Shown here: in pieces, positions 1 through 64,000 of the stretch
How the letters are laid out: every line of letters begins with the position of its first letter
Numbering within the stretch: the stretch's first letter is position 1
Assembly (NCBI GenBank): GCA_023251095.1
Contig: JAHEZL010000001.1
Location: forward strand, 62,001-126,000
DNA from: Flavobacteriales bacterium
GTDB taxonomy: Bacteria; Bacteroidota; Bacteroidia; Flavobacteriales_C; GCA-002722245
Direction of reading: 5' to 3'
DNA: 64,000 nucleotides
Made by a program: the position numbers and the translations under genes
The notes under the pieces: generated by a model
The model's input: the letters and a program-made list of their open reading frames with translations, nothing else
Told to the model about the DNA's origin: nothing
Database searches by the model: none

Positions 1-1
1 C

Positions 2-178
2 GAGATTTTTACTCAAATCAATAAGGTGATTGTAATGGAAAATGACAGCAATACCAATTCATTATTATTATCGCTGGTTATAGAAAACGGCAAGTTGGTG
101 CAATACAAAAGAACGCCAAAATGCTTTGATAAAACACTAACACCTAAGTTATTGAAGTTGATTGATCAGAACCAATAG
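2..178 (+). CDS. 3' end of a gene of unknown function (partial)
   Basis: An open frame runs from the left edge of the window to a TAG stop, giving about 58 residues. The piece is mildly hydrophobic in the middle (LLLSLVIENGKLVQYKR) and ends IDQNQ. I do not recognise a family in so short a tail. It converges on the FAD monooxygenase gene, leaving 27 bases between the two stops. It could also be a short ORF starting at the internal ATG at position 35, but the frame stays open to the window edge, which favours a truncated longer gene. Confidence 0.5.
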   Translation, partial: EIFTQINKVIVMENDSNTNSLLLSLVIENGKLVQYKRTPKCFDKTLTPKLLKLIDQNQ

Positions 179-205
179 TGTCTGTTCCTGTTTTTTTCTG
201 CAATT

Positions 206-1657
206 TCATTTTCTCTTTAAACTTCGTCCTCTCGGCTCATCAGCTTCACGCAACACAATTTCGGAATGAAGGAACATTGCAGCTTCGGCTGAATCATTCA
301 CTTTTGAAGCACTGCGTTCTAACATTTCCGATTCAAAGTCAGTTAAGACACTTTTTCTTAGTCCGATTTCTCTCCATTTAGAAAATGGTCTGCATCCTGA
401 AAAGATTCCACGAGCCAGTGCCAACCCATCCAGTAGCGCTTGATTCGCTCCTTGTCCTTTAAACGGACTCATGGGATGAGCTGCATCTCCTATCAAAGTA
501 GCCGGACCAATTTTCTGTAACAATTCCGGCTTTAGTAATTCGCGGTCATACACGGGATAGCCCGAAATTTTATCAGTTTTGGTAGCCGATAAAATTTGAG
601 GAATGGGATCGTGCCACTGTGCTCTGCGACAAGCCTCGTCCTTGAGTGCCTGAGGTCCCTGAGCACTCAAATCTTTAGCTTCTTTTTCTGTCATGGGGAA
701 GCTAAATTGCCACATCACCGAATCTAATGAATAGGGCATTATGTAGATTCGTTCATGGCCATTAGCGGTTTGAAATACCGTGGCTGAGTCGAGCAAAGAA
801 CGATCAACACCTTCAAGAGCACTCAAAGGACAAATACCCAATATCACAATACAACCAAGGAAACGCAAAGGAGAAATGTCTTCACCAATTAGCAAAGAGC
901 GCACAGTACTTCTGATACCATCGGCTCCAACCACCAAATCAGCTTTTACACTCTTCATCGCTCCATCAACCTGAAAGTTTAGTTCAACACCGGCTCCATC
1001 ACCTTCCTTAATATTCAACAACTGATGTCCCCACTGCACCGCATCATTTCCGCCTATTTGTTCCAACAAAGCTAAGCGCAAAGATTGCCGTGCGATATGC
1101 ATGTTCGTACGTTTCGGAGGCGTATTCTCATTTGAAGCCATCCATTTTCTCATCCCCCATTCACCAATCACTTTTCCTTCTGTGGTATGAACCACATGTC
1201 GTGTTGAAATTATAGCTTCCTCTAAAGAGAAAATACCCAAGCCCTCAATCGCTTTTCTACCCTGTTGCACCGTGAGTGCATAACCCTGAGATCGTACATC
1301 AAAACCATTGTCACGTTCATAAACAGTAAAAGGAATTCCGCGATGCAAACAAGCCACAGCCAGAGCCAATCCGCCTATACCACCACCAATAATGGCAACA
1401 TGAGGGTAATTTTCTTTATCGGCTATGGGATGACTAGCAGAAGCGACTAAGCCTGATCCGCCACAATGCGTGCATGAAGACAGATGACCCTTTGGACGAA
1501 GCGGAGCTGGTCCTTCGCCCTTCATTTTCTCAAATTGCTCTATTGCTGCATGATATTGGAGTCGCACTTTTTTACGGATCTTACCGCTTTTTTGGCCGCG
1601 TCCTTTGCATTCCAAACAGATAGTCCAGCTAGCCTCTTTATTTTCCACCTTTTTCAT
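206..1657 (-). CDS. FAD-dependent monooxygenase with N-terminal DnaJ-like Cys module
   Basis: Class A flavoprotein monooxygenase (p-hydroxybenzoate hydroxylase fold), expected to be cytoplasmic and to hydroxylate or epoxidise a small organic substrate using NAD(P)H and oxygen. The dinucleotide-binding GGGIGG lies at residues 91-96, the FAD/NAD(P)H DG motif (VVGADGIRSTV) near 243, and the ribityl-binding GD motif (LIGDAAHPMSPFKGQGANQA) near 390. Residues 1-70 are an addition not seen in the standard enzyme: CLECKGRG at C14/C17 and CTHCGGSG at C62/C65, two CxxCxGxG motifs like those of the DnaJ zinc-binding region, separated by a basic helix-like stretch. The 483-residue length equals a normal monooxygenase of about 400 residues plus this module. 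Fold is confident; substrate unknown. It has no operon partner. Confidence 0.85.
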   Translation of the reverse strand: MKKVENKEASWTICLECKGRGQKSGKIRKKVRLQYHAAIEQFEKMKGEGPAPLRPKGHLSSCTHCGGSGLVASASHPIADKENYPHVAIIGGGIGGLALAVACLHRGIPFTVYERDNGFDVRSQGYALTVQQGRKAIEGLGIFSLEEAIISTRHVVHTTEGKVIGEWGMRKWMASNENTPPKRTNMHIARQSLRLALLEQIGGNDAVQWGHQLLNIKEGDGAGVELNFQVDGAMKSVKADLVVGADGIRSTVRSLLIGEDISPLRFLGCIVILGICPLSALEGVDRSLLDSATVFQTANGHERIYIMPYSLDSVMWQFSFPMTEKEAKDLSAQGPQALKDEACRRAQWHDPIPQILSATKTDKISGYPVYDRELLKPELLQKIGPATLIGDAAHPMSPFKGQGANQALLDGLALARGIFSGCRPFSKWREIGLRKSVLTDFESEMLERSASKVNDSAEAAMFLHSEIVLREADEPRGRSLKRK

Positions 1658-1951
1658 TTACCAGAAGTACCAAGGTAATAATAGTCCGATAAAATATCCC
1701 ATAACGGCTGCTTTGTATAGGTAAGTTAATAAAACTAATTATATTCGCTTAGACTGTCGTGAACACAGAAGATTACTAATCTTAATTCAATGTCTCCCGG
1801 CAATATAAAGCCTTCCAAAACCCGCTGTAGCGTTTAACAATACAACAATTACTTAAAAATGAAAACACAGGAAATAAAATCATCAGAAAATAAATAAATT
1901 GTTGCTGCTCCTGTTTTTTCGGAACTTAAATCATCAAAAAACTTATTGCAC

Positions 1952-3511
1952 CTAATACCCTCTTGCCCCTTCCAGAGTAAGTCTTTTCCTTTTCAACACT
2001 TCTGAGGCGGGCATGATTTTAAAACCATTACCAATTAAGGTTTCTGCTATATTAAAATTGTTTTTTCTAATATTTGTTGCTATCGCCTCTCCATATGCTT
2101 CTTCGGTTAATGATTGAAAAAGCAAAGATGTGGAATAATATTCCTTAAACTTTGATTCTAATTGCACAAATCGCTTATTGGCTGCTGCAGTATTTCCCTG
2201 ACTATATAAATCCATTATAAGAGCTACTTCAACAATAAAACTGGCCATTTTTATATTTTCATCTTCTTTCATGTCAGGAAATTCCTTAACAAATTCATCG
2301 AGAGATGTTTTAAATAATTCGGGCTTTCTCAAATCTTCTATTTGCGACAACATTAATGCTCCCATTATTTTTTTAAGCTTTAAATAATCTGGTTTCAACG
2401 CCAGAGCCTCTTTACCTATCTTAAACTGTTTTTGAGTTTCCCATATATTAACATTATCAAAAGCCAATAAACGCTCATTAAAAAGAATATCCTTCAACGT
2501 GGCACTATCATTAATACAGTTTTTTGCACCATTTAATGCATTTTGAATCAGGCTGTCGGAGCTATTTGATTCATAAAGTGAATTTATTAAGCTTAAATAA
2601 TAAGCATGAGTTGCCTTTAACAACTCTGTGTTATTAGGATATTCATGGTGTAAACACGCCAACAAAGATGCATAATCAGAGGATGTTAATTTATCAGAAA
2701 TCCGCGTTAAATACATCATAAACGAATGTTCAATTCGTTCATCATTATTGAATTTATGAGCCTTAAAAAATTGAGAAAAAATAGCAAGATCCCTGTCGGT
2801 TGAAGTGAGTTCAATTGCATTGTTATTATAATGCTCACCAATCAAGTTCCACAAGTTGATTTTTTTTTCAGAAAGATAATATTTGGAAAAAAGTTCATCC
2901 GTACTACTTTTTGATATCTGTAAGTCGGATATTGTTTTTCTATCTACTAACATTTTAAGATATTCTTCTTTAAAACTTTTACTAAAAACCAGTGCATCAG
3001 GATTGTTGATAGTTGATTCTACAATATAATTTTCATTACCCGGAAAAGCAATTAAATAAACATGTGTAGGTGAACTCAATATCTGATAGGGAATATGAAA
3101 TTCATCGAATATTAATGCAAAAAGCGCACTTCCCGTTACACAATTAAAAAATCCTTTCTCATACAGTTCATGAAACTCTATGTTATAAGTGTATTTAAGA
3201 AGATACTTTTTCTTTACTAATTTTTGAATTAAAACAATTTTCTGGTTGTTGTTCTTATTATCAATCTTTTTTTCTTTTAATTGCGCTACAATATCCTTAA
3301 ACCAAATCCCTACTTCATTTACGTAAGTCTGGTCGCATCTTTTATTAAGCAATAAAAAATATTTAAGCTTATCATTTTTATCCAACGGCCCTTTTAAAAA
3401 GATTTGACGCTCATAGTCCGAAGAATATTCTAAAAATGAAGTAACATCGTTTTGAGAAAAAACCGGAAATAAATTCAAAACAACTACAATTAAAAGAAAA
3501 AAATATTTCAT
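1952..3511 (-). CDS. Secreted transglutaminase-like protein with helical repeat C-terminus
   Basis: The protein has 519 residues and begins with a clear signal peptide (hydrophobic 3-17, cleavage near FSQ/N at 20-21). Residues 115-170 look like a transglutaminase/cysteine-protease core: FNCVTGSALFALIFDEFHIP with C124, then PTHVYL with H150, then NYIVEST with E165. That gives a plausible Cys-His-acid triad. The remainder is alpha-helical and resembles degenerate TPR repeats, so the protein may be a periplasmic or surface enzyme with a scaffold. A 290-base spacer separates it from the FAD monooxygenase, and it is divergent from the PAS gene. The domain call rests on motif pattern only; the substrate is unknown. 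Confidence 0.6.
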   Translation of the reverse strand: MKYFFLLIVVVLNLFPVFSQNDVTSFLEYSSDYERQIFLKGPLDKNDKLKYFLLLNKRCDQTYVNEVGIWFKDIVAQLKEKKIDNKNNNQKIVLIQKLVKKKYLLKYTYNIEFHELYEKGFFNCVTGSALFALIFDEFHIPYQILSSPTHVYLIAFPGNENYIVESTINNPDALVFSKSFKEEYLKMLVDRKTISDLQISKSSTDELFSKYYLSEKKINLWNLIGEHYNNNAIELTSTDRDLAIFSQFFKAHKFNNDERIEHSFMMYLTRISDKLTSSDYASLLACLHHEYPNNTELLKATHAYYLSLINSLYESNSSDSLIQNALNGAKNCINDSATLKDILFNERLLAFDNVNIWETQKQFKIGKEALALKPDYLKLKKIMGALMLSQIEDLRKPELFKTSLDEFVKEFPDMKEDENIKMASFIVEVALIMDLYSQGNTAAANKRFVQLESKFKEYYSTSLLFQSLTEEAYGEAIATNIRKNNFNIAETLIGNGFKIMPASEVLKRKRLTLEGARGY

Positions 3512-3656
3512 CTCATATACTTTAATTAGGCTCTTACGGACTTATATTTTATAAATATAAGGCAATCTCCTTTACAATCTATTTTCTTAGTGGGAAGTAG
3601 CGAAAATATACATTTTTCCTTTTTTCAGCAAGGCATGAAATTTTAATGCTTTAATT

Positions 3657-4043
3657 ATGGACAAAAAAAAAGAGCTGGAAGAGTTGCACCGCAACATGAT
3701 TAAAGAGATTCAGGATTTTGCTATTATTTTACTTGATAAAGACGGTACTATTTTAAGCTGGAACATGGGAGCTGAAAAAATAAAGGGATATAAGGAACAT
3801 GAAATTCTGGATCAAAATTTCAATATCTTTTATCTGCCTCAGGACAGGCAGGACCGCCTTCCTGACAAATTACTGCAATTGGCCTCAAAGGAAGGTCGGG
3901 CCAAACATATTGGAAGAAGAGTGAGAAAAGATGGCACCACATTTTGGGGCAGTATTCTGATCACTGCCTTACACAATGAAAAACAAGAGGTGATTGGTTT
4001 CACCAAACTTACCCGCGAGTTAAGAGGCAATGAAACGGAATAA
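3657..4043 (+). CDS. Single PAS-domain protein
   Basis: A 128-residue protein that is almost entirely one PAS domain. It contains DFAIILLDKDGTILSWNMGA near residues 20-40, GYKEHEILDQNFNIFY near 45-60, and the C-terminal RVRKDGTTFWGSILITALHN strand pair with FTKLTREL, the PAC region typical of sensory histidine kinases. No kinase, GGDEF or HTH follows, so it would be a stand-alone sensor or adaptor. It may act with a separate kinase, or with the SpoIIE-type phosphatase 500 bases downstream on the other strand; that link is inference. The ATG is preceded by an AT-rich 145-base divergent promoter region. Confidence 0.8.
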   Translation: MDKKKELEELHRNMIKEIQDFAIILLDKDGTILSWNMGAEKIKGYKEHEILDQNFNIFYLPQDRQDRLPDKLLQLASKEGRAKHIGRRVRKDGTTFWGSILITALHNEKQEVIGFTKLTRELRGNETE

Positions 4044-4055
4044 GTAAAATATACT

Positions 4056-4223
4056 TTATTTTTTACTCAACGCGTAAATAATTCCAACAACTACGGCAAC
4101 AACAATCGCCGCCACAACAATACCTGTCCACGCTCCCGCTTTAAATATGCCGCCCACTACAGAACAACCGGATAAAGACAGCGCTACAACCAAAGATAAA
4201 AAGGGAATGATTTTATTTTTCAT
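4056..4223 (-). CDS. Small lipoprotein (55 aa) with one membrane helix
   Basis: A short frame starting at ATG 4221-4223 and stopping at TAA 4056-4058. It begins MKNKIIPFLSLVVALSLSGC, a textbook lipoprotein signal with the lipobox cysteine at residue 20. It continues into a Gly/Ala/Val-rich hydrophobic helix (WTGIVVAAIVVAVVVGIIYA) and ends LSKK. A purine-rich stretch (GAGAGGAAAA on the coding strand) lies about 7 bases upstream of the ATG. Tiny lipoproteins of this kind are common in Bacteroidota and have no known role. It overlaps no other gene and ends 13 bases from the PAS gene stop. Confidence 0.7.
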   Translation of the reverse strand: MKNKIIPFLSLVVALSLSGCSVVGGIFKAGAWTGIVVAAIVVAVVVGIIYALSKK

Positions 4224-4324
4224 AATTAAGTTTTCCTCTCCATGTTAAAAAATAATGCCATGATGTAGCTACTGTTCCCATTTTCTTATTAAGTTAGCCG
4301 AAGCTCATTTTAGCCTGACGACAC

Positions 4325-4555
4325 ATGAGAAAAAAAATAAGTACCTGGATTCTTGACAATCAAACGAAAGCTTTAATTATTCTCTTTTCAGTGATTTTTA
4401 TTTTAGCTGCTTTACTCCCGGAGGGCAGCGGTGATGATAGCGGGCAAACCGGAGATGGCGGCGGACGCGGAGTGGAAGTGGCAATGCCGGAGAAAAAAAA
4501 TCACAAAACAGAGTGTCGAGATAGCTTAACAGATAGTATAAAAAATGTTTTTTAA
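4325..4555 (+). CDS. Small single-span membrane protein, hypothetical
   Basis: A 76-residue frame: a basic N-terminus (MRKKISTW), one transmembrane segment at about 18-33 (ALIILFSVIFILAALL), then a Gly/Asp-rich polar tail (GSGDDSGQTGDGGGRG) and a Lys/Asp-rich end. I do not recognise the family. The N-in/C-out layout with a clean hydrophobic helix favours a real gene, but composition alone cannot prove it. Its stop overlaps the stop of the convergent phosphatase gene by four bases, which fits real gene packing. Confidence 0.45.
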   Translation: MRKKISTWILDNQTKALIILFSVIFILAALLPEGSGDDSGQTGDGGGRGVEVAMPEKKNHKTECRDSLTDSIKNVF

Positions 4556-6645
4556 ATCTTAACACCTATAACCAGCATATCATCTACCTGAAAAGACTGT
4601 CCCTGCCATTGTTCTATTGTATTTTTTATTACACTTTTCTGCTCATCCATATTCAAATCCTGAATAGAAAGTAAAACCTCATTGAATTGCTTTTGCTTGA
4701 ATTTTTTTCCCTTCGGACCACCAAACTGGTCAATATATCCGTCGGAAAACAAATAGATAGTATCTCCCTTTTGCACCGTTATTTTATGGTTATTAAACTG
4801 AGGCGTTTTGCCTTCACTGAATAATCCGATAGGAAACTTATCTCCTTTTATTACCTGAAGCTCCTTGTTTCTGATTAAATATAAAGGATTGTTAGCTCCT
4901 GCAAATTCAAGAATATTGGTACTTCTGTCCAATGAGCACAAGGCAATATCCATCCCATCCTTAACTTCTGTAATCTCATTTTCCTGTCGGAGCGTTTGCC
5001 GTACTTCCTGATTTAACTGATTGAGAATGGCAGCGGGATCCGTTAATTTATATTCCTGAACTATTTTATTTAAACTATTGTATCCCACAATGCTCATAAA
5101 AGCACCCGGCACACCATGTCCGGTACAATCCACAGCAGCAAAAAACACCTTTGAAGACGATTCGGAATTTTGTATTCCGGAACCCAACACATATTCACCG
5201 GTACGCTTTATGCCATTGGAAAAATGCATTTCATGCTCTACCCCAATTCCTTCAAGTACAGAGGAAGAAGAATGCATTTGGTCCACCCAATAAAAATCTC
5301 CACTTACAATGTCCTTGGGTTTATAATAAACAAAGCTATCGGGCAAAATATTTTTTATTGTATTCATAGGAGGGAGAATGGCTTTTTGAATTCTTTTGGC
5401 ATAGCGGATACTGTCTTCCATGCTTTTATTTTTTTCAACCAGTCCTTTCTTCTGAATTTCCAGAATTTCTTTTTGAATTTTCAATTGATCTCTTTGTTCA
5501 ATAATCTCCCCTTTCTGATGAAGTATCTCATCTTTCTGAAATTGAATTTCCTTTGTTCTTTCCTCTACTTTTTCCTTGAAATAATTAATGTGACTTGTTA
5601 TTTCTTCCGACATTTTCACAAAATTTATTTTTAAGGTTTCTATTTCATAGCTGGAAGATTCCAAACTCTCTGAAGGGAAATGCTCAAAATCGCTGTTTAC
5701 ATATCCTTTAATAGAATTGGTTAAACTGATGAGCGGCTTTGTAAGAGCAGAGGAAACAAAATAACTCAAAAATACAGCCAGCAGAATAATTAAAACAGCA
5801 GTTATAATAGCAATAATGTATAGTTCGTTATAAATAGCTTTCTCTGATTGTTTGGCAAATTTCTTTTGCGCTTCAAAATGATTTTGTATCCTGTCGATGT
5901 TCTTTGAAAGCTGCAGCATTAATCCGCTTTGTCCTTTTATTCCCAATGATTTTTCAACTGCAACCAGTTTATTAAAAAACAAATGGTAATTTCCAACTAT
6001 TGCTATAATCTCCTTTTTACGCGCAAATGGAATGGAAGAATTATATTCAATATCCTTTTTAACTTCTTCTATCAAAGCATTGAATTTGCTTACATAAGTT
6101 TCTTCTTTTCGAATGATAAAATCTTTTTCATGTCGCCTGAGCATTAAAATTTTTACTTGTTGTATTTCATTTCCGAGATTCATTAAATCATGGGCATAAT
6201 TCCTCATCTCCCCTTCTATACCAAAATCCTGAAACCCTCTTATGATCAATTGAGATTTTACTTCTTCAAAAATTTCACTGCACCTCTTCAACTCCATTTG
6301 CACACTATCAATAGATTCAGGTGTATTAACAGATTCAATATTATTTTGCTCCGATAAGAGTCTAAACCCTGCAGCAATTTCCTCTGAAATCATCTTTTGC
6401 TTATCCGAAATTGAACTGTGATTGGTTTTGAAAAAATCAGGGTTTATTGTTTCGCGATTTAAAAAATCCTGCTGCAGTTTAAAGTCCTTTAAACTCAGGA
6501 TGTATATATCATCCAGCGTTTTAACAATGTTTGAAACATTTTCCTTTTTCTTATAAAACCACACACTGGAGATGACGGCCAACAGTGAAATAGATGAAAA
6601 TAATAGAAAACATAAAAACAGTTTATACTTAACTCTTTTCAGCAT
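4552..6645 (-). CDS. Membrane-bound SpoIIE-family (PP2C-type) phosphatase sensor
   Basis: The protein has 697 residues. TM1 lies at about 8-28, an extracytoplasmic helical sensor at 30-270, TM2 at about 272-296, then a HAMP-like linker and a long coiled coil (KEKVEERTKEIQFQKDEILH onward) at about 350-410. The C-terminal third is a SpoIIE/PP2C phosphatase: GDFYW, VDCTGHGVPGAFMSIVG, DGMDIALCSLD and the metal-binding FSDGYIDQFGG. Such proteins dephosphorylate anti-sigma-factor antagonists in partner-switching pathways. No STAS or HPK antagonist gene lies nearby, so its target must be elsewhere. The tandem sensor-HAMP-coiled-coil-SpoIIE layout is typical of Bacteroidota. Confidence 0.88.
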   Translation of the reverse strand: MLKRVKYKLFLCFLLFSSISLLAVISSVWFYKKKENVSNIVKTLDDIYILSLKDFKLQQDFLNRETINPDFFKTNHSSISDKQKMISEEIAAGFRLLSEQNNIESVNTPESIDSVQMELKRCSEIFEEVKSQLIIRGFQDFGIEGEMRNYAHDLMNLGNEIQQVKILMLRRHEKDFIIRKEETYVSKFNALIEEVKKDIEYNSSIPFARKKEIIAIVGNYHLFFNKLVAVEKSLGIKGQSGLMLQLSKNIDRIQNHFEAQKKFAKQSEKAIYNELYIIAIITAVLIILLAVFLSYFVSSALTKPLISLTNSIKGYVNSDFEHFPSESLESSSYEIETLKINFVKMSEEITSHINYFKEKVEERTKEIQFQKDEILHQKGEIIEQRDQLKIQKEILEIQKKGLVEKNKSMEDSIRYAKRIQKAILPPMNTIKNILPDSFVYYKPKDIVSGDFYWVDQMHSSSSVLEGIGVEHEMHFSNGIKRTGEYVLGSGIQNSESSSKVFFAAVDCTGHGVPGAFMSIVGYNSLNKIVQEYKLTDPAAILNQLNQEVRQTLRQENEITEVKDGMDIALCSLDRSTNILEFAGANNPLYLIRNKELQVIKGDKFPIGLFSEGKTPQFNNHKITVQKGDTIYLFSDGYIDQFGGPKGKKFKQKQFNEVLLSIQDLNMDEQKSVIKNTIEQWQGQSFQVDDMLVIGVKI

Positions 6646-6825
6646 AATTTCTCTTTAGCATGCACTTAACAACAGTGTATTCTTACAAATGAAAAGGAAA
6701 ATTCATATGCGCAGATTAACCCAGTATTAATAAAAAGTTAAACTAGTGGTGAAAGTTAATCTCTTAACTTTTTCTTCATCTTAAAACTTCAGTATTTCTT
6801 ATACTTTTATCAAAAAAGGTAAGTC

Positions 6826-7314
6826 ATGAAAAAATTGGTTTTTATCCGGCACGCTAAATCAAGTTGGGAAGACACAACTATGAATGATCACGACAGGCCT
6901 TTGAATAAAAAAGGAAAGGAAGCTGCCATAACAATGAGTAAAGCTATAATAAGGCACGTAAACGAAAGTGATGCTGTTTTTTCAAGCACTGCCAAAAGAG
7001 CCAAACAAACCATTGAAATAATCACCCAAGGAGATGCTAAAATTGAATATAAACCTGCCTTATACACTTTTGATTATAAAGAATTACTTGCCTTTGTTAA
7101 AAAAATGGATGACTCTTTAGAAAGAGTAATCATTGTAGGACACAACGCTGCATTTACTGATGCAATCAATGATTTAAGCTCCAGTAAAATATTTAATTTA
7201 CCAACTTGCGGCATAGCTGTTTTGTTATGGGACGAAGTAATAAACTGGCAGAAAATTGAAAGTGAGTCGGCACGCATCATCTATTTCGATACTCCAAAGA
7301 ATTATAGAAAATAG
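6826..7314 (+). CDS. SixA-like histidine phosphatase
   Basis: A 162-residue histidine phosphatase superfamily member, the usual size for SixA. The RHA motif (FIRHAKSSWED) gives the phospho-accepting His9, and the second catalytic histidine is H106 in VGHNAAFTD. SixA of E. coli dephosphorylates phosphohistidine in phosphorelay or PTS proteins; for this Bacteroidota homologue the substrate is not established. The gene stands alone, transcribed away from the SpoIIE gene and converging on the DUF1361 gene with nine bases between stops. Confidence 0.85.
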   Translation: MKKLVFIRHAKSSWEDTTMNDHDRPLNKKGKEAAITMSKAIIRHVNESDAVFSSTAKRAKQTIEIITQGDAKIEYKPALYTFDYKELLAFVKKMDDSLERVIIVGHNAAFTDAINDLSSSKIFNLPTCGIAVLLWDEVINWQKIESESARIIYFDTPKNYRK

Positions 7315-7323
7315 GAACAAGCA

Positions 7324-7983
7324 CTATTTCTTTTCCTCCCTCAAAAACTGAATGGAATAAAACATTACATTCAACAAAAAGCCCATCAAAATTGTCATTC
7401 CCCAGGTTTGCGGATGTGAAAAGGGATCGGTGAATCTATCGGTGACATCATCCATCAATTCCTGAGGATTGTTTACAACATCCCAACTGTTCCAGCGGAG
7501 ATATCTGCCGAGATAAATTCCAAAACTTGATAAAAAGAAAAACAAAACGGTAAGTACCGTAATCATCCATTCTCTTAAATACTTTTTTAATAAGGAAATG
7601 ATGTCCATTAAACTCACGAAACCAAACATCAATCCGGTCCAGGCAAATGAAAAAATCATAATGAAGTCAAACCAAATGGGAGCCGATCTCCGCAAACGCA
7701 AATGAAATAAATCGGTTAGTATATAAGGGGAATTAGGGAAAAACAAGAGCCACACCACAATCAATAAAAACAACCATATTTTATTATTGAATTCTTTTAC
7801 CAAAACCCAGGTGCTTAGTAACCACGGGATTATAGCCAAAAATAAATTCCAGTTTAAAAACAGAAAAAGCTTTGTGCCCGTGAGCCAATATCTGGCTATG
7901 GATAAGCCGATGCAAAACACCGACATTACCATTAATAAAATCGTGATTTTGTAGCGACCTTTTTCTTTTAGTTTATTGCCCAT
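7324..7983 (-). CDS. DUF1361 family integral membrane protein
   Basis: I chose the internal ATG at 7981-7983 (MGNKLKEKGRYK), giving 219 residues; the frame is open 49 codons further upstream, but that extension is not membrane-like and would overlap the neighbouring gene. About six transmembrane helices are visible. The conserved block WLLFFPNSPYILTDLFHL followed by FDFIMIFSFAW and GIYLGRYLRWNSWD is characteristic of the DUF1361 family. The function is unknown. It is divergent from the U32-family gene with a 194-base spacer. Confidence 0.8.
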   Translation of the reverse strand: MGNKLKEKGRYKITILLMVMSVFCIGLSIARYWLTGTKLFLFLNWNLFLAIIPWLLSTWVLVKEFNNKIWLFLLIVVWLLFFPNSPYILTDLFHLRLRRSAPIWFDFIMIFSFAWTGLMFGFVSLMDIISLLKKYLREWMITVLTVLFFFLSSFGIYLGRYLRWNSWDVVNNPQELMDDVTDRFTDPFSHPQTWGMTILMGFLLNVMFYSIQFLREEKK

Positions 7984-8177
7984 GATTTTTTTTAGTAAAT
8001 CTAGGTGATCACTATCATGCAAATCCGCGCAACTATTAATCGTTGCAATAAACTTATTTATTGTAGCTAAATGACAATTATTTGAATATTTCAAAGCAAT
8101 GCCTTGTAAGAATTTCCTTATTAAAATCACATTATCTTCTTGCGATAGTTCTTTATTTATCAGACCTTTGCAAGCTC

Positions 8178-10037
8178 ATGAAGAAGAAAATTGAAATACT
8201 CGCTCCCGCAAAAGATTTAGTACATGGCATGGCTGCTATCGATGCAGGAGCCGATGCTGTATATGTTGGTGCTCCTCTATTTGGTGCGCGCTCCAACGCC
8301 ACCAACTCTATTGAAGACGTTGCCGCTTTGGTGAAATACGCCCACTTATTTAAGGCGCAGGTTTTTGTGGTGATCAACACTATTTTATACGACAATGAAC
8401 TGGAGACTTGTCGCAAAATGATTTATGAATTGTACGACATTGGCGTTGACGCCCTCATCGTACAAGACATGGCTTTGTTAGAAATGGAGCTGCCTCCCAT
8501 CACCATTCACGCCAGTACACAAGCTAATAACAGAGATCCTAAACATGTTAAATTTTTAGCCGATGCAGGCATCAAACGTGTGGTATTGGCCCGCGAATTG
8601 AATTTGCATCAGATCAAAGAAATAAGCACTGCCACCGATGTTGAACTGGAGTTCTTTGTAACCGGCGCACTATGCGTGTCCTTCAGCGGAAACTGCTATA
8701 TGAGTGTTGCCAACGGGGAACGCAGTGCCAATCGCGGATCATGCGCACAAAATTGTCGTTTGGCCTACAACTTAATAGATGGCAAAGGCGACACTTTAAT
8801 CTCTAACAGCCATCTTTTATCTATCAAAGATTTTGACGTTACTGATGAAGTCCCTCAATTGATTGAAGCCGGTATCACTTCCTTTAAAATTGAAGGCCGA
8901 TTGAAAGACATGGTATACGTTAAAAACAACGTGTCTTATCTCCGTAAAAAATTAGATTCCTTTTTAGAGGGCAACGATAAATACACCAAAGCATCATCGG
9001 GAAAAACCACTTATATTTTTGAGTCGGCTTTAGAACGCAGCTTCAACAGGGGCTACACCGATTATTTCGTGAACGAAAGAAAAACAAAAATCGGTTCCTG
9101 GGAGAGTCCGAAATCAAAAGGACAATTAATCGGCACCCTTGTGGAAACCAAAGGAAACGCCTACGTTATTGAAAATGCGCATCAACTCAACAATGGCGAT
9201 GGTTTATTTTTCCTGAACGATGAAGGAATTGCCGATGGCGTTTTAGTAAATAAAGTAGAAGGCAACAAAGTATATCCTAATGCGATGAAAATGATTGCTA
9301 AGGGAACTGCCATCTACCGCAACAGCGACGCCGCTTTCAATAAACTGGTAGAACGTGAAGACAGTGCTGTAAGAAAAATAAGTACGTCACTTTTGTTAAG
9401 CGAAACCGAAAACGGATTTCAATTGTTGGCCACCGATGAAGACGGCCACGAAAGTTTGGTTTCAATAGTACACAGCAAAGAAAAAACAAAAACCGGCGAA
9501 TCCATTGCCGCTAACATAAAAGCACAATTACTGAAAACAGGCAACACTCCTTATAATGCCGATGAAATTGAAATTAATTTTTCAGAAAACTGGTTTCTTC
9601 CTATTTCAAAAATCAACGAATTAAGAAGAACGGTGTACGAACAGCTCACCGAAATCAGAGTGAGAGATTACGTTCGTCACGAACAAAAAATTGAAAAAAC
9701 TTCTCACCCCTACCCTGTTACGGATTTAGATTTCACTTATAACGTAGCCAATAAATTATCCCGACAGTTTTACGAACGCCACGGCGCCACAAAAATTGAA
9801 AAAGCTTTTGAATTGCAATGGGATCCGGGGAAATCACGCGTAATGGTTACCAAATACTGCGTGAAATATGAATTGGGAAAATGCCCTAAATACAACAAGG
9901 ACACTATGGGTACCAAATTGCAAGAGCCGCTCACACTGACTCACGGCGACAATGCCTACAAATTGAAATTCAATTGTAAGCCTTGCGAAATGGAGATTTG
10001 GGAGAAGGATGCTGAGTTGGAATTTGAGGAAGATTAA
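8178..10037 (+). CDS. U32-family protein, RlhA/TrhP-like RNA hydroxylase
   Basis: The start at 8178 (MKKKIEILAPAKDL) gives 619 residues and matches the beginning of the U32 fold; an upstream in-frame ATG would add 32 unrelated residues. The U32 core contains EILAPAKDLVHGMAAIDAGADAVYVG, AQANNR-like STQANNRD and the Cys-rich signature CVSFSGNCYMS with NRGSCAQNCRLAY. The E. coli members TrhP (YegQ) and RlhA (YdcP) are prephenate- and iron-sulfur-dependent RNA hydroxylases acting on tRNA U34 and 23S C2501. The length and the C-terminal Cys pairs (CVKYELGKCPKY, CKPCEMEIWE) resemble the longer RlhA-type members. Annotation as a peptidase would probably be wrong. Exact RNA target is not determinable here. 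Confidence 0.8.
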   Translation: MKKKIEILAPAKDLVHGMAAIDAGADAVYVGAPLFGARSNATNSIEDVAALVKYAHLFKAQVFVVINTILYDNELETCRKMIYELYDIGVDALIVQDMALLEMELPPITIHASTQANNRDPKHVKFLADAGIKRVVLARELNLHQIKEISTATDVELEFFVTGALCVSFSGNCYMSVANGERSANRGSCAQNCRLAYNLIDGKGDTLISNSHLLSIKDFDVTDEVPQLIEAGITSFKIEGRLKDMVYVKNNVSYLRKKLDSFLEGNDKYTKASSGKTTYIFESALERSFNRGYTDYFVNERKTKIGSWESPKSKGQLIGTLVETKGNAYVIENAHQLNNGDGLFFLNDEGIADGVLVNKVEGNKVYPNAMKMIAKGTAIYRNSDAAFNKLVEREDSAVRKISTSLLLSETENGFQLLATDEDGHESLVSIVHSKEKTKTGESIAANIKAQLLKTGNTPYNADEIEINFSENWFLPISKINELRRTVYEQLTEIRVRDYVRHEQKIEKTSHPYPVTDLDFTYNVANKLSRQFYERHGATKIEKAFELQWDPGKSRVMVTKYCVKYELGKCPKYNKDTMGTKLQEPLTLTHGDNAYKLKFNCKPCEMEIWEKDAELEFEED

Positions 10038-10139
10038 TACTGATTCCAAAAATTATTTTCAGGAAACGATAGCCCAAAAATAGAAGTAACTTTTTTTATC
10101 CTTTCAGGTTTAAAGAGGAAATCTATAATCTCTTTTCTA

Positions 10140-11408
10140 ATGAAAAAACCATTACTTTCCGCTTGCAAATATTTCAGTGCAGCCCTGCTTCTCCTTGCAG
10201 CATCCGGCTTAAACGCTCAAAACAATAAAACAGGAAGTGCCGGACATTACAATGCTTATGATAGTGGCAACGACACTTACACCTGGATCAACCTTGATTC
10301 CTTGTCCTTTTCCTACGACAATTCTCAAAGACTATCGCAAATCACTTATTATTCAGCAGATTCAACCAACACTTATCTTCCTTACTATAAAAACAATTAT
10401 TCCTACACCAATTTCGACTCCATCTCATCAATCGTAAATTTAGCTTACAACAATAATCAGGTAGACAGCTCCGACAGACAAAATTATTTTTACGACGGAA
10501 ATCACCGTCTCGTTAAAATAGAATACCAAAGTTATATCTCCGGTTTTGGATGGAGAAACTCAGGAGAACATTTATACACAAGAGATGGAAATGGAAATAT
10601 GCTCTCTCAGGAATTCATGAGCTGGGATACATTGAACAACGTTTTTGTACCGATGCTTAACGCACAAAAAATATTGAACACCTATAATGGCAACAACCAT
10701 CTAACGTCATCAACCATCACAACGTACAACGGCAGTACTTATGTCAATTCAATACAAGAAACATTAACCTATCAAGGGAACTTGCTTTCAATAACAATAC
10801 GTGGGTTTTGGACGGGATCACAATGGTTGACAGATTTAAAAGACTCTATGGTTTATGACGGGAACTCTAAACTAATTGCCGATTATTATTTTTTTCAAAT
10901 GTTTTTGGGTACAAGTCCGTGGGCTCTGTCAGAAAAAGTAACCTATGTTTATGATGGTAATGGAAATCAAACCGAAGTAAACTCGTGGGCCTATGATACT
11001 GCATCATCCACCTACAGCGCTCAGCCTTACATGAAAATGGTAAACGATTTCGACAATAATAATCATCTTAAAAAAACAACTCATTTAACATGGGATACGC
11101 TCACTTCTACCTACCATATCAATGAAGATGTGGTAATCTATTATGGTAATCCGGCAGGCGTTAAAAACATTACAGGGACTTCTAACACTAATATTTTCCC
11201 TAATCCGTGTACAAACGTTTTACACATTAACACGCAAAGCAACGCCTCTGTTAGCTTGCATGATGTCACAGGAAAAGAAATATACAGCAGCTCAACAAAC
11301 GGAAATCAAGTAATTTTAAATACTGAACATTTGCCAAACGGAATTTACTTTCTGAAAACATCTTCAGAACAAGATCAAAGCGTACAAAAGATTATGAAGG
11401 TTAATTAA
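10140..11408 (+). CDS. T9SS type A cargo protein with YD-like beta repeats
   Basis: The protein has 422 residues: a signal peptide (hydrophobic 13-25, LNAQ cleavage near 27), then a series of roughly 35-60-residue beta repeats with the pattern SYDNSQRLSQITYYS, YDGNHRLVKIEYQS, RDGNGNMLSQEF, YDGNGNQTEV. These resemble the YD/Rhs-type repeat rhythm. The last 75 residues are a T9SS type A sorting domain: NIFPNPCTNVLHINTQ, VTGKEIYS, LPNGIYFLK. It should be exported by the Sec pathway and then the type IX secretion system and attached to the cell surface. The function of the repeat region is unknown. A strong terminator follows directly. Confidence 0.85.
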   Translation: MKKPLLSACKYFSAALLLLAASGLNAQNNKTGSAGHYNAYDSGNDTYTWINLDSLSFSYDNSQRLSQITYYSADSTNTYLPYYKNNYSYTNFDSISSIVNLAYNNNQVDSSDRQNYFYDGNHRLVKIEYQSYISGFGWRNSGEHLYTRDGNGNMLSQEFMSWDTLNNVFVPMLNAQKILNTYNGNNHLTSSTITTYNGSTYVNSIQETLTYQGNLLSITIRGFWTGSQWLTDLKDSMVYDGNSKLIADYYFFQMFLGTSPWALSEKVTYVYDGNGNQTEVNSWAYDTASSTYSAQPYMKMVNDFDNNNHLKKTTHLTWDTLTSTYHINEDVVIYYGNPAGVKNITGTSNTNIFPNPCTNVLHINTQSNASVSLHDVTGKEIYSSSTNGNQVILNTEHLPNGIYFLKTSSEQDQSVQKIMKVN

Positions 11409-11423
11409 TCTTTATCTCTCTAT

Positions 11424-11460
11424 AAAAAGGCAGTAGTTGAATAAGCTACTGCCTTTTTTT
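11424..11460 (+). terminator. Rho-independent terminator
   Basis: The stem AAAAAGGCAGTAG pairs with CTACTGCCTTTTT across a nine-base loop and is followed by seven T residues. It lies 15 bases after the stop of the preceding T9SS cargo gene. Confidence 0.9.
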
Positions 11461-11516
11461 ATTGACTGCCTCAACATACTTCAATATATTTGCGCTGCAA
11501 TACACTAAACACTATC

Positions 11517-13190
11517 ATGGAAACAAAAAATATATTTTTCATCCTGCTCATCATTTGCAGTGCAGCAAAGGCTCAAACACTCAACCAACTTTGGACCTAC
11601 ACCAATAACGTAAGCAGCAATGATGACCGTGCTAGAAAAAGTGTTATGGACAGTTCGGGATTGTATGTAGTGGGTAATGATTATAAACTGGGAAGCAATC
11701 AGTGGCGCATTCAAAAACACAATAAACATACAGGCGCTGTTATATGGACTCAAACCGTTAACCCATCTTCAGGTGCTGATTATCCAATGGATATTTACCT
11801 CTTTAATTCTTCCTTGTACATTTCAGGTTATGAAAATATTTCGAGCGGTGATTACAGATGGCGACTTGAAAAACGCGATCCCTCTACCGGAACTTTACAG
11901 TGGTCGAAAACAAGTAATCCTTCCTCCGGAGGTGATGTAGGATTTGGCCTTTGCGTAAACGATTCGGGAGTATTTATGGTAGGCGCCGATTACCTTTCAG
12001 GAAAAAATGCATGGCGCACAGAAAGACGCGATCTGAATACAGGAGGACTCATATGGTATCAGAATACCGACCCAAACACTACAGGCACCACTGCGCAAGG
12101 CTATAGTGTTGCCGCCAACGATACCGCTATATTTATTTGTGGCTATGATGCCGCACCGGGAAATGGACAGTGGCACATTGAAAAACGCAGGATCAGCGAT
12201 GGAGCTCTCCTATGGACAAAAACAAAAAATGGCAGTGGTTCGGGTTATGATTATGCCAAAGAAATTATTATAGACACCAGCGGTTTTTATGTAGTGGGAA
12301 ATGATTTTTCTTTATCTACCACCAACAATCAATGGCGAATTGAAAAACGTGATATCACTACAGGCGACACCATTTGGACTCAGTTAAGCAATCCTTCTTC
12401 TTACAATGATGCTGCAACAAGTATTGATCAGGATGCTGATTATATTTACATAGGAGGATCACAGGCGGTAACAAGCAGTGATGGAGAATGGCGAGTAGAA
12501 AAGCGGGGTAAAAAAACAGGGCAATTATTTTGCTCTCAGGTAAGCAATCCCACCTCGTTCAACGCCGACAATGTAGATGGGATTTCGGTAGATGCCACAG
12601 GAATTTATGTATCGGGTGACGATGTAATCGCTGCGAGTAATTTTGAATGGCGCATAGAAAAATATAGTTTATGTGTAAGCTACCCCGCTCCTGTTGCCTC
12701 ATTTACGATGAGCAACAATAACATTTGTGCGGGAGAATATATAGATCTTTCCGACATCAGTACTCAAAATCCAAACGCCTGGAACTGGACCATCACTTCC
12801 GGAAATCCTTCTTCTTCAGTCAAACAAAATCCTACTGCTATTTATTACAATACAGCGGGAACCTATGACATTATTTTAACGGCAGCAAACGGTGCAGGAA
12901 CAAACTCTACAACAAAATCAATCACTGTTGGCTTGTGCACAGGCGTTGATGAAAACCAAAAATCTTCTTTGAATATTTTCCCAAATCCAGGCAGCGATTT
13001 ATTTACTATTAACAGCGAGAAAAAAGGTCAGCTAAACATCACTAATATAATGGGAGAAAAAATATATTCCTCTCTGTTATCCGATGAAAAAACTACCATT
13101 AATTTGAGTTCATATCCGGCAGGAATTTATTTTTATGAACTGAACAACGGCAGTGAAATAATTTATGCAGGAAAACTGATCAAGCAATAA
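11517..13190 (+). CDS. T9SS type A cargo, repeat propeller plus PKD domain
   Basis: I chose ATG 11517 (METKNIFFILLIICSAAKAQ) because it starts exactly at the signal peptide; nine more codons are open upstream. The mature protein has about eight repeats of roughly 45-55 residues built on the core WRIEKRD..TG..IW and ..VVGND or ..ISGYE, which looks like a beta-propeller. A PKD-type domain follows (FTMSNNNICAGEYIDLSD to TYDIILTAANGAG). The end is a T9SS type A sorting domain (LNIFPNPGSDLFTIN to YPAGIYFYEL). It is surface-exposed or secreted. Role unknown; the even repeats suggest a binding or display module. Confidence 0.85.
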   Translation: METKNIFFILLIICSAAKAQTLNQLWTYTNNVSSNDDRARKSVMDSSGLYVVGNDYKLGSNQWRIQKHNKHTGAVIWTQTVNPSSGADYPMDIYLFNSSLYISGYENISSGDYRWRLEKRDPSTGTLQWSKTSNPSSGGDVGFGLCVNDSGVFMVGADYLSGKNAWRTERRDLNTGGLIWYQNTDPNTTGTTAQGYSVAANDTAIFICGYDAAPGNGQWHIEKRRISDGALLWTKTKNGSGSGYDYAKEIIIDTSGFYVVGNDFSLSTTNNQWRIEKRDITTGDTIWTQLSNPSSYNDAATSIDQDADYIYIGGSQAVTSSDGEWRVEKRGKKTGQLFCSQVSNPTSFNADNVDGISVDATGIYVSGDDVIAASNFEWRIEKYSLCVSYPAPVASFTMSNNNICAGEYIDLSDISTQNPNAWNWTITSGNPSSSVKQNPTAIYYNTAGTYDIILTAANGAGTNSTTKSITVGLCTGVDENQKSSLNIFPNPGSDLFTINSEKKGQLNITNIMGEKIYSSLLSDEKTTINLSSYPAGIYFYELNNGSEIIYAGKLIKQ

Positions 13191-13193
13191 AAA

Positions 13194-13961
13194 TTAATTC
13201 CCAATTTTACTCCACCATTCGGTCGACCAGCTTTTCATTTGCCGGAGATCTATCGGCTCTCCGTTTTTATTAAAGATAGAATACCCGTCGGCGGTAAAAG
13301 TTAATTGTCCGCCGGCATAATTTCCCGAACTATTGCACAAAAACTCATACTTATTCGGAGGATAAAAATTATGTCTTTGAACCTCCAATCCCAAAGTGGA
13401 TATGACCTCCGGATCATTTGTGGATTTGTTAACCGACAATCGATCCACCCAGTTTTTAGCTAAGTTTTCGGGCGTATTTACAATTTCAGTATAAGCACAA
13501 TCCATAAAATAACAGCCTTTTAATTCCACTTTTATTTTATAATCCAAATCGTCCCATAGCTGTCCCCAAGGGATTATTATTGTTAATGTAAGAAGGTCAT
13601 TTTTGTGTGTGAGCAATACAATTTCGAAGTCGTGAAACATTGTAAATAAATCTTCCATTTCTTGTTGTGTTTCACTAAGTGTGTACTTTGGAGTTTTCCT
13701 GAAAAGCAGCACCAACAATGAAATTAAATTAATTACACAATGTAAGCCGATGACAACAATCAGATAGAACCACCATACCAAGCCGGCTCCACCCTGAGAT
13801 TGGTAAAGCAATCCATAAATAAAATAGGAACTATAAAGTAAATGAATACCGAAATTGATGAGGAAGGTCTTTTTTCGGTTTTCACTTTTTAAAGTAAAAA
13901 CAAAAAGTGCGATCCAATAAAGGACAAAGCAAAAAAGCAATATTATCAGATCTTCGTCCAT
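13194..13961 (-). CDS. Four-span membrane protein with soluble C-terminal domain, hypothetical
   Basis: The protein has 255 residues. About three to four transmembrane helices lie in residues 1-90 (LIILLFCFVLYWIALFVFTL, then YSSYFIYGLLY, VWWFYLIVVIGLHCVINLIS, LLVLLF). The remaining 160 residues are soluble with several Trp and Cys residues. I recognise no family. It is the last gene of a three-gene minus-strand unit, nine bases after the 225-residue gene and tail-to-tail with the T9SS cargo gene. Confidence 0.7.
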   Translation of the reverse strand: MDEDLIILLFCFVLYWIALFVFTLKSENRKKTFLINFGIHLLYSSYFIYGLLYQSQGGAGLVWWFYLIVVIGLHCVINLISLLVLLFRKTPKYTLSETQQEMEDLFTMFHDFEIVLLTHKNDLLTLTIIIPWGQLWDDLDYKIKVELKGCYFMDCAYTEIVNTPENLAKNWVDRLSVNKSTNDPEVISTLGLEVQRHNFYPPNKYEFLCNSSGNYAGGQLTFTADGYSIFNKNGEPIDLRQMKSWSTEWWSKIGN

Positions 13962-13969
13962 AGGGAATT

Positions 13970-14647
13970 TTATTTTTCTCTTATCTCCTCCACTATATCA
14001 CTGGCAACAAAAAACAGCACTTTTAATTTTGGAATTTTTCTTTTGTTGGAACGCAGCGCTCTTACCCTGCAACCAAAATATTTCACTTCGGCCTTGAGTC
14101 CCTCTCCCGAATTTCTGATTAAATCTCTGCAGATAGATTTAGCCAAAGTATAATAGGTATAAGAAGCCACGGGCTGCAATACTTTGGTACTGTCTTTCAA
14201 ATCCTTTGATCGCCCCTTAAATAAATGATGTGTGGTTTCCTGATCCTCTTTGTTGTAAAAATAATAGTCGCCTTTGTAATTCATGGCATTCACCACCACC
14301 GAACTCAGGTTCAACCAACCTGCCGAAAAATCTTTGGCGTGCGACACTTCAAAATATGTTTTGGTGATTTTAGTTTTTAAGTAAAGGATATTGCTCCAGT
14401 TCTTTTTTTGAAAAAGTGAATCATAGTATTGTACCACCTCATTAAACTTTTCCTTTTCAATCAATTCTTGTTTATTACGACTCGCCCGCTTTTTATTCCA
14501 GCAATACTCAATAGCCTGTTCCAGCTGATGCTCATCGATATTAAAAGGATCAACGGTTTCCGAATAATTAGGGTCACTGTCCTCAGAAAATCCGAAACAG
14601 AACAATAAACTTAGAGAAAAGAAAAAACAGAATCGCAGTCCCATCAT
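13970..14647 (-). CDS. Secreted hypothetical protein in the LRR operon
   Basis: A 225-residue protein with a signal peptide (MMGLRFCFFFSLSLLFCFGF). The rest is mixed helix and strand with a Lys-rich C-terminus and no motif I recognise. Its ATG overlaps the TGA of the upstream LRR gene by four bases (ATGA), which indicates translational coupling, so it probably works with the LRR protein at the envelope. Confidence 0.7.
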   Translation of the reverse strand: MMGLRFCFFFSLSLLFCFGFSEDSDPNYSETVDPFNIDEHQLEQAIEYCWNKKRASRNKQELIEKEKFNEVVQYYDSLFQKKNWSNILYLKTKITKTYFEVSHAKDFSAGWLNLSSVVVNAMNYKGDYYFYNKEDQETTHHLFKGRSKDLKDSTKVLQPVASYTYYTLAKSICRDLIRNSGEGLKAEVKYFGCRVRALRSNKRKIPKLKVLFFVASDIVEEIREK

Positions 14648-17472
14648 ATTTCCAGAAGCTCTTGTAATTTCACTTTGGTCAAACCTGTTTCACTAACAAT
14701 TTTAGGAACCACCTTTGTCATGGATCTGTTCTTTGTAAGCGCTTCAACATCACTGCTAGAGAGGTATGCAATTTTATTATTTCCGAGAGGAATAACCACG
14801 GCATTTTTATACCGACGATAAACCATAAGTCGGTTATTAGCAAAATTATTTATCCCGTTTCCATTTGTGGTAATCACACTGCCGGTTTTATAGTTGAGAC
14901 TTTTTCCATTTTCATCAATAAAATCAACAGTTAAATAAACAGCTTCCTGTTGTTTGCCGATTCCGTTGCCATCAAAAAGATCCACCGCAATTAAATCAAC
15001 TTGCTGAACCAACAAATCTAAATTTCCAAGTCCAAAAGTTAGAATCCGTAATGGAAATACCGCTACATCAACGGTTAAGGCCAAGGCAACTGCTCCCGCA
15101 GTTAAAACGCCACCTACAACTCCATTAGTTACATTTTTTAATCCACGCACAAATTTATTTTTGTTTACACTTCCCTTTGTAACAACTTCCGGTTCAGCTG
15201 CCTTTTTTATTTTCGCCAAACTCAACAACAAAGAATCACAAGCCAGTAAATTCGGATTTTCCAGTTTTATTTTATCCATCGCCACTTCATAAGTTAAAGT
15301 TTCCTGATGGTGTTTGTCTAAAACTTTATTGGTTAAAATATCCTGATTGGCTTTTTGTTTTTTGTAAGCTCTCCATTTTCTTTTCAGCCATTTTTTTTGC
15401 GCCTTTATATTGTTGTTGCCAAAGTGGGGCATCACATCAAATTGAATGGTGTCGGTTTCGGTAACCAGATTTAAAACCATATTGTCTTTGGTTGGATGCG
15501 CCGTAACATACAAATCAGTTAAACCAACAATTCTGTAAACAGTCGGACGCACTTTATAGAAAATTCTATCGTAAACAATTTTATCTCTCCTGTCCACCAG
15601 TGTTTTTCGCAATTTCTCTCTTGCTTCTTTAGGATCGGCTCCAACATATACCCACTCTTCACTTTCAAAAACCGACATATCATTAAAGGCTATTTTTTTC
15701 TCAGTCATCGACTTTGTTGAAATACTCATTTTCGATAAGTCCAAACGTATCAGAAATGAATTTCTTTCAGGCTCTACTTCTGTGGACACATAAACTTTTT
15801 GATACTCAATCTTTTTAGGAATTTTTGGCACTGTAAAATTCAAATAATCTTTCGCAGCCGAATCCCAATTGATTTTTGCCTGATCTTCTTTATAAGAAGA
15901 ATCCATCGGCAAAGCCTTTCTTTCCCATTTTCCTTTTTCTTCGGAAAAAGTAAAAAATTCATATTCCTTTGCTGCAGGATTATTTAAATTATAAATGATA
16001 GGATTTTCAGGATTTGGAAAAACTTCCTTTCCTTTTTGTTCAGCTTTCACTTCATACATTCCTGCACTTTTAAAAGCGAAAGAATTTTCGGTAGAATCAT
16101 AAGTCATTGGAATCCCCGATAAATAAACAGCCAGTGGATCATTGAACTCGCGAACTTTCACCACTACATCCCCTTCCACTACTTTTCCTTTTTTATCTAA
16201 AAATGCATTTTTAGGAATCTGTACAGTTGATCCGCTTTCCAATACCATCACTGCTCCTTCGGCACTTTTCACTTCCTTGCTTTCATACTTAGGAGCTAAA
16301 GCAGGAATAGGCGCCTGTACTTTTCTGAAGCCCGGTTTCTCGTTTTGTAAAACAAGAGGTGTTCCCTGACTTTGATTTTTTGAAATCGCACAATTCGGAT
16401 ACATCTCGGCTATCTTCATTACTTCGGCCTTTGATACAGCGGTTTTGCTGAGATCTAAATAAATCAGACTATCCATATCCGCAATATTGCTGATCACTGA
16501 ACTGATCGCTTTTCCTTCGTAAGCAATTTCTTTTATCGACTTGGAATGATTGAACTTAACGCTGTTTGCACAGGCTCCCGACACTTTCACCGACTCCAGT
16601 TTTTCACTGTTATTTCCCAGCGACAAATTTCCGTTCATCACACCACCGTCCAAAGCCAACTGACGAACATTGTTTTTCAGGAAAGAAACATTCTCGTGCA
16701 TATTGTATTGATTGCAGCCTTCCAGATTCAGCTTATCGAGCATAATGCCTTTAGGATTGCTTTGATTCATTTGCGTGAAAGTGCCTCCCGACAAATCCAT
16801 TTCTTTTAAATGCGCACAATTGCTTACATCAGGCACACTTGAATTTCCTTTACAAACCAGTTGAGTCAACGAAGTGAATTGCAATGAATCTCCGAAAAGT
16901 GGTCCGAAAACTATAGAAGGATTATTACTCACATCCAGCTTTTGCAAATTGGGCAAGAGACCCAATGGCGCCGAAACAGAATCCAAATGATTGAAAGCCA
17001 CATTCAATAAAGTAAGATTTTTCAAAGGCATAATGGCATCATTGATATCTTTTAAATGGTTGTGACTCATGTTGAGATATTCCAGCGCTGTCAATCTTTT
17101 CAGCTCCACAGGAACATACAAAACTCTGCACCCTTCCATATCCAGAGATTTTAAATTAGGGAAGCCACTGAAGGATTGCGACAAAGAACTTAAATTCAAT
17201 GCCGGATTAAAACTGATATCCAACTCCTCCAAAGCATGCAATTGCTCTAAGGATTGCGGCAAAACCGACAGTTTGTTATTGGACAGCAACAAAACACGAA
17301 GCTTCGTCAAAGCACCAATTTCTTCCGGTAAACGATCCAGCCCCTTAGAGCTTAAATCCAAAACAGTGGCTGATTCTTTATTTTGAAGCGCTTCCGCTAA
17401 ATTATTGTAGTAGCCATCCTGTGCAGTTAACGATCCCCAAAGGAGAACCAATGCGAAAACCATTTTTTTCAT
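14644..17472 (-). CDS. Secreted leucine-rich-repeat protein with ZU5-like region
   Basis: The protein has 942 residues with a signal peptide (MKKMVFALVLLWGSLTAQ). Residues about 30-200 are canonical leucine-rich repeats (LTKLRVLLLSNNKLSVLPQS, LHALEELDISFNPALN, LTALEYLNMSHNHLKD, LKNLTLLNVAFNHLD), and degenerate repeats run to about 370. Residues about 400-490 (GAVMVLESGSTVQIPKNAFL, GDVVVKVREFNDPLAVYLSGIPMTYDS) resemble a ZU5-type domain with the property that it precedes a large beta-rich region. Near residue 790 there is a hydrophobic, Gly/Val/Ala-rich segment (GVVGGVLTAGAVALALTVDV) that could be a membrane anchor. It heads a three-gene operon. LRR proteins of this kind usually bind proteins; the partner is unknown. 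Confidence 0.8.
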   Translation of the reverse strand: MKKMVFALVLLWGSLTAQDGYYNNLAEALQNKESATVLDLSSKGLDRLPEEIGALTKLRVLLLSNNKLSVLPQSLEQLHALEELDISFNPALNLSSLSQSFSGFPNLKSLDMEGCRVLYVPVELKRLTALEYLNMSHNHLKDINDAIMPLKNLTLLNVAFNHLDSVSAPLGLLPNLQKLDVSNNPSIVFGPLFGDSLQFTSLTQLVCKGNSSVPDVSNCAHLKEMDLSGGTFTQMNQSNPKGIMLDKLNLEGCNQYNMHENVSFLKNNVRQLALDGGVMNGNLSLGNNSEKLESVKVSGACANSVKFNHSKSIKEIAYEGKAISSVISNIADMDSLIYLDLSKTAVSKAEVMKIAEMYPNCAISKNQSQGTPLVLQNEKPGFRKVQAPIPALAPKYESKEVKSAEGAVMVLESGSTVQIPKNAFLDKKGKVVEGDVVVKVREFNDPLAVYLSGIPMTYDSTENSFAFKSAGMYEVKAEQKGKEVFPNPENPIIYNLNNPAAKEYEFFTFSEEKGKWERKALPMDSSYKEDQAKINWDSAAKDYLNFTVPKIPKKIEYQKVYVSTEVEPERNSFLIRLDLSKMSISTKSMTEKKIAFNDMSVFESEEWVYVGADPKEAREKLRKTLVDRRDKIVYDRIFYKVRPTVYRIVGLTDLYVTAHPTKDNMVLNLVTETDTIQFDVMPHFGNNNIKAQKKWLKRKWRAYKKQKANQDILTNKVLDKHHQETLTYEVAMDKIKLENPNLLACDSLLLSLAKIKKAAEPEVVTKGSVNKNKFVRGLKNVTNGVVGGVLTAGAVALALTVDVAVFPLRILTFGLGNLDLLVQQVDLIAVDLFDGNGIGKQQEAVYLTVDFIDENGKSLNYKTGSVITTNGNGINNFANNRLMVYRRYKNAVVIPLGNNKIAYLSSSDVEALTKNRSMTKVVPKIVSETGLTKVKLQELLEI

Positions 17473-17585
17473 ATGTAAAACTTTGCTTAGTTGAGTTTCA
17501 AATTTATAAGAAAAATGGAAACGACGCTATTCTATTTTTATTTGAAGAATTGCACACTTATCGGGAAAGATCCTGAAACAAGAAA

Positions 17586-20078
17586 CTATTTCAATCCATT
17601 TTGCTTTTTAGTTCCCTTTATTGCCGGGTGATTCCACGGATCATCGGGCCAGGCGTGTTTAGGATAACGCGGTTTTAATTCTTTGCGCACTTCAAAATAA
17701 GTATTCTCCCAAAAGCTTTTTAAATCGCCTGTAATTTGAACCGGTTTGTAGGCAGGCGACAATAAATGCATGAGCACACTCACCTTGTCGTTGTTCACTT
17801 TTGGCGTATCGGCCAAGCCAAAAACTTCCTGAATGCGCACCGCTAAAACAGGCGCGGAAGCTGTGGCAAAATATTCCAGTGAAATATGTGATCCGCTGGG
17901 CACTTCCATTTTTGCAGGCGCGAGTTTATTGAGGAGTGATTGCTTTTCATAATCTAAAAAATGAAAAAGAATATCGTGCAGATTCAGTTTTTTCAAATCT
18001 TCATTCGACTTGATGTTCACCAAATACGGAAGTATCCAATGCTCACATTCCGACAATAATTTCTCGGTTGATAAATCAGGCCACTCCTGATTTGTATTCC
18101 ATTTTTTCAAAGAAAGAATTCGGTTTTGAAATTGAGTCACTTGTTCATTCCAGTCCAGTAAATGCGCTCCTTCTTTTTTCAATGCATCGCAAATTGCTTG
18201 CTGAACCTGCTCTTGATTAGGCTTGGGAAGCGGTGTTGATTTCAAAATAATTCTTCCCAATCGTGTTTCTTTCGTAGCGGTTAATCCTCCTTTTTTGGAG
18301 TTCCATTGCAAAATTTCCTTTTCTTTTAAAAGAGGCATTAGGTCTTTAGGATTGAGAGAAGAAGCCATAAATATTTTTCCCATTCCGTCGCGGGCATCCA
18401 GATGTGCTATGGCCAACCAGGGCTCATGCGCCAGATCATCTTTGTGTGAAGCCATGGCTAAATTTCCGCCCGAGAGTTGAAACTGCGCGTTGTTACCCGG
18501 ACGGGCAAAAGCGATGCGCTCAGGATAAGCATACACCAACAACAAGCCCGTTTCATAAGGATCAACAGGCTGGTTGTTTTCTTCGGCGTTGAACATTTTG
18601 CGATATTGCTCAGCGACTTTAATAATGCGTGCGAATTTTCTTCCCGAGGATTTCAATTGTCGCTGACGGCGCAAGGCCTCAATGCGTAAGTTGATATCAA
18701 TTCCCGCTTCTTTTCCCAACGGATCACGTTCATCCAAAAGAGCTGCAATATCTGCCGCCAAATGAATTTTATCCTGCTCGGCCGCCATAAGCATCATGTG
18801 TGCAACACGCGGATGACACGGTAAAGTCTGCATTTTTTTTCCGTGAGCAGTGATGCGCCCATTTTCAATAGCGTTTAATTCTTCCAGTAAATCGGCAGCC
18901 AACTTCACATTATATACAGGTGGCAGCGTGAGCCAGGTTAAAGAATTAATATCCTGCACTCCCCACATCGCGAGATCCAAAACCAGAGAAGCTAAATCGG
19001 CTTCTGCAATTTCAGGCGTGCGGTGATCGGGAAGTTTAGCATGCATCGGTTTCGACCACAAACGATAACACACTCCCGACGATAATCGTCCGGCTCTTCC
19101 CGCACGCTGATCAGCACTGTCTTTAGAAATAGTAATGGTTTCTAATTTGGATAATCCCGATCGCGGATCAAATTTTTGCACCCGTCCGAAACCTGAATCC
19201 ACTACCACTTTAATCCCTTCAATAGTTAAACTTGTTTCGGCAATAGATGTAGCGATTACAACTTTTCGCGCTCCTGATTTAGAAGGCATAATGGCCGCCA
19301 TTTGCTGTTGTGGCGGCAGATTTCCATACAGCGGGTGAATTTCTACACCACTACTTTGTGCCGCTAAAATTTCTTCACATTTACGAATCTCCCCTTCTCC
19401 GGGAAGAAAAACCAAAACATCTCCCGGCTGTTCGCGAAGCGCACGCATTACCGTTTGTGCGCAGGTTTCAGCCATCAGCATCATGTCCTGCTGATTGGTA
19501 TAAATCACTTCAACCGGATATTGTTTTCCGAAACTTTCGATAACAGGAGCTTGGAGTAAATTTTTTAATTCATCAAGATTCAATGTTGCCGACATTACCA
19601 AAATGCGCAAATCATCGCGCAAAATTTGTTGTGCCTCTCTGCTCAGCGCCAGCGCCACATCAGCAAAAATGCTGCGTTCATGAAACTCATCAAAAATGAC
19701 AATACCTATTCCTTCCAATGAATTATCCGATTGCAACATTCTCGTTAGAATTCCTTCCGTCACCACTTCAATTTTTGTTTTGGAAGAAACACGCGTTTCA
19801 AAACGAATACGATATCCTACTGTTTCTCCTACCGCTTCTCCCAACAAATCGGCCATGCGCGCTGCTACGGTTTTAGCCGCCAATCGTCGCGGCTCCAGCA
19901 TAATAATTTTTTGATTTTTCAGCCAGGCCTCTTCTAGCAAAGCCAAAGGAACCAAAGTACTTTTCCCCGCTCCCGGTGGTGCACTTAAAATTACAGTGGT
20001 GTTTTGCGCCAACGCGTTTTGCAGTTCCGGAAGAACATCACAAATAGGCAAGCCTGTATTTTGAAAAAGATTGGACAT
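17586..20078 (-). CDS. hrpB: ATP-dependent helicase HrpB
   Basis: A DEAH-type helicase of 830 residues, the usual length for HrpB. Walker A PPGAGKST lies at residues 34-41, the DEAH-box variant DEFH at 130-133, motif III SATLN near 165, and motif VI QRAGRAGR near 330. The C-terminal HrpB-specific region includes YPERIAFARPG and the ending PRYPKHAWPDDPWNHPA, which is the conserved HrpB tail (RYPKH.WPDDP). The RNA substrate of HrpB remains undefined in most bacteria. Single gene, transcribed away from the 589-base spacer that follows. Confidence 0.93.
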   Translation of the reverse strand: MSNLFQNTGLPICDVLPELQNALAQNTTVILSAPPGAGKSTLVPLALLEEAWLKNQKIIMLEPRRLAAKTVAARMADLLGEAVGETVGYRIRFETRVSSKTKIEVVTEGILTRMLQSDNSLEGIGIVIFDEFHERSIFADVALALSREAQQILRDDLRILVMSATLNLDELKNLLQAPVIESFGKQYPVEVIYTNQQDMMLMAETCAQTVMRALREQPGDVLVFLPGEGEIRKCEEILAAQSSGVEIHPLYGNLPPQQQMAAIMPSKSGARKVVIATSIAETSLTIEGIKVVVDSGFGRVQKFDPRSGLSKLETITISKDSADQRAGRAGRLSSGVCYRLWSKPMHAKLPDHRTPEIAEADLASLVLDLAMWGVQDINSLTWLTLPPVYNVKLAADLLEELNAIENGRITAHGKKMQTLPCHPRVAHMMLMAAEQDKIHLAADIAALLDERDPLGKEAGIDINLRIEALRRQRQLKSSGRKFARIIKVAEQYRKMFNAEENNQPVDPYETGLLLVYAYPERIAFARPGNNAQFQLSGGNLAMASHKDDLAHEPWLAIAHLDARDGMGKIFMASSLNPKDLMPLLKEKEILQWNSKKGGLTATKETRLGRIILKSTPLPKPNQEQVQQAICDALKKEGAHLLDWNEQVTQFQNRILSLKKWNTNQEWPDLSTEKLLSECEHWILPYLVNIKSNEDLKKLNLHDILFHFLDYEKQSLLNKLAPAKMEVPSGSHISLEYFATASAPVLAVRIQEVFGLADTPKVNNDKVSVLMHLLSPAYKPVQITGDLKSFWENTYFEVRKELKPRYPKHAWPDDPWNHPAIKGTKKQNGLK

Positions 20079-20667
20079 TGCGGCAAAGGTAGAGAATACA
20101 TGTCTACCTACTTTCGGAACAAGTATTTTTAATTAGTTGACAAGAAACGATTTAACAAATAAATTAAAGCAAAAAAATTATTGACATGAACAATTGCAGC
20201 TACTAAATATCGTAAAAACATAAATTAACAGATGAATTAAGCTGTTTAACAGATTTATTAGAGGATTCATTTCAAACATTCATTTAATCTCTAATTTTAC
20301 GGAAACGATAATGGGAATATCCTACTTTTTATGATCAAAAATTTTCTGATACATGAAATCATTCTTTGGTTCAGTTTGATTTTACTCCTCCCAAGTATCA
20401 TTAAACTTTTTTTAAATATTTGCACAATTACCTGCCTTCTATTTCTTACAATAAAAGACGAATATTATCTGTCGTCAGGAAATTTTTTCGCCGGAATTCT
20501 ATTGCTCTTTCTCCTTTCCATGGTTGTCATCAGCCCGATAACATTGATTATTTTTTTAACTTAAAAATAAAATCCTTTTAAGGACTACATTTAGTTAGCC
20601 CTCCATATTTGTAAGGTTTATAATTATATTTTACTTTTAGCGGCAGCCATAAATTTAAATTAACCAC
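20079..20667. other. Gene-poor AT-rich spacer
   Basis: The 589-base interval between hrpB and the 203-residue secreted protein gene is strongly AT-rich. I see no RNA gene, terminator or repeat in it. Its only candidate gene is the short hydrophobic frame listed separately. The first part should hold the hrpB promoter and the last part the promoter for the downstream gene. Confidence 0.5.
20331..20564 (+). CDS. Possible small membrane protein (77 aa)
   Basis: The frame encodes two to three hydrophobic segments (ILWFSLILLLPSIIKLFLNI, ITCLLFLTI, FFAGILLLFLLSMVVISPIT). AT-rich DNA can give hydrophobic frames by chance because Phe, Leu and Ile codons are T-rich, so this may not be a gene. The polar, helix-breaking DEYYLSSGN hairpin between the segments is what a real two-helix protein would show. 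I recognise no family. Confidence 0.3.
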   Translation: MIKNFLIHEIILWFSLILLLPSIIKLFLNICTITCLLFLTIKDEYYLSSGNFFAGILLLFLLSMVVISPITLIIFLT

Positions 20668-21279
20668 ATGAAAAAATTAATTATTGTTTGTACCTCAATA
20701 GTTGTCTTGTGTTCAAGCGCATTTGTTGGAGGAAAAGTTTTGTTTGAAGATCATTTTAATGAAAATGAAAATGGTTGGGAGTTAGGCTCTAAAGAAAGTG
20801 CCGACCTTGAAATAAAAAACGGGAAATTATTTATGGAATGTAAAAAATTTCCTGCCGGCGGCGGATACTGGTTCAAAGTGCCTGATTTAAAATTGCCTTT
20901 GTCAGGTTTTAAAATGAAATGCACTACAAAATGGCTGAGAAATAAATTGCAAAATGACACATACAGTCCGTACGGCTTTATCATCGACAACTATTATTTT
21001 TTGGTTTATGCCGATGGAGAACGTCGATTGTTGTTTTACAACAAAGACACTAAAGCTTACGAAACTATAGTAGACTGGGGTGAAGCTTCCGCTATTAAAA
21101 CAACCACTACCGGAGAAAATACTTTTGAAATTGTTTATGCCGACGGCAAAGCTGCTTTTTACTGCAATGGAGAAATGCTTTACAAAAAACCTGTCACCTT
21201 CGTGGAAGGAGAATCATTGAAATTGTACATCGAAAAATCTGAAGTGGTAGAATTTGACGATCTGATTGTTACCGATTAG
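20668..21279 (+). CDS. Secreted beta-sandwich protein, hypothetical
   Basis: A 203-residue protein with an N-terminal signal (MKKLIIVCTSIVVLCSSAFV). The mature part starts LFEDHFNENENGWELGSKES and follows a strand-rich pattern ending ESLKLYIEKSEVVEFDDLIV. This is the layout of LamG/concanavalin-like or DUF1080-type jelly-roll domains that begin with an F.D.F...W motif and end with a FDD strand. It has no T9SS tail, so it is probably periplasmic. The stop lies one base before the nitrilase start, so the two are probably cotranscribed. The fold call is tentative. Confidence 0.7.
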   Translation: MKKLIIVCTSIVVLCSSAFVGGKVLFEDHFNENENGWELGSKESADLEIKNGKLFMECKKFPAGGGYWFKVPDLKLPLSGFKMKCTTKWLRNKLQNDTYSPYGFIIDNYYFLVYADGERRLLFYNKDTKAYETIVDWGEASAIKTTTTGENTFEIVYADGKAAFYCNGEMLYKKPVTFVEGESLKLYIEKSEVVEFDDLIVTD

Positions 21280-21280
21280 A

Positions 21281-22237
21281 ATGAAAAAACTCAAAATCTC
21301 TACTGCCCAGTTTGAAAACAAAAACGGCGATAAAAATTACAATCTTTCTGTAATTGAAAAACTCGCAAAAAAAGCAGCTGATGAGGGTTCTGATGTAATA
21401 GCATTTCATGAATGCTCCATAACCGCTTATACTTTTGCAATGAAGCTTTCCAAACAGGAAATGCTGGATATTGCCGAATTTATTCCGAAAGGAGAAAGCA
21501 TATTAAAACTCACTGAAATAGCGGCTAAATGCAACATCACTATTTTAGCCGGACTCTTTGAAAAAGACGAAAACGATCATTTGTACAAATCCTATGTTTG
21601 TGTTGACAAAACCGGACTCCTAGCCAAGTACAGAAAATTACACCCTTTTATCAATCCGCATTTAACACCGGGCGACAGCTATTGCGTATTTGATTTACAC
21701 GGATGGAAATGCGGCATTTTGATTTGCTACGACAATAACGTTATTGAAAACGTAAGAGCAACAACTCTTTTGGGAGCTCAAATTATTTTCATGCCGCACG
21801 TCACCATGTGCACCCCTTCTACCCGACCGGGCGCCGGCTTTGTTGATCCTGAATTGTGGAAAAACCGCGAAGCCGATCCTACTTCCCTGCGCATGGAATT
21901 TGAAAGCATGAAAGGCAGAGGCTGGTTAATGAAATGGTTACCCGCAAGAGCTTACGACAACGGGATTTATGTGGTTTTTTCAAACCCCATCGGAATGGAT
22001 GACGATCAATTGAAAAACGGACACTCTATGATTCTCGACCCCTTCGGAGATATTTTGGCAGAATGCACTTCTTTTGATGATGGTTTTGTAACAGCAACGT
22101 TAACACCTGAAAAACTTACGCAAGCCGGAGGATACAGATATATCAAAGCACGCCGTCCTGATTTGTACAAAAACATTATCGGCAAGGACCATCAACCCGA
22201 ACAGAAAGTGGTTTGGCTCATTGGCGGAAAAAAATAA
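21281..22237 (+). CDS. Carbon-nitrogen hydrolase (nitrilase superfamily)
   Basis: I use ATG 21281 (MKKLKISTAQFENKNGDKNYN), which is where nitrilase folds start; the five upstream codons overlap the preceding gene. The 318 residues carry the catalytic triad: E44 in AFHECSIT, K119 in KYRKLHPF, and C149 in LICYDNNVIENVRA. The family hydrolyses amides, nitriles or N-carbamoyl compounds. A lack of close hallmark residues prevents choosing between branches. The last 20 bases overlap the convergent GyrI-like gene. Confidence 0.88.
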   Translation: MKKLKISTAQFENKNGDKNYNLSVIEKLAKKAADEGSDVIAFHECSITAYTFAMKLSKQEMLDIAEFIPKGESILKLTEIAAKCNITILAGLFEKDENDHLYKSYVCVDKTGLLAKYRKLHPFINPHLTPGDSYCVFDLHGWKCGILICYDNNVIENVRATTLLGAQIIFMPHVTMCTPSTRPGAGFVDPELWKNREADPTSLRMEFESMKGRGWLMKWLPARAYDNGIYVVFSNPIGMDDDQLKNGHSMILDPFGDILAECTSFDDGFVTATLTPEKLTQAGGYRYIKARRPDLYKNIIGKDHQPEQKVVWLIGGKK

Positions 22238-22736
22238 GCCTGCTGTATCTCTTCGCTTTTACAGGAATACAAATCTCTTCCTCCGAATCAGGATCATTGT
22301 TTTTGTATTTGGCTCCGAGAATTTCAAAATGTGGCCGGTCGTCCAGTTCATAAGCAGAATTTGGCAACCACGTTCCGAAAATGTATTGAAATAAATTGGC
22401 AGATGCTACCGGACTGTTATTTCCTTTATAATCAAATACCGCATACATTCCTCCTTTCAGCACAAAAGACTCCATCCCTTCGGGAATACCGGTGAAATCA
22501 GCCACTTCCACAGCAGCCCATTTATCAAAAACCGTATTCATATCGTAGTTTTTGAAATCAGGTAAGGCATCATACTCACGCATACATATTATATCTGTTC
22601 CGATAGTATTTTTTATCTCTTTCCTTTTGGGCATGAAGCCTTGAAACAACTCAGCTGTTTTGTTGTTGGTCAAACTAATTCTGATGCGTTTTCCAACTAA
22701 TTTTCTTTCGGGTAAAAGCTCTATTCTCGCTTCCAT
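22218..22736 (-). CDS. GyrI-like small-molecule-binding protein
   Basis: I place the start at ATG 22734-22736 (MEARIELLPERKLVGKRI), giving 172 residues; thirteen further codons are open upstream but do not fit the family. The pattern is that of the AraC effector-binding/GyrI domain: the opening RKLVGKRIRIS strand, WAAVEVADFTGIPEGMESF, GGMYAVFDYKGNN, and YIFGTWLPNSAYELDDRPHFEIL. It lacks a DNA-binding domain. Stand-alone GyrI-like proteins bind hydrophobic ligands, and some hydrolyse cyclopropanoid genotoxins. The C-terminal KAKRYSRLIFFRQ runs past the usual IPV end and is encoded in the overlap with the nitrilase gene. Confidence 0.8.
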   Translation of the reverse strand: MEARIELLPERKLVGKRIRISLTNNKTAELFQGFMPKRKEIKNTIGTDIICMREYDALPDFKNYDMNTVFDKWAAVEVADFTGIPEGMESFVLKGGMYAVFDYKGNNSPVASANLFQYIFGTWLPNSAYELDDRPHFEILGAKYKNNDPDSEEEICIPVKAKRYSRLIFFRQ

Positions 22737-22901
22737 GTTATTCTGATATTTGATCAAATATTGAAGTTTCCCCAAATATAATTCAATCCCTTAAAAATCA
22801 ATACTTAGCTTTTTAACCTATGAATCAACCGCATAACAAAAAAAATCTACGGTTAACAACGTATATTCAAAAGCTATTTATATCTTTGCACCATAATTAC
22901 T

Positions 22902-24146
22902 ATGAACAACACTTTTGAAATGAGATCATTTTCGTCTGCTATATTTAGTTTTTTTGTCTTCACTTTGCTTTCATTTTCAATGAACGCCGAAGATCAAAAC
23001 TTTGAATTATCAGGACTTACAGCAGATAACGAAGCTCCATTAGCAGGAGTAAAAGTTACAGTGTACGAGGGATCCATTTTCATGACACAGTCCTCCACTT
23101 CAAGTACGGGTAAATTCGTGTTTTCATTAGAATTCAACAAAAATTTCAAAATCAGTCTGGAAAAAGAAGGCTATGCCACTGAAGACATCTCAATTAATAC
23201 TACTCTCCCTGCCGGATCTACACAACAAAAGGTAACACATCAGATTTCATTAAAGATGTTTTCCCTTACAAAGGAAACTTTTCCTTTTACTTTCGACGAG
23301 CCGGTAGCAAAAATTTTTTTTCATCCTGTAATAAAAGGATTTACGAGCGATGTTAACTACAAAAAGACTTTCAATACAAAAATTGAAAAAACGCCAACCA
23401 TTCACGATAAACTCGGAAATGGCAATGTTAGCGAAGAGTTTAAATATGAATTGACTCTCAGAAGAAATCAACCTAAGAAAAAAGAAGAAGAAGTTAAGCC
23501 TCAGGAAGCAAAAACAGAAACTAAAAAAGAAGTTGCTGTTGCTGTAAAAACGGAAGAAAAAACGATAAGCACAGAAACTAAAACTGTAGCGGTTAAAACA
23601 GAGAGAAAAGCTGCTGAAATCCAAAGCAACACTGAAACAAAAACACTAGCTGCTGCAACAAAATCAAATGTGCAGGAAGAAAAAAAGACTATCACTGCTG
23701 AAACTGCCGTAATTAAAAAGGAGAAAGAAATAGCCGAGGCTCAGGTGAACAGCAAAAAAATTACTGCTACCGAAGAAAAAGTAAGCGAAGCCAAAGTTTT
23801 AGCTACAGTTAAAACACCAAGTGAAAACATTAAAAAAGATGTTGTGGCTCTTAAACAAAGAGAAGAAGCTGTTACTCAGAAAAGCACTGTTGCCATGAGC
23901 ACAAACAACCTTGAGCAAAAAAGAACAAGCACTCCTGTAATAGAGAAAAAAGAAGAGAAAAAAATAGGACAAGAAACTTACGTTGAACGCACCCGAAAAA
24001 TCAATAGTGTAGTGGTAGAATTAAACGGAAGAATCATTGAATTCACTGAAGTAATTTACAACAACGGAGGAACTTACTACTTTAAAAACGGAGCTTCTAT
24101 TTCAGCCGAATCTTTTAAAAGAGAAACCGCTAAAAAATCTCATTAA
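22902..24146 (+). CDS. Secreted protein: carboxypeptidase-regulatory-like domain plus Lys/Glu-rich region
   Basis: The protein has 414 residues. A signal peptide covers about 7-29 (MRSFSSAIFSFFVFTLLSFS; ATG 22920 is an alternative start). Residues 32-115 form a carboxypeptidase-regulatory-like/CNA-B fold (ELSGLTADNEAPLAGVKVTV, STGKFVFSLEFNKNFKISLE, KEGYATEDISI). Residues about 195-370 are a long Lys/Glu/Ala/Thr-rich, probably disordered or helical spacer (KKEEEVKPQEAKTETKKEVA). The last 45 residues are an ordered beta-hairpin (VVELNGRIIEFTEVIYNNGG). Similar proteins occur near gliding or peptidoglycan-associated modules of Bacteroidota, but no such neighbour is present. Function unknown. Confidence 0.75.
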   Translation: MNNTFEMRSFSSAIFSFFVFTLLSFSMNAEDQNFELSGLTADNEAPLAGVKVTVYEGSIFMTQSSTSSTGKFVFSLEFNKNFKISLEKEGYATEDISINTTLPAGSTQQKVTHQISLKMFSLTKETFPFTFDEPVAKIFFHPVIKGFTSDVNYKKTFNTKIEKTPTIHDKLGNGNVSEEFKYELTLRRNQPKKKEEEVKPQEAKTETKKEVAVAVKTEEKTISTETKTVAVKTERKAAEIQSNTETKTLAAATKSNVQEEKKTITAETAVIKKEKEIAEAQVNSKKITATEEKVSEAKVLATVKTPSENIKKDVVALKQREEAVTQKSTVAMSTNNLEQKRTSTPVIEKKEEKKIGQETYVERTRKINSVVVELNGRIIEFTEVIYNNGGTYYFKNGASISAESFKRETAKKSH

Positions 24147-24205
24147 GAGATTTTCCTTTTTTACTTATTCCCTCTCCGCTGTCATCCAAAAACAAATTAG
24201 AATAA

Positions 24206-24305
24206 ATTCTTAGTTCCCAGTGCGTCATTGCGAGGAACGAAGCAATCTCATTAACCATAATACGATTGCTTCGTTCCTCGCAATGACGCACTGGGAACTA
24301 AGAAT
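24206..24305. repeat. Perfect 42-base inverted repeat (palindromic element)
   Basis: Left arm 24206-24247 and right arm 24264-24305 are perfect reverse complements, separated by a 16-base loop. The arm contains GTCATTGCGAGGAACGAAGC, a string I know from dispersed REP/MITE-like palindromes in many bacterial genomes. It sits between convergent genes and is far more GC-rich than its surroundings. It could act as a transcription terminator, but its length and perfect match point to a mobile palindromic element. Confidence 0.85.
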
Positions 24306-24344
24306 AATTCTCCTTATAAATAATACGGAATTTCGAATCGGAAA

Positions 24345-25457
24345 CTAAAACGCTTCATTCAAAGTAGCGTAGAAACCACGGTTATTACCATCACCAAAAG
24401 CCATATCCAATCGGATAGTCAAACGCTCTTTTCTATTGAATCGGAAACGCACTCCCCCTCCGTAAGTTGGATGCAGGTATTTTAAGTTGATGTCGGCTGC
24501 CTCAGCGTTCACCATACCAAAACCTCCAAAGGCCGCAAAGCCTATTCTGTCGTGGATAATAAACGGACTGCGGTATTCCGCCTGAAAAGCGTAGTAATTA
24601 TTATCTCTGTAGCGTCCTTCATAATAACCTCTCATTCTTTTCGGTCCGCCCAACAATCCCATTTGAATAAACGGCACACTACCCGCATTTACCAAAGCAT
24701 ACGCCTGTAAAGCCAATATATGTGTTTTGTGAAGCGGTATGAAAGTACGCGCATCCAGCATATAGGATGCAAAAGAAAAATCACTTAAAAATCCTTTGGC
24801 ATTAAACAACGACGACACTTCAATGAAAGAACCTTTATGCGTTGAAAAAATATTGTCTCTTGTATCATACAAAAACATTGGTCCCACACCGGTGCTATAA
24901 CAACCTGTTTTACCTGCAATATCAGATGTATCAAGTAATTTATTTTGTTCTATCGAAGTTACTGTTGAATAATTTCCCTGACTTCTTAAACCCACATAAA
25001 TTTTACTGTTGATTTTTTTAACCGCGCTTAATGTATAGGTACCAATATTCGCATCAAAAATTTCAAAGTAATCCTTCGGCATATTATTTCCTATCCCGTA
25101 AAATTTATAGGGATATTTAAAGAAAGCCACGATTCCATAAAAATAGTATTTCTCCTGATCTAAAAACAATTGAAAAGGACATTCGATATACGCCTGTTTA
25201 TTCATTGTTACTGCAGCAAAGGGATGTAATACCGACGGGCGGAATAACGAATCTCTTTTTTGTATTCTGAAATACTGAACGATTGAAATGCCAAAGGCCA
25301 AATGAGTCTCCGGTTGAAAAGTAATCATCGGATAAGCAACTATCCCATGCGTTTTTGAAGGAAGAGTATCTTTTGAAAAAAAACTGGTTTTGGTTTGGGC
25401 ATTTGCACTATAAAAAAAGGCAAACAATGCCACTAAAAGACTTGCGGATAATTTCAT
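24345..25457 (-). CDS. Omp85-family (BamA/TamA-like) outer-membrane barrel
   Basis: The protein has 370 residues with a signal peptide ending SANAQ near 20. No POTRA repeats are visible; the mature part goes straight into amphipathic strands. The surface-antigen signature is present as MRGYYEGRYRDNN, equivalent to the VRGF/GxRD motif of Omp85 lid loops, and the protein ends with an aromatic-terminal strand (GFYATLNEAF) used as the BAM signal. It is therefore a barrel-only Omp85 of unknown cargo. A second paralogue lies immediately upstream on the same strand with 55 bases between. Confidence 0.82.
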   Translation of the reverse strand: MKLSASLLVALFAFFYSANAQTKTSFFSKDTLPSKTHGIVAYPMITFQPETHLAFGISIVQYFRIQKRDSLFRPSVLHPFAAVTMNKQAYIECPFQLFLDQEKYYFYGIVAFFKYPYKFYGIGNNMPKDYFEIFDANIGTYTLSAVKKINSKIYVGLRSQGNYSTVTSIEQNKLLDTSDIAGKTGCYSTGVGPMFLYDTRDNIFSTHKGSFIEVSSLFNAKGFLSDFSFASYMLDARTFIPLHKTHILALQAYALVNAGSVPFIQMGLLGGPKRMRGYYEGRYRDNNYYAFQAEYRSPFIIHDRIGFAAFGGFGMVNAEAADINLKYLHPTYGGGVRFRFNRKERLTIRLDMAFGDGNNRGFYATLNEAF

Positions 25458-25512
25458 GATTTAAACATACTAATTATTTTGTTATTGGCGAATATGAATT
25501 GAAAAAGGGAGA

Positions 25513-26721
25513 TTAAAAAACTTCACCTAAATTAAAGAAGAAACCATGGGATCCGTCAATGCCGAAGCCATAATCCACCGACACATTGATATTGGAAACC
25601 TTACTGATTTTCAAGCGCAAACCAACTCCTCCGCCGGGTAACCATTTATCGAATTTAAATGGCGTTTTCCAGTCGGAATAAGATTGAATATTTGCAAAAG
25701 CCACTACACCCAGCAATCCATTTTTAGTAAGCACCATTCTGTACTCCGTTTCAAAATCAATCATGCCCGGCCCCCTGAATCGTCCTTGAATATAGCCTCT
25801 GCTGGTGTTGGAGTATGTGTCCCATTGATTGGCAGGTAAATCAAGATATGGCGGTTTTCCCGACAAAGTGAGATTATTATAACTCCAGAATGCCAGTACA
25901 TTTTTTGATTTTGCAGGCAATCTGGTAAAGGAACGCAAATCAATTAAAATGGATTGCCAGTTTTCATCACTGCCGAAAAACGTAGAGTTATCTCGGTATA
26001 CAATGTGTGCATAGCGACTGTTGGTTGGATTCAAAGAATTTTTTCTTTCGTCGTATTGAATATTCACCGCCCATCCTGACGACAGCTTTTGAGCAGGTAA
26101 ACCATATTCGGCAAGAGAAGCGTTAGGCGCTCCCAACTCCTTAACATTCCAGTGATAATCCAAACAAAATCCCGCCCCTGCATATAAATTGTTGTTGATT
26201 TTTTTGAGTATCCATTCATACAATCTCACATAACTGTAATCGAGCTGCGTGATATCAGCTTCCTTTGAATAGCCTCCCAATCCGTAAGTAGGCGTTGGAT
26301 ATTTTAAATAGCGCCAGTCGCCCAGCAAATTCCAACTGTTGTTTTTAGTAAATACATTTTGCTGAACATAAAAAATGGTTTGCCGCATTTGCGAGTAGGT
26401 TCCATGAAAAATGATACTGGATAAATTTGAGTTTTTTGAAGTATAAAAAGCATAGCTATTCATAAATCCCAAAGCAATTCCTGTTTGCAGCGTGTACGAC
26501 AAACTGGGAAGCATAGCAATATCTATTTTCCGCGGTTTGCTATGAGCAGAATCTCCACCCCTTATTTTTTTAGGAAGCACTAATTTGAAAAACAATTCAA
26601 TGGCATCTATCTGCTCCACCTCCTTTGTTTTATTAACTATGGTGTCGATACTATAAATAGTATCCTGAGCGAAACAAGCTGAAGAAAGCAATAATATTAG
26701 TAAGCATGAAAGGTTTTTCAT
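25513..26721 (-). CDS. Omp85-family outer-membrane barrel, tandem paralogue
   Basis: 402 residues with a signal peptide (MKNLSCLLILLLSSACFAQ). Its overall plan matches the downstream neighbour: no POTRA region, strands throughout, the RGYIQGRFRGPG motif in the lid-loop position, a Gly-rich penultimate hairpin (WLPGGGVGLRLKISK), and the terminal FFFNLGEVF strand. The pair probably arose by tandem duplication and is cotranscribed. The precise role (protein, lipid or polymer export) cannot be read from the sequence. Confidence 0.82.
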   Translation of the reverse strand: MKNLSCLLILLLSSACFAQDTIYSIDTIVNKTKEVEQIDAIELFFKLVLPKKIRGGDSAHSKPRKIDIAMLPSLSYTLQTGIALGFMNSYAFYTSKNSNLSSIIFHGTYSQMRQTIFYVQQNVFTKNNSWNLLGDWRYLKYPTPTYGLGGYSKEADITQLDYSYVRLYEWILKKINNNLYAGAGFCLDYHWNVKELGAPNASLAEYGLPAQKLSSGWAVNIQYDERKNSLNPTNSRYAHIVYRDNSTFFGSDENWQSILIDLRSFTRLPAKSKNVLAFWSYNNLTLSGKPPYLDLPANQWDTYSNTSRGYIQGRFRGPGMIDFETEYRMVLTKNGLLGVVAFANIQSYSDWKTPFKFDKWLPGGGVGLRLKISKVSNINVSVDYGFGIDGSHGFFFNLGEVF

Positions 26722-26775
26722 TGCTGCTGTTGGTCTGTTTTTTTTATGATTTTCATTTTATTGATTTACGAAAAC

Positions 26776-26810
26776 AAAAAAGCTCCAACTTTCCAGTTGA
26801 AGCTTTTTTT
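26776..26810 (-). terminator. Terminator-like hairpin after tRNA-Pro
   Basis: AGCTCCAACT and AGTTGAAGCT pair with one mismatch across a four-base loop and are flanked by A and T runs on the two sides. It follows the tRNA on the minus strand immediately and could also act on transcripts from the other strand. Confidence 0.7.
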
Positions 26811-26811
26811 G

Positions 26812-26886
26812 TCGGGGCGGCAGGATTCGAACCTGCGACCTCCTGGTCCCAAACCAGGCGCGATGACCGGACTACGCTACGCCCCG
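26812..26886 (-). tRNA. tRNA-Pro (anticodon UGG)
   Basis: A 75-base cloverleaf on the minus strand. The acceptor stem CGGGGCG pairs with CGCCCCG, followed by discriminator A and no encoded CCA. The D arm GCG/CGC, the anticodon stem CCTGG/CCAGG with loop TTTGGGA (anticodon TGG at 26849-26851), and the T arm GCAGG-TTCGAAT-CCTGC are all perfect. UGG reads all CCN proline codons with wobble. Confidence 0.97.
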
Positions 26887-26978
26887 AGTACTCTTTTGAT
26901 TTTTTGAAAGAACTAATCTTCAAAACCGGAGGGCAAATTTAGAATATTTTTTTGTCCCACCAAGTTTTTACAAATTCT

Positions 26979-28076
26979 TTATACATTAAATCGGAAATGC
27001 ATCACATCTCCGTCGGCCACCACATACTCTTTTCCTTCAACAGAAAGTTTCCCTGCATCTCTGCAAGCCGCCTCTGATCCGTATTTCACGAAGTCATCAT
27101 ACTTAATTACTTCGGCACGAATAAATCCTTTTTCAAAATCAGTGTGGATAACTCCTGCAGCCTGCGGTGCTTTGAAACCAACTTTAATCGTCCAGGCTCT
27201 CACCTCTTTTACTCCTGCAGTGAAATAGGTACTCAACTTCAATAATTTATAAGCGGCAGTAATTAATTTATTTACCCCCGGCTCGGTCAATCCTGCATCC
27301 TGTAAAAACATCTGACGCTCTTCATAGCTTTCCAGCTCAGCGATATCTGATTCCAGTTTCGCACAAATAATCATCACTTCTGCACCTTCTTCCACAGCCA
27401 CTTTTCTAACAGCATCAACATGTTTGTTACCTGCAGCTATACTTTTTTCATCAACGTTACATACATATAATACCGGTTTCGCCGTAATCAGATTCAACTC
27501 CCCCAAAAGCAAAGCCTCATCTTCAGCCAAAGCCACAGATCTTGCAGATTTACCTTGCAACAAAGTAGCTTTAACACGATCTAAAACACTTACCAACTTA
27601 ATAGCGTCTTTATCGCCATGCTTGGTCATTTTGCTGGCTTTTTCCAAACGTTTATCCAGCGTATCTAAATCTTTCAATTGCAATTCGAAATCAATCGTTT
27701 CTTTATCGCGGATAGGATTGATCGATCCGTCCACGTGAATGATATTATCGTCTTCAAAACAACGGATAACATGCAAAATAGCATCGGTTTCACGAATATT
27801 TCCAAGGAACATATTTCCTAAACCTTCTCCTTCACTGGCTCCTTTTACCAGGCCGGCAATGTCCACAATCTCCATTACGTTGGCTTGCACACGCTCAGGT
27901 TTTACAAGTTCTTCCAGCTTCGTCAATCGCGCATCCGGAACAACGATAGTCCCAATATTCGGTTCAATTGTACAAAACGGAAAGTTTGCTGCTTGTGCCT
28001 TAGCACTTGACAAACAGTTGAAAAGTGTTGACTTTCCTACGTTTGGCAATCCAACGATACCACATTTTAATCCCAT
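26979..28076 (-). CDS. ychF: Redox-regulated ATPase YchF
   Basis: An OBG-family P-loop NTPase of 365 residues, the standard size. G1 is GLPNVGKST at 9-17, and the G3 region is DIAGLVKGASEGEGLGN. The G4 motif reads NVDE instead of NKxD, which is the known reason YchF prefers ATP over GTP. The C-terminal TGS-like region includes LSTYFTAGVKEVRAW, GVIHTDFEKGFIRAEVI and ends VMHFRFNV. YchF/OLA1 associates with ribosomes and the oxidative stress response. It is divergent from the transketolase genes with a 97-base spacer. Confidence 0.96.
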   Translation of the reverse strand: MGLKCGIVGLPNVGKSTLFNCLSSAKAQAANFPFCTIEPNIGTIVVPDARLTKLEELVKPERVQANVMEIVDIAGLVKGASEGEGLGNMFLGNIRETDAILHVIRCFEDDNIIHVDGSINPIRDKETIDFELQLKDLDTLDKRLEKASKMTKHGDKDAIKLVSVLDRVKATLLQGKSARSVALAEDEALLLGELNLITAKPVLYVCNVDEKSIAAGNKHVDAVRKVAVEEGAEVMIICAKLESDIAELESYEERQMFLQDAGLTEPGVNKLITAAYKLLKLSTYFTAGVKEVRAWTIKVGFKAPQAAGVIHTDFEKGFIRAEVIKYDDFVKYGSEAACRDAGKLSVEGKEYVVADGDVMHFRFNV

Positions 28077-28173
28077 GACAAAAAATTTAAGGATGCAAAA
28101 ATAGTCAAATAGTTGACAGTAGACAGCGCTCAGTTGACCGAAAATTGTATTTTCGTAAAAAATATATTCTGCA

Positions 28174-29019
28174 ATGGCTGATATTCAAAAATTAGAGCAA
28201 ATCGTTTCACAGGTTCGTCGTGATATCGTTAGAATGGTACATCAAAACAATTCAGGCCATCCGGGAGGTTCACTCGGTTGCACCGAATTTTTAGTTACCT
28301 TATATAATGAAGTGATGGAGCACAATCCAAAAAACTTCAGCATGGATGGAAAAAATGAAGATCTTTTCTTTTTATCAAACGGACATATCTCTCCGGTACT
28401 ATATAGCGTTTTGGGAAGAGCAGGATATTTCCCCGTGAAGGAAATGGCGACTTTCCGCAGTTTGAATTCTCGCTTGCAAGGCCACCCTACTCCGCATGAA
28501 GGATTAGAAGGCATAAGAATTGCATCAGGATCATTGGGCCAGGGTTTATCAGTAGCACTCGGTGCAGCTCAGGCCAAAAAATTAAATAAAGACAACAAGT
28601 TAGTATATGTTTTGATGGGCGACGGCGAGCAACAGGAAGGACAGATTTGGGAAGCAGCCATGTACGCCGCACACAACAAAGTAGACAACATCATTGCAAC
28701 AATAGATTACAACGGCGCGCAAATTGACGGATCAACCGACGAAGTTCTTTCATTAGGAGACTTAAAAGGCAAATGGGAAGCTTTCGGCTGGAAGGTTTTA
28801 GAAGTCGACGGAAACAAACTTCCCGAAATCGGAAAAACTTTAAAAGAAGCCAAAAGCCTCAGCGGAAAAGGAACACCTATCCTTATTTTAATGACCACAC
28901 AAATGGGACACGGTGTTGATTTTATGATGGGAACCCACAAATGGCATGGCGTTGCTCCTAATAACGAACAATTGAAATCGGCATTGGCACAAAATCCGGA
29001 GACTCTGGGCGACTACTAA
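28174..29019 (+). CDS. Transketolase, N-terminal (TPP-binding) subunit
   Basis: 281 residues, equal to the first half of a full transketolase. It shows the substrate/TPP residues NSGHPGGSLG at 26-35, SNGHISPVLY at 68-77, QGHPTPHEG, SGSLGQGLSVALG at 118-130 and the TPP motif GDGEQQEGQIWE at 149-160. Together with the separate C-terminal subunit it would form the active enzyme of the non-oxidative pentose phosphate pathway (transfer of two-carbon ketol units). The partner gene is not adjacent: a VWA protein gene lies between the two. Confidence 0.94.
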   Translation: MADIQKLEQIVSQVRRDIVRMVHQNNSGHPGGSLGCTEFLVTLYNEVMEHNPKNFSMDGKNEDLFFLSNGHISPVLYSVLGRAGYFPVKEMATFRSLNSRLQGHPTPHEGLEGIRIASGSLGQGLSVALGAAQAKKLNKDNKLVYVLMGDGEQQEGQIWEAAMYAAHNKVDNIIATIDYNGAQIDGSTDEVLSLGDLKGKWEAFGWKVLEVDGNKLPEIGKTLKEAKSLSGKGTPILILMTTQMGHGVDFMMGTHKWHGVAPNNEQLKSALAQNPETLGDY

Positions 29020-29104
29020 GAATAGTCCATGAAATATTCATCATTCAAAAAAACTAACCTATAATGAATATTCCATCTGACCTTAAAAAGAAAAATATCT
29101 ACAG

Positions 29105-30490
29105 ATGAAAAAACTGAAAGTACTTTTTCTTGCTTTCCTCCTCGCCTTCCATTATTCTCCTGCGCAAAAGCAGGTAGAAAAAGAAGACACTGTTATCACG
29201 CGCATCCTTTTTATTTTTGATGCCTCGCAAAGTATGTGGTCTAACATGGGCTCCGAGCGCAAAATCGTTATTGCGCAACGCTTATTATCGGCAGCTATCG
29301 ACAGTTTGAAAAATATTGAAAATGTTCGGGTCGCTTTAAGGGTTTACGGCAACAGAGTGGATATTAATAAAGGCGTGCAGGATTGTGAAGACACTCATCT
29401 GGAAGTACCTTTTGAAAAAGACAACATCGACAAAATAAAACATGTCCTCAAATCCACTCAACCCAAAGGAACCACTTTAATTGCCCGTTCACTGGAAGCC
29501 ACCAAAGAAGATTTTCCTGCCTGTAAAAACTGCAGAAATGTGGTGATATTAATTACCGATGGTATTGAAGCCTGTGATGGTGATCCTTGCGCAGTATCAA
29601 GAGCCTTGCAACAAAACGGCGTGATATTAAAACCCTTCATCATTGGTTTGGGCAATGGAAAAGAATACGATCAATACTTCCGTTGCATCGGTGAATATTA
29701 CGATGCATCAAATGCCAACTCTTTCAAAACCATTTTATCGGTGGTGATTTCAGAAGCCTTGTCTTCTACCACCTGTCAGGTTAATCTTTTAGATGTGAAT
29801 CAAAAACCTGTGGAAACCAATGTCACCATGACTTTTTACGACAAAAATTCACGGGAAGTAAAATACAATTTAATACACACCATGAACAGCAGCGGAAATC
29901 CCGATACCATTTCTCTGGACCCGATTGCCACTTACAATATTGTAGTGCACACCAAACCCGAAATGAGCAAAGAGAACGTGAAGTTAAAACCCGGTCAGCA
30001 CAACATTATCTCCATTGACGCTCCTCAGGGAAGTTTGTTTTTAAAGTCGAATGGCAACATGAACAACCAATACAATTTCAAATGTGTGGTGAAGCAAAGC
30101 GGCAAATCAACCATCATCAACGTTCAGGATTTCGAGAAAACCGAAAAATATATTGTGGGCGAATACGAAGTAGAAATTTTAACCATTCCGCGCATCATCA
30201 GCACAGTACAAATTGCACAAAGCACCACTTCTAAAATTGAAGTGCCTCAACCCGGAAAAGTAAGCTTCAACGCACTCGGCAGCGGTTACGGATTTATTTA
30301 TCAAACGGTAGACGGCAAACTAAAACTCATTTATGAGCTCAATACCGAACAACCCAACGAAACCATATACATGTTGCCCGGTACCTACAAAATTGTATAC
30401 CGCTCCAAAACAGCAAAGAGAACAATGTATTCAGTAGAAAAAGAATTTAAAGTTGAATCAGGGAAGCAAGCGAAAGTAGATTTGTTTTAA
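29105..30490 (+). CDS. Secreted von Willebrand factor A (VWA) domain protein
   Basis: 461 residues with a signal peptide (VLFLAFLLAFHYSPAQ). A VWA domain spans about 33-210 with the metal-ion-dependent adhesion site motif DASQS (D39, S41, S43), the threonine region PKGTTLIARSL and the aspartate strand VVILITDGIEACDGDPC. Residues about 215-461 contain two to three beta-sandwich domains of the carboxypeptidase-regulatory type. It lacks a T9SS tail, so it is probably periplasmic or released. Its position between the two transketolase genes is unexplained. Confidence 0.85.
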   Translation: MKKLKVLFLAFLLAFHYSPAQKQVEKEDTVITRILFIFDASQSMWSNMGSERKIVIAQRLLSAAIDSLKNIENVRVALRVYGNRVDINKGVQDCEDTHLEVPFEKDNIDKIKHVLKSTQPKGTTLIARSLEATKEDFPACKNCRNVVILITDGIEACDGDPCAVSRALQQNGVILKPFIIGLGNGKEYDQYFRCIGEYYDASNANSFKTILSVVISEALSSTTCQVNLLDVNQKPVETNVTMTFYDKNSREVKYNLIHTMNSSGNPDTISLDPIATYNIVVHTKPEMSKENVKLKPGQHNIISIDAPQGSLFLKSNGNMNNQYNFKCVVKQSGKSTIINVQDFEKTEKYIVGEYEVEILTIPRIISTVQIAQSTTSKIEVPQPGKVSFNALGSGYGFIYQTVDGKLKLIYELNTEQPNETIYMLPGTYKIVYRSKTAKRTMYSVEKEFKVESGKQAKVDLF

Positions 30491-30516
30491 CTTCGCACTT
30501 CCATTAAAAATAAGGC

Positions 30517-31470
30517 ATGAAAAAATTTGAAATACAAAACGTAAAAGATACTCGTTCAGGATTTGGCGAGGGGTTGACAGAACTTGGAAGAACCAATCCT
30601 GATGTTGTTGCCTTGTGTGCCGACTTAGTGGGCTCTTTAAAAATGGACGATTTCATCAAAGAAAATCCTGAAAGATTTTTTCAAATGGGTATCGCTGAAG
30701 CAAACATGATGGGCGTTGCAGCGGGTTTAACCATTGGCGGTAAAATTCCTTTCGCGGGAACTTTCGCCAACTTTGCTACAGGAAGGGTTTACGATCAGAT
30801 CCGTCAATCTATCGCCTACTCAGGAAAAAACGTAAAAATTGCTGCATCTCACGCCGGATTAACTTTGGGCGAAGACGGTGCAACACATCAGATATTAGAA
30901 GACATCGGCCTAATGAAAATGTTACCGGGAATGGTGGTGATCAATCCTTGTGATTTCAATCAAACCAAAGCTGCAACTATCGCTGCAGCTGCGCACGAAG
31001 GTCCGGTTTACCTAAGATTCGGCCGTCCGAAAGTTCCTAATTTCACTCCTGTTGATCAAAAATTTGAAATCGGAAAAGCTGTTGTCTTGAACGAAGGAAC
31101 AGATGTGACCATCTTCGCAACGGGCCATTTGGTATGGAAAGCCATTCAGGCCGGAGAAATTTTAGCCGAACAAGGCATCTCTGTTGAAATAATAAATATA
31201 CACACCATTAAACCTTTGGATGAAAAGGCAGTCCTAGCATCAGTGAAAAAAACTAAATGCGTGGTGACTGCTGAAGAACATCAGATGAATGGCGGACTGG
31301 GAGATTCTATCGCCCAGTTATTGTCGAGACAACTTCCCTCTCCAATTGAATTCGTTGCTGTTAACGACAGCTTCGGAGAAAGCGGAACTGAAGAGCAATT
31401 GATGACCAAATATGGTATTAATACTCCTCACATTGTGGAAGCTGTTCAAAAGGTGATCAAAAGAAAGTAA
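30517..31470 (+). CDS. Transketolase, C-terminal subunit
   Basis: 317 residues corresponding to the pyrimidine-binding and C-terminal domains. The catalytic glutamate that activates the TPP aminopyrimidine is E61 in QMGIAEANMMGVAAG, followed by the PFAGTFANFATGRVYDQIRQ and GATHQILEDIGLMKMLPG blocks and the C-terminal VLASVKKTKCVVTAEEHQ region. It completes the split enzyme. The VWA gene stop is only 26 bases upstream, so the three genes may be read through together. The ECF sigma operon begins 26 bases downstream. Confidence 0.93.
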   Translation: MKKFEIQNVKDTRSGFGEGLTELGRTNPDVVALCADLVGSLKMDDFIKENPERFFQMGIAEANMMGVAAGLTIGGKIPFAGTFANFATGRVYDQIRQSIAYSGKNVKIAASHAGLTLGEDGATHQILEDIGLMKMLPGMVVINPCDFNQTKAATIAAAAHEGPVYLRFGRPKVPNFTPVDQKFEIGKAVVLNEGTDVTIFATGHLVWKAIQAGEILAEQGISVEIINIHTIKPLDEKAVLASVKKTKCVVTAEEHQMNGGLGDSIAQLLSRQLPSPIEFVAVNDSFGESGTEEQLMTKYGINTPHIVEAVQKVIKRK

Positions 31471-31496
31471 GCAGTAAACACCCCAAAAAAAATTAA

Positions 31497-32045
31497 ATGG
31501 GGAATTGGACTGATAAAGAGCTTCTTGAAAAATTCCGTCATCCTGAAACCAGGAATTACGGTTTCAACCTCATTGTGCAAACCTACAACCAGCGAGTGTA
31601 TTGGCATGTGCGACGAATGGTTATCGATCATGATGATAGCAATGACCTTACACAAGACATCTTTATAAAAATATGGAATGGATTGGATGGCTTCAATGAA
31701 GATTCCAAGCTGTTCACTTGGATCTACCGTATCGCCACTAATGAGTGCATCACCTTTTTGAATAAAAAAAGAAAAAGATTTTTCATTCCTATCATCAATA
31801 TTGAAAATGAATTGTCGCATTCATTAGAAAGCAGCACGCATTATACAGGAGATGAAATTCAACTGAAATTACAAAAAGCTTTATTGACCCTTCCCGAAAA
31901 ACAAAGATTGGTTTTTAACATGAAGTATTTTGATGAATTGAAATATGAAGAAATCGCTGAAATAACTGGCACTTCTGTGGGGGCGCTGAAAGCATCTTAT
32001 CACCTCGCCTCAAAAAAAATTGAGGAAATTTTAAATAAGGATTAA
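31497..32045 (+). CDS. ECF-type RNA polymerase sigma factor
   Basis: 182 residues. Region 2 is visible as FNLIVQTYNQRVYWHVRRMV with DSNDLTQDIFIKIWNGLDGF and TWIYRIATNECI. Region 4 is ALLTLPEKQRLVFNMKYFDE with YEEIAEITGTSVGALKASYH, a typical sigma-70 region 4 helix-turn-helix. No FecI-like partners (FecR/SusC) follow; instead a single-span protein and a Spy-like periplasmic protein do, so this looks like an envelope-stress unit. Confidence 0.93.
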   Translation: MGNWTDKELLEKFRHPETRNYGFNLIVQTYNQRVYWHVRRMVIDHDDSNDLTQDIFIKIWNGLDGFNEDSKLFTWIYRIATNECITFLNKKRKRFFIPIINIENELSHSLESSTHYTGDEIQLKLQKALLTLPEKQRLVFNMKYFDELKYEEIAEITGTSVGALKASYHLASKKIEEILNKD

Positions 32046-32075
32046 ACCATTTTTTTAAATCATAGTCTTAAAAAC

Positions 32076-32486
32076 ATGAAGCAAAAATTCAACATAGAAA
32101 ATGATAAAATAAAATCAGGATTTTCTGCTCCCAACAATTATTTTACTGAGTTGGAAGTAAATATTCAACAAAGAATTTCACAAAAAAAAGCTTCTTTTTT
32201 CAATCGTTACAAATATGTTTTATCTGGAGTTGCTACTTGTGTTATTGGCGTATCTATTTGGTTTATTCAAGCCACTGAAAACAACACTATAATCGCGCCT
32301 CAGCCAACCCCAAATTATGCACTATACATCAACGATAATATTGAAGATTTTGACGAAGAATTGATTTATGAATCATATGCAGAAGCTTCCAACACGACAT
32401 CTGCCCGCGCAGCAGAAGATGAGGTTTACAGCTCGTATCTCATCGACAACGACATTGACGAAAACACTTTAATGGATGAACTTTAA
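32076..32486 (+). CDS. Single-span membrane protein, probable anti-sigma factor
   Basis: A 136-residue protein lying 30 bases after the ECF sigma gene. Its N-terminal 48 residues are cytoplasmic and polar, one transmembrane segment spans about 49-64 (YVLSGVATCVIGVSIWFI), and a 70-residue acidic outer part ends DIDENTLMDEL. This topology and the position are those of Bacteroidota anti-sigma factors, although no zinc-binding anti-sigma motif is present. The assignment is by context. Confidence 0.6.
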   Translation: MKQKFNIENDKIKSGFSAPNNYFTELEVNIQQRISQKKASFFNRYKYVLSGVATCVIGVSIWFIQATENNTIIAPQPTPNYALYINDNIEDFDEELIYESYAEASNTTSARAAEDEVYSSYLIDNDIDENTLMDEL

Positions 32487-32497
32487 AACCAAAACTT

Positions 32498-32992
32498 ATG
32501 AAAAACAAAATTTCAACGGCACTAATCGCCCTATTGGCAATAGCCACAAGCACCTATGCCCAGCCCCAAAAAAAGAAAGAAGAAATGAAAGCCATGAAAG
32601 TTGGCTTTATCACTAAAGAACTCAACCTCACTGCAGATGAGGCTCAAAAGTTCTGGCCAGTGTACAATGAGTTTCAGGACAAAATGGAAAAACTGCACAA
32701 AGAAAGAAAAGAGATCCACAAAGCTACAAAAGACAAAGGCAGTATTGATAGCTTATCCAATGCAGAGGTGGAAAAATTAGTAGACAAGGAAATGCTGTTG
32801 CAGGAAAAAGAACTGCAGATCAAAAAAGAATTCCATGTGAAAGTTAAAACCGTGTTACCTATAAAAAAGGTAGCAAAGCTTTACCGTGCCGAACATGAAT
32901 TCAGAAGACAGATTCTAAAGAAAATGAAAGAACACCATGGTCCGGGCGACCATCCAAAAGGAAAACATGGCGAACAAGACGAAGATGATTAA
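32498..32992 (+). CDS. Spy/CpxP-like periplasmic protein
   Basis: 164 residues with a signal peptide (MKNKISTALIALLAIATSTYA). The mature part is helical and charged, with the LTADEAQKFWPVYNEFQ motif near 46-62, which matches the LTxxQ-like element of the Spy/CpxP chaperone family, and a His/Lys/Asp-rich tail (KKMKEHHGPGDHPKGKHGEQ) that could bind metal. Third gene of the sigma operon; probably an envelope-stress sensor or chaperone. A strong terminator follows. Confidence 0.72.
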   Translation: MKNKISTALIALLAIATSTYAQPQKKKEEMKAMKVGFITKELNLTADEAQKFWPVYNEFQDKMEKLHKERKEIHKATKDKGSIDSLSNAEVEKLVDKEMLLQEKELQIKKEFHVKVKTVLPIKKVAKLYRAEHEFRRQILKKMKEHHGPGDHPKGKHGEQDEDD

Positions 32993-32996
32993 TAAG

Positions 32997-33030
32997 AAAG
33001 TCGGGAATAAAACTCCCGACTTTTTTTGTT
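32997..33030 (+). terminator. Rho-independent terminator of the sigma operon
   Basis: AAAGTCGGGA pairs perfectly with TCCCGACTTT across a seven-base loop and is followed by seven T residues. It starts four bases after the Spy-like gene stop. Confidence 0.92.
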
Positions 33031-33117
33031 TTTTTAGTTACTCAGTGTTTTATGCAATTTACTTTTATCTTCGACGTATCTGTAACATACACCGGCAGTA
33101 ATTTGTTTAATGATTAG

Positions 33118-33786
33118 ATGAAACGCTTACTTTCTATATTATCCATCAATGTTTTATTTATCGTAAGTGTCTTTTCTCAAAACACTGCGCCGGGAAACGT
33201 AATAGTGAGTCTGGGTGCTTCAAAAGATTCTTATTTCACACCTGTGTTTCAGCAAGCTTCGGCGTTTTCTCTTCCTCTGAATATAGAAGTCATGCTCCCG
33301 GGGGATTTTTCTATCGGAATAAAAGGACATCCGGTGTTCATCGACAATGTTTCCAACAGTTATTTATCCTCCTCTAACTCTACCAAAAAAAACGACAATA
33401 ACGGCTACCTCCTTTTTGCAATGGGTAACCTGAGCTACTACGCATACAATGAAGCTCGTTTGTTATGGAAAATCACGGGAGAAGCCGGTTATGGAAAAAT
33501 GGACAAAATAAAATTTGAAGAAGATATCCGCTCGCAAGTAAAAGCAGAAGGAATGATCTATCGCTTAGGCACTTCTATCCGCTATCATTTGGGAAATGAT
33601 TACGATGATATTTATCCCACTTTTTTTGAATTAAGTATCGGAACCTCAAGAATGATGATGAATGTGAAAGAAAGCAATCTGCAAGGCGCTTTACTTCCCA
33701 GCACTCATTCCTCCTGGGCTCCGTTAAATTTTTCTACCTTAGACATCGCGTTAACCTTTGGGTATCGCTTTGGAAAAGCAAAATAA
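33118..33786 (+). CDS. Small outer-membrane beta-barrel protein, hypothetical
   Basis: 222 residues with a signal peptide (LLSILSINVLFIVSVFSQ). The mature chain alternates hydrophobic and polar residues in strands (FSIGIKGHPVFIDN, LLWKITGEAGYGKMDKIKFE, IYRLGTSIRYHLGN) and ends DIALTFGYRFGKAK, typical of eight-strand barrels. No close family is recognised. It is six bases before the aminotransferase gene and may be cotranscribed. Confidence 0.65.
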   Translation: MKRLLSILSINVLFIVSVFSQNTAPGNVIVSLGASKDSYFTPVFQQASAFSLPLNIEVMLPGDFSIGIKGHPVFIDNVSNSYLSSSNSTKKNDNNGYLLFAMGNLSYYAYNEARLLWKITGEAGYGKMDKIKFEEDIRSQVKAEGMIYRLGTSIRYHLGNDYDDIYPTFFELSIGTSRMMMNVKESNLQGALLPSTHSSWAPLNFSTLDIALTFGYRFGKAK

Positions 33787-33792
33787 ATTGAA

Positions 33793-34971
33793 ATGAATAA
33801 CCGTCGACTCTTCCTTGAATATTTAGCACAAACCTCTCCCTTCCCTTTACAAATTGAAATTGAAAAAGCACAGGGCTGCATTTTGTATGGTGCGGAAGGA
33901 AAAGAATACATCGATTTGATTTCAGGAATTTCAGTGAGCAATGTTGGACATTGTCATCCAAAGGTAGTGAAAGCCGTTCAGGATCAGGCCGCCAAATACA
34001 TGCACCTCATGGTGTACGGAGAAATTATTCAGGGACCGCAAGTTAAACTGGCCGAAAAAATATCCGCTCTCCTCCCTCCTTCCTTAAATAATATTTACTT
34101 TGTCAATTCGGGAAGCGAAGCCATTGAAGGAGCATTGAAACTCAGTAAAAGATACACCCGCAGAAGTGAAATCATTTCTTTTAACAATGCTTACCACGGC
34201 AGTACCACAGGAGCGTTGAGCATCATAGGTTCAGAAAAATATAAAAATGCTTTTCGTCCGCTTACACCAATGACCACCAGCATTCGTTTCAACAATACTG
34301 ATGATTTTAAATACATCACCAACAAAACCGCCGCTGTTTTCATTGAACCCATTCAGGGAGAAGCAGGCATCATTTTACCTGAAAAAAATTATCTGAAAAA
34401 ACTGCGTGAAAAATGCACTGAAACAGGAACGCTTTTGGTTTTTGATGAAGTGCAAAGCGGATTTGGAAGAACAGGGAAAATGTTTGCTTTTGAGCACTAC
34501 GACGTAGTTCCCGATATTTTAATTTGCGCCAAAGGAATGGGTGGCGGAATGCCGATTGGTGCCTTCATCAGCTCTAAAGAAATCATGAGCACTTTGATGG
34601 AAAGTCCGATACTGGGCCACATCACCACTTTTGGCGGACATCCGGTTTCCTGCGCCGCCAGCTTGGCCTGCATTGAAGTGATTGAAGAAGAAAGATTGCT
34701 GAAAGATATTTCCGATAAAGAAGCTTTGTTTCGCAAACTACTGGTGCATCCCAAAATAAAATCCATCAGAGGTAAAGGTTTGTTTCTGGCTGTTGAGTTT
34801 GCATCGCGCGACATCAACTTCGCTGTTAATCACCAATGTTTGGAAAATGGTGTTTTTGTGGATTGGTTTTTATTCAATGATAAATCGTTGCGCATTGCTC
34901 CTCCGCTGACTATCACTGCTGCTGAGATTGAAGCTGCTTGTGAAAAAATATTGATGGCGATAGAAAAGTAA
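33793..34971 (+). CDS. Class III aminotransferase (ornithine/acetylornithine-type)
   Basis: PLP enzyme of 392 residues, the standard length. The phosphate-binding NSGSEAIEGALKLSKRYTRR lies at 105-124, the aspartate that contacts the pyridine nitrogen is D219 in LVFDEVQSGFGRTG, and the PLP Schiff-base lysine is K247 in LICAKGMGGGMPIGAF. Members transfer omega-amino groups (ornithine, acetylornithine, 4-aminobutyrate); the substrate cannot be read from these motifs. No arginine biosynthesis genes are nearby. Confidence 0.9.
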   Translation: MNNRRLFLEYLAQTSPFPLQIEIEKAQGCILYGAEGKEYIDLISGISVSNVGHCHPKVVKAVQDQAAKYMHLMVYGEIIQGPQVKLAEKISALLPPSLNNIYFVNSGSEAIEGALKLSKRYTRRSEIISFNNAYHGSTTGALSIIGSEKYKNAFRPLTPMTTSIRFNNTDDFKYITNKTAAVFIEPIQGEAGIILPEKNYLKKLREKCTETGTLLVFDEVQSGFGRTGKMFAFEHYDVVPDILICAKGMGGGMPIGAFISSKEIMSTLMESPILGHITTFGGHPVSCAASLACIEVIEEERLLKDISDKEALFRKLLVHPKIKSIRGKGLFLAVEFASRDINFAVNHQCLENGVFVDWFLFNDKSLRIAPPLTITAAEIEAACEKILMAIEK

Positions 34972-35036
34972 TTAGCCGTCCGTGGGGTATATAAAAGTTA
35001 GGTTAGTTATAACTCAATATAAAGGACGACTAATTA
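34969..35036. repeat. Imperfect inverted repeat between convergent genes
   Basis: TAATTAGCCGTCC at 34969-34981 and GGACGACTAATTA at 35024-35036 are complementary except for one position. The 42-base middle contains a second small palindrome (GTTATAAC). There is no T-run. It could be an intrinsic terminator-like structure or a small palindromic element. Confidence 0.5.
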
Positions 35037-35045
35037 CCACTTTCA

Positions 35046-37250
35046 CTATTTCATTACAACAATAGTTTTCACCACGCTTTCATTTCCTTTTTTTATTGTG
35101 ATGAAATACAAGCCATTTTCCAGATTATTTATGGATAACGACATATTATTCTCTCCCGAATTAAGCACTTGCACATAATTCAAAACCTCCTGCGACAAGG
35201 AATTGATAAAACTAATAGAAATCTGCTCATCACTTCCCGAATTCAATTTAATATTCAATATTTCACTCGCCGGATTTGGATATATCAACAAATTAGTGCT
35301 TTCATCAATGCTTATTCCTGTAGCGCAATTAGAGGCACTTACGGTTTCTGTGAGCGTTTTAGCAGTGCCCACACAATTGCGTACACTTGTTTCGGTAACA
35401 CTGATCACTCCGCCCGTCGGACCGGAATTCATTGTGATCGATTTAGTTCCTTGTCCGGAAACAATAGTAGCACCTCCCGGTACCGTCCAGTTGAAGGTAG
35501 ATCCCGCAAATCCAGTTGTTGCAAAAACTATCCCTGTTCCGTTAGAACAATTGGCCGCCTGACCGGTAATTGCAGTTGTAACCGGAGTATTGCCAACACT
35601 TTTAAAATCATCAAAATAATAAGTGTGCGAAGTGTAGGAATTCGGTTTGAAAAGAATGACAATCTGATTTAATGAGTCTCCGCTTAAAAGCACATCAGGA
35701 GCATCTTTCAGCGTGAATTTCAAATTGGTCCAGGTATTGGGTGCGCCGGTAATAGCAGTATATCTACTATGAATACCATTAGGCCAACCCTTAGGTGTTT
35801 TCAAACGGTTTTCCAGCTGAATCATTACTTCTGTTCCCGCAGGCGCATCACTGCGTACCATCATATTGAAAGCGGCTGTTCCATTTTTATAACTGTCGGC
35901 ATTGCCTATCACAATATCATTGTAGGCCAATACATCATATTGCGATCCGCCGTTCCTTTCATATTTCCCCACCAGATTAGAAGTGTTGGGCGCTGCTTTG
36001 GCAGGATTATTAAAAGTTCCGTTAGGAAAAGAATTGGTAGTAGTACTCAATCTGTTCATCCAACCGGTAGAAAAATTAAATCCTAAATTACGGGTAGATG
36101 GTCCTTCAAAATCCTCCAGTACCATCGTACAGGTATTGGCCACCACAGATACCGGCAAGCTTGAAGTAGAAGCTGTACAAGATCCTCCTGCTGGCGTGAT
36201 GACAACAGAAACATTTCCACTTACCGCAGCAGCACCATAATCCACTGTGATTTGGCTAGTACCCGCACCAGATTTTACAGTGGCACCAGAAGGAAGACTC
36301 CAGCTATAACTGTTGCCAACCACAGAAGGAACAGAATACACTACGCCTTTTTCACCCTGCAACACTTTTGCATCTCCTGTAATTTGCACTGCCGATGGCG
36401 TACTGTAAACTCGTACATAATCCACCAGCATACTTAATGGATAACGTGAATTATTGGGTGTCGCCATCCCCGGAAACCAGCCATTGATAGCCATATTAAA
36501 GATGATGTAAAACTTATTGTTATCATCAAAAGGCCATGCACCGGCGATGGTATTGCCACTGCTCATTGTAGCGCCTATCTGGATATTGTCTACAAAAAAC
36601 TTAATGGAATTGGGTGCCCAGTCGACACGGTACACATGAAAATCCTTTGATAAATCGCCATTTGGCATCGTGGTGGTATTGATGGTTACACCACCCGTTC
36701 CGCTGGCCTGATTTGCTCCGGCATAATAATGCAACGTACCATTGTATTTCCATTCATTGTACTGGTTACCGGTTTCCATGATATCAATTTCACCTGTGTG
36801 CGGCCAATTGTTGGTTTGTGGTAACATCCAGAAGCCAGGCCATAATTTACTGTCGTTGAAAGGCTCAGGCACTTTTATTCTGGCTTCAAAAGATCCATAT
36901 TTCCAGTCGCCTTTACCCAATGAACGAATTCTTCCACTGGTATAACTGGCTCCTAAATAATTTTCGGCACGGGCAGTGATGACGAGATTTCCTCCGGTGA
37001 CATTTACGTTTTCAGGCCGACTGGTATAATACTGACTCTCCTGGTTTCCCCAGCCCACATCGAGTCCGTCATTGGTGCCGTTACCAATCTGGTAGGACCA
37101 TTTGGATAAATCCAGACTGCTTCCATTGAATTCATCCGACCATACCAATTGTGAGCATTGGGAATAAGCAGAAGAGAATAAGAATAGACAAAATAATGCG
37201 GCAAGTAATTTCCTGCCCCATGCATTAAGCATAGTAATTTTAGTGGTCAT
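35046..37250 (-). CDS. Secreted GH16 beta-glucanase with PKD-like and CBM-like domains, T9SS tail
   Basis: 734 residues. Signal peptide to about SAYSQ at 30. The GH16 catalytic domain (about 31-290) begins LVWSDEFNGSSLDLSKWSYQ, and the nucleophile/acid motif is GEIDIMETGNQ. The family hydrolyses beta-1,3(-1,4)-glucans such as laminarin or lichenan. Then come a PKD-like domain (about 290-372), a beta-sandwich of about 180 residues beginning CTMVLEDFEGPSTRNLGFNF that resembles a carbohydrate-binding module, a second PKD-like domain, and a type A sorting domain (LLIYPNPASEILNIKLNSGS). The start could also be ATG 37232. It faces away from the esterase genes and is flanked by a terminator on its upstream side. 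Confidence 0.9.
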   Translation of the reverse strand: MTTKITMLNAWGRKLLAALFCLFLFSSAYSQCSQLVWSDEFNGSSLDLSKWSYQIGNGTNDGLDVGWGNQESQYYTSRPENVNVTGGNLVITARAENYLGASYTSGRIRSLGKGDWKYGSFEARIKVPEPFNDSKLWPGFWMLPQTNNWPHTGEIDIMETGNQYNEWKYNGTLHYYAGANQASGTGGVTINTTTMPNGDLSKDFHVYRVDWAPNSIKFFVDNIQIGATMSSGNTIAGAWPFDDNNKFYIIFNMAINGWFPGMATPNNSRYPLSMLVDYVRVYSTPSAVQITGDAKVLQGEKGVVYSVPSVVGNSYSWSLPSGATVKSGAGTSQITVDYGAAAVSGNVSVVITPAGGSCTASTSSLPVSVVANTCTMVLEDFEGPSTRNLGFNFSTGWMNRLSTTTNSFPNGTFNNPAKAAPNTSNLVGKYERNGGSQYDVLAYNDIVIGNADSYKNGTAAFNMMVRSDAPAGTEVMIQLENRLKTPKGWPNGIHSRYTAITGAPNTWTNLKFTLKDAPDVLLSGDSLNQIVILFKPNSYTSHTYYFDDFKSVGNTPVTTAITGQAANCSNGTGIVFATTGFAGSTFNWTVPGGATIVSGQGTKSITMNSGPTGGVISVTETSVRNCVGTAKTLTETVSASNCATGISIDESTNLLIYPNPASEILNIKLNSGSDEQISISFINSLSQEVLNYVQVLNSGENNMSLSINNLENGLYFITIKKGNESVVKTIVVMK

Positions 37251-37418
37251 AGTTAAGTTGTTTTAAGTTATAGGTTGTTGTGAATATCAATAGAAAATTT
37301 ATGAAAACCAAAAATTATTAATCGTAACTTATTGACAATTAAATAGTTAAATACATTCGCTTTACACTTAAACAACACACTTCACATTTTCTGATGGCTT
37401 GAAAACAGTGAAGAAAAT

Positions 37419-37447
37419 ATTGCGAAAATGATTTTATGAATCGCAAT
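37419..37447 (-). promoter_or_regulatory. Possible operator upstream of the GH16 gene
   Basis: ATTGCGA and TCGCAAT form a perfect inverted repeat with a 15-base centre, about 169 bases before the GH16 start. The composition is loosely like the TTTGC elements found before the esterase genes, but the spacing pattern does not match, so binding by the same regulator is only a possibility. Confidence 0.3.
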
Positions 37448-37481
37448 TCATCGCACCTAAATCACAACTTATTTTTTTGAA

Positions 37482-37514
37482 ACAAAAAAAACAGGCGGAA
37501 AAAATCCGCCTGTT
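37482..37514 (-). terminator. Rho-independent terminator after the SGNH gene
   Basis: On the minus strand AACAGGCGGA pairs with TCCGCCTGTT across five bases and is followed by eight T residues. It lies about 26 bases after the SGNH hydrolase stop. Confidence 0.9.
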
Positions 37515-37539
37515 AAGAAAAGTAGCCAGTATTTTTTTT

Positions 37540-38877
37540 TTATTCAAACATTACCTTCATCGTAATCGAATCAGCCTTTTCACCCATTATCTTAATGATA
37601 TATAGTCCATTACTTAAATCATTTCCATTCCACGACAAAGAATTAAATCCTTGGCTATTCAACAAAAAATCATTAGTGTAAACGAGCTTTCCGCTAATAG
37701 AATAAATACAGACAGAATATTTTCCCGCATAATTTACCGATAGTTGCAAATGGGATTTATCCATCATTTTTATTTTAATCCCTTCCTCCATCTCTGTATT
37801 TTCTTCGGAAACCGAAGTGTTTCCGCATGCATTGATTTTTGTATACAAACTATTGGCCAAGGCATTTGCTCCGTATTCACTTAAGTGAGTGGGATCACCG
37901 GAAGCCAACATAGATGCATCGGAAATATCCGGACCTTTAATCAAACACAATAAATTATCGTTGACTTGCCTCGCTGTCACCACCTCTTCCACCATTGCTC
38001 GGAAATCCGCTAAGGAATAAGGCGCAGCACCTGAATTATCAGAAGAATAAATTGGCGTGATGCAATATATTTTGGCCAAAGGATGATACGCTCTCAGTGA
38101 ATCCAGCAATTTACCATATTCCGTTTTTTTGCCGGCCAAACTACCCGTTGAATATTTAAAATCGTTGAATCCTATTTTTATGGTGATATAATCAACATGC
38201 TTTCCTTTTGTGTTGAGGGCAATAGCCCAGCCCAGTGTAGCTCCTGCCACTGCAATATTGTGTAAATCCCAACCCATTTTATTGGCCAGTATAAAAGGAT
38301 AGGTTTTTGCGGATGAAACGTACTGGCCAGTTCCGTGCGTTATAGAATTTCCTATAGATACATAAACCGGTTTATTCAATGCTCCCGGATCAGTTAAAAC
38401 ATATCCATCTGCCAATTGCATACTGGTAAAATCCACTGCCCATAAATTAGGTAGGGACACTTCAAAAGTTGTTTCGCTTCCAGGAGTGGGATTGTTCACT
38501 GTAAATGAAAGAGAAGAATAAGTGGCGATAGAAATTCCTCCCACAAAAACAGAAAATCCATTGGTAGGAGTTGCTCCAATCGTTCCTCCTGTGGCGCGTT
38601 GGGTAAAAGCCATATCAACAGTTGGACTGGCGGTTTTAAACCTTATCCTTACTCCTGTTTGTGTAATCACCCATTGATTGATCCAGGTGCCTGCAATGCC
38701 CGACTCCCAATTGTTCATCATGGAAGTCAGATGACGGTTGAACTCTACTTTTGACGGAGTAACCATAGGATAAAAAACACCATCGTAAGAAATGTTCGGA
38801 TCATCTAAAGGAACAGTCACTTTTGCAAAAGAGAACTGAACGATGAACAACAATATTAAGAGGAAGATTTTTCGCAT
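37540..38877 (-). CDS. Secreted SGNH/GDSL hydrolase with T9SS type A tail
   Basis: I start at ATG 38875-38877 (MRKIFLLILLFIVQFSFA), 445 residues; sixteen more codons are open upstream but precede the signal peptide. Residues about 25-185 form an N-terminal beta-sandwich. The SGNH domain starts at YVSIGNSITHGTG (catalytic Ser), with the third block IKIGFNDF and the C-terminal catalytic pair GDPTHLSEYG (Asp and His). The layout resembles Lipase_GDSL_3-type carbohydrate esterases. The last 70 residues are a type A sorting domain ending DSITMKVMFE. Probably a polysaccharide deacetylase. The upstream element at 38984-39017 ties it to the other two esterase genes. Confidence 0.85.
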   Translation of the reverse strand: MRKIFLLILLFIVQFSFAKVTVPLDDPNISYDGVFYPMVTPSKVEFNRHLTSMMNNWESGIAGTWINQWVITQTGVRIRFKTASPTVDMAFTQRATGGTIGATPTNGFSVFVGGISIATYSSLSFTVNNPTPGSETTFEVSLPNLWAVDFTSMQLADGYVLTDPGALNKPVYVSIGNSITHGTGQYVSSAKTYPFILANKMGWDLHNIAVAGATLGWAIALNTKGKHVDYITIKIGFNDFKYSTGSLAGKKTEYGKLLDSLRAYHPLAKIYCITPIYSSDNSGAAPYSLADFRAMVEEVVTARQVNDNLLCLIKGPDISDASMLASGDPTHLSEYGANALANSLYTKINACGNTSVSEENTEMEEGIKIKMMDKSHLQLSVNYAGKYSVCIYSISGKLVYTNDFLLNSQGFNSLSWNGNDLSNGLYIIKIMGEKADSITMKVMFE

Positions 38878-38904
38878 AAAATTTAGATTTATTGGTTTAT
38901 TCCA

Positions 38905-38912
38905 CCAAGGTA
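38905..38912 (-). promoter_or_regulatory. Candidate -7 promoter element of the SGNH gene
   Basis: The minus strand reads TACCTTGG, one base off the Bacteroidota -7 consensus TAnnTTTG. It lies 72 bases after the operator copy and 28 bases before the start codon. The same 72-base spacing occurs at the 40318 gene. Confidence 0.4.
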
Positions 38913-38983
38913 GATGCCCGCACAAAACTTTGCTTTGTAGAGAATGAAAAGCACTTGACTGTTTTGTAATTTCTTAATGAAAT

Positions 38984-39017
38984 CAAAGAATGCAAAGTGA
39001 TTTACAGGAAATGCAAA
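38984..39017 (-). promoter_or_regulatory. Candidate AraC-type operator, copy 1
   Basis: On the minus strand, TTTGCATTT begins at 39017, TGTAAA starts 11 bases later and TTTGCAT starts 21 bases later. The same three words at the same offsets occur at 40181 and 44034. The element ends 107 bases before the SGNH start codon. The 10.5/21-base phasing puts the words on one face of the helix, as expected for AraC-family binding. Confidence 0.7.
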
Positions 39018-39052
39018 TAAAGAAGAGGCCTCTTTAGCGGCAAAATTTAATC

Positions 39053-40132
39053 TTACTGCTCCCGAAATTGTTTCGGACTCACCCCTACTTCCGTTTTAAA
39101 CACACGGTTGAAATGGGAGATATTATTGTATCCCGATTTGTAGGCGATATCAGAAACCGGAAGATCCGATTCTTTTAATAAGCGTTTTACCTCAGCGAGC
39201 CGGATTTGATTCAGATAATTTTTAAACGACGAACTGTGGTTGTCTTTTAATAACTGTCCGATTTCCCGCGCCGAAATACCCAGTTCACGCTGCACATCCA
39301 TTTGCGTTAGTTCAGGATTGCTGTAATTTTTAGAAAGGTATTGAACGATCAAACCCGTTTTATCTTTAGCCTCTGCCTGAATTTCATTGGCTACAAAAGG
39401 AACCAGCACTTTTTTCTTACGCGAAAGCAAAACATAAATCCCCATTGCGCCGTAGCCCAACAAGGCAATTCCAGCAAAAAGCAAATAAACAAAAGTATTG
39501 TCGTTGGTAAACTCAATGGAACTTACTTCAATTTCATCTTCAGCGCCTTTCCCCTGCTCCTGTCCGTTGCCCACTACAAAATAATTAAGGCGACTGAAAT
39601 CGGTATTTTTAAAATCTTTCTCTGTTAACTGATGCTGGCGGTACCACCAACTGGGAGTAGTAAAATCAGAACGTTTTATTTCATAGGTTTTTTCACCGGT
39701 ATAGTCTAGAACGGTAGTAAAAGGAATACTCGACAAAGGTTTTGTATTGGAAGTAAATCCTTTATAATCCAAGGTAAACGACAAAGGAATACGTTTTGAA
39801 TTTTTCGCTTTCAAATGAATTTCAATGCTATTGTAATCGGCTATGCTGAATAAATTATCCGCCGAATCTTTCTTACAGATATAAAAACCCGTGAAAGGTT
39901 CTTCCATAGCAGTAGTGAGCCTGTATTTTAAATGTATTTTCCCTGAATCCAAAGTGGCATTGGAATAAGAATAATTATCGGACAAGGCTTCATGAAAAGT
40001 AGCAAAAGTAAAATCAGAATTTTTATCAAAAGGAAGAATAACAATACGATTGAAATTTAAACTGAAAAAGAAAAAAAACAGCAAAAACCCTGTAAATACT
40101 AATAAAAAAATATTTCGTTGCCCTTTCGTCAT
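39053..40132 (-). CDS. Membrane-anchored AraC-type regulator with periplasmic sensor
   Basis: 359 residues. TM1 lies at about 9-30 (FLLVFTGFLLFFFFFSLNF). Residues about 31-215 are an extracytoplasmic beta-rich domain with many Ser/Tyr/Trp residues, of galactose-binding or CBM-like appearance (FYICKKDSADNLFSIADYNS, TPSWWYRQHQLTEKDF). TM2 is at about 216-236 (VYLLFAGIALLGYGAMGIYV), and the C-terminal AraC HTH spans about 255-359 (LTQMDVQRELGISAREIGQL, LPVSDIAYKSGYNNISHFNR, FKTEVGVSPKQFREQ). It probably senses a periplasmic oligosaccharide and controls the flanking esterase and cellulase genes. It lies between two esterase units and shares its promoter region with the 40318 gene. Confidence 0.85.
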   Translation of the reverse strand: MTKGQRNIFLLVFTGFLLFFFFFSLNFNRIVILPFDKNSDFTFATFHEALSDNYSYSNATLDSGKIHLKYRLTTAMEEPFTGFYICKKDSADNLFSIADYNSIEIHLKAKNSKRIPLSFTLDYKGFTSNTKPLSSIPFTTVLDYTGEKTYEIKRSDFTTPSWWYRQHQLTEKDFKNTDFSRLNYFVVGNGQEQGKGAEDEIEVSSIEFTNDNTFVYLLFAGIALLGYGAMGIYVLLSRKKKVLVPFVANEIQAEAKDKTGLIVQYLSKNYSNPELTQMDVQRELGISAREIGQLLKDNHSSSFKNYLNQIRLAEVKRLLKESDLPVSDIAYKSGYNNISHFNRVFKTEVGVSPKQFREQ

Positions 40133-40180
40133 TTCACCAGCAAGATAAATAAAATCAATGCATTAACAAACAAGATCAAC

Positions 40181-40213
40181 TTTGCATTTTATGTAAAATA
40201 CTTTGTTTTTATG
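40181..40213 (+). promoter_or_regulatory. Candidate AraC-type operator, copy 2
   Basis: TTTGCATTT at 40181, TGTAAA at 40192 and TTTG at 40202: the same words and offsets (0, 11, 21) as at 39017 and 44034. It ends 105 bases before the esterase ATG and 48 bases from the divergent regulator ATG, so it may also mediate autoregulation. A further half-element, an inverted TTTGC/GCAAA pair with a seven-base centre, lies at 40248-40264. Confidence 0.7.
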
Positions 40214-40284
40214 CGTTTTCAAAGCACCGCATTAAAAATCATGTAATTTGCATTTAAAGCAAAGCAAAATCGTTTCCGCTCATA

Positions 40285-40292
40285 TACTTTTG
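40285..40292 (+). promoter_or_regulatory. Candidate -7 promoter element
   Basis: TACTTTTG matches the Bacteroidota -7 consensus TAnnTTTG and lies 26 bases before the ATG of the 40318 esterase gene. No TTTG is found at the -33 position, which would fit an activator-dependent promoter. Confidence 0.5.
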
Positions 40293-40317
40293 ACTTAAAC
40301 TACTAAACTAATAACAT

Positions 40318-41829
40318 ATGTCAAAAAATTTAAAAACAATGGTAAAAAGAACCGTCACAACTATAAAAAAATTGTGCTTGCTGGTTTGCTTAGGATTAAT
40401 GAATGTATGTATGGGACAATACCCGACCCATCTGATTCCGGCCAATGACCCCAAAATACAATACATTGGAAGAATTGACTTCATTAATCCTTTAGCACCA
40501 GCTTTTTCTTTCCCCGGAGTTAGCATTTCCGCAAAATTCAGCGGAACAGCCATCAGTGCCGATTTTAAAGATTACGGAACAGGAAATGCAACTTCTACTA
40601 ATTATTATAATATATACATCGACAACCAATTTGTGAAAGCCCTGAAAGTAGTTAGCTCCACTACCAATTACATTTTGGCATCCGGTTTAAGTAATGATGT
40701 CCATACTATTTTAGTTACTAAAAGAACAGAATCATCGGTAGGTAAAAGCTCCTTCAAAGGATTTTACATCGAAGGTGTTGCCTTGGAAACTCCCGATGCC
40801 CTGCCTTCTAAAAAAATTGAATTCATTGGTGATTCCTGGACTTGCGGTTACGGCAATGAATATTCAGGAGCCGGAGCAAATACAGGTTTCACCTCTAAAA
40901 ATGAAGACAATTATTCGGCCTGGGGAGCTATCACCTCCCGCAGGTTAAACGCCCAATACCATTGCACAGCTTACTCGGGAAGAGGCTTATATAGAAACAA
41001 TGATGGGAATAAAACTACTGTAATCCCTAATGTTTACAACAGAATTTTTCCCGACGATGCAGCTTCTGTTTGGAATTTCAATAACTATATTCCCGATGTT
41101 GTAGTGATTCATCTAGGCACCAACGATTTTGCCAATGAGCAAACCTGGGCAAGCAATCACTCTACTTTGGATTCGGCCTCTTATGTAAACAAATACATTG
41201 GATTTATTTCTGATATCAGAATAGCCTACGGAAGCTCTACAAAAATTGTGTGTGTGAACGGAAGTTCCATTTCTGTTTGGTCAGGATTTGATCAATACAA
41301 CCGATGGAACAATTACATGAACGCTATTTACAATCACTTTGTAGGACTAAGCGACAATAATGTTTACAAATTCAAACTCGCTACTCAGAACGCTCCATAC
41401 GGTGAGGACTGGCATCCTGCCAAACATGAACACATCAGCATGGCCGATCAGATCACTGCCTACATTCAGCAAATCACCGGCTGGCAGGATTGTGCAAGTG
41501 TAAATTCAGGAAATGCTTACTTCGACGAATGTAAAATATGTGTTGGCGGAAATACAGGAAAAACTGCCTGTGTACCAAGTAGTACTTCTATTGATGATAT
41601 AGTGCTTGACAATCATACTTTGCTACTTTATCCAAATCCTGCCAACTCTGCCATTAACATCAATGATGGCGACCAGCAAACCACCTGGAGCATATTCAAT
41701 CAATTGGGAGAAATGGTGCTGAGTGGCAATGGGAAAACCTGTCCGCTTGATAAACTAAGTAATGGCATCTATCATATTTTAACATTGAATGGTGAAAATC
41801 AAAGTGCCGGAACATTTGTAAAAGAATAA
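40318..41829 (+). CDS. CE2-type SGNH esterase with T9SS type A tail
   Basis: 503 residues, signal peptide around 18-33 (LCLLVCLGLMNVCMGQ). Residues 40-160 are the jelly-roll domain of the CE2 family (KIQYIGRIDFINPLAPAFSF, GVSISAKFSGTAISADFKD). The SGNH domain shows IEFIGDSWTCGYGNE (Ser), VVIHLGTNDFANEQ and EDWHPAKHEH (His). CE2 enzymes remove acetyl groups from xylan or mannan, and some also bind cellulose. A Cys-rich linker (DCASVNSGNAYFDECKICVG) of the kind found in Cytophaga-type glycosidases precedes a type A sorting domain. The GH9 gene follows after one base, so the two form an operon. Confidence 0.88.
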   Translation: MSKNLKTMVKRTVTTIKKLCLLVCLGLMNVCMGQYPTHLIPANDPKIQYIGRIDFINPLAPAFSFPGVSISAKFSGTAISADFKDYGTGNATSTNYYNIYIDNQFVKALKVVSSTTNYILASGLSNDVHTILVTKRTESSVGKSSFKGFYIEGVALETPDALPSKKIEFIGDSWTCGYGNEYSGAGANTGFTSKNEDNYSAWGAITSRRLNAQYHCTAYSGRGLYRNNDGNKTTVIPNVYNRIFPDDAASVWNFNNYIPDVVVIHLGTNDFANEQTWASNHSTLDSASYVNKYIGFISDIRIAYGSSTKIVCVNGSSISVWSGFDQYNRWNNYMNAIYNHFVGLSDNNVYKFKLATQNAPYGEDWHPAKHEHISMADQITAYIQQITGWQDCASVNSGNAYFDECKICVGGNTGKTACVPSSTSIDDIVLDNHTLLLYPNPANSAININDGDQQTTWSIFNQLGEMVLSGNGKTCPLDKLSNGIYHILTLNGENQSAGTFVKE

Positions 41830-41830
41830 A

Positions 41831-43999
41831 ATGAAAAAAATACACTTTTTTTTTTGTGTCCTATTGTCTTTTAATGGCATGAGTCAAACCGTAAGTTCGT
41901 ATATAATTATCGACCAATTCGGATACACGCCCAATGCTCAAAAAACAGCTGTATTGCGCAACCCTGAAATTGGATTTGACGCAGCCGAAAACTATAGTCC
42001 GGGTGCAACTTATGCAGTAGTCGACGCATCTACCTGCCTGCAGGTTTTTACGGGAAGCGCAGCAATATGGAGCAATGGTAAAACAGATTCTGTTTCAGGG
42101 GATAAAGCATGGTGGTTTGATTTTTCGGCGGTGACAACACCAGGTATTTATTATATCCTGGATGTTGACCACAGTCTTCGCTCACACAGCTTTGAAATAA
42201 GAGACAACATATACAGTATACCTCTTAAGCATGCAGTAAGAACATTTTATTATCAAAGATCCGGCGCAGCCAAAATTACACCTTATGCTGAATCAGGTTG
42301 GATAGATGGAGTCAACCATGTTGGTCCGCTACAGGATAAAAACTGCCGAAGCTACACTGCTCCAAACGACATCTCTACAGAACGCGATGTTCACGGCGGC
42401 TGGTTTGATGCCGGTGATTATAATAAATACACCAACTGGACAGGCAATTATATTATTGAAATGCTGAAGGCATATGAAGAAAATCCAACGGTTTGGACCG
42501 ACGACTATAATCTTCCCGAATCAGGAAATGGTATTCCTGATCTTTTGGACGAAGTGAAATGGGGAATGGATTATCTTTTACGACTGCAAAAAACCGATGG
42601 CAGTGTAATCAGCCTCGTTGGTGCTTCTCATGCAAGTCCGCCTTCTGCAACAACAGGAAAAAGTATTTATGGAGGGGTAAACACTTCTTCAGCCTTAAAA
42701 GCCGCTGCTACATACGCCTTTGGTTACAGGGTTTTTAAAGCCATAGGATTAACCGCTTATGCCGACACTTTAAAAACCGCCGCAATAAAAGCCTGGAACT
42801 GGGCCGATGCCAATCCATCAGTAATATGGGCAAACACCGACGCTGCCTATCAAAGTGTATCTCCGAGCAGTAGTGCCAATTCCGAAGTGGGTAATTATGA
42901 AAGAATTATATATAAGCTGGAAGCTGCTGTTTACCTTTTTGACATCAGTGCTGATTCAAAATACAAAACCTATTTCGATAATAATTACACTCAATCACAT
43001 CTCTACCAATGGTATTATGCCTATCCATATGAAGCTGGTTATCAGGATGTGTTGCTTCAATACACCAAACTATCGGGTGCAACAACAGCTGTGGCAAACA
43101 CCATAAAAAGTCGCTATAGCACGGGAATGAATGCTGCTATATCCTTTGGAGCATACGACAGTAAAAAAGATCCGTACATGACTTACATTGATTCTTATAC
43201 CTGGGGCAGCAATTCCATTAAATGCAACCAGGGTAATATGTTTTTCAATGTAAGCACATACAATATCAATGCTGCACGGAATACTGATGCTGTAAAAGCA
43301 GCCGAAAACTTCATACATTATATTCACGGCGTAAACCCATTGGGGAAAGTGTATTTGTCAAACATGAACAATTACGGAGCTGAAAATTCTGTTGATGAAT
43401 TTTACCATGGATGGTTTGCGCACGGCAGCAGCAAATGGGACAAAGTTGGCGTATCCACTTATGGACCTCCTCCCGGTTTTCTGGTGGGCGGACCAAATCC
43501 TTCCTACAAAGTACATTCCTGTTGCCCGAACAACTGTGGCGATGCTACAAACAATGCTCTATGTTCTTCGGTTAATTTATCCAGAATCATTAATCAACCA
43601 TCGCAAAAATCCTATATGGACTTTAACAACGGATGGCCGATTGACTCATGGGAAGTAACCGAAAACAGTTGTGGTTATCAAGTGGCTTATATTCGCTTAT
43701 TGTCAAAATTCACAGTCAACAATTCCAATTCGTCTCCCAACGAAGCTTCCTGTACCACTTCCGTTCCGGAAGAAAAATCATTTGATTTCTCTCTTTATCC
43801 CAACCCGTCCGAAACCTCTTTTACTATTCAGGCAAAAGGCACTTTTTCTGTTAAAGTTATTTCACTTGAAGGAAAATTAATTGATTCTTTTGAAGGGAAA
43901 TCAACCCTATCTTTTGGATCCAATCTTGCTGCAGGTTGTTACTTTGTACAAGTATATTCAAGAGATCTTTCTGAAACCAGAAAAATAATAAAGTACTAA
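41831..43999 (+). CDS. GH9 endoglucanase with CelD-like Ig domain and T9SS tail
   Basis: 722 residues with a short signal peptide (FFFCVLLSFNGMSQ). An N-terminal CelD_N Ig-like domain occupies about 21-125 (IIIDQFGYTPNAQKTAVLRN). The GH9 catalytic domain follows: the base aspartates are in GGWFDAGDYNKYTNW (D193 and D196), LPESGNGIPDLLDEVKWGMD lies downstream, the conserved histidine block is at HGVNPLGKVYLSNM and SCCPNNCGDA, and the catalytic acid is probably the Glu near residue 611 in SWEVTENSCGYQVAY. A type A sorting domain (FSLYPNPSETSFTIQAKG) ends it. It cleaves internal beta-1,4-glucosidic bonds of cellulose. It is coupled to the CE2 gene upstream. Confidence 0.92.
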   Translation: MKKIHFFFCVLLSFNGMSQTVSSYIIIDQFGYTPNAQKTAVLRNPEIGFDAAENYSPGATYAVVDASTCLQVFTGSAAIWSNGKTDSVSGDKAWWFDFSAVTTPGIYYILDVDHSLRSHSFEIRDNIYSIPLKHAVRTFYYQRSGAAKITPYAESGWIDGVNHVGPLQDKNCRSYTAPNDISTERDVHGGWFDAGDYNKYTNWTGNYIIEMLKAYEENPTVWTDDYNLPESGNGIPDLLDEVKWGMDYLLRLQKTDGSVISLVGASHASPPSATTGKSIYGGVNTSSALKAAATYAFGYRVFKAIGLTAYADTLKTAAIKAWNWADANPSVIWANTDAAYQSVSPSSSANSEVGNYERIIYKLEAAVYLFDISADSKYKTYFDNNYTQSHLYQWYYAYPYEAGYQDVLLQYTKLSGATTAVANTIKSRYSTGMNAAISFGAYDSKKDPYMTYIDSYTWGSNSIKCNQGNMFFNVSTYNINAARNTDAVKAAENFIHYIHGVNPLGKVYLSNMNNYGAENSVDEFYHGWFAHGSSKWDKVGVSTYGPPPGFLVGGPNPSYKVHSCCPNNCGDATNNALCSSVNLSRIINQPSQKSYMDFNNGWPIDSWEVTENSCGYQVAYIRLLSKFTVNNSNSSPNEASCTTSVPEEKSFDFSLYPNPSETSFTIQAKGTFSVKVISLEGKLIDSFEGKSTLSFGSNLAAGCYFVQVYSRDLSETRKIIKY

Positions 44000-44033
44000 G
44001 TACTTTTCACTCCCCTGTTGAGACTTTAATTCC

Positions 44034-44066
44034 TTTGCATTTTTTGTAAAAAGATTTGTTTTTATA
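44034..44066 (+). promoter_or_regulatory. Candidate AraC-type operator, copy 3
   Basis: TTTGCATTT at 44034, TGTAAA at 44045 and TTTG at 44055, offsets 0, 11 and 21 as in the other two copies. It is the closest in sequence to copy 2 and ends 106 bases before the ATG of the 44172 esterase gene. Confidence 0.72.
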
Positions 44067-44128
44067 GCAAATCCAACAGTTACTTATCTATTTGCACGTT
44101 CCGCAAATCGAAAAAACACTTCCTCCTA

Positions 44129-44136
44129 TACATTTG
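44129..44136 (+). promoter_or_regulatory. Candidate -7 promoter element
   Basis: TACATTTG matches TAnnTTTG and lies 36 bases before the ATG of the 44172 esterase gene, 63 bases after the operator copy. The spacing is nine bases shorter than at the 40318 gene, close to one helical turn. Confidence 0.45.
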
Positions 44137-44171
44137 AGTAATTGGCAAATTAATAACTAAAACTTAGTGTT

Positions 44172-45587
44172 ATGACAAAAGAAAAAATATTGTTTCTACT
44201 GATACTTTTTATAAATGTATCGATGCTAAACGCAACAAGTATTTCACCTGACAATTCGAAAATTCAATACTTCGGCAGATGGGATCACAGTACCCCTACA
44301 CAGCCGATTGGCGGATGGGGATCGGTTTATATTAAAATTAAATTCACGGGTACCGGAATTTCCATTAAGCTGAATGATGCTGCAAATGCCTATCAGTATT
44401 CTATTGATGGAGGCGCAATTACAGTACTTCAATCGGGACAACCTTCCTCAATTACATTGGCCTCAGGATTAAACAACACCGAACACTCACTTGCTTTTTA
44501 CAGAAGAAGCGGCGGCGGCTGGGGACGAACTGTATTTAACGGTTTCGAAATCACCGGAGGAGACATCATTGATCCTGCTTCTCAAAAGTGTTTGAAGTTT
44601 GAATTTGTTGGAAATTCAATCAGTGTTGGATTTAACAACGAAGGAGCTCCCGGAAGCACCAATTCGGCGAATACCGAAAATGGATATATGTCGTGGGGGC
44701 CTCAGCTGGCAAGATTGTATGATGGTGACTGGCGTGTTGAAGCGCACTCCGGACAAGGCATGTACATGAATTTATATAACAACCCCAATAGTCCCGACCA
44801 ATGGACTATGGCCGATGAATTTGAATTACAATATTTCCCGGTATGGATTGGTGGAGATAACCAAAAACCCTGGACTTTTAACGATGGCTTCCAGCCTGAT
44901 GTGTTTATGTGTGCCTTGGGCACCAATGATTTCGCGAACGCAAGTTCCTATCCAACACGCGCACAATTCAATGGAAGATATAATGAATTCTTAAATCTGG
45001 TGCGCTCAAAATATCCCAATGCCATCATCATCCTGTTTGGAATGTGTTTAAAAACATGGGATGTACCGGGCAGTCAGTGGGACATCGCCAACGACAATCT
45101 TAAAGCATTGGTGGAGGATAGAAAAACTGCTGGCGACAACAACATCTTTTTTGTGAATCCAAGACCCGATAAAACCGATGCAACATTATGGCTTCCTAAC
45201 CAAACAGATTATGTAGGCGACTGGACTCACCCTACTGTTGCCGGTGATGCAATCATTGCATCAAAAATGAAAGCATTTATGGATGGAAATACTACTGTCA
45301 AAAACAAACTGGATCAATTGATCACAGGATGCAGCGCAACTGCAATTGACGAAAGTGATCTTTCAAAAACCAATCTATTAAATGTTTATCCCAACCCGGC
45401 ATATAATATCCTAACTATTGACAATATGGACAATCAAACAACATGGAAGATATACAATCAAATAGGAGAGTTGGTTCAGCAAGGAAGCGGAAAATATTGC
45501 AACATTGAAAATCTGAGTCCTGGAGTTTATCATATCGTTGCGGTTTCGGGAGAACAAAACCATATAAGTTGCTTTGTAAAAGAATAA
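44172..45587 (+). CDS. CE2-type SGNH esterase with T9SS type A tail, second copy
   Basis: 471 residues, signal peptide MTKEKILFLLILFINVSMLN. The CE2 jelly roll begins KIQYFGRWDHSTPTQPIGGW, and the SGNH domain shows FEFVGNSISVGFNNEG (Ser), FMCALGTNDFANASSY and GDWTHPTVAGDAI (His). The type A sorting domain (LNVYPNPAYNILTIDNMDNQ to CFVKE) is strikingly similar to that of the 40318 protein, so the two share a recent tail. It is a separate transcription unit with its own operator and promoter. Confidence 0.88.
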   Translation: MTKEKILFLLILFINVSMLNATSISPDNSKIQYFGRWDHSTPTQPIGGWGSVYIKIKFTGTGISIKLNDAANAYQYSIDGGAITVLQSGQPSSITLASGLNNTEHSLAFYRRSGGGWGRTVFNGFEITGGDIIDPASQKCLKFEFVGNSISVGFNNEGAPGSTNSANTENGYMSWGPQLARLYDGDWRVEAHSGQGMYMNLYNNPNSPDQWTMADEFELQYFPVWIGGDNQKPWTFNDGFQPDVFMCALGTNDFANASSYPTRAQFNGRYNEFLNLVRSKYPNAIIILFGMCLKTWDVPGSQWDIANDNLKALVEDRKTAGDNNIFFVNPRPDKTDATLWLPNQTDYVGDWTHPTVAGDAIIASKMKAFMDGNTTVKNKLDQLITGCSATAIDESDLSKTNLLNVYPNPAYNILTIDNMDNQTTWKIYNQIGELVQQGSGKYCNIENLSPGVYHIVAVSGEQNHISCFVKE

Positions 45588-45630
45588 TGAAGATGCTTTT
45601 TCTTGTAGTAGTGTAGTTGGGGATTCAGGT

Positions 45631-45678
45631 GTTCCGGGGGTTCCTGTTTTAGAGGGAAAACAGTTTTCCCCCGAGAAC
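45631..45678. promoter_or_regulatory. Long nested hairpin in the leader of the expansin operon
   Basis: GTTC-CGGGGG pairs with CCCCCG-a-GAAC around an inner CTGTTTT/AAAACAG stem with loop AGAGGG. It lies 44 bases after the esterase stop and 43 bases before the next ATG. No T-run follows on the plus strand, so a simple intrinsic terminator is unlikely; it could be an mRNA stabiliser, processing site or leader structure. Confidence 0.55.
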
Positions 45679-45720
45679 ATTCTTTGATCCAGAAAGAATT
45701 AAAAAACTAAAAATAAGTAT

Positions 45721-47241
45721 ATGGTGAAGTGGAATTTTATTTTTTGTATAGTCCTGTTTTTGAGTTCATCTTTTCATTTATTTTCTCAAACCTATGCGCA
45801 AGGAAATTATACAGGAAACGGATCATCAAAAGTAATTTCTGGTTTAGGATTTCAACCCGAATGCGTGATCATTAAATCAGCAGGCGCTTACGAAGCAGTT
45901 ATTACAACCGCCAATATGCCGGCAGGAAAAAGCAAAGCAATGGGCACTTCGGGCGTAGCCCTGGCAACCGAACAAATCAGTTCTCTTAATGCTGATGGAT
46001 TTACTATAGGTGCAGGAACTTCTACAAACAACAATAACACACAATATTACTGGATCGCCTTTAATGAAAGTACCGGTATTCATGTAGGAACTTATGTTGG
46101 CGACGGTCCCGGAAATCCTGAAACAATAAGTGGTTGCGGATTTATTCCCGACGCTTATATTTTAATGGGCGACGAAACCAGTACGGATGGAAATGCTCAA
46201 ATCAATTTAAATTCTCTTTCCGCATCGGGTAACGGGTTTTATATTTTTGACGGAGCGGTGGCTTCAGGAACTTTTAGTGCTTGGACTGCTGATGGATGGA
46301 CCACACTTGGAGGAGCAACTTCAGCCGACAACAGCGGAGTAAATTACTATTACATCGCCTTTGATGCAAATTCAAATATCAAACAAGGTTCCTATCCGTC
46401 GCTTTCTGAAGCGCAAACCGACAATTATGCTGTAAATGACATAGGTTTTCAACCCGACTTTTTAATTGCTTATCCCTATGTTTCTACACCAAGAACTCCT
46501 GTATTCAGAATGGGATCTATCAATTCGGGCGATGACAAATCCCTTTTATTTACAGCCACTGCCTCAAGCACTAATTTAATCCAGGCCTTCACTGCCAATG
46601 GTTTTACTGCAGGAAATGATGACAGAGTTCACAAGGCTTGGCAAACACAACATTATTATTTCGCTTTAAAAGGAGGTAGTGCACTCCCTGTTGATCTTAC
46701 AGAATTTGAAGTAAGCAAGCATGGAGAACAAGCTTTGATTGAATGGTCAACTGCTACAGAAATAAACAGTGATTATTATGAAGTTCTTCGATCTCCCAAC
46801 GGAATTAATTTTAAGAGCATCGGCAGAATTGAAGCTGCAAACAACAGTACACAAATTCAAAATTATTCCTTTACGGACGAACATCCGCTAGAGGGTATCA
46901 ACTATTATCGTTTAGCTGAAATTGACAATGGCGGTCGCTACGAAAAATTTAAAATAAAATCACTCACTTTCAATTTCGCCAATATCATTACTGATTTTTT
47001 TCCCAACCCGGTAAACAACAATGTTACTCTTCTTTTTAACTCGTATAGTGATGAGAATTACGATTTACAAATTTCCGACCTGCTTGGCCGAACACTTTAT
47101 TCATTGCAAACACAGGCTGTAAAAGGGATAAATCAACTTAACCTCACTACCAATAATTTATCGGCTGGAATTTATTTTATCAATTTAACAGACACGAATA
47201 ATCATGTGTCTTCAATGAAATTTATGAAATCCGAATACTAG
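45721..47241 (+). CDS. DUF7483-like beta protein with T9SS type A tail
   Basis: 506 residues, signal peptide LFLSSSFHLFSQ. Residues about 23-310 contain three similar units of roughly 80-90 residues: YTGNGSSKVISGLGFQPECV, YVGDGPGNPETISGCGFIPD and the unit with NDIGFQPDFLIAYPYVSTPR. Each pairs with WIAFN/YIAFD or a YFALKG strand. This repeated pattern resembles the DUF7483 domains of phage structural proteins. After LPVDLTEFEVSKHGEQALIE, an Ig/Fn3-like unit, the type A sorting domain starts DFFPNPVNNNVTLLFN. It is the first gene of the operon with the type-B surface protein and the expansin. Function unknown. Confidence 0.75.
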   Translation: MVKWNFIFCIVLFLSSSFHLFSQTYAQGNYTGNGSSKVISGLGFQPECVIIKSAGAYEAVITTANMPAGKSKAMGTSGVALATEQISSLNADGFTIGAGTSTNNNNTQYYWIAFNESTGIHVGTYVGDGPGNPETISGCGFIPDAYILMGDETSTDGNAQINLNSLSASGNGFYIFDGAVASGTFSAWTADGWTTLGGATSADNSGVNYYYIAFDANSNIKQGSYPSLSEAQTDNYAVNDIGFQPDFLIAYPYVSTPRTPVFRMGSINSGDDKSLLFTATASSTNLIQAFTANGFTAGNDDRVHKAWQTQHYYFALKGGSALPVDLTEFEVSKHGEQALIEWSTATEINSDYYEVLRSPNGINFKSIGRIEAANNSTQIQNYSFTDEHPLEGINYYRLAEIDNGGRYEKFKIKSLTFNFANIITDFFPNPVNNNVTLLFNSYSDENYDLQISDLLGRTLYSLQTQAVKGINQLNLTTNNLSAGIYFINLTDTNNHVSSMKFMKSEY

Positions 47242-47254
47242 AAATTTAACCCCG

Positions 47255-50200
47255 ATGAAAACACCTGGCTTATATTTTTTGAACAAAAGTTTTTACTTAT
47301 CATTCCTCCTTTCCTTCCTCCATTCAACAGGATATGCACAAACATGTTCCGGCAATAATTCCTGGGAATGGAAATCACAATCCAACTGGTTAATCACAGG
47401 CAAAAACATCCTTCAGTTTAACAACAATAAAAACATTGTTCAGAGCATTGGTGGTGGAAAAGATATTTTTTCGGATGGAAACTGCTATTGCCAGGGATTT
47501 GAAGGAACTACCTCCCCCAGCGATGATCAGGGGAATTTAATTTTTTACAGCGCAGGAAAAGTTTTTTGGGATAAAAATTATCTTAAGAAAGGAACTTTTA
47601 AAGGAAATGCAACCAGTGATCAAAACAGCGCTGTACAAGGAATTTTAACCGTACGCCATCCATTGGTTCCCGATTTATATTATGTATTCACCGGTGATGA
47701 TGAGGTAGGCGGAGCAACCAATGGCTTCCATTATCATGTAGTGGATAAAAACGGAACTTTAATCACTCCTGCCACCCCTCTTGGATTTTTCAGCTTTGAA
47801 GGAATGAATGCCACTCGTCATACCAATGGAGTTGACATATGGATCACCACCTTAGAACATGGAACAGGCATTTTTAAATCTTTTCTTTTAACCTGTAATG
47901 GTTTAAACACAACACCTGTAAATTCTCCCGTTGGCTGTAAAACAGTAGCACAGGCCATTAGAGGAGCTTTGGAGTTTTCTCCCGATGGCACTAAAGTGGG
48001 TGTTGTTCATCATGCTCCCGCCAACAGAAATGAATCTGTAATGATTATGGATTTCAACAGAACTACAGGTGTTTTATCCAACTCCTTGAAAGTTTCAGCT
48101 CAATGGAGCGGTTGGGGCTGGAGTCCGACAAACAGTGGCAGTGCTTATGACTGTGAATTCTCTCCGGATGGATCCAGATTATATATCACTTTTTTCACGG
48201 GAGGTGTTGAAGTATACGATCTATCAAGCAATAATGAAAGCACCATTTTTTCTTCCGTTAAATTATTAAACAGCGGTGGCCTTGGTTGTTTGGAAATGGG
48301 TCCCGACGGAAAAATGTATCACAACAACAGCGGGACACTAATGGTTTCTTCCGGTAATTTAAATACTGGCGCAGTGAATTTCGTTTCAAGCGGACTCACA
48401 GGTTTTAGCGGTTTGGGGTTACCCAACATGTATCTCCCTCCGCAACTGGAACCGGACATCCAGGAAGCTGGCCCCTTTTGCAATACCGACGAGGCAATTG
48501 ATTTAAATACTACCTGGCTCTGTTTGGGAAGCAATGCAGAGGATCCAAACGGCAATCCGACGAGTGTGTATTCTGGAAAAGGAATCACCGATTCAGGAAA
48601 AGGAATTTTTGATCCTAAATTAGCAGGAGAAGGAATCCACCGGATTATTTTTACCAAATGCAGTGTTGACGATACGATTTTTATTACTGTGAATAAATGC
48701 TCTGTTCTTTGTCCGGATACTTCACTAAAAAACATCACTCCTATTTGTGTTGGATCAACAGTAGATTTAAATGCTCAAAAAATCACTACTGAAAACGGAA
48801 CATGGAGCATTCAGGGCAATGGCGCAAATTACCCGACTTTAGCGGGTAATATTTTCACCACAACTGCGAACACAACATCAGGATCTTATCTTGTTCGTTA
48901 CACTTTAAATCCTTTGCCGCTTGACGCAAGCTGTCCGGCTTACGCAGAAAGAACGATTAAAATAAATAAAATTCCTTCCCTTACATTTACCACTACTGAG
49001 GTATGTGAAGGCTCAACGTTGATTACATTTAATGGCAGTCCGGCTGGCGGAACTTACAGAGGAACAGACATAGTTGGCAATACCTTCAACCCTGTTTCAC
49101 CAGGCTCCACAACAATAATTTATGTCTATACTGACAATAACGGTTGCAACGACTCTATAACAAGTACTCAGACAATAAATGCAAAACCAAATCTTGTGTT
49201 CACCACCACACCTGTGTGTGAAGGATCGAGTGAAATTAGTTTTTCAGCCGCTCCTGCCGGAGGAACTTATTCGGGAAGCGGATCTACTTTCAATCCAATA
49301 ATAGCAGGAACAACAGCCATTACTTATTCCTACACCAATGGAAAAGGCTGTAATAATTCTATAACCACTAATCAGGTAGTAAATGCTAAACCTATAGTAA
49401 CATTCACAACAACGCCGGTATGTGAAGCCTCGGGTATAATCACTTTCAATGGAATTCCAACAGGAGGAATTTACAGCGGTGCGGGAATAAGTGGTACAAC
49501 ATTTAATCCGGTAAAAGCAGGTATGCACGACATCACCTATACTTATACTGATGCCAATGGCTGCATCGATTCTGCAAAGGCCAGTCAAGAGGTGAGTGCA
49601 AAACCAATTGTATCTCTCCATGATCAAAGTATTTGTCCGGGAAGCACTGCGGAACTGGATGCAGGAATTGGAGATGGAAGCTTAACTTATTCATGGGCAC
49701 CCAACGGAGAAAACACTCAAAAAATAAGGGTAAAAAGCGACGCAATTTATTCGGTAAAAGTCACTAATAATAATGATTGTTTTACATCAGACACTGCTAT
49801 GGTAACGGTAAATGCTGATTTGAATATTGATTTAGGCCCTGATCAATCCATCTGTGCAGGTGAATCACAAACCTTCACAGCAAATTATGCCGGGAGCGGT
49901 ATCATTTATATTTGGAGCGGACCAAATACTTATAGTAATTCCACAAAGGCAATAACGGTTTCCGATGCCGGAACTTATCATGTGAATGTATCTGATCCAT
50001 CGGGATGCACTGGCAATGATGAAGTGCGGCTTATTGTAAATTCTCTACCCGCTCCAACATTAAGCGATGGAGAAATTTGTGAAGGAACTTCACATATTTT
50101 TGATGCAGGCACTTATGATTTTTATCAATGGTCGACTGGGGAAACGAGCAAAAGCATTTCAACATCGCAAAGCAACACCTTCACAATAACAGTTACTGAT

Positions 50201-51187
50201 GGCAATGGATGTAAAGGAAATACATCGGCAAATTTAATTGTGCATGCTAATCCAACAGTGGATTTAGGAAATGATTATACTGGCTGCAAAGGAAGCATCG
50301 CAACTTTTAATGCAGGAAATCCGGGAGCAAATTATGTATGGAGCAACGATTCGCTTTCGCAAAGTATTCAGGTAAATAGTCAAGGAAGATATTCTGTAAC
50401 TGTTACCGATAACAATGGATGCAAAGGTCATGATACTGTTAGCGCAACATTTGTAGAAGTACCGCAACTTGAAATTGGTGATAATATTCATTTGTGTGAA
50501 GGTCAATCGGCAAGCGTTAGTGCAGAAATAAATCCAGCATCTTCCATCCTCACCTGGAGCACTAAAGAAAATAAATTAAGCATAACAGTAAACTCCGCTC
50601 AAATTATAATAGCCACAGCTAATAATGGCGGAGGAATGTGTTCTGCCAAAGATACACTGGAAGTATTTGTACATGAAAATCCTGCTACAACAGTGCTGCA
50701 GGAACAAACCTTATGTTTTATGGATTCCATCACCTTAGCCGATCTGGATGCAGAAATCTCTGCCTTCAAATATTTATGGAACACGGGGGACACCACCAAA
50801 AGCATTCGTGTAAAAAAAGAAGGCGTTTATTCAGTGGATTTAATCAGCAAGTACGGATGCCTGTCATCGGAAGAAATCACAGTAAATGAAAAATGTGAAT
50901 CATCATTATTTGTTCCAAATGCATTTACCCCAAAAAGAAACGGAATCAATGATGTATTCTATGTAAAAGGACAAAATGTATACGATTTTGAAATGTGGAT
51001 TTTTGATCGATGGGGAGAAATGATTTACCACACTACCAATATTTCAGAAGGTTGGAACGGTAAAAGAAACAACACTATGGAAGATGCACAGATTGATGTG
51101 TATGTATGGAAAATAAACTATCGGTTTTGGGAAGATCAAGGCAAAAGATTAAGAGAAAAAGTGGGACATGTCAGCCTCATCCGATAA
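47255..51187 (+). CDS. Very large surface protein with PKD-like repeats and T9SS type B tail
   Basis: 1310 residues with a signal peptide (LSFLLSFLHSTGYAQ). Residues about 30-400 resemble a beta-propeller (SPDGTKVGVVHHAPANR, FSPDGSRLYITFFTGGVEVY, MGPDGKMYHNNSG). Then come three close repeats of about 70 residues (TTTPVCEGS, AGGTYSGSG, NGCNDSIT) and four to five Ig-like repeats with the CxGxxxxFDAGxxxxYxWSxG pattern. The end is the gliding-motility-associated C-terminal domain (T9SS type B): FVPNAFTPKRNGINDVFYVK, WIFDRWGEMIYHT, YVWKINY. The likely role is adhesion to or display on the cell surface. Placed 13 bases after the DUF7483-like gene and 41 before the expansin. Confidence 0.88.
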   Translation: MKTPGLYFLNKSFYLSFLLSFLHSTGYAQTCSGNNSWEWKSQSNWLITGKNILQFNNNKNIVQSIGGGKDIFSDGNCYCQGFEGTTSPSDDQGNLIFYSAGKVFWDKNYLKKGTFKGNATSDQNSAVQGILTVRHPLVPDLYYVFTGDDEVGGATNGFHYHVVDKNGTLITPATPLGFFSFEGMNATRHTNGVDIWITTLEHGTGIFKSFLLTCNGLNTTPVNSPVGCKTVAQAIRGALEFSPDGTKVGVVHHAPANRNESVMIMDFNRTTGVLSNSLKVSAQWSGWGWSPTNSGSAYDCEFSPDGSRLYITFFTGGVEVYDLSSNNESTIFSSVKLLNSGGLGCLEMGPDGKMYHNNSGTLMVSSGNLNTGAVNFVSSGLTGFSGLGLPNMYLPPQLEPDIQEAGPFCNTDEAIDLNTTWLCLGSNAEDPNGNPTSVYSGKGITDSGKGIFDPKLAGEGIHRIIFTKCSVDDTIFITVNKCSVLCPDTSLKNITPICVGSTVDLNAQKITTENGTWSIQGNGANYPTLAGNIFTTTANTTSGSYLVRYTLNPLPLDASCPAYAERTIKINKIPSLTFTTTEVCEGSTLITFNGSPAGGTYRGTDIVGNTFNPVSPGSTTIIYVYTDNNGCNDSITSTQTINAKPNLVFTTTPVCEGSSEISFSAAPAGGTYSGSGSTFNPIIAGTTAITYSYTNGKGCNNSITTNQVVNAKPIVTFTTTPVCEASGIITFNGIPTGGIYSGAGISGTTFNPVKAGMHDITYTYTDANGCIDSAKASQEVSAKPIVSLHDQSICPGSTAELDAGIGDGSLTYSWAPNGENTQKIRVKSDAIYSVKVTNNNDCFTSDTAMVTVNADLNIDLGPDQSICAGESQTFTANYAGSGIIYIWSGPNTYSNSTKAITVSDAGTYHVNVSDPSGCTGNDEVRLIVNSLPAPTLSDGEICEGTSHIFDAGTYDFYQWSTGETSKSISTSQSNTFTITVTDGNGCKGNTSANLIVHANPTVDLGNDYTGCKGSIATFNAGNPGANYVWSNDSLSQSIQVNSQGRYSVTVTDNNGCKGHDTVSATFVEVPQLEIGDNIHLCEGQSASVSAEINPASSILTWSTKENKLSITVNSAQIIIATANNGGGMCSAKDTLEVFVHENPATTVLQEQTLCFMDSITLADLDAEISAFKYLWNTGDTTKSIRVKKEGVYSVDLISKYGCLSSEEITVNEKCESSLFVPNAFTPKRNGINDVFYVKGQNVYDFEMWIFDRWGEMIYHTTNISEGWNGKRNNTMEDAQIDVYVWKINYRFWEDQGKRLREKVGHVSLIR

Positions 51188-51228
51188 CACTGCAATTACT
51201 AAACACTTTTACTTAAACCATAAACTTT

Positions 51229-52209
51229 ATGAAAAAACAATTACCTATTCTGCCCTTCGCTTTATTGGCAGGCGGATTATTAAATGCACAATCACCCTGC
51301 GACGCAACAATTTACAGCGGCGGAGAAGCTACTTATTACACACTTATTGAACAAGCTCCATCAGGCTCACGAAGTGGACATTGTTCTTTTTATGCCGACA
51401 ACATCAAGCCATACTACGGCGCCATGTACACACCTTTGTATGCCAACTCAGCTGAATGTGGAGTGTGCCTGGAAGTAAGTGGTACAGCAGGAACAAAAAT
51501 TATTGAAATTGTAGATGAATGTCCGGATTGCAAAAAAATAGGAGATATTGATTTGAGTCCAACAGCATTTCAAGAAATCATAGGTCCTTTAAGCATTGGA
51601 AGAAGCAATATCCAATGGCACGAAGTAGCTTGCCCGTGGGGAGCATCACCTATCAATGTTACCACTCAATCCACCAATCAGTGGTATGCAAAAGTGACCA
51701 TAGGAAAACACAAAAACAGAATCAACAAAGTAGAAATTTACGATCCTTATTCCTCTGCATGGGTAAACATGAACAGAACTGCCGACAATGGCTGGATCAA
51801 CGCTTCATTGATAAGTATCACAGGTACAACCAATGTTCGGATCACTGATGTGTTCGGTCAGATACTTACAGTAAGCGGCGTGGAAATCGCAAGTGGCATT
51901 GATAAAACTTTTCAGGGAACCTCAAACTTCACTCCCTGCCTGAGTACCGATATTGCAGAGTATGAAATGGTACGACACATTAGTGTATATCCAAATCCAA
52001 TGTCGGATGGATTAGTGATTGATGATATTCAGGGAATAAAAACAATTCATCTTTATACTATTCTTGGCGAACTGATTTATAGTGAATCTCTCACTGGCAC
52101 AGCTTCCCGAACACAAATATATTTACCGGGTTTAGCAGCAGGAACCTATACTATTCAGCTTTCAAACGACAAACAAGTAGTATACAACAGTAAATTAATC
52201 AAGATGTAA
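51229..52209 (+). CDS. Bacterial expansin with T9SS type A tail
   Basis: 326 residues, signal peptide to LLNAQ at 21. D1, the double-psi beta-barrel, spans about 24-140: GGEATYYTLI, AECGVCLEVSG, IVDECPDC (D96) and IGDIDLSPTAFQEI (D108). These two Asp residues correspond to the positions essential for loosening activity in Bacillus EXLX1. D2 (CBM63 type) spans about 145-235 with the aromatic cellulose-binding platform as W152, Y153 and Y171 (NQWYAKVTIGKHKNRINKVE, YDPYSSAWVNM). Extra cysteines (C77/C80/C98/C101) may form disulfides or bind metal. A type A sorting domain (SVYPNPMSDGLVIDD) replaces the usual plain end. Expansins loosen cellulose without hydrolysis, so it should assist the GH9 and CE2 enzymes. 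Confidence 0.88.
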   Translation: MKKQLPILPFALLAGGLLNAQSPCDATIYSGGEATYYTLIEQAPSGSRSGHCSFYADNIKPYYGAMYTPLYANSAECGVCLEVSGTAGTKIIEIVDECPDCKKIGDIDLSPTAFQEIIGPLSIGRSNIQWHEVACPWGASPINVTTQSTNQWYAKVTIGKHKNRINKVEIYDPYSSAWVNMNRTADNGWINASLISITGTTNVRITDVFGQILTVSGVEIASGIDKTFQGTSNFTPCLSTDIAEYEMVRHISVYPNPMSDGLVIDDIQGIKTIHLYTILGELIYSESLTGTASRTQIYLPGLAAGTYTIQLSNDKQVVYNSKLIKM

Positions 52210-52223
52210 ATTCATTTTTCAAT

Positions 52224-52256
52224 AAAAAAGTCCCGGAAATTTTCCGGGACTTTTTT
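52224..52256. terminator. Bidirectional rho-independent terminator
   Basis: AAAAAAGTCCCGGAAA pairs with TTTCCGGGACTTTTTT around a minimal loop. It has A/T runs on both sides and lies between the stop codons of the expansin gene and the convergent type-B surface protein gene, so it should end both transcripts. Confidence 0.92.
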
Positions 52257-52260
52257 ATCT

Positions 52261-55200
52261 CTATTTCAAAACTTCCACCCAGCCTGTTTGCTCATGATTC
52301 TGATGTGCCGAATCCGTATAATTTACTATCCAGAAATACACTCCTGTTGATACCGCTTCACCATTAAAAGTTCCATCCCAAAGCGGCATAACATCTTCCG
52401 ATTCAAACATTTTTATTCCCCATCTGTTGATAACTACAAAATGGATATCAATCAAATTATCTATGAAGCCTTTGTAATTTTCATCATCTATTTTCACATG
52501 AGGGCATTCCATAGCAATGAAGTCATCATTGATTCCATCACCGTTTGGTGTGATTACATTTGGAAAACAAATAACAGTAGGCTCGCAATATTCATTCACA
52601 ACAATGGTGTCAGAAGCCTCACATCCGAAATCGTTGCTTACAACAATGCTTAATGGTCCGGCTGTGTTTTGAATAAACATTGTATCCACAGAACCATTCG
52701 ACCATTGAATACTACTGTACTTTGCCGTTAAACTATGTGTGAAGATTTCTTTTCCGGTAAAACAAACGGCAGTATCATTTCCCAGCTTGATCACCGGCAA
52801 AGGATTTACTAGAAGTTGAATGGTGTCACTTCCAGCACATCCTCGTCCGTCCATTACCACCACTCCATAGCTTCCTGCCTGAGTGATTGTTCTACTGGAA
52901 CTCCCTGGGATATTGTCCCACGTATAAGTTACAGTTCCCTGAAATGGCCCAAATTGCGAAGCATTCAGAACCAAACTTTCATTCTGGCATATTTGCGTGT
53001 CGCCACCAAAATCAACGTGCAAAGTATCTCCGTTTGAAATTTGAGCAAATGCAGTATCCGAACAATTATTTGCATCTGTTACTTTCACCCAGACAACAGT
53101 GTTTGGTGCATTATAATTGATTGATGAAGTAGTAGCGCTTGTGTGCCATTCATAGCTCACGAAATTATTGGGTATAGGAAAAAGCTGGATACTTCCACCT
53201 GCGCAAACGCTGTTATCAGCGAGGGCAACAAGCGGCAAAGCATTAACAATTAAAGTAGCAGTTGCCGTATCCTTACATCCGTTTACAGTTGCAACCGTTA
53301 CAGTATAATTTCCCGCCAAAGCACCCCAAGTACTTTGTGTATTTCCTGTTCCCAAATCACTCCATGTATAAGAAGCAAAACTTGCTCCTGCATCAAAAAC
53401 AACTGCAGAATCACCCTCACAAATGATGGCATTGCTTAAAGCAACAGAAGGCTTTGCATGCACTATCAATTCTGCAAATGAAGTGTCTTTACATCCTTCA
53501 TTGGTGGTAACAACAACAGTATAAGTTCCTGCAATAGTTCCACTTGTAGTTTGAGCCGTACCACTTCCATTATTGCTCCAAACGTATGAATTAAAACCAG
53601 CACCCGCATCAAAAACAGCCGCATTATCACCTTCACAAATACTATCATTATTCATACTCACATTAGGTTTGGGAAACAATGCCAAAGATGCATTTGCAGT
53701 TCCGCTACACCCACTGCCATCAGTAACTGATACAGTATAAATACCAGGGGCAGATGCAGGAGTTGTTTGCAAATTACCGGTTCCCAGTCCGCTCCATTGA
53801 TATGTAGAATAACCGACTCCTGCATCAAACACAGCACTTTGTCCACTGCAAATGAATTGATCAGCGATGCTTATTGTAATTCCTGAATTAACAGTAAAAG
53901 TAATTTCTCCATATTTAGCACATGAACCACCCGGATCACTATTCAATGTATATCTTAAGGTAAATGTACCCGCCTGAGTAGCAGAAAAATTATTAACGCT
54001 TATTGAACCGCCTGAACCGCTTTGAATTGACCATGTACCGGAAGGAGTACTTCCATTCACCAAAGCCGAAAGATTTAAATTTACCCCAGCGCAAAAAGGC
54101 GCAACGGCGGATAAATTGATGGCAGGACATTGTGCAACCATTGAACAATCAAAAGTTTGTGGCATTGCATAAGATACGGATGAGCCTACAAAAATTCCAT
54201 TTTCGCTAAAGCCTGAAGCACTTCCTGTTGCTGCATCTGGATTGGCAATAACAGCCAGATACTGCTTATTGTCGCTCAGCACTCTTCCAACGTATAATTT
54301 ATTGTCTTTTCCTCTCACAATTTCAGCATATTTTATTGAAGCACTTACCCAGGTAGATTTAGCTGTTGTAACATTATATTGCATAATTTTTTCAGCAAGA
54401 GAACTTACATAAAGTTTTTTTCCGTCGGGCGACCATTCCGTACCATAACCATCATATTCAACACCGGTTGAATCTTTTATCATAACAGGATTGCTTAGTA
54501 CACCTGTATATTTATTAAAATCCATGATATGCGTTCCGATGGGCCACTGTCCCGTCATTGCCAGCTGAGTTCCCTGCGGATTAAAGGCAATTGATCCACG
54601 CGCGGCAGCCATGGCCCCGTCAGAAAACCCATTGTTCCATGTATTTAGGGTACTAATACTTTGAGTAGTTTTTTTCACTACCCCATCTTTCGTCACTAAA
54701 AAAACCACGAAATCATAGGATGGTGTACCTATATGTCCAATCACCCATACAGAATCACAATTTCCATAAGCACTTAACATTTCAGAAGTTTTGTTCAATT
54801 CTAAAACACTATCGCGCATTTCCAGATCGCCTTTAGGAGCTAAAGCTGTTCCGTTACCGGGAAGAGACATATTGACACGATGTACTTTAATTCCGTTTTG
54901 CGGAGTTCCGTTATCCACCGACTGAGTGGTAAAAACCAGGTACTTATCAGTAGTGTTTGGGATTTTAATAGTTAAAGCCCCCTGTACCGCGCTTGCAGTT
55001 GTCCCTGCATCAATAGAGCCTTTTAAAGGAAGTGCTGAATTTGGCATCTTATTGCCGTCGGTATCCCATATATAAATCCCATTGCTGTAAAACTTAACAT
55101 TACCCGCACCATCACTTATTACACTAACCGTTTCGTAAAAATTAGTCTTTGGTTGCTTCGGACTCCCATTTCCAATTAATACCGGAGTACCACCCGAGAA

Positions 55201-55353
55201 GTCCAAACCATAACCTTTTCCCGCTCCATTATCCCCAAAATACCATATCTCATATTGTCCAAATAAATGATTGGAAAAAATCATCGCAGAAAGCAACAAT
55301 AAAATTTTCAATAAAGAACTGTTGTTTAGATAGTTTTTTGCTATTGTATTCAT
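52261..55353 (-). CDS. Very large surface protein with Ig-like repeats and T9SS type B tail, paralogue
   Basis: 1030 residues with a signal-like hydrophobic stretch (LLKILLLLSAMIFSNHLFGQ). Residues about 35-420 form a beta-propeller-like region that parallels the 47255 protein (IAFNPQGTQLAMTGQWPI, WSPDGKKLYVSSLAEKIMQY). It continues with six to seven Ig-like repeats, two of which are nearly identical (SICEGDNAAVFDAGAGFNSY and AIICEGDSAVVFDAGASFAS). A gliding-motility-associated type B domain (VICFPNVITPNGDGINDDFI, VINRWGIKMFES) ends it. The shared propeller-repeat-type-B plan indicates duplication from a common ancestor with the 47255 protein. Confidence 0.87.
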   Translation of the reverse strand: MNTIAKNYLNNSSLLKILLLLSAMIFSNHLFGQYEIWYFGDNGAGKGYGLDFSGGTPVLIGNGSPKQPKTNFYETVSVISDGAGNVKFYSNGIYIWDTDGNKMPNSALPLKGSIDAGTTASAVQGALTIKIPNTTDKYLVFTTQSVDNGTPQNGIKVHRVNMSLPGNGTALAPKGDLEMRDSVLELNKTSEMLSAYGNCDSVWVIGHIGTPSYDFVVFLVTKDGVVKKTTQSISTLNTWNNGFSDGAMAAARGSIAFNPQGTQLAMTGQWPIGTHIMDFNKYTGVLSNPVMIKDSTGVEYDGYGTEWSPDGKKLYVSSLAEKIMQYNVTTAKSTWVSASIKYAEIVRGKDNKLYVGRVLSDNKQYLAVIANPDAATGSASGFSENGIFVGSSVSYAMPQTFDCSMVAQCPAINLSAVAPFCAGVNLNLSALVNGSTPSGTWSIQSGSGGSISVNNFSATQAGTFTLRYTLNSDPGGSCAKYGEITFTVNSGITISIADQFICSGQSAVFDAGVGYSTYQWSGLGTGNLQTTPASAPGIYTVSVTDGSGCSGTANASLALFPKPNVSMNNDSICEGDNAAVFDAGAGFNSYVWSNNGSGTAQTTSGTIAGTYTVVVTTNEGCKDTSFAELIVHAKPSVALSNAIICEGDSAVVFDAGASFASYTWSDLGTGNTQSTWGALAGNYTVTVATVNGCKDTATATLIVNALPLVALADNSVCAGGSIQLFPIPNNFVSYEWHTSATTSSINYNAPNTVVWVKVTDANNCSDTAFAQISNGDTLHVDFGGDTQICQNESLVLNASQFGPFQGTVTYTWDNIPGSSSRTITQAGSYGVVVMDGRGCAGSDTIQLLVNPLPVIKLGNDTAVCFTGKEIFTHSLTAKYSSIQWSNGSVDTMFIQNTAGPLSIVVSNDFGCEASDTIVVNEYCEPTVICFPNVITPNGDGINDDFIAMECPHVKIDDENYKGFIDNLIDIHFVVINRWGIKMFESEDVMPLWDGTFNGEAVSTGVYFWIVNYTDSAHQNHEQTGWVEVLK

Positions 55354-55643
55354 GTCTCCGGTGTAAGTGAATTAACTATTCACCCGAAGTTATGTGCTAA
55401 ACAAAAAAAAACGTTTGTATGGAATGTTAAATGCTTGACTATTCTATACATTCTCCGTAAAATCAATTAACGCAAAGAATTTTACATTAAATACAAAGTA
55501 ATAAATTGATTATAAAGGTCTGGAGGGAAAGTTATATAGGAAAGTATCTGTCTATTTTACGCCTACTTACAAAAGCATTCTTTTGATTTTATCTGGAGTA
55601 TTGAAAATCAGGAGGCTTTTTTTTATTTCAAATACTTTCTATT

Positions 55644-56255
55644 TTAAAAACAAAAAGTGGTATACACCATATCCGCTTGTATATCATTACCTTTTTTCTC
55701 TTGAGCATAAGTGCAGTTTTTTTCTAAAATATCTACTCCCTGCACTCTTATAAAATTATAATAAGCTATTGCTTCGTCTTTATCAATTTGAATAGCAATG
55801 GAAAAATCTCTGGTGGCTTCCTGGAAATACGACATTTCAGCATAAATAAATCCTCTGCATAAAAAAGCTTCCATCATCGTTGGATCCAGCTGAATGGCTT
55901 TGGTATAATCACTGAGAGCCGAAGTTGTTAAACCTAAGTCGGTATTGATATTCGCTCTTACAAAAAAAGCATCGGCATTGGTATTGTCATAAGACAGCGC
56001 AAGATTCAATTCATTCAAAGCATTGTTGTAGCGATCGGTTTTGTGATACAGTCTTCCTAAAAGAACATGAGCATTTACATTGGTAGAGTCTAAAGAGAGG
56101 GCGATGCTATATTCCTCCTGAGCGGTTTTAAAATCACCCTTTTGCTCATTGAGTTTCCCTTCGTTGATCAATTTATCTGTTTGCTCCTTTATTGTTTGTG
56201 CCTGTGCTGTAAAGGCTATCAGAACAAATAACCCCAGTACTTTTACTTTACTCAT
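55644..56255 (-). CDS. Secreted TPR-repeat protein
   Basis: 203 residues with a signal peptide (VLGLFVLIAFTAQAQ). About four TPR units follow (GDFKTAQEEYSIALSLDSTN, DRYNNALNELNLALSYDNTN, TSALSDYTKAIQLDPTMMEA, YFQEATRDFSIAIQIDKDEA). TPR proteins mediate protein-protein binding. The last 25 residues contain two Cys residues and look ordered. It is separate from the type-B surface protein gene by a 290-base AT-rich spacer in which I see no other gene. Partner unknown. Confidence 0.82.
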   Translation of the reverse strand: MSKVKVLGLFVLIAFTAQAQTIKEQTDKLINEGKLNEQKGDFKTAQEEYSIALSLDSTNVNAHVLLGRLYHKTDRYNNALNELNLALSYDNTNADAFFVRANINTDLGLTTSALSDYTKAIQLDPTMMEAFLCRGFIYAEMSYFQEATRDFSIAIQIDKDEAIAYYNFIRVQGVDILEKNCTYAQEKKGNDIQADMVYTTFCF

Positions 56256-56404
56256 TTGCTTTAATTTTTTAATTTCCCCCTAAACCTTAAGCAATATAAG
56301 AATGAAATTTATTTTCTTCTTTACTAATCGATTAACGGTTTATTTTTACCGATAAATGAAAAATGGCAACATTTATGTTATTTTTATTTTGTTAATTTAA
56401 AATT

Positions 56405-57256
56405 GTGAAACAGTATTTTTTACTCCTTGCTTTTGTATCTCTGGCTTTAACAAACTTTGCCGTTGTTAAACCCGAAGGGGATATCCAGCTTCAGGGAGTG
56501 ATAAGAAATGAAGTTGGTTATCTGATAGAAAATATAGAAATCATTGCTTTTAAAAACGGTGAAAGAATCTGTGAAGGAAAATCTGATCGTTACGGTAATT
56601 ACTCTATCATGCTACCTGAAGAAGGGATTTATAATTTCTCAGTAGGCAGCAACAATAACAACTACTATACTTATAGCGACACGAGCATAGAGATTTTACC
56701 TTTAAAAATATTTCGTAAAGACTTTGTTTTAAAAATCAACAAACAAGAGCTTCAGCACAAAGCCACCCGCTTGCAGGAAGCTTATGATCACCTTGAGAAA
56801 AACCCGATGAATGTGTATTACAAAGGAATTTTCTTCAGTCGCTTCCCCTCCACCATGGATGAAATGTTTTTGTTTTTCAGTCCGAGAGTACCTTATTTCA
56901 ACCTCAAAAAAGAAGCTCAGGACATAGTCACTAAATGTGTAGACACCCAAATGGTAAGTGATACTACTTACTTTTTTAAATATGCAAATATTTTATTGGG
57001 CTGGACAGAGCAAAACGATCTTAAATGTTTTAAATATTTCACTTCCAGAATAAGCGGAATGGTGTATAAAAATCCCGACGGTTTCTTTGATGTACTGCAC
57101 TTTTACAACAACAACGACGTCAAATTAATTTTTACGCAAACCCTCAAAGAATTCACAAAAGAGCAATGCAATACATCTTTTGAAAAACTAAAAATATACA
57201 ATCCGCGTATTTACTCCGTCTACAAAGAAACAGCTGACGAATTAAATATAAAATGA
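56405..57256 (+). CDS. Secreted protein with carboxypeptidase-regulatory-like domain
   Basis: Reads from GTG at 56405; the first ten residues form the start of the signal peptide (MKQYFLLLAFVSLALTNF), so this start is preferred over later ATGs. 283 residues: a regulatory-like beta-sandwich at about 28-110 (GDIQLQGVIRNEVGYLIENI, RYGNYSIMLPEEGIYNFSVG), then a helical C-terminal region of about 165 residues with no recognised motif. Its TGA overlaps the ATG of the next gene by four bases, so the two are translationally coupled. Confidence 0.72.
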   Translation: MKQYFLLLAFVSLALTNFAVVKPEGDIQLQGVIRNEVGYLIENIEIIAFKNGERICEGKSDRYGNYSIMLPEEGIYNFSVGSNNNNYYTYSDTSIEILPLKIFRKDFVLKINKQELQHKATRLQEAYDHLEKNPMNVYYKGIFFSRFPSTMDEMFLFFSPRVPYFNLKKEAQDIVTKCVDTQMVSDTTYFFKYANILLGWTEQNDLKCFKYFTSRISGMVYKNPDGFFDVLHFYNNNDVKLIFTQTLKEFTKEQCNTSFEKLKIYNPRIYSVYKETADELNIK

Positions 57257-57687
57257 AAAAAGCGCTGCTTGTACTTATCTCTTTCATACTGCTGCTTTCC
57301 TCCTGCTCCAAAGAAACTGTTTTCAGTTACTACTTAAAAGGAAACTGGTCGGTCACCGAACTGGATGTCACAGAAACAACCGACACCATTACTTCTTCCT
57401 ATACTTTACACAATGCCGGAACATATTCCTTCAATAAAAACAACGAAGGATCATTAACCACAAGCGCTGATACTGCTACAAAAAACATCGCTTTCAAATG
57501 GTCAACGGTAAGCAATACTAAAGTGCTGCTTACTTTCAAAGATCAAACTACAGAAGAATGGACCGTGCTCAGCGACAAGCCTGAAACCCAAATCTGGGAA
57601 AATACCGCCGTTACTACCCAAACCTCGGGAGGAGTATCGGCCACCACTACTGTATACAGAAAGCTCTTCCTTAAAAAATTCAAGTGA
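57253..57687 (+). CDS. Lipocalin-like lipoprotein
   Basis: 144 residues. A lipobox LLLSSCS places Cys18 as the lipidated residue. The mature part has a LKGNWSVTEL opening followed by strand pairs and a SFNKNNEGSLTT strand, the layout of small lipocalin-like domains of Bacteroidota lipoproteins. It is probably anchored in the outer membrane or at the cell surface. It depends on the preceding gene for translation (ATGA overlap). Ligand unknown. Confidence 0.7.
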   Translation: MKKALLVLISFILLLSSCSKETVFSYYLKGNWSVTELDVTETTDTITSSYTLHNAGTYSFNKNNEGSLTTSADTATKNIAFKWSTVSNTKVLLTFKDQTTEEWTVLSDKPETQIWENTAVTTQTSGGVSATTTVYRKLFLKKFK

Positions 57688-57879
57688 GCCCATTGTTAAA
57701 AACTTTTGAAAACACCTTTCCTCCTAAAACCCTTACTATCATTGTACAAACAACACTTTATCCTGCAAAGGTTAAACTAATGTTATAATAGTGTCGGACG
57801 TCTGTATCGAATTTACTATTTTCGCGTAAACCAGAAGGGGAGGCAGAGGCGCAGGTGTATTATTAAAAAGCGCAAGCTT

Positions 57880-60303
57880 ATGAGCAAACCCAACAACGAG
57901 AAAAATAGCGTTAAGGAATTGTCGCTCGGTGAATTTAAGGAGATTGTATTAGCCGACTACCGCCTGGCGTGCGAAAGTCGAGAAGCCAGCCTCTTGGGCA
58001 GAAAGGAAGTACTCACCGGAAAAGCAAAATTCGGAATTTTCGGAGACGGTAAAGAATTAGCTCAGATTGCATTAGCCAAACAGTTCAGAGAAGGTGATTA
58101 TCGCAGTGGCTATTACCGGGATCAAACCATTATGCTCGCCATTGGCGAACTCACTTACCAACAAATATTCGCACAACTTTATTCACATACCAGCATACAA
58201 GCCGAACCGCATTCTGCCGGTCGCCAGATGAACAGTCACTTCACCACCCGCTACATCAATGAAGACGGAACGTGGAAGGATATGACGAAATTAAAAATCA
58301 CCACTACCGACCTCTCTCCTACTGCTGCGCAGATTCCGAGAACAGTTGGTTTGGGATTGGCTTCTAAATTATTTAGAAAAAACAAAGAATTACACCAATA
58401 CAATACTTTATCCAATCAAGGCAACGAAGTGGTTTTTTGTACCATTGGCGATGCCAGTACATCAGAAGGCATTTTCTTTGAAGCCTTTAATGCCATGGGG
58501 GTTTTGCAGGTTCCTGTTGTTCTTTCGGTGTGGGATGACGGCTATGGAATTTCGGTTCCAACCATGATGCAAACCACTAAAGAAAGTATCTCCAGAGCAT
58601 TGGCCGGATTTCAGCGCGATGACAAATTCAAAGGCTGGGAAATCATGACCGTGAAAGGCTGGGATTATACCGAACTCTGCCTCACTTATAAAAAAGCTGC
58701 TGAGCTGGCGCGTGAACACCACGTACCGGTATTGGTTCACGTTCAGGAATTAACCCAACCGCAGGGCCACTCTACTTCAGGCTCGCATGAGCGCTACAAA
58801 TCAGAAGAGCGTTTGGCCTGGGAAAAGGATTTCGACTGCAACAAGCAATTCAAAGAATGGATCATCAAACAGGCTTTTGCCACGGAAGAAGATTTGAAAA
58901 AAATTGAGGAAGAAGCAGTTGTAAAAATCAAAGAAGGAAAAGAAGCGGCCTGGAAAGCTTACATCACTCCTATTAAAACAGAGGTTAGAAATTTATCCCG
59001 TCTTTTTGATAAACTGTCGGCAAAAAGCGAAAACAAAGATCAGATACAACAAACCAAATACAAATTGCTCAATGGCTTAGATACCAACTGGAAGGACCTT
59101 ACCATGGCCACCAAAAAGGTGTTGCGCTATGTGAGCAAAGAGGAAAGTGAAGAAAAGAAAATTCTTCAGGACTGGCTGTTGCAGGAAAACATCGCCAATT
59201 TTGATCGCTACAACTCCTTGCTGTACAGTCACGATGCCTACTCTGCCACCAATGTTAAAGAAGTAAAACCTATATACAACGACGATTCTCCTATTGTTGA
59301 CGGAAGAATAATCATCCGCGATAATTTTGATGCCTTACTCGCCAAAGAACCTAAACTGGTGATTTTTGGTGAAGACTCCGGGAAAATCGGAGGCGTGAAT
59401 CAGGGTCTCGAAGGTTTACAAAAAAAATACGGAGAGCCTCGTGTAAGCGACACCGGTATTCGTGAAGCTACCATTTTAGGAAAAGGCGTTGGGATGGCCA
59501 TTCGCGGATTGCGCCCTATTGCCGAAATTCAATATCTGGATTATCTCATTTATGGTTTAATGACCATCAGTGATGATTTGGCTTCTTTGCACTACAGAAC
59601 AAAAGGCGGACAAAAAGCACCGCTCATCATACGTACACGCGGGCACCGCTTTGAAGGCATCTGGCACTCGGGCTCACCGCTGGGCATGATCATCAATTCC
59701 CTGCGCGGAATATACATTTGTGTACCGCGCAACATGACGCAGGCCGCCGGTATGTATAACACTTTGTTAAGCGCCTACGATCCCGCGCTGGTGATTGAAC
59801 CGCTTTTGGCTTACCGAAGAAAAGAAAAATTACCTGCCAACCTTGGCGAATATAAAATACCATTAGGCGTTCCTGAAGTATTGGTAGAAGGAAAAGATGT
59901 TACCATTGTTACTTACGGATCTTGCGTGAGCATTGTGCTGGAAGCAACAGAACAATTGAAGGAATTTGATATTCATTGCGAAATCATTGATGTTCAGACT
60001 TTACTTCCTTTTGATACCCACAAAATAATTCTGGAGTCGTTGAAAAAAACCAACCGACTGGTGGTGATGGATGAAGATGTATCGGGCGGCGCAACAGGAT
60101 TTATGTTGCAACAGATTCTGGAAGAACAAGGCGGATATTTTTATCTCGACTCTGAACCGAAAACCATTTCGGCCCAGGATCACCGTCCGGCTTACGGATC
60201 TGATGGAAATTATTTCTCTAAACCGAACGTAGAAACAGTATTCGACAAAGTGTATAAATTAATGCGGGAGGCCTATCCAAATAAATTTCCCGGTATTTAC
60301 TAA
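57880..60303 (+). CDS. 2-oxoacid dehydrogenase E1, fused alpha and beta subunits
   Basis: 807 residues in which alpha (about 1-410) and beta (about 470-807) are joined. The TPP motif is GDASTSEGIFFEAFNAMGV with WDDGYGIS near residue 190-225. The beta half has FGEDSGKIGGVNQGLEGLQK, RVSDTGIREATILGKGVGMA, PIAEIQYLDYLIYGL and SCVSIVLEATEQL. The reaction is decarboxylation of a branched-chain 2-oxoacid or pyruvate with transfer to the E2 lipoyl domain. Fused E1 of this size is common in Bacteroidota. E2 and E3 genes are not in the window. It leads a tight unit with murQ and a methyltransferase. Confidence 0.9.
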   Translation: MSKPNNEKNSVKELSLGEFKEIVLADYRLACESREASLLGRKEVLTGKAKFGIFGDGKELAQIALAKQFREGDYRSGYYRDQTIMLAIGELTYQQIFAQLYSHTSIQAEPHSAGRQMNSHFTTRYINEDGTWKDMTKLKITTTDLSPTAAQIPRTVGLGLASKLFRKNKELHQYNTLSNQGNEVVFCTIGDASTSEGIFFEAFNAMGVLQVPVVLSVWDDGYGISVPTMMQTTKESISRALAGFQRDDKFKGWEIMTVKGWDYTELCLTYKKAAELAREHHVPVLVHVQELTQPQGHSTSGSHERYKSEERLAWEKDFDCNKQFKEWIIKQAFATEEDLKKIEEEAVVKIKEGKEAAWKAYITPIKTEVRNLSRLFDKLSAKSENKDQIQQTKYKLLNGLDTNWKDLTMATKKVLRYVSKEESEEKKILQDWLLQENIANFDRYNSLLYSHDAYSATNVKEVKPIYNDDSPIVDGRIIIRDNFDALLAKEPKLVIFGEDSGKIGGVNQGLEGLQKKYGEPRVSDTGIREATILGKGVGMAIRGLRPIAEIQYLDYLIYGLMTISDDLASLHYRTKGGQKAPLIIRTRGHRFEGIWHSGSPLGMIINSLRGIYICVPRNMTQAAGMYNTLLSAYDPALVIEPLLAYRRKEKLPANLGEYKIPLGVPEVLVEGKDVTIVTYGSCVSIVLEATEQLKEFDIHCEIIDVQTLLPFDTHKIILESLKKTNRLVVMDEDVSGGATGFMLQQILEEQGGYFYLDSEPKTISAQDHRPAYGSDGNYFSKPNVETVFDKVYKLMREAYPNKFPGIY

Positions 60304-60305
60304 AA

Positions 60306-61121
60306 ATGGAATTTAAAAAAACAACCGAATCCGAATCACAATATCAGAACCTCGATAAAATGAGTGTTTCCGATCTTTTGAAAAGCATCAACGAGGAAGA
60401 TAAAAAGGTGCCTGATGTGATTGAAGGTATTATTCCCGACATTGAAGCTGTGGTACAGGTGATCGTTGAAAAAATGAAAACGGGCGGAAGGTTGTTTTAC
60501 ATGGGCGCAGGAACCAGCGGACGATTAGGTGTTGTTGACGCATCAGAGTGCCCTCCTACTTTTGGTATTGATCACGGAGTGGTTATCGCATTGATTGCCG
60601 GCGGAGATACCGCTATCCGCAAAGCGGTTGAATTCGCTGAAGACAGCCACATGCAAGGCTGGCTCGATTTAGAAAGTCACAAAATAACTACCAATGATGT
60701 GGTCATAGGAATTGCTGCATCCGGCACTACGCCATACGTTATCGGTGCTTTGCTGAAATGCAATGAAAAAGGAATTACCACCGCTTGCATCACCTGCAAC
60801 GCAGGGAGTCCGTTGACACAGGTTGCTCAACACAAAATTGCAGCAGTGGTTGGTCCGGAGTTCGTCACCGGAAGTACCCGTATGAAAGCCGGAACCGCTC
60901 AAAAATTAATTCTCAATATGATTTCCACAGCTGTGATGATTCAGCTGGGGAAAGTAAAAGGGAATAAAATGGTAGACATGAAACTGGCCAACGTTAAACT
61001 CATTGATCGCGGTGTTAAAATGGTGATGAATGAACTTCAACTGGAAGACTACGACCTCGCAAAAGAATTACTCACCAAGTATGGCAGCGTTCGCGCAGCA
61101 ATTGAAAATTACAAGAAATAA
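60306..61121 (+). CDS. murQ: N-acetylmuramic acid 6-phosphate etherase MurQ
   Basis: 271 residues, somewhat shorter than the 298 of E. coli. The SIS fold shows the diagnostic MGAGTSGRLGVVDASECPPT motif at 66-85; E81 corresponds to the catalytic Glu83 of E. coli. The second motif GSTRMKAGTAQKLILNMIST follows near 195-215. It cleaves the D-lactyl ether of MurNAc 6-phosphate, giving GlcNAc 6-phosphate in peptidoglycan recycling. It lies two bases after the E1 stop; no PTS or anmK gene is nearby. Confidence 0.94.
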   Translation: MEFKKTTESESQYQNLDKMSVSDLLKSINEEDKKVPDVIEGIIPDIEAVVQVIVEKMKTGGRLFYMGAGTSGRLGVVDASECPPTFGIDHGVVIALIAGGDTAIRKAVEFAEDSHMQGWLDLESHKITTNDVVIGIAASGTTPYVIGALLKCNEKGITTACITCNAGSPLTQVAQHKIAAVVGPEFVTGSTRMKAGTAQKLILNMISTAVMIQLGKVKGNKMVDMKLANVKLIDRGVKMVMNELQLEDYDLAKELLTKYGSVRAAIENYKK

Positions 61122-61940
61122 ATGAGACCCGTTCTAAGAATACTCAAACGCATTTGGTTTTTAAATTTCGTTAGAAGAATTGCTTACGCTTCTACTTACT
61201 ACAATAAAAAATATGCTCAAATTCTCAAGTGGGGCTTCACTTCCCGTGAAGACACCAATTTCACTTATGAATTAACCGATGGCAGTATTTCTTATCTGGC
61301 GCACACTGTAGCGGCTGTTACTAAAAAAGATTACCAAACCATTCTGGCTTATTTCTATGAAGCCATGAACAATATTGAATTGAAAGAACACATCCTCAGA
61401 GAAACTGAAAAATCACCTTTGGGACGTTATGCCGACAAAGAAATTCGTTTCGGAAGAAGATTGGGCTGGTATACTTTCGTGCGCATCATGAAACCGAAAG
61501 TAGTGGTAGAAACCGGAATCGACAAGGGCTTGGGATCAGTACTGCTGTGCTCCGCGCTTTTAAAAAATAAGGAAGAAGGTTTTGAAGGAAGATATTATGG
61601 CACCGATATCAATCCCGAAGCAGGTTATTTACTACAAGGAAAATACAAAGAGGTGGGCGAGGTTTTATATGGCGACTCTATTGAAAGTCTGAAGAAATTT
61701 AAACAACACATTGATCTTTTCATCAACGATAGCGACCACTCTGCCGATTATGAATATCAGGAATATGTTACGATTGAACCTTTGATGTCGGATAAAACGG
61801 TTATCCTCGGCGACAACTCCAATTGCACCGACAAGCTGGCTAAATATTCAGCAGCCACCGGCAGAAGCTTTATTTATTTCAAGGAAGAACCAAAAAATCA
61901 TTGGTATCCGGGAGCGGGAATTGGGATTTCGTATAAGTGA
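61122..61940 (+). CDS. Class I SAM-dependent methyltransferase
   Basis: 272 residues, starting immediately after the murQ stop. The Rossmann nucleotide-binding motif is KVVVETGIDKGLGSVLLCSA near 125, motif II is YYGTDINPEAGYLLQ, and DLFINDSDHSADYEYQEY gives the Asp/His-rich motif reminiscent of O-methyltransferases and of cephalosporin-hydroxylase-like families. The N-terminal 100 residues are helical. Substrate unknown. Its frame ends where the palindromic element begins. Confidence 0.8.
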   Translation: MRPVLRILKRIWFLNFVRRIAYASTYYNKKYAQILKWGFTSREDTNFTYELTDGSISYLAHTVAAVTKKDYQTILAYFYEAMNNIELKEHILRETEKSPLGRYADKEIRFGRRLGWYTFVRIMKPKVVVETGIDKGLGSVLLCSALLKNKEEGFEGRYYGTDINPEAGYLLQGKYKEVGEVLYGDSIESLKKFKQHIDLFINDSDHSADYEYQEYVTIEPLMSDKTVILGDNSNCTDKLAKYSAATGRSFIYFKEEPKNHWYPGAGIGISYK

Positions 61941-62100
61941 TAAATCCCTCTGCCTGCGCACAGAATTCCTTCGCACCTCCCTTTTTCAAAGGGAGAAGTG
62001 CGTTACTCATCCATACTTAAATAATGGTTTTCAGGGAATGGGCCTCTCCCTTTGAAAAAGGGAGGTGCGAAGGAATTCTGTGCGCAGGCAGAGGGATTTA
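61941..62100. repeat. 160-base palindromic element with perfect 56-base arms
   Basis: Left arm 61941-61996 and right arm 62045-62100 are perfect reverse complements, with a 48-base centre. Each arm contains its own small hairpin (CTCCCTTT/AAAGGGAG). The inserted-looking DNA is more GC-rich than its neighbours and occupies the space between two convergent genes exactly, abutting the stop of one and five bases from the stop of the other. It carries no frame of its own. Dispersed repeats containing CCTCCCTTTTTCAAAGGGAG are known in several environmental bacteria. Confidence 0.85.
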
Positions 62101-62105
62101 ATTTA

Positions 62106-62705
62106 TCACAAAACCCCCGACAACGGTTTTCTGTCTTTCGAGCCCTGACTCTTGTATTCACTCACCGTCAATCCCGTAATTTGTTTGAATTGATTGCTCA
62201 GGTATTGAACACTGCTATAGCCCATCATATAAGCGACTTCACTCAGTGAATGTTCATCGTAAGTAATGAGTTCTTTTATTTTTTCAATCTTAATCAGTAT
62301 GATATACTTCTCTAAAGTGGAAGAAGTCGCTTCAGAAAAAAGCTTGCTTAAATAAGGATAAGGATGTCCGAGACGCTCACTTAAATAATCGGAATTACGA
62401 ATCAGTGAACTGGAATTGGCTCCATAAAAAACATGCTCAATCACTGCTTTTTTAATCATCTCTACCAACTTCGTTGTATTGTCCTGAATCAATTCAAAGC
62501 CATTTCTTTGTAAAATAGTATTGATCACTTCCATGTTAACCACCTGCGCATCGTAATTGATTTCAGCCTCTCCCAACTGCACATTCACCACCTGAATAAA
62601 GCCTGTGCGCTGTAATTCCTCTCTAACTACTTTCACACAGCTGTGACTCACCATGTTTTTGATGTGCAGTACAGCATGAGTGGTAATGAAATTGTGGTTT
62701 TGCAT
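62106..62705 (-). CDS. AraC-type regulator with HMA-like N-terminal domain
   Basis: 199 residues. Residues 10-72 have the beta-alpha-beta-beta-alpha-beta pattern of heavy-metal-associated domains (VLHIKNMVSHSCVKVVREEL, VVNVQLGEAEINYD, NTILQRNGFELI). The usual CxxC is reduced to SHSC, so metal binding is doubtful. The C-terminal AraC HTH runs about 95-190 (LSERLGHPYPYLSKLFSEAT, HSLSEVAYMMGYSSVQYLSN, FKQITGLTVSEYKS). Such fusions are common and poorly characterised in Bacteroidota. It follows the palindromic element closely and precedes the outer-membrane protein gene by 31 bases on the same strand. Confidence 0.85.
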   Translation of the reverse strand: MQNHNFITTHAVLHIKNMVSHSCVKVVREELQRTGFIQVVNVQLGEAEINYDAQVVNMEVINTILQRNGFELIQDNTTKLVEMIKKAVIEHVFYGANSSSLIRNSDYLSERLGHPYPYLSKLFSEATSSTLEKYIILIKIEKIKELITYDEHSLSEVAYMMGYSSVQYLSNQFKQITGLTVSEYKSQGSKDRKPLSGVL

Positions 62706-62736
62706 ATTCCGGTTTAGAAACTGCTCAAATATAATT

Positions 62737-63951
62737 TTAAAAATAATACGATGCCATCAAATAGGCTCCCTGATTTGAAAAAGAAGAAGGTGCAATAAAA
62801 CCTAATAAATCAGATGCTCCAACACGAACCTGTATATCTTTGCAGGAAATTTTAGCGTTAACCCCTGCGTGTAACTGTCCGTATCCTCCATAACCAGCGA
62901 TCACTTCAGCACTGATGCTATTGGTGAATTTATAGCCATAACTTAAAATCAATTTTGGGATGTACGTCGACCAGTATTTATAATTTAAATCGACTGTCAA
63001 ATACATTTTATTGTTCAGGGGATGTAAATAATTCGCATGAACGGTAAAAGGCAATACCATGAGTTGCGCTTTGTTTTCCGACTTCAGATTATCGGTAACC
63101 GTATTGGCATTGATATTACTGAAAGTAGAATCCTGAATGGCAAAAATGTTATTGATCTGAAATCCGTCGAAATGAAAAGTGGTATCTACATAATTGTGAA
63201 GCGTATTTTTGCTCCACTGCATCACGCCTACATTAGAAGCCTCAATTAAAAACTGTCGGCCGTTTTTCTTTTCCACTTTGTATGAAAAATTCAATCCCGC
63301 TCCCACTCCGTTAAAACTTTTCAGGGTATCGGCCTGATACATATTTCCTTTCATGGTGATATCCAGATAGGCGCCGTTGGCTTCGGTAAAAACACTGCCC
63401 TTGTCTATTTTGATATCATACCAGTTACTGCCTTGCACAAAGTTTAATCCGCATTGAATGCTTCGACTCAATGTGGAAGCACTTGTTGGTAAAGATCTGT
63501 AAACACCTAAATGTATACTCTGACTTTCGAGATACTTCACCTGAACGCCGCTTAAATCGGCTATTTTATCTGCGTAATTTGCATTTCCTTCAAAAATCAA
63601 GCGATATAAATCACCCGTAAACTGAGCACCTAAATCAATGTTGTAAGATAGTCCGGCGTAAACTCCCCATTGCGCAAATACCTGTGAACCATAATAAAGC
63701 GCTTTTGCTTCAGCATCCACTCCAAAAAGATTGCTCGCCGATATGCGCTTGCCTACAGGATCCTTTATTGTTGCGTCAAGATATTTTCCGGAATACAAAC
63801 CCTGATAAAACGAAGCCGTCAAAGCGGTGCTGTTAATGGAATAAGTTCCCGACAATTCTATTTTCGGTTTCAATGCCGCTGCGCTGTCCTGTGCATAGGT
63901 ACAGCCAATCCCACAAAGCAATACAAAACCTAATACTAATTTCCTCTTCAT
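62737..63951 (-). CDS. DUF5723-like outer-membrane barrel protein
   Basis: 404 residues with a signal peptide (MKRKLVLGFVLLCGIGCTYAQ). The mature chain is beta-strand-rich throughout (YSINSTALTASFYQGLYSG, VYAGLSYNIDLGAQFTGDLY, YKFTNSISAEVIAGYGGYGQ) and ends VGASDLLGFIAPSSF plus an aromatic final strand (AYLMASYYF) typical of BAM substrates. It fits the DUF5723 family by pattern. The downstream AraC gene is on the same strand, so the pair may be cotranscribed. Confidence 0.75.
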   Translation of the reverse strand: MKRKLVLGFVLLCGIGCTYAQDSAAALKPKIELSGTYSINSTALTASFYQGLYSGKYLDATIKDPVGKRISASNLFGVDAEAKALYYGSQVFAQWGVYAGLSYNIDLGAQFTGDLYRLIFEGNANYADKIADLSGVQVKYLESQSIHLGVYRSLPTSASTLSRSIQCGLNFVQGSNWYDIKIDKGSVFTEANGAYLDITMKGNMYQADTLKSFNGVGAGLNFSYKVEKKNGRQFLIEASNVGVMQWSKNTLHNYVDTTFHFDGFQINNIFAIQDSTFSNINANTVTDNLKSENKAQLMVLPFTVHANYLHPLNNKMYLTVDLNYKYWSTYIPKLILSYGYKFTNSISAEVIAGYGGYGQLHAGVNAKISCKDIQVRVGASDLLGFIAPSSFSNQGAYLMASYYF

Positions 63952-64000
63952 TCTATTTATTTCAATGTAACTCTAAAATTGAAATCTCCTGTTAATGTAA

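Follow-up and report, generated by a model that had tools for sequence, protein, structure and literature searches.

Introduction

At the araBAD promoter of E. coli, AraC recognizes two direct-repeat half sites approximately 21 bp apart, one of which lies by the promoter, and its distant sites are helically phased. In Bacteroides, the direct-repeat motifs of HTCS regulators have been described as 16 bp with a 5-bp spacer, 12 with 9 or 14 with 6, that is, with a period near 21 bp, and SusR-type operators as two conserved sites 67 or 77 bp apart, corresponding to six or seven helix turns (portions of PMC3878776). The membrane-bound AraC-type factors of Saccharophagus degradans, which were expanded by lineage-specific duplication and lie beside cellulose-degradation genes, were proposed in 2008 to detect extracellular polysaccharide (portions of PMC2386152). 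A literature search for the operator of a membrane-bound AraC regulator returned only this Saccharophagus genome paper, which contains no operator in the portions considered here (PMC2386152); one set of search terms on AraC looping gave no match.

Here we analyze a 64-kb window, by which we mean the whole stretch of DNA under study, in which one precisely spaced DNA element recurs at four genes or gene groups whose products are secreted enzymes acting on sugar polymers. The source bacterium is an uncultured lake-type Bacteroidota with a genome of 3.59 Mb.

Results

The 25-bp core and its specificity in the genome

The core pattern TTTG-n7-TGTAAA-n4-TTTG, 25 bp long, occurs four times in the window with 0 mismatches (Table 1). 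The first-pass annotation had placed its words, at offsets 0, 11 and 21, before three esterase units; all three sites are exact, and the fourth copy precedes a CHU_C protein instead of an esterase. The distance of 105-107 bases to the start codon given there fits an element of ~33 bp (ends 38984 and 44066), whereas the 25-bp core ends 112 (CE2), 113 (second CE2), ~115 (GDSL) and 119 bases (CHU_C) before the ATG. As had been noted, two of the three sites share a 72-base distance to the -7 element; counted from the first T of the core to the -7 TA, the three distances are 104, 105 and 95, and that of the fourth site is 105. As stated there, the regulator gene has a copy on either side and runs divergently from the one at 40181.

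Table 1. Genes and proposed operator parts at the locus, in window coordinates
Feature	Position	Strand	Details
GDSL-type esterase, type IX secretion tail	37540..38877	-	Lipase_GDSL_2 E 5.5e-15; ATG at 38877
-7 element TACCTTGG, GDSL unit	38905..38912	-	22 bp from proximal box
Proximal inverted box, GDSL unit	38934..38958	+	TTTGn7TGAAAA..TTGA on + strand
Distal tandem, GDSL unit	38976..39017	-	core 38993-39017; two TTTG boxes 21 bp apart
Regulator, 359 aa	39053..40132	-	predicted TM 3-26, outer domain about 27-212, TM 213-238, AraC-type HTH about 258-358
-7-like TATCTTGC, regulator's own promoter	40140..40147	-	start of divergent distal operator 34 bp upstream
Distal tandem, CE2-GH9 unit	40181..40222	+	core 40181-40205; also upstream of divergent regulator promoter
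Proximal inverted box, CE2 unit	40239..40263	-	TTTGCTTTAAATGCAAA on - strand from 40263
-7 element TACTTTTG, CE2 unit	40285..40292	+	
CE2-family carbohydrate esterase, type IX tail	40318..41829	+	CE2_N E 5.1e-26
GH9 cellulase-type glycoside hydrolase	41831..43999	+	Glyco_hydro_9 E 1.9e-50
Distal tandem, second CE2 unit	44034..44075	+	core 44034-44058
Proximal inverted box, second CE2 unit	44083..44107	-	TTTGCGGAACGTGCAAA on - strand from 44107
-7 element TACATTTG, second CE2 unit	44129..44136	+	
Second CE2-family carbohydrate esterase	44172..45587	+	
DUF7483	45721-47241	+	same strand as and downstream of second CE2
CHU_C protein	47255-51187	+	downstream of DUF7483
Expansin-like DPBB protein	51229-52209	+	DPBB_1 match below Pfam cut-off
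Terminator-like hairpin	52222-52258		after expansin-like gene
CHU_C (type IX secreted) repeat protein, 1030 aa	52261..55353	-	target of fourth operator
-7-like element TAACTTCG, fourth unit	55385..55392	-	
Proximal inverted box, fourth unit	55414..55438	+	
Fourth distal tandem (CHU_C unit)	55456..55497	-	core 55473-55497

GH9 starts 2 bp past the end of CE2, and the two genes are probably co-transcribed. The GH16 gene (35046-37250) was dropped as a target; it has no upstream site, and between it and the GDSL gene stands a terminator-like hairpin (37514-37490).

Only five exact core matches exist in the entire 3.59-Mb genome, four of them in the window, and the reversed pattern gave 0 matches genome-wide; the random scatter that the first-pass annotation had named as the adverse outcome did not occur. 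The fifth match (C42:81965) was discarded as an operator, being inside the rplS coding sequence. With 2 mismatches the core is too loose to serve alone (236 matches versus 163 in the reversed control) and was set aside, as was a sigma-70-type consensus scan, which was uninformative at this locus. In a profile scan that scored the 150 best first-look candidates of each genome, and in which weak distant sites could therefore be missed, the four island sites reached E values of 2e-9 to 7e-7; the next best match (0.005, C6:99866) lay within an ORF and was discarded. The expectation that a genome scan would find sites before other cell-wall genes failed, the putative regulon being confined to the island except for one trans candidate in a sister species.

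Architecture of the proposed operator

The core makes up just one half of the element. It opens a direct repeat whose period is 21 bp, such that each distal site carries TTTG boxes at 0 and 21 and TG at 11, giving two TTTGn7TG.A-type boxes per tandem; these are direct-repeat half sites on one face of the DNA approximately 21 bp apart, as in AraC/XylS operators. A second copy of the box, inverted, lies downstream of the distal tandem and adjoins the promoter, and in 11 of 12 promoters its start lies exactly 22 bp ahead of the TA in the Bacteroidetes -7 element. The spacing between distal and proximal sites is 72-73 or 82-84 bp, close to 7 or 8 turns of the helix.

Every operator ends at a Bacteroidetes-type -7 element, which has the form TAnnTTTG in all six CE2-type regulon promoters, the near-match form TAnCTTGG/C in the GDSL units and the form TAACTTCG in the CHU_C unit. 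No -33 element TTTG is present at its usual offset in these promoters; the columns there belong to the inverted box, with CAAA at -25 to -22 from the TA. Among 30 TAnnTTTG promoters, CAAA occurs at this offset in six, precisely the CE2-type regulon promoters, and in 0 of the other 24.

The joint pattern, drawn up after these promoters had been seen, gave 11 matches in 721 kb, with all spacings at 72-73 or 82-84 within a permitted range of 60-99, compared with 2 in 8 Mb of simulated sequence. Across ten genomes it gave 8 matches, all at expected places, and its reversed control gave 0. The proximal pattern with 2 mismatches stayed at background level; its exact matches alone are specific, all six falling at expected promoters.

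The neighboring regulator

The C-terminal domain of the regulator is a dual-HTH domain of the AraC type (HTH_18 E 3.7e-22, HTH_AraC E 6.2e-10), which matches AraC, XylR and MarA structures by profile and the AraT and YesN domains by fold; HTH families are the only ones above the Pfam cut-off in this protein. In Pfam scans, neither the regulator nor any of 19 relatives showed a histidine kinase or receiver domain, which sets the regulator outside the HTCS. The two predicted helices flank a beta-sandwich domain, a one-component, two-TM layout of the Saccharophagus type, and, also as there, the gene stands beside polysaccharide-degradation genes, namely CE2, GH9 and the GDSL esterase.

The predicted model of the outer domain, of moderate confidence (mean pLDDT 70), matches CBM11 (1v0a; Z 14.7, rmsd 3.0, 159 aligned) and NDUFAF1/CIA30 (7zkq; Z 14.1, 168 aligned), which suggests a CBM11/CIA30-type galactose-binding-like beta-sandwich over its whole length at a sequence identity of about 12%; a weak Pfam CIA30 match appears in 5 of 20 family members. 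By this fold match, the domain resembles a beta-glucan-binding module. The gap between the -7-like element of the regulator's own promoter and the distal operator is 33-34 bp in all five species examined, which makes autoregulation likely.

Conservation in sister species

In all four sister species (G001-G004), the regulator-CE2 site adjoins the orthologous regulator (E 1.3e-8 to 4.7e-10), and the gene order GDSL-regulator-site-CE2 is kept in 5/5 species. The boxes are invariant at fixed offsets across the five species while the intervening bases vary. The GDSL site also has a counterpart in all four, conserved more weakly and fitting the distal tandem with 1-bp slips allowed. In G004, the proximal box of the GDSL promoter is poor, and a second, unlinked CE2 gene carries a distal site, a candidate in trans whose promoter fits the operator layout approximately. 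Five sister-genus genomes, encoding only distant homologues of the regulator, yielded no match comparable to the regulator-CE2 site among the 150 best first-look candidates of each.

Discussion

The sites, their spacing, their conservation and their specificity are established here, together with a predicted domain layout of the regulator. The earlier reading of the element as an operator for a dual-HTH AraC protein is well supported on comparative grounds, insofar as it is conserved beside the orthologue in four sister species, phased with the -7 element and absent elsewhere in the genome among the best 150 candidates scored; the element described there was incomplete, lacking the second, inverted half near the promoter. 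We consider it probable, at roughly 0.7, that the element is the operator of the neighboring regulator, a one-component, membrane-anchored AraC-type activator of a local glucan-degradation regulon.

We infer which protein binds, its ligand, looping or bridging, and activation rather than repression. In the periplasm, the outer CBM11/CIA30-like domain would bind a fragment of beta-glucan or hemicellulose, upon which paired cytoplasmic AraC domains would occupy the distal tandem; protein-protein contact across the phased spacer, over which the distal and proximal sites would face one another at about 7 or 8 helical turns, would then fill the weaker proximal site beside RNA polymerase, which might stand in for the usual -33 element. 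The four units thus switched on would supply esterases, the GH9 cellulase, the expansin-like protein and adhesion-type proteins.

The same sites and architecture could serve repression by this regulator, with the proximal box over the -33 region, a possible loop to the distal site and release on glucan fragments. The box does cover the -33 place, TTTG is missing from the usual offset there, and repression loops, too, make use of phased distant sites, as is established for AraC itself. Yet the -7 elements of two window units (TACCTTGG and TAACTTCG) are non-optimal and without a -33 element, as activator-dependent promoters should be, and catabolic AraC-type proteins are mostly activators (portions of PMC2386152), so that we regard repression as improbable. 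Slightly less probable still is that another protein reads the operator and the neighbor is a bystander. Paralogous membrane-anchored AraC regulators are encoded in the same genome (C16 and C29), and family members overlap in the boxes they prefer, given that ACTTTGC boxes 21 bp apart occur in G004 at a distant paralogue's locus; inspection of the paralogue loci L050, L089-L096 and L099-L101 revealed no clear copy of the operator. Against such a reader, the sites track the orthologous regulator in 5/5 species, are absent from the sister-genus genomes with only distant homologues (best 150 candidates per genome), and include a conserved one between regulator and CE2.

That the similarity is a functionless remnant of promoters duplicated along with their genes is very improbable. 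The two CE2 proteins are homologous (31% identity), and the GDSL and CHU_C promoters of the window are identical at 66/105 positions, so the four window copies are not fully independent; nevertheless, invariant boxes amid varying bases in five species, and a spacing that shifts only by one helical turn, speak against it. The notion of a promoter type general to the genus, with an extended -33 region, has the least in its favor: it fits the Bacteroidetes-type -7 element at the end of every operator, but it is largely refuted by the CAAA control (0/24) and by the joint pattern, found nowhere else in ten genomes.

Returning to the activator reading, we can add a tentative extension, which we hold at somewhat below even odds: a membrane-fixed protein pair may bridge the promoter and the distal site through two opposed tandem operators 7 or 8 turns apart, and this cis-code (a distal tandem, then a phased gap and, 22 bp from the -7 element, an inverted proximal site) may have been copied onto newly acquired genes, building the local glucan regulon. 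New enzyme and adhesion-type genes make up an insert of about 13.5 kb, and its transcription units bear the probable operator of the resident regulator. For a membrane-bound AraC-type regulator, the locus thus offers a probable operator that is precise, conserved, searchable and fixed in its geometry relative to the promoter, and this geometry is a rule for locating the targets of related regulators. The proposal of outside-polysaccharide sensing (portions of PMC2386152) thereby becomes concretely testable.

The distal tandem resembles the direct-repeat half sites of E. coli AraC in its ~21-bp period, and both systems have phased distant sites; however, AraC is soluble and binds arabinose, whereas here a membrane-anchored regulator goes with a proximal site that points the opposite way from the distal tandem. 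With the HTCS of Bacteroides (portions of PMC3878776), the locus shares a membrane sensor that ends, C-terminally, in an AraC-type DNA-binding domain, a repeat period close to 21 bp and control of polysaccharide genes in Bacteroidota, but the present regulator, with 359 aa and two TM segments, has no histidine kinase or receiver, and the extra inverted site at a fixed 22 bp has no counterpart in those portions of the HTCS description. The closest likeness in protein type and gene context is to S. degradans, where a membrane-bound one-component AraC-type regulator likewise lies next to cellulose-degradation genes; that organism is a gammaproteobacterium for which the same portions of PMC2386152 describe gene context and no operator, whereas here a probable operator can be given with its spacing, along with an outer domain that is CBM11-like. 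SusR-type operators also have far-apart sites in two spacing classes one turn apart (portions of PMC3878776), but those are direct repeats read by a different, large protein family, whereas the sites here are inverted and 72-73 or 82-84 bp apart. Direct repeats of ~21 bp and membrane-bound AraC regulators beside cellulases were already known; the phased, inverted double-tandem layout is new.

Results

The first-pass annotation had described three copies of the pattern TTTG-n7-TGTAAA-n4-TTTG in the window; all three match without mismatch, but the total of three did not hold, because a fourth exact copy precedes the CHU_C unit. Across the whole genome (43 contigs, 3.59 Mb) the pattern matches exactly five times, the fifth time inside the rplS gene, and the reversed pattern, used as a control, had no match in the same genome. 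When the best 150 candidates per genome were scored with a sequence profile of this distal site, the four window sites obtained E-values of 2e-9 to 7e-7 and the next place in the host's genome 0.005, all of these values being rough. The core lies 112 (CE2), 113 (second CE2), about 115 (GDSL) and 119 (CHU_C) bases upstream of the ATG, and the site's first T lies 104, 95, 105 and 105 bases, respectively, upstream of the TA of a -7-like element.

Alignment of the eight strongest sites revealed that the 25-bp pattern forms the leading part of a direct repeat in which ACTTTGCATTTT-n-TGTA stands at position 0 and recurs at position 21. A search of both strands of twelve promoters identified a second, opposite-strand copy, TTTGn7TGnAAA(n4)TTG; in 11 of the twelve, the first T of this copy precedes the -7 element's TA by exactly 22 bp. 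In an ungapped alignment anchored on the -7 element, TCA (-46 to -44), TTT (-38 to -36), C (-34) and CAAA (-25 to -22) are nearly invariant, and the bases between these columns vary. The distal and proximal boxes are 72-73 bp apart in three promoters and 82-84 bp apart in the rest, two classes separated by one helical turn; the distances are strongly phased at a 10.5-bp period (Rayleigh R 0.94), with promoters that are related by descent and hence not independent.

Specificity was examined with distal, proximal and joint patterns that were written from these same promoters. The joint pattern combined the distal site, the proximal box and the -7 element, with a gap of 60-99 between site and box. 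In 721 kb it matched 11 times, only at expected places, whereas simulated sequence gave 2 matches in 8 Mb; over ten whole genomes the joint pattern occurred at eight places, again all expected, and its reversed control at none. The proximal pattern alone gave six exact matches in the same ten genomes, all at expected places. Among 30 TAnnTTTG promoters in the sequence examined, six carry CAAA at the proximal-box offset, and these are exactly the six CE2-type promoters of the predicted regulon.

Features of the regulator locus and its predicted target units in the window
Feature	Position	Strand	Content or remark
Terminator-like hairpin	37514-37490		closes unit
GDSL promoter	38905-39017
Regulator	39053-40132	-	membrane-anchored, AraC-type
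Regulator's promoter region	40120-40180
Predicted target unit 1			GDSL esterase
Predicted target unit 2			CE2 esterase, then GH9 enzyme
Predicted target unit 3			second CE2 esterase, then DUF7483 protein, CHU_C protein, expansin-like protein
Predicted target unit 4 (CHU_C unit)	52261-55353	-	second CHU_C protein
Inserted block	41831-55353		GH9, second CE2, DUF7483, CHU_C, expansin-like, CHU_C
Terminator-like hairpin	52222-52258		closes unit
CHU_C promoter	55385-55497
Fourth exact distal site	55473-55497	-

In the regulator, an outer domain of ~185 residues lies between two transmembrane helices, the first of them N-terminal, and the second helix is followed by an AraC-type HTH domain. Proteins of all four units carry type IX secretion tail domains, the tail of the GDSL esterase scoring just under the cut-off. 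The best fold matches of the outer-domain model (mean pLDDT 70) are to CBM11 of Lic26A-Cel5E from Clostridium thermocellum (Z 14.7 and rmsd 3.0 over 159 residues) and to CIA30/NDUFAF1 (Z 14.1), ahead of CBM30 and further beta-sandwich modules. Pfam CIA30 is matched weakly by 5 of 20 members of the regulator family. This modelled fold and the gene neighbours together suggest that the outer domain senses carbohydrate. In the regulator's form, the domain occurs in 5 of 149 genomes of a class-wide sample, all five in the family of the window's host.

Each of the other four genomes compared from the genus has a regulator orthologue (54-69% identity). The four, which are metagenome-assembled Bacteroidota genomes, all keep the gene order GDSL esterase, regulator, CE2 esterase, with a site in the regulator-CE2 intergenic region and a weaker version in the GDSL intergenic region. 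The sister genus contains only distant regulator homologues (25-29% identity), and the profile search found no comparable site in its genomes. One related locus (CAMBXP010000111.1) comes from a metagenome-assembled genome titled Chryseobacterium gleum; this title is probably wrong, since the locus clearly belongs to the genus that the other uncultured genomes share.

In three sister genomes (G002, G003 and G004), a TPR gene closely follows the CE2 gene, from which a single GH18 gene separates it in G002. At this junction, the window has an inserted block of about 13.5 kb, in which GH9 directly follows CE2 and both transcription units with their own promoter (the second CE2 unit and the CHU_C unit) carry the predicted operator. 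The CHU_C and GDSL promoters are identical at 66 of 105 positions, versus a random 99th percentile of 40, and promoter copying is therefore a likely route; an identity of this extent suggests that the whole promoter was copied together with the operator.

A profile built without it detected a further site (23.4 bits) on contig C80 of G004 (locus L102, 3020-3260). This good distal tandem site precedes an unlinked CE2-type esterase with 38% identity to the window's second CE2, and the promoter has a poor inverted box 74 bp from the distal site; the esterase is a candidate regulon member in trans. In the regulator's own promoter, a -7-like element lies 33-34 bp from the regulator-CE2 distal site in all five species, which suggests autoregulation. 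This promoter region also holds more conserved bases, TTGATTTT ahead of TATCTTGC, in three species.

On contig C17 of G004 (locus L098, 3880-4070), a CE2 gene comes after a distant paralogue (28% identity) of the membrane AraC regulator. The gap between the two genes contains three ACTTTGC boxes with a spacing of exactly 21 bp, and 43 bp separate the nearest box from a -7-like TATCTTGC. The box-to-(-7) offsets of 22, 33-34 and 43 differ by steps of about one helical turn. More paralogous membrane AraC regulators adjoin secreted type IX-tail proteins at five loci (L091, L094, L096, L099 and L100); no operator is obvious there by this pattern, and each paralogue may have its own.

Discussion

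We propose that the membrane-bound sensor would hold two AraC domains as a pair on the strong distal tandem, and that a second pair would bind the weaker inverted proximal site, the two pairs making contact over 7 or 8 helical turns. Such contact would set the activator beside RNA polymerase at promoters without a -33 element. In this scheme, we infer the sequence of steps, the formation of a loop and the sign, namely activation.

In the literature searched, we found no inverted double tandem at a fixed distance from the -7 element in combination with a membrane AraC regulator of the CBM11-like kind; it is this combination that appears to be new, its separate parts being known. AraC-type operators with direct repeats of ~21 bp are known, including those of HTCS in Bacteroides (PMC3878776), as are membrane-bound AraC regulators beside cellulases in Saccharophagus (PMC2386152). 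For SusR, widely spaced site pairs in two classes one turn apart are reported (PMC3878776); the window's operator likewise has far-apart sites and two spacing classes that differ by one turn.

Follow-up and report, generated by a model that had tools for sequence, protein, structure and literature searches.

Expansin locus and gene cluster

The window analysed here is a 64,000-nucleotide stretch of a Flavobacteriales contig. It contains an intact open reading frame located exactly at positions 51229–52209 (+), whose 326 codons encode a protein of 326 aa. Profiles, phmmer and fold comparison identify this protein as an expansin with a C-terminal type A sorting domain of the type IX secretion system (T9SS), preceded by a putative signal peptide recognised by eye. 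The same-strand genes leading up to it are, in order, a CE2 carbohydrate (acetyl) esterase (40318–41829), a GH9 cellulase with CelD_N and GH9 domains (41831–43999), a further CE2 carbohydrate (acetyl) esterase (44172–45587), and a DUF7483 protein (45721–47241), each with a type A T9SS tail, followed by a CHU_C (type B T9SS) protein with Ig-like repeats (47255–51187), which ends 41 nt upstream of the expansin. A terminator with a 17-bp stem (52222–52258, +) lies directly after the expansin, between it and a convergent CHU_C gene.

The divergent side of the cluster encodes an AraC-family regulator (39053–40132, −), a GDSL esterase, and a GH16 protein with a T9SS tail (35046–37250, −), so that positions 35046–52209 of the window, from GH16 to expansin, form a cluster of T9SS-tailed polysaccharide genes together with their neighbouring regulator. 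The ORFs read in this interval included no recognisable SusC/SusD gene, so the cluster may not be a classical PUL.

The preliminary description of this DNA drew attention to the type-B neighbour of the expansin and missed the upstream GH9 cellulase and CE2 esterases; the GH9 cellulase is the more informative neighbour. The host genome (3.59 Mb in 43 contigs) encodes six GH5 and five GH9 proteins, one of the latter being that of the expansin cluster, while CHU_C proteins sharing the N-terminal family of the window protein occur at about nine places. In genome G007 a relative of the cluster GH9 (51% identity) lies away from any expansin neighbourhood. Near the expansins of relatives, the cluster genes gave no matches other than one weak CHU_C match (G007) and one weak GH9 match (G004). 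The proposed operon with the type-B protein is physically plausible, given the narrow gap, the shared strand and the strong terminator, and the genes may be co-transcribed, but the arrangement is unconserved: an expansin–CHU_C pairing was not found around the relatives' expansins examined, and a conserved operon of this kind was rejected. A GH9 gene directly followed by a CHU_C gene of the same N-terminal family was also observed at G000:C2:103770-107214 and G003:C25:2491-5756.

Domain composition and fold of the expansin

The protein comprises a putative signal peptide (about residues 1–21), D1 (DPBB, about 24–136), D2 (CBM63-like, about 139–232) and the sorting domain. Its N-terminus, MKKQLPILPFALLAGGLLNAQ|SPC, read by eye, resembles a Sec signal without a lipobox. 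The NCBIfam model NF041144 (expansin_EXLX1) covers residues 32–233, and therefore both D1 and D2, with 127.7 bits (E 3.2e-37) against a curated cut-off of 100 bits. The Pfam DPBB model gives a weak match of 18.8 bits, under its own cut-off, so the evidence for the EXLX1 type comes from NF041144, from a phmmer search of the PDB, and from the fold. The best phmmer matches include CmEXLX2 of Clavibacter (4jcw, E 4e-22) and EXLX1 of B. subtilis (2bh0, E 1.4e-14).

An AlphaFold model was built from only ten related sequences; its mean pLDDT is 69.5, indicating moderate confidence, with low confidence in D1 and values below 50 for residues 96–103. In a Foldseek search of the PDB, all 12 of the 12 best matches to this model are expansins, originating from Clavibacter, Streptomyces, Bacillus, Talaromyces, Xanthomonas, maize, timothy grass and cotton. 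VIA-align superposed model residues of about 24–236 on 4jcw/4js7 with a Z of 14.8 (187 residues for 4jcw) and on 2bh0, the structure of BsEXLX1, with a Z of 14.2 (190 residues), so that at moderate model confidence the protein takes the two-domain fold of a DPBB and an Ig-like D2. The window protein is therefore a genuine two-domain EXLX1-type bacterial expansin, and the presence of both expansin domains, as originally described, is upheld by the NF041144 and fold matches. Equivalent residues were assigned from sequence alignments alone, since the model has low confidence near D96.

Sorting domain and secretion machinery

The C-terminal domain (residues 249–326; 51973–52206, +) was also correctly recognised at the outset as a T9SS type A sorting domain. 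Over residues 253–325 it scores 39.4 bits with PF18962 (Pfam) and 38.4 bits with TIGR04183, both over their cut-offs, and model residues 249–326 match the solved T9SS C-terminal domains (CTDs) of mirolase (8qb1, Z 9.6, rmsd 1.5), RemA (8gl6, Z 9.4) and PorZ (5m11, Z 9.0). The host genome encodes SprA, two PorU-like proteins and three PorV-family proteins, all over cut-off. For cargo with a type A CTD, PorV acts as the shuttle and PorU carries out the processing, after which the cargo is either bound to A-LPS or set free (PMC10202324). Export of the window expansin by the T9SS is thus supported, as a prediction, by domain matches, fold, and the genomic complement of SprA, PorU and PorV. At G000:C2:48471-56989, two full-length PorU-like sortases, both well over the family cut-off, adjoin each other with a PorV gene beside them.

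Key residues of D1 and D2

The roles of D71, Y73, D82, W125, W126, Y157 and K119 in the Bacillus subtilis (Bs) protein are summarised in PMC11040781. In our alignments, the D1 motif DECPDCKKIGDID (51514–51552, +), which runs from D96 to D108, places these two aspartates at Bs D71 and D82, in agreement with the preliminary description, and both are invariant in the clade formed by the expansins of the host's bacterial family, as is W152. The position of Bs Y73 is occupied by C98; because a cysteine is found there in all other compared expansins except Bacillus, a tyrosine of the Bs Y73 type does not define expansins at large.

In D2, W152 and Y153 (51682–51687, +) correspond to Bs W125 and W126, which bears out that part of the aromatic cellulose-binding set named earlier. 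The third member named, Y171, was wrongly assigned: the HMMER and the MAFFT alignment both pair Bs Y157 with D186 (51784–51786, +), and column 171 varies even within the bacterial family, where it contains Y, L, K, Q or S. The position of the glucan-contacting lysine, Bs K119, is held by T146 (51664–51666, +). These two replacements are not peculiar to the window copy. Across 29 tabulated expansin domains (12 from the family and 17 from outside, some of the outside rows being near-duplicates and the PDB rows fragments), column 186 is D in 12/12 family domains and Y in 17/17 others, while column 146 is K in none of the 12 and in all 17, respectively. W189 was considered as a substitute aromatic and rejected, since it aligns with F or W in all compared expansins (F160 in Bs); judged from the alignment it is probably an ordinary D2 residue, not a compensation.

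The window expansin therefore departs from the CBM63 platform of the BsEXLX1 type, having two of its three aromatics (W152, Y153) and a replacement of the canonical lysine. For this reason it may prefer other glucans than Bacillus EXLX1 does, and the replacements of Bs K119 and Y157 could weaken its binding to cellulose.

Distribution and phylogeny

The host Bacteroidota bacterium is probably aquatic, and the metagenome-assembled genome of one near relative is labelled LacPavin, suggesting lake water. A second T9SS-tailed expansin, 61% identical to the window copy, is encoded on the same contig. This paralogue sits in an Rny–expansin–Kup order (gene names by eye) that is conserved in three genomes. 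T9SS-tailed expansins are kept in all four other genomes of the genus and in two of five further genomes of the family, where they occur as stand-alone, N-terminally extended, and double expansins, the last with CBM5/12. One such double form (G007 L032:6821-9613) is a 930-aa protein with two expansin domains, Gly-rich linkers, CBM5/12-like repeats and a terminal T9SS tail. In G003, a distant expansin-like protein (L028:964-2082, contig C36) of 372 aa as read, from a partly masked locus, has a T9SS tail near threshold; Pfam assigns it no expansin domain with confidence.

Within the phylum, expansins are rare: 4/395 sampled genomes encode them, the host included. In the tree, the family expansins make up one side of a branch with support of 100/100 and a long stem (1.09), apart from the phylum's other expansins. 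As to a possible transfer from plants or fungi, bacterial expansins score best among the sequences compared, and the long-stemmed clade has no close outside relative. Two of the phylum's other expansins bear T9SS-like tails of their own, one detected by PF18962 and one by eye; as these belong to a separate clade, expansins probably acquired the tail on at least two occasions. Among the other phylum expansins (L065, L072, L060-L064), some resemble tandem lipoproteins and others have T9SS-like tails, a pattern that suggests repeated tail gain.

Comparison with known systems

The preliminary description took plain Sec secretion as the norm for bacterial expansins and a T9SS-tailed one as new. Neither point holds against the literature. 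A 2023 review (PMC10501053), with reference to de Sandozequi et al. (2022, Protein Sci, 10.1002/pro.4315), attributes a C-terminal T9SS domain to the expansins of the FCB (Fibrobacteres-Chlorobi-Bacteroidetes) superphylum and reports lipoprotein signals in a third of diderm expansin precursors, so the kind was, by that account, already described in 2022. The FCB proteins combine an expansin and a C-terminal T9SS sorting domain in Bacteroidota, as the window protein does, and nothing defining differs. The present analysis adds to this the location within a cellulase cluster, the replacement of two D2 contact residues throughout the clade, and the evidence for separate tail acquisitions.

CmEXLX2 of Clavibacter michiganensis (4jcw, 4js7) is the best match in both sequence and structure and shares the D1 cysteines, but it is actinobacterial, retains K and Y at the D2 positions, and is without a T9SS tail. 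EXLX1/YoaJ of Bacillus subtilis (2bh0) has the same two-domain fold and the equivalents of D71/D82 and W125/W126, at about 25% identity over the structural alignment; relative to it, the window expansin adds the T9SS tail and D1 cysteines and has T146 for K119 and D186 for Y157. The phylum expansins of G109, G304, G254 and G451 also contain expansin domains, with T9SS-like tails in G109 and G451, but form a separate clade that retains K and Y, several of them being lipoprotein-like and lacking a T9SS tail. Cel9A of Cytophaga hutchinsonii likewise represents a T9SS-tailed GH9 route to cell-surface cellulose degradation; as an enzyme and not an expansin, it serves here as a model of secretion logic alone.

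Predicted role and alternative interpretations

Very probably, the window expansin is exported by Sec and then by the T9SS and loosens cellulose non-enzymatically for co-secreted cellulases and acetyl-esterases. Its most likely role is that of a surface-displayed or released cellulose-loosening helper for the secreted GH9/GH5 cellulases of a detritus degrader. The precursor would first be carried by Sec and then by the T9SS, with its type A tail expected to be recognised via PorV and cut by PorU, after which the mature protein would either stay on the cell surface, attached to anionic LPS, or be released. There, D1 and D2 would lie along a beta-glucan and loosen hydrogen-bonded microfibrils without hydrolysis, and the loosened chains would become accessible to the cluster GH9, the other GH5/GH9 enzymes and the acetyl-esterases.

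The D2 replacements, an invariant aspartate for the third aromatic and a non-basic residue for the lysine, raise the possibility, which we consider rather unlikely on balance, that the clade retains the expansin fold but now acts on a different polysaccharide, such as acetylated hemicellulose, an algal glucan, chitin or a cell-wall glycan. The uniformity of D186 and the loss of the lysine in every family domain, set against Y and K in every domain elsewhere, are consistent with such a shift, as are the long, fully supported stem of the clade, the joining of two expansin domains to CBM5/12 in one relative, and the two CE2 esterases of the cluster. However, W152 and Y153 are kept and the D1 aspartates are invariant, and the GH5/GH9-rich genomes of the genus leave cellulose as a natural substrate. 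We advance only tentatively a fuller reading of the clade: that the family represents a separate expansin lineage with a remodelled D2 face (Y157 to D and K119 lost in every member seen), that expansins of the phylum gained T9SS tails in at least two independent events, and that the proteins of this lineage may bind, and loosen at the cell surface, a wall polysaccharide of another kind.

It was also proposed originally that wall loosening is coupled to cell-surface attachment through the type-B neighbour, the expansin then acting as an adhesion module that, with the CHU_C protein, couples the cell to a plant or algal wall. We regard this as improbable. The spacing, common strand and terminator directly 3′ of the expansin fit it, but CHU_C proteins of that family are numerous in the genome, the pairing was found neither beside the relatives' expansins examined nor beside the same-genome paralogue, and a non-exhaustive search recognised no porP/sprF gene beside the expansin; being unconserved, the pairing is weak evidence for coupling. 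Still less probable, and in our view very doubtful, is that the window copy is a degenerate expansin-like relic, a duplicate in the course of losing function. The syntenic copy of the genus is indeed the other paralogue, and the window copy lies at a non-conserved place, but its ORF is intact, D1 and most D2 features are retained, and it shares 61% identity with the paralogue, including both aspartates and the conserved cysteines.

Under the favoured interpretation, as a cellulose-loosening helper, the protein is a clean and complete example of an expansin within a Bacteroidota secreted-cellulase cluster, from probably aquatic bacteria and not from plant pathogens. The clade to which it belongs offers natural variants of the D2 face, which bear on the question of which D2 contacts wall loosening needs.

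Elsewhere in the window, at positions 28174–31470, two transketolase halves flank a gene for a von Willebrand A-like protein (29105–30490), these names having been assigned by eye.
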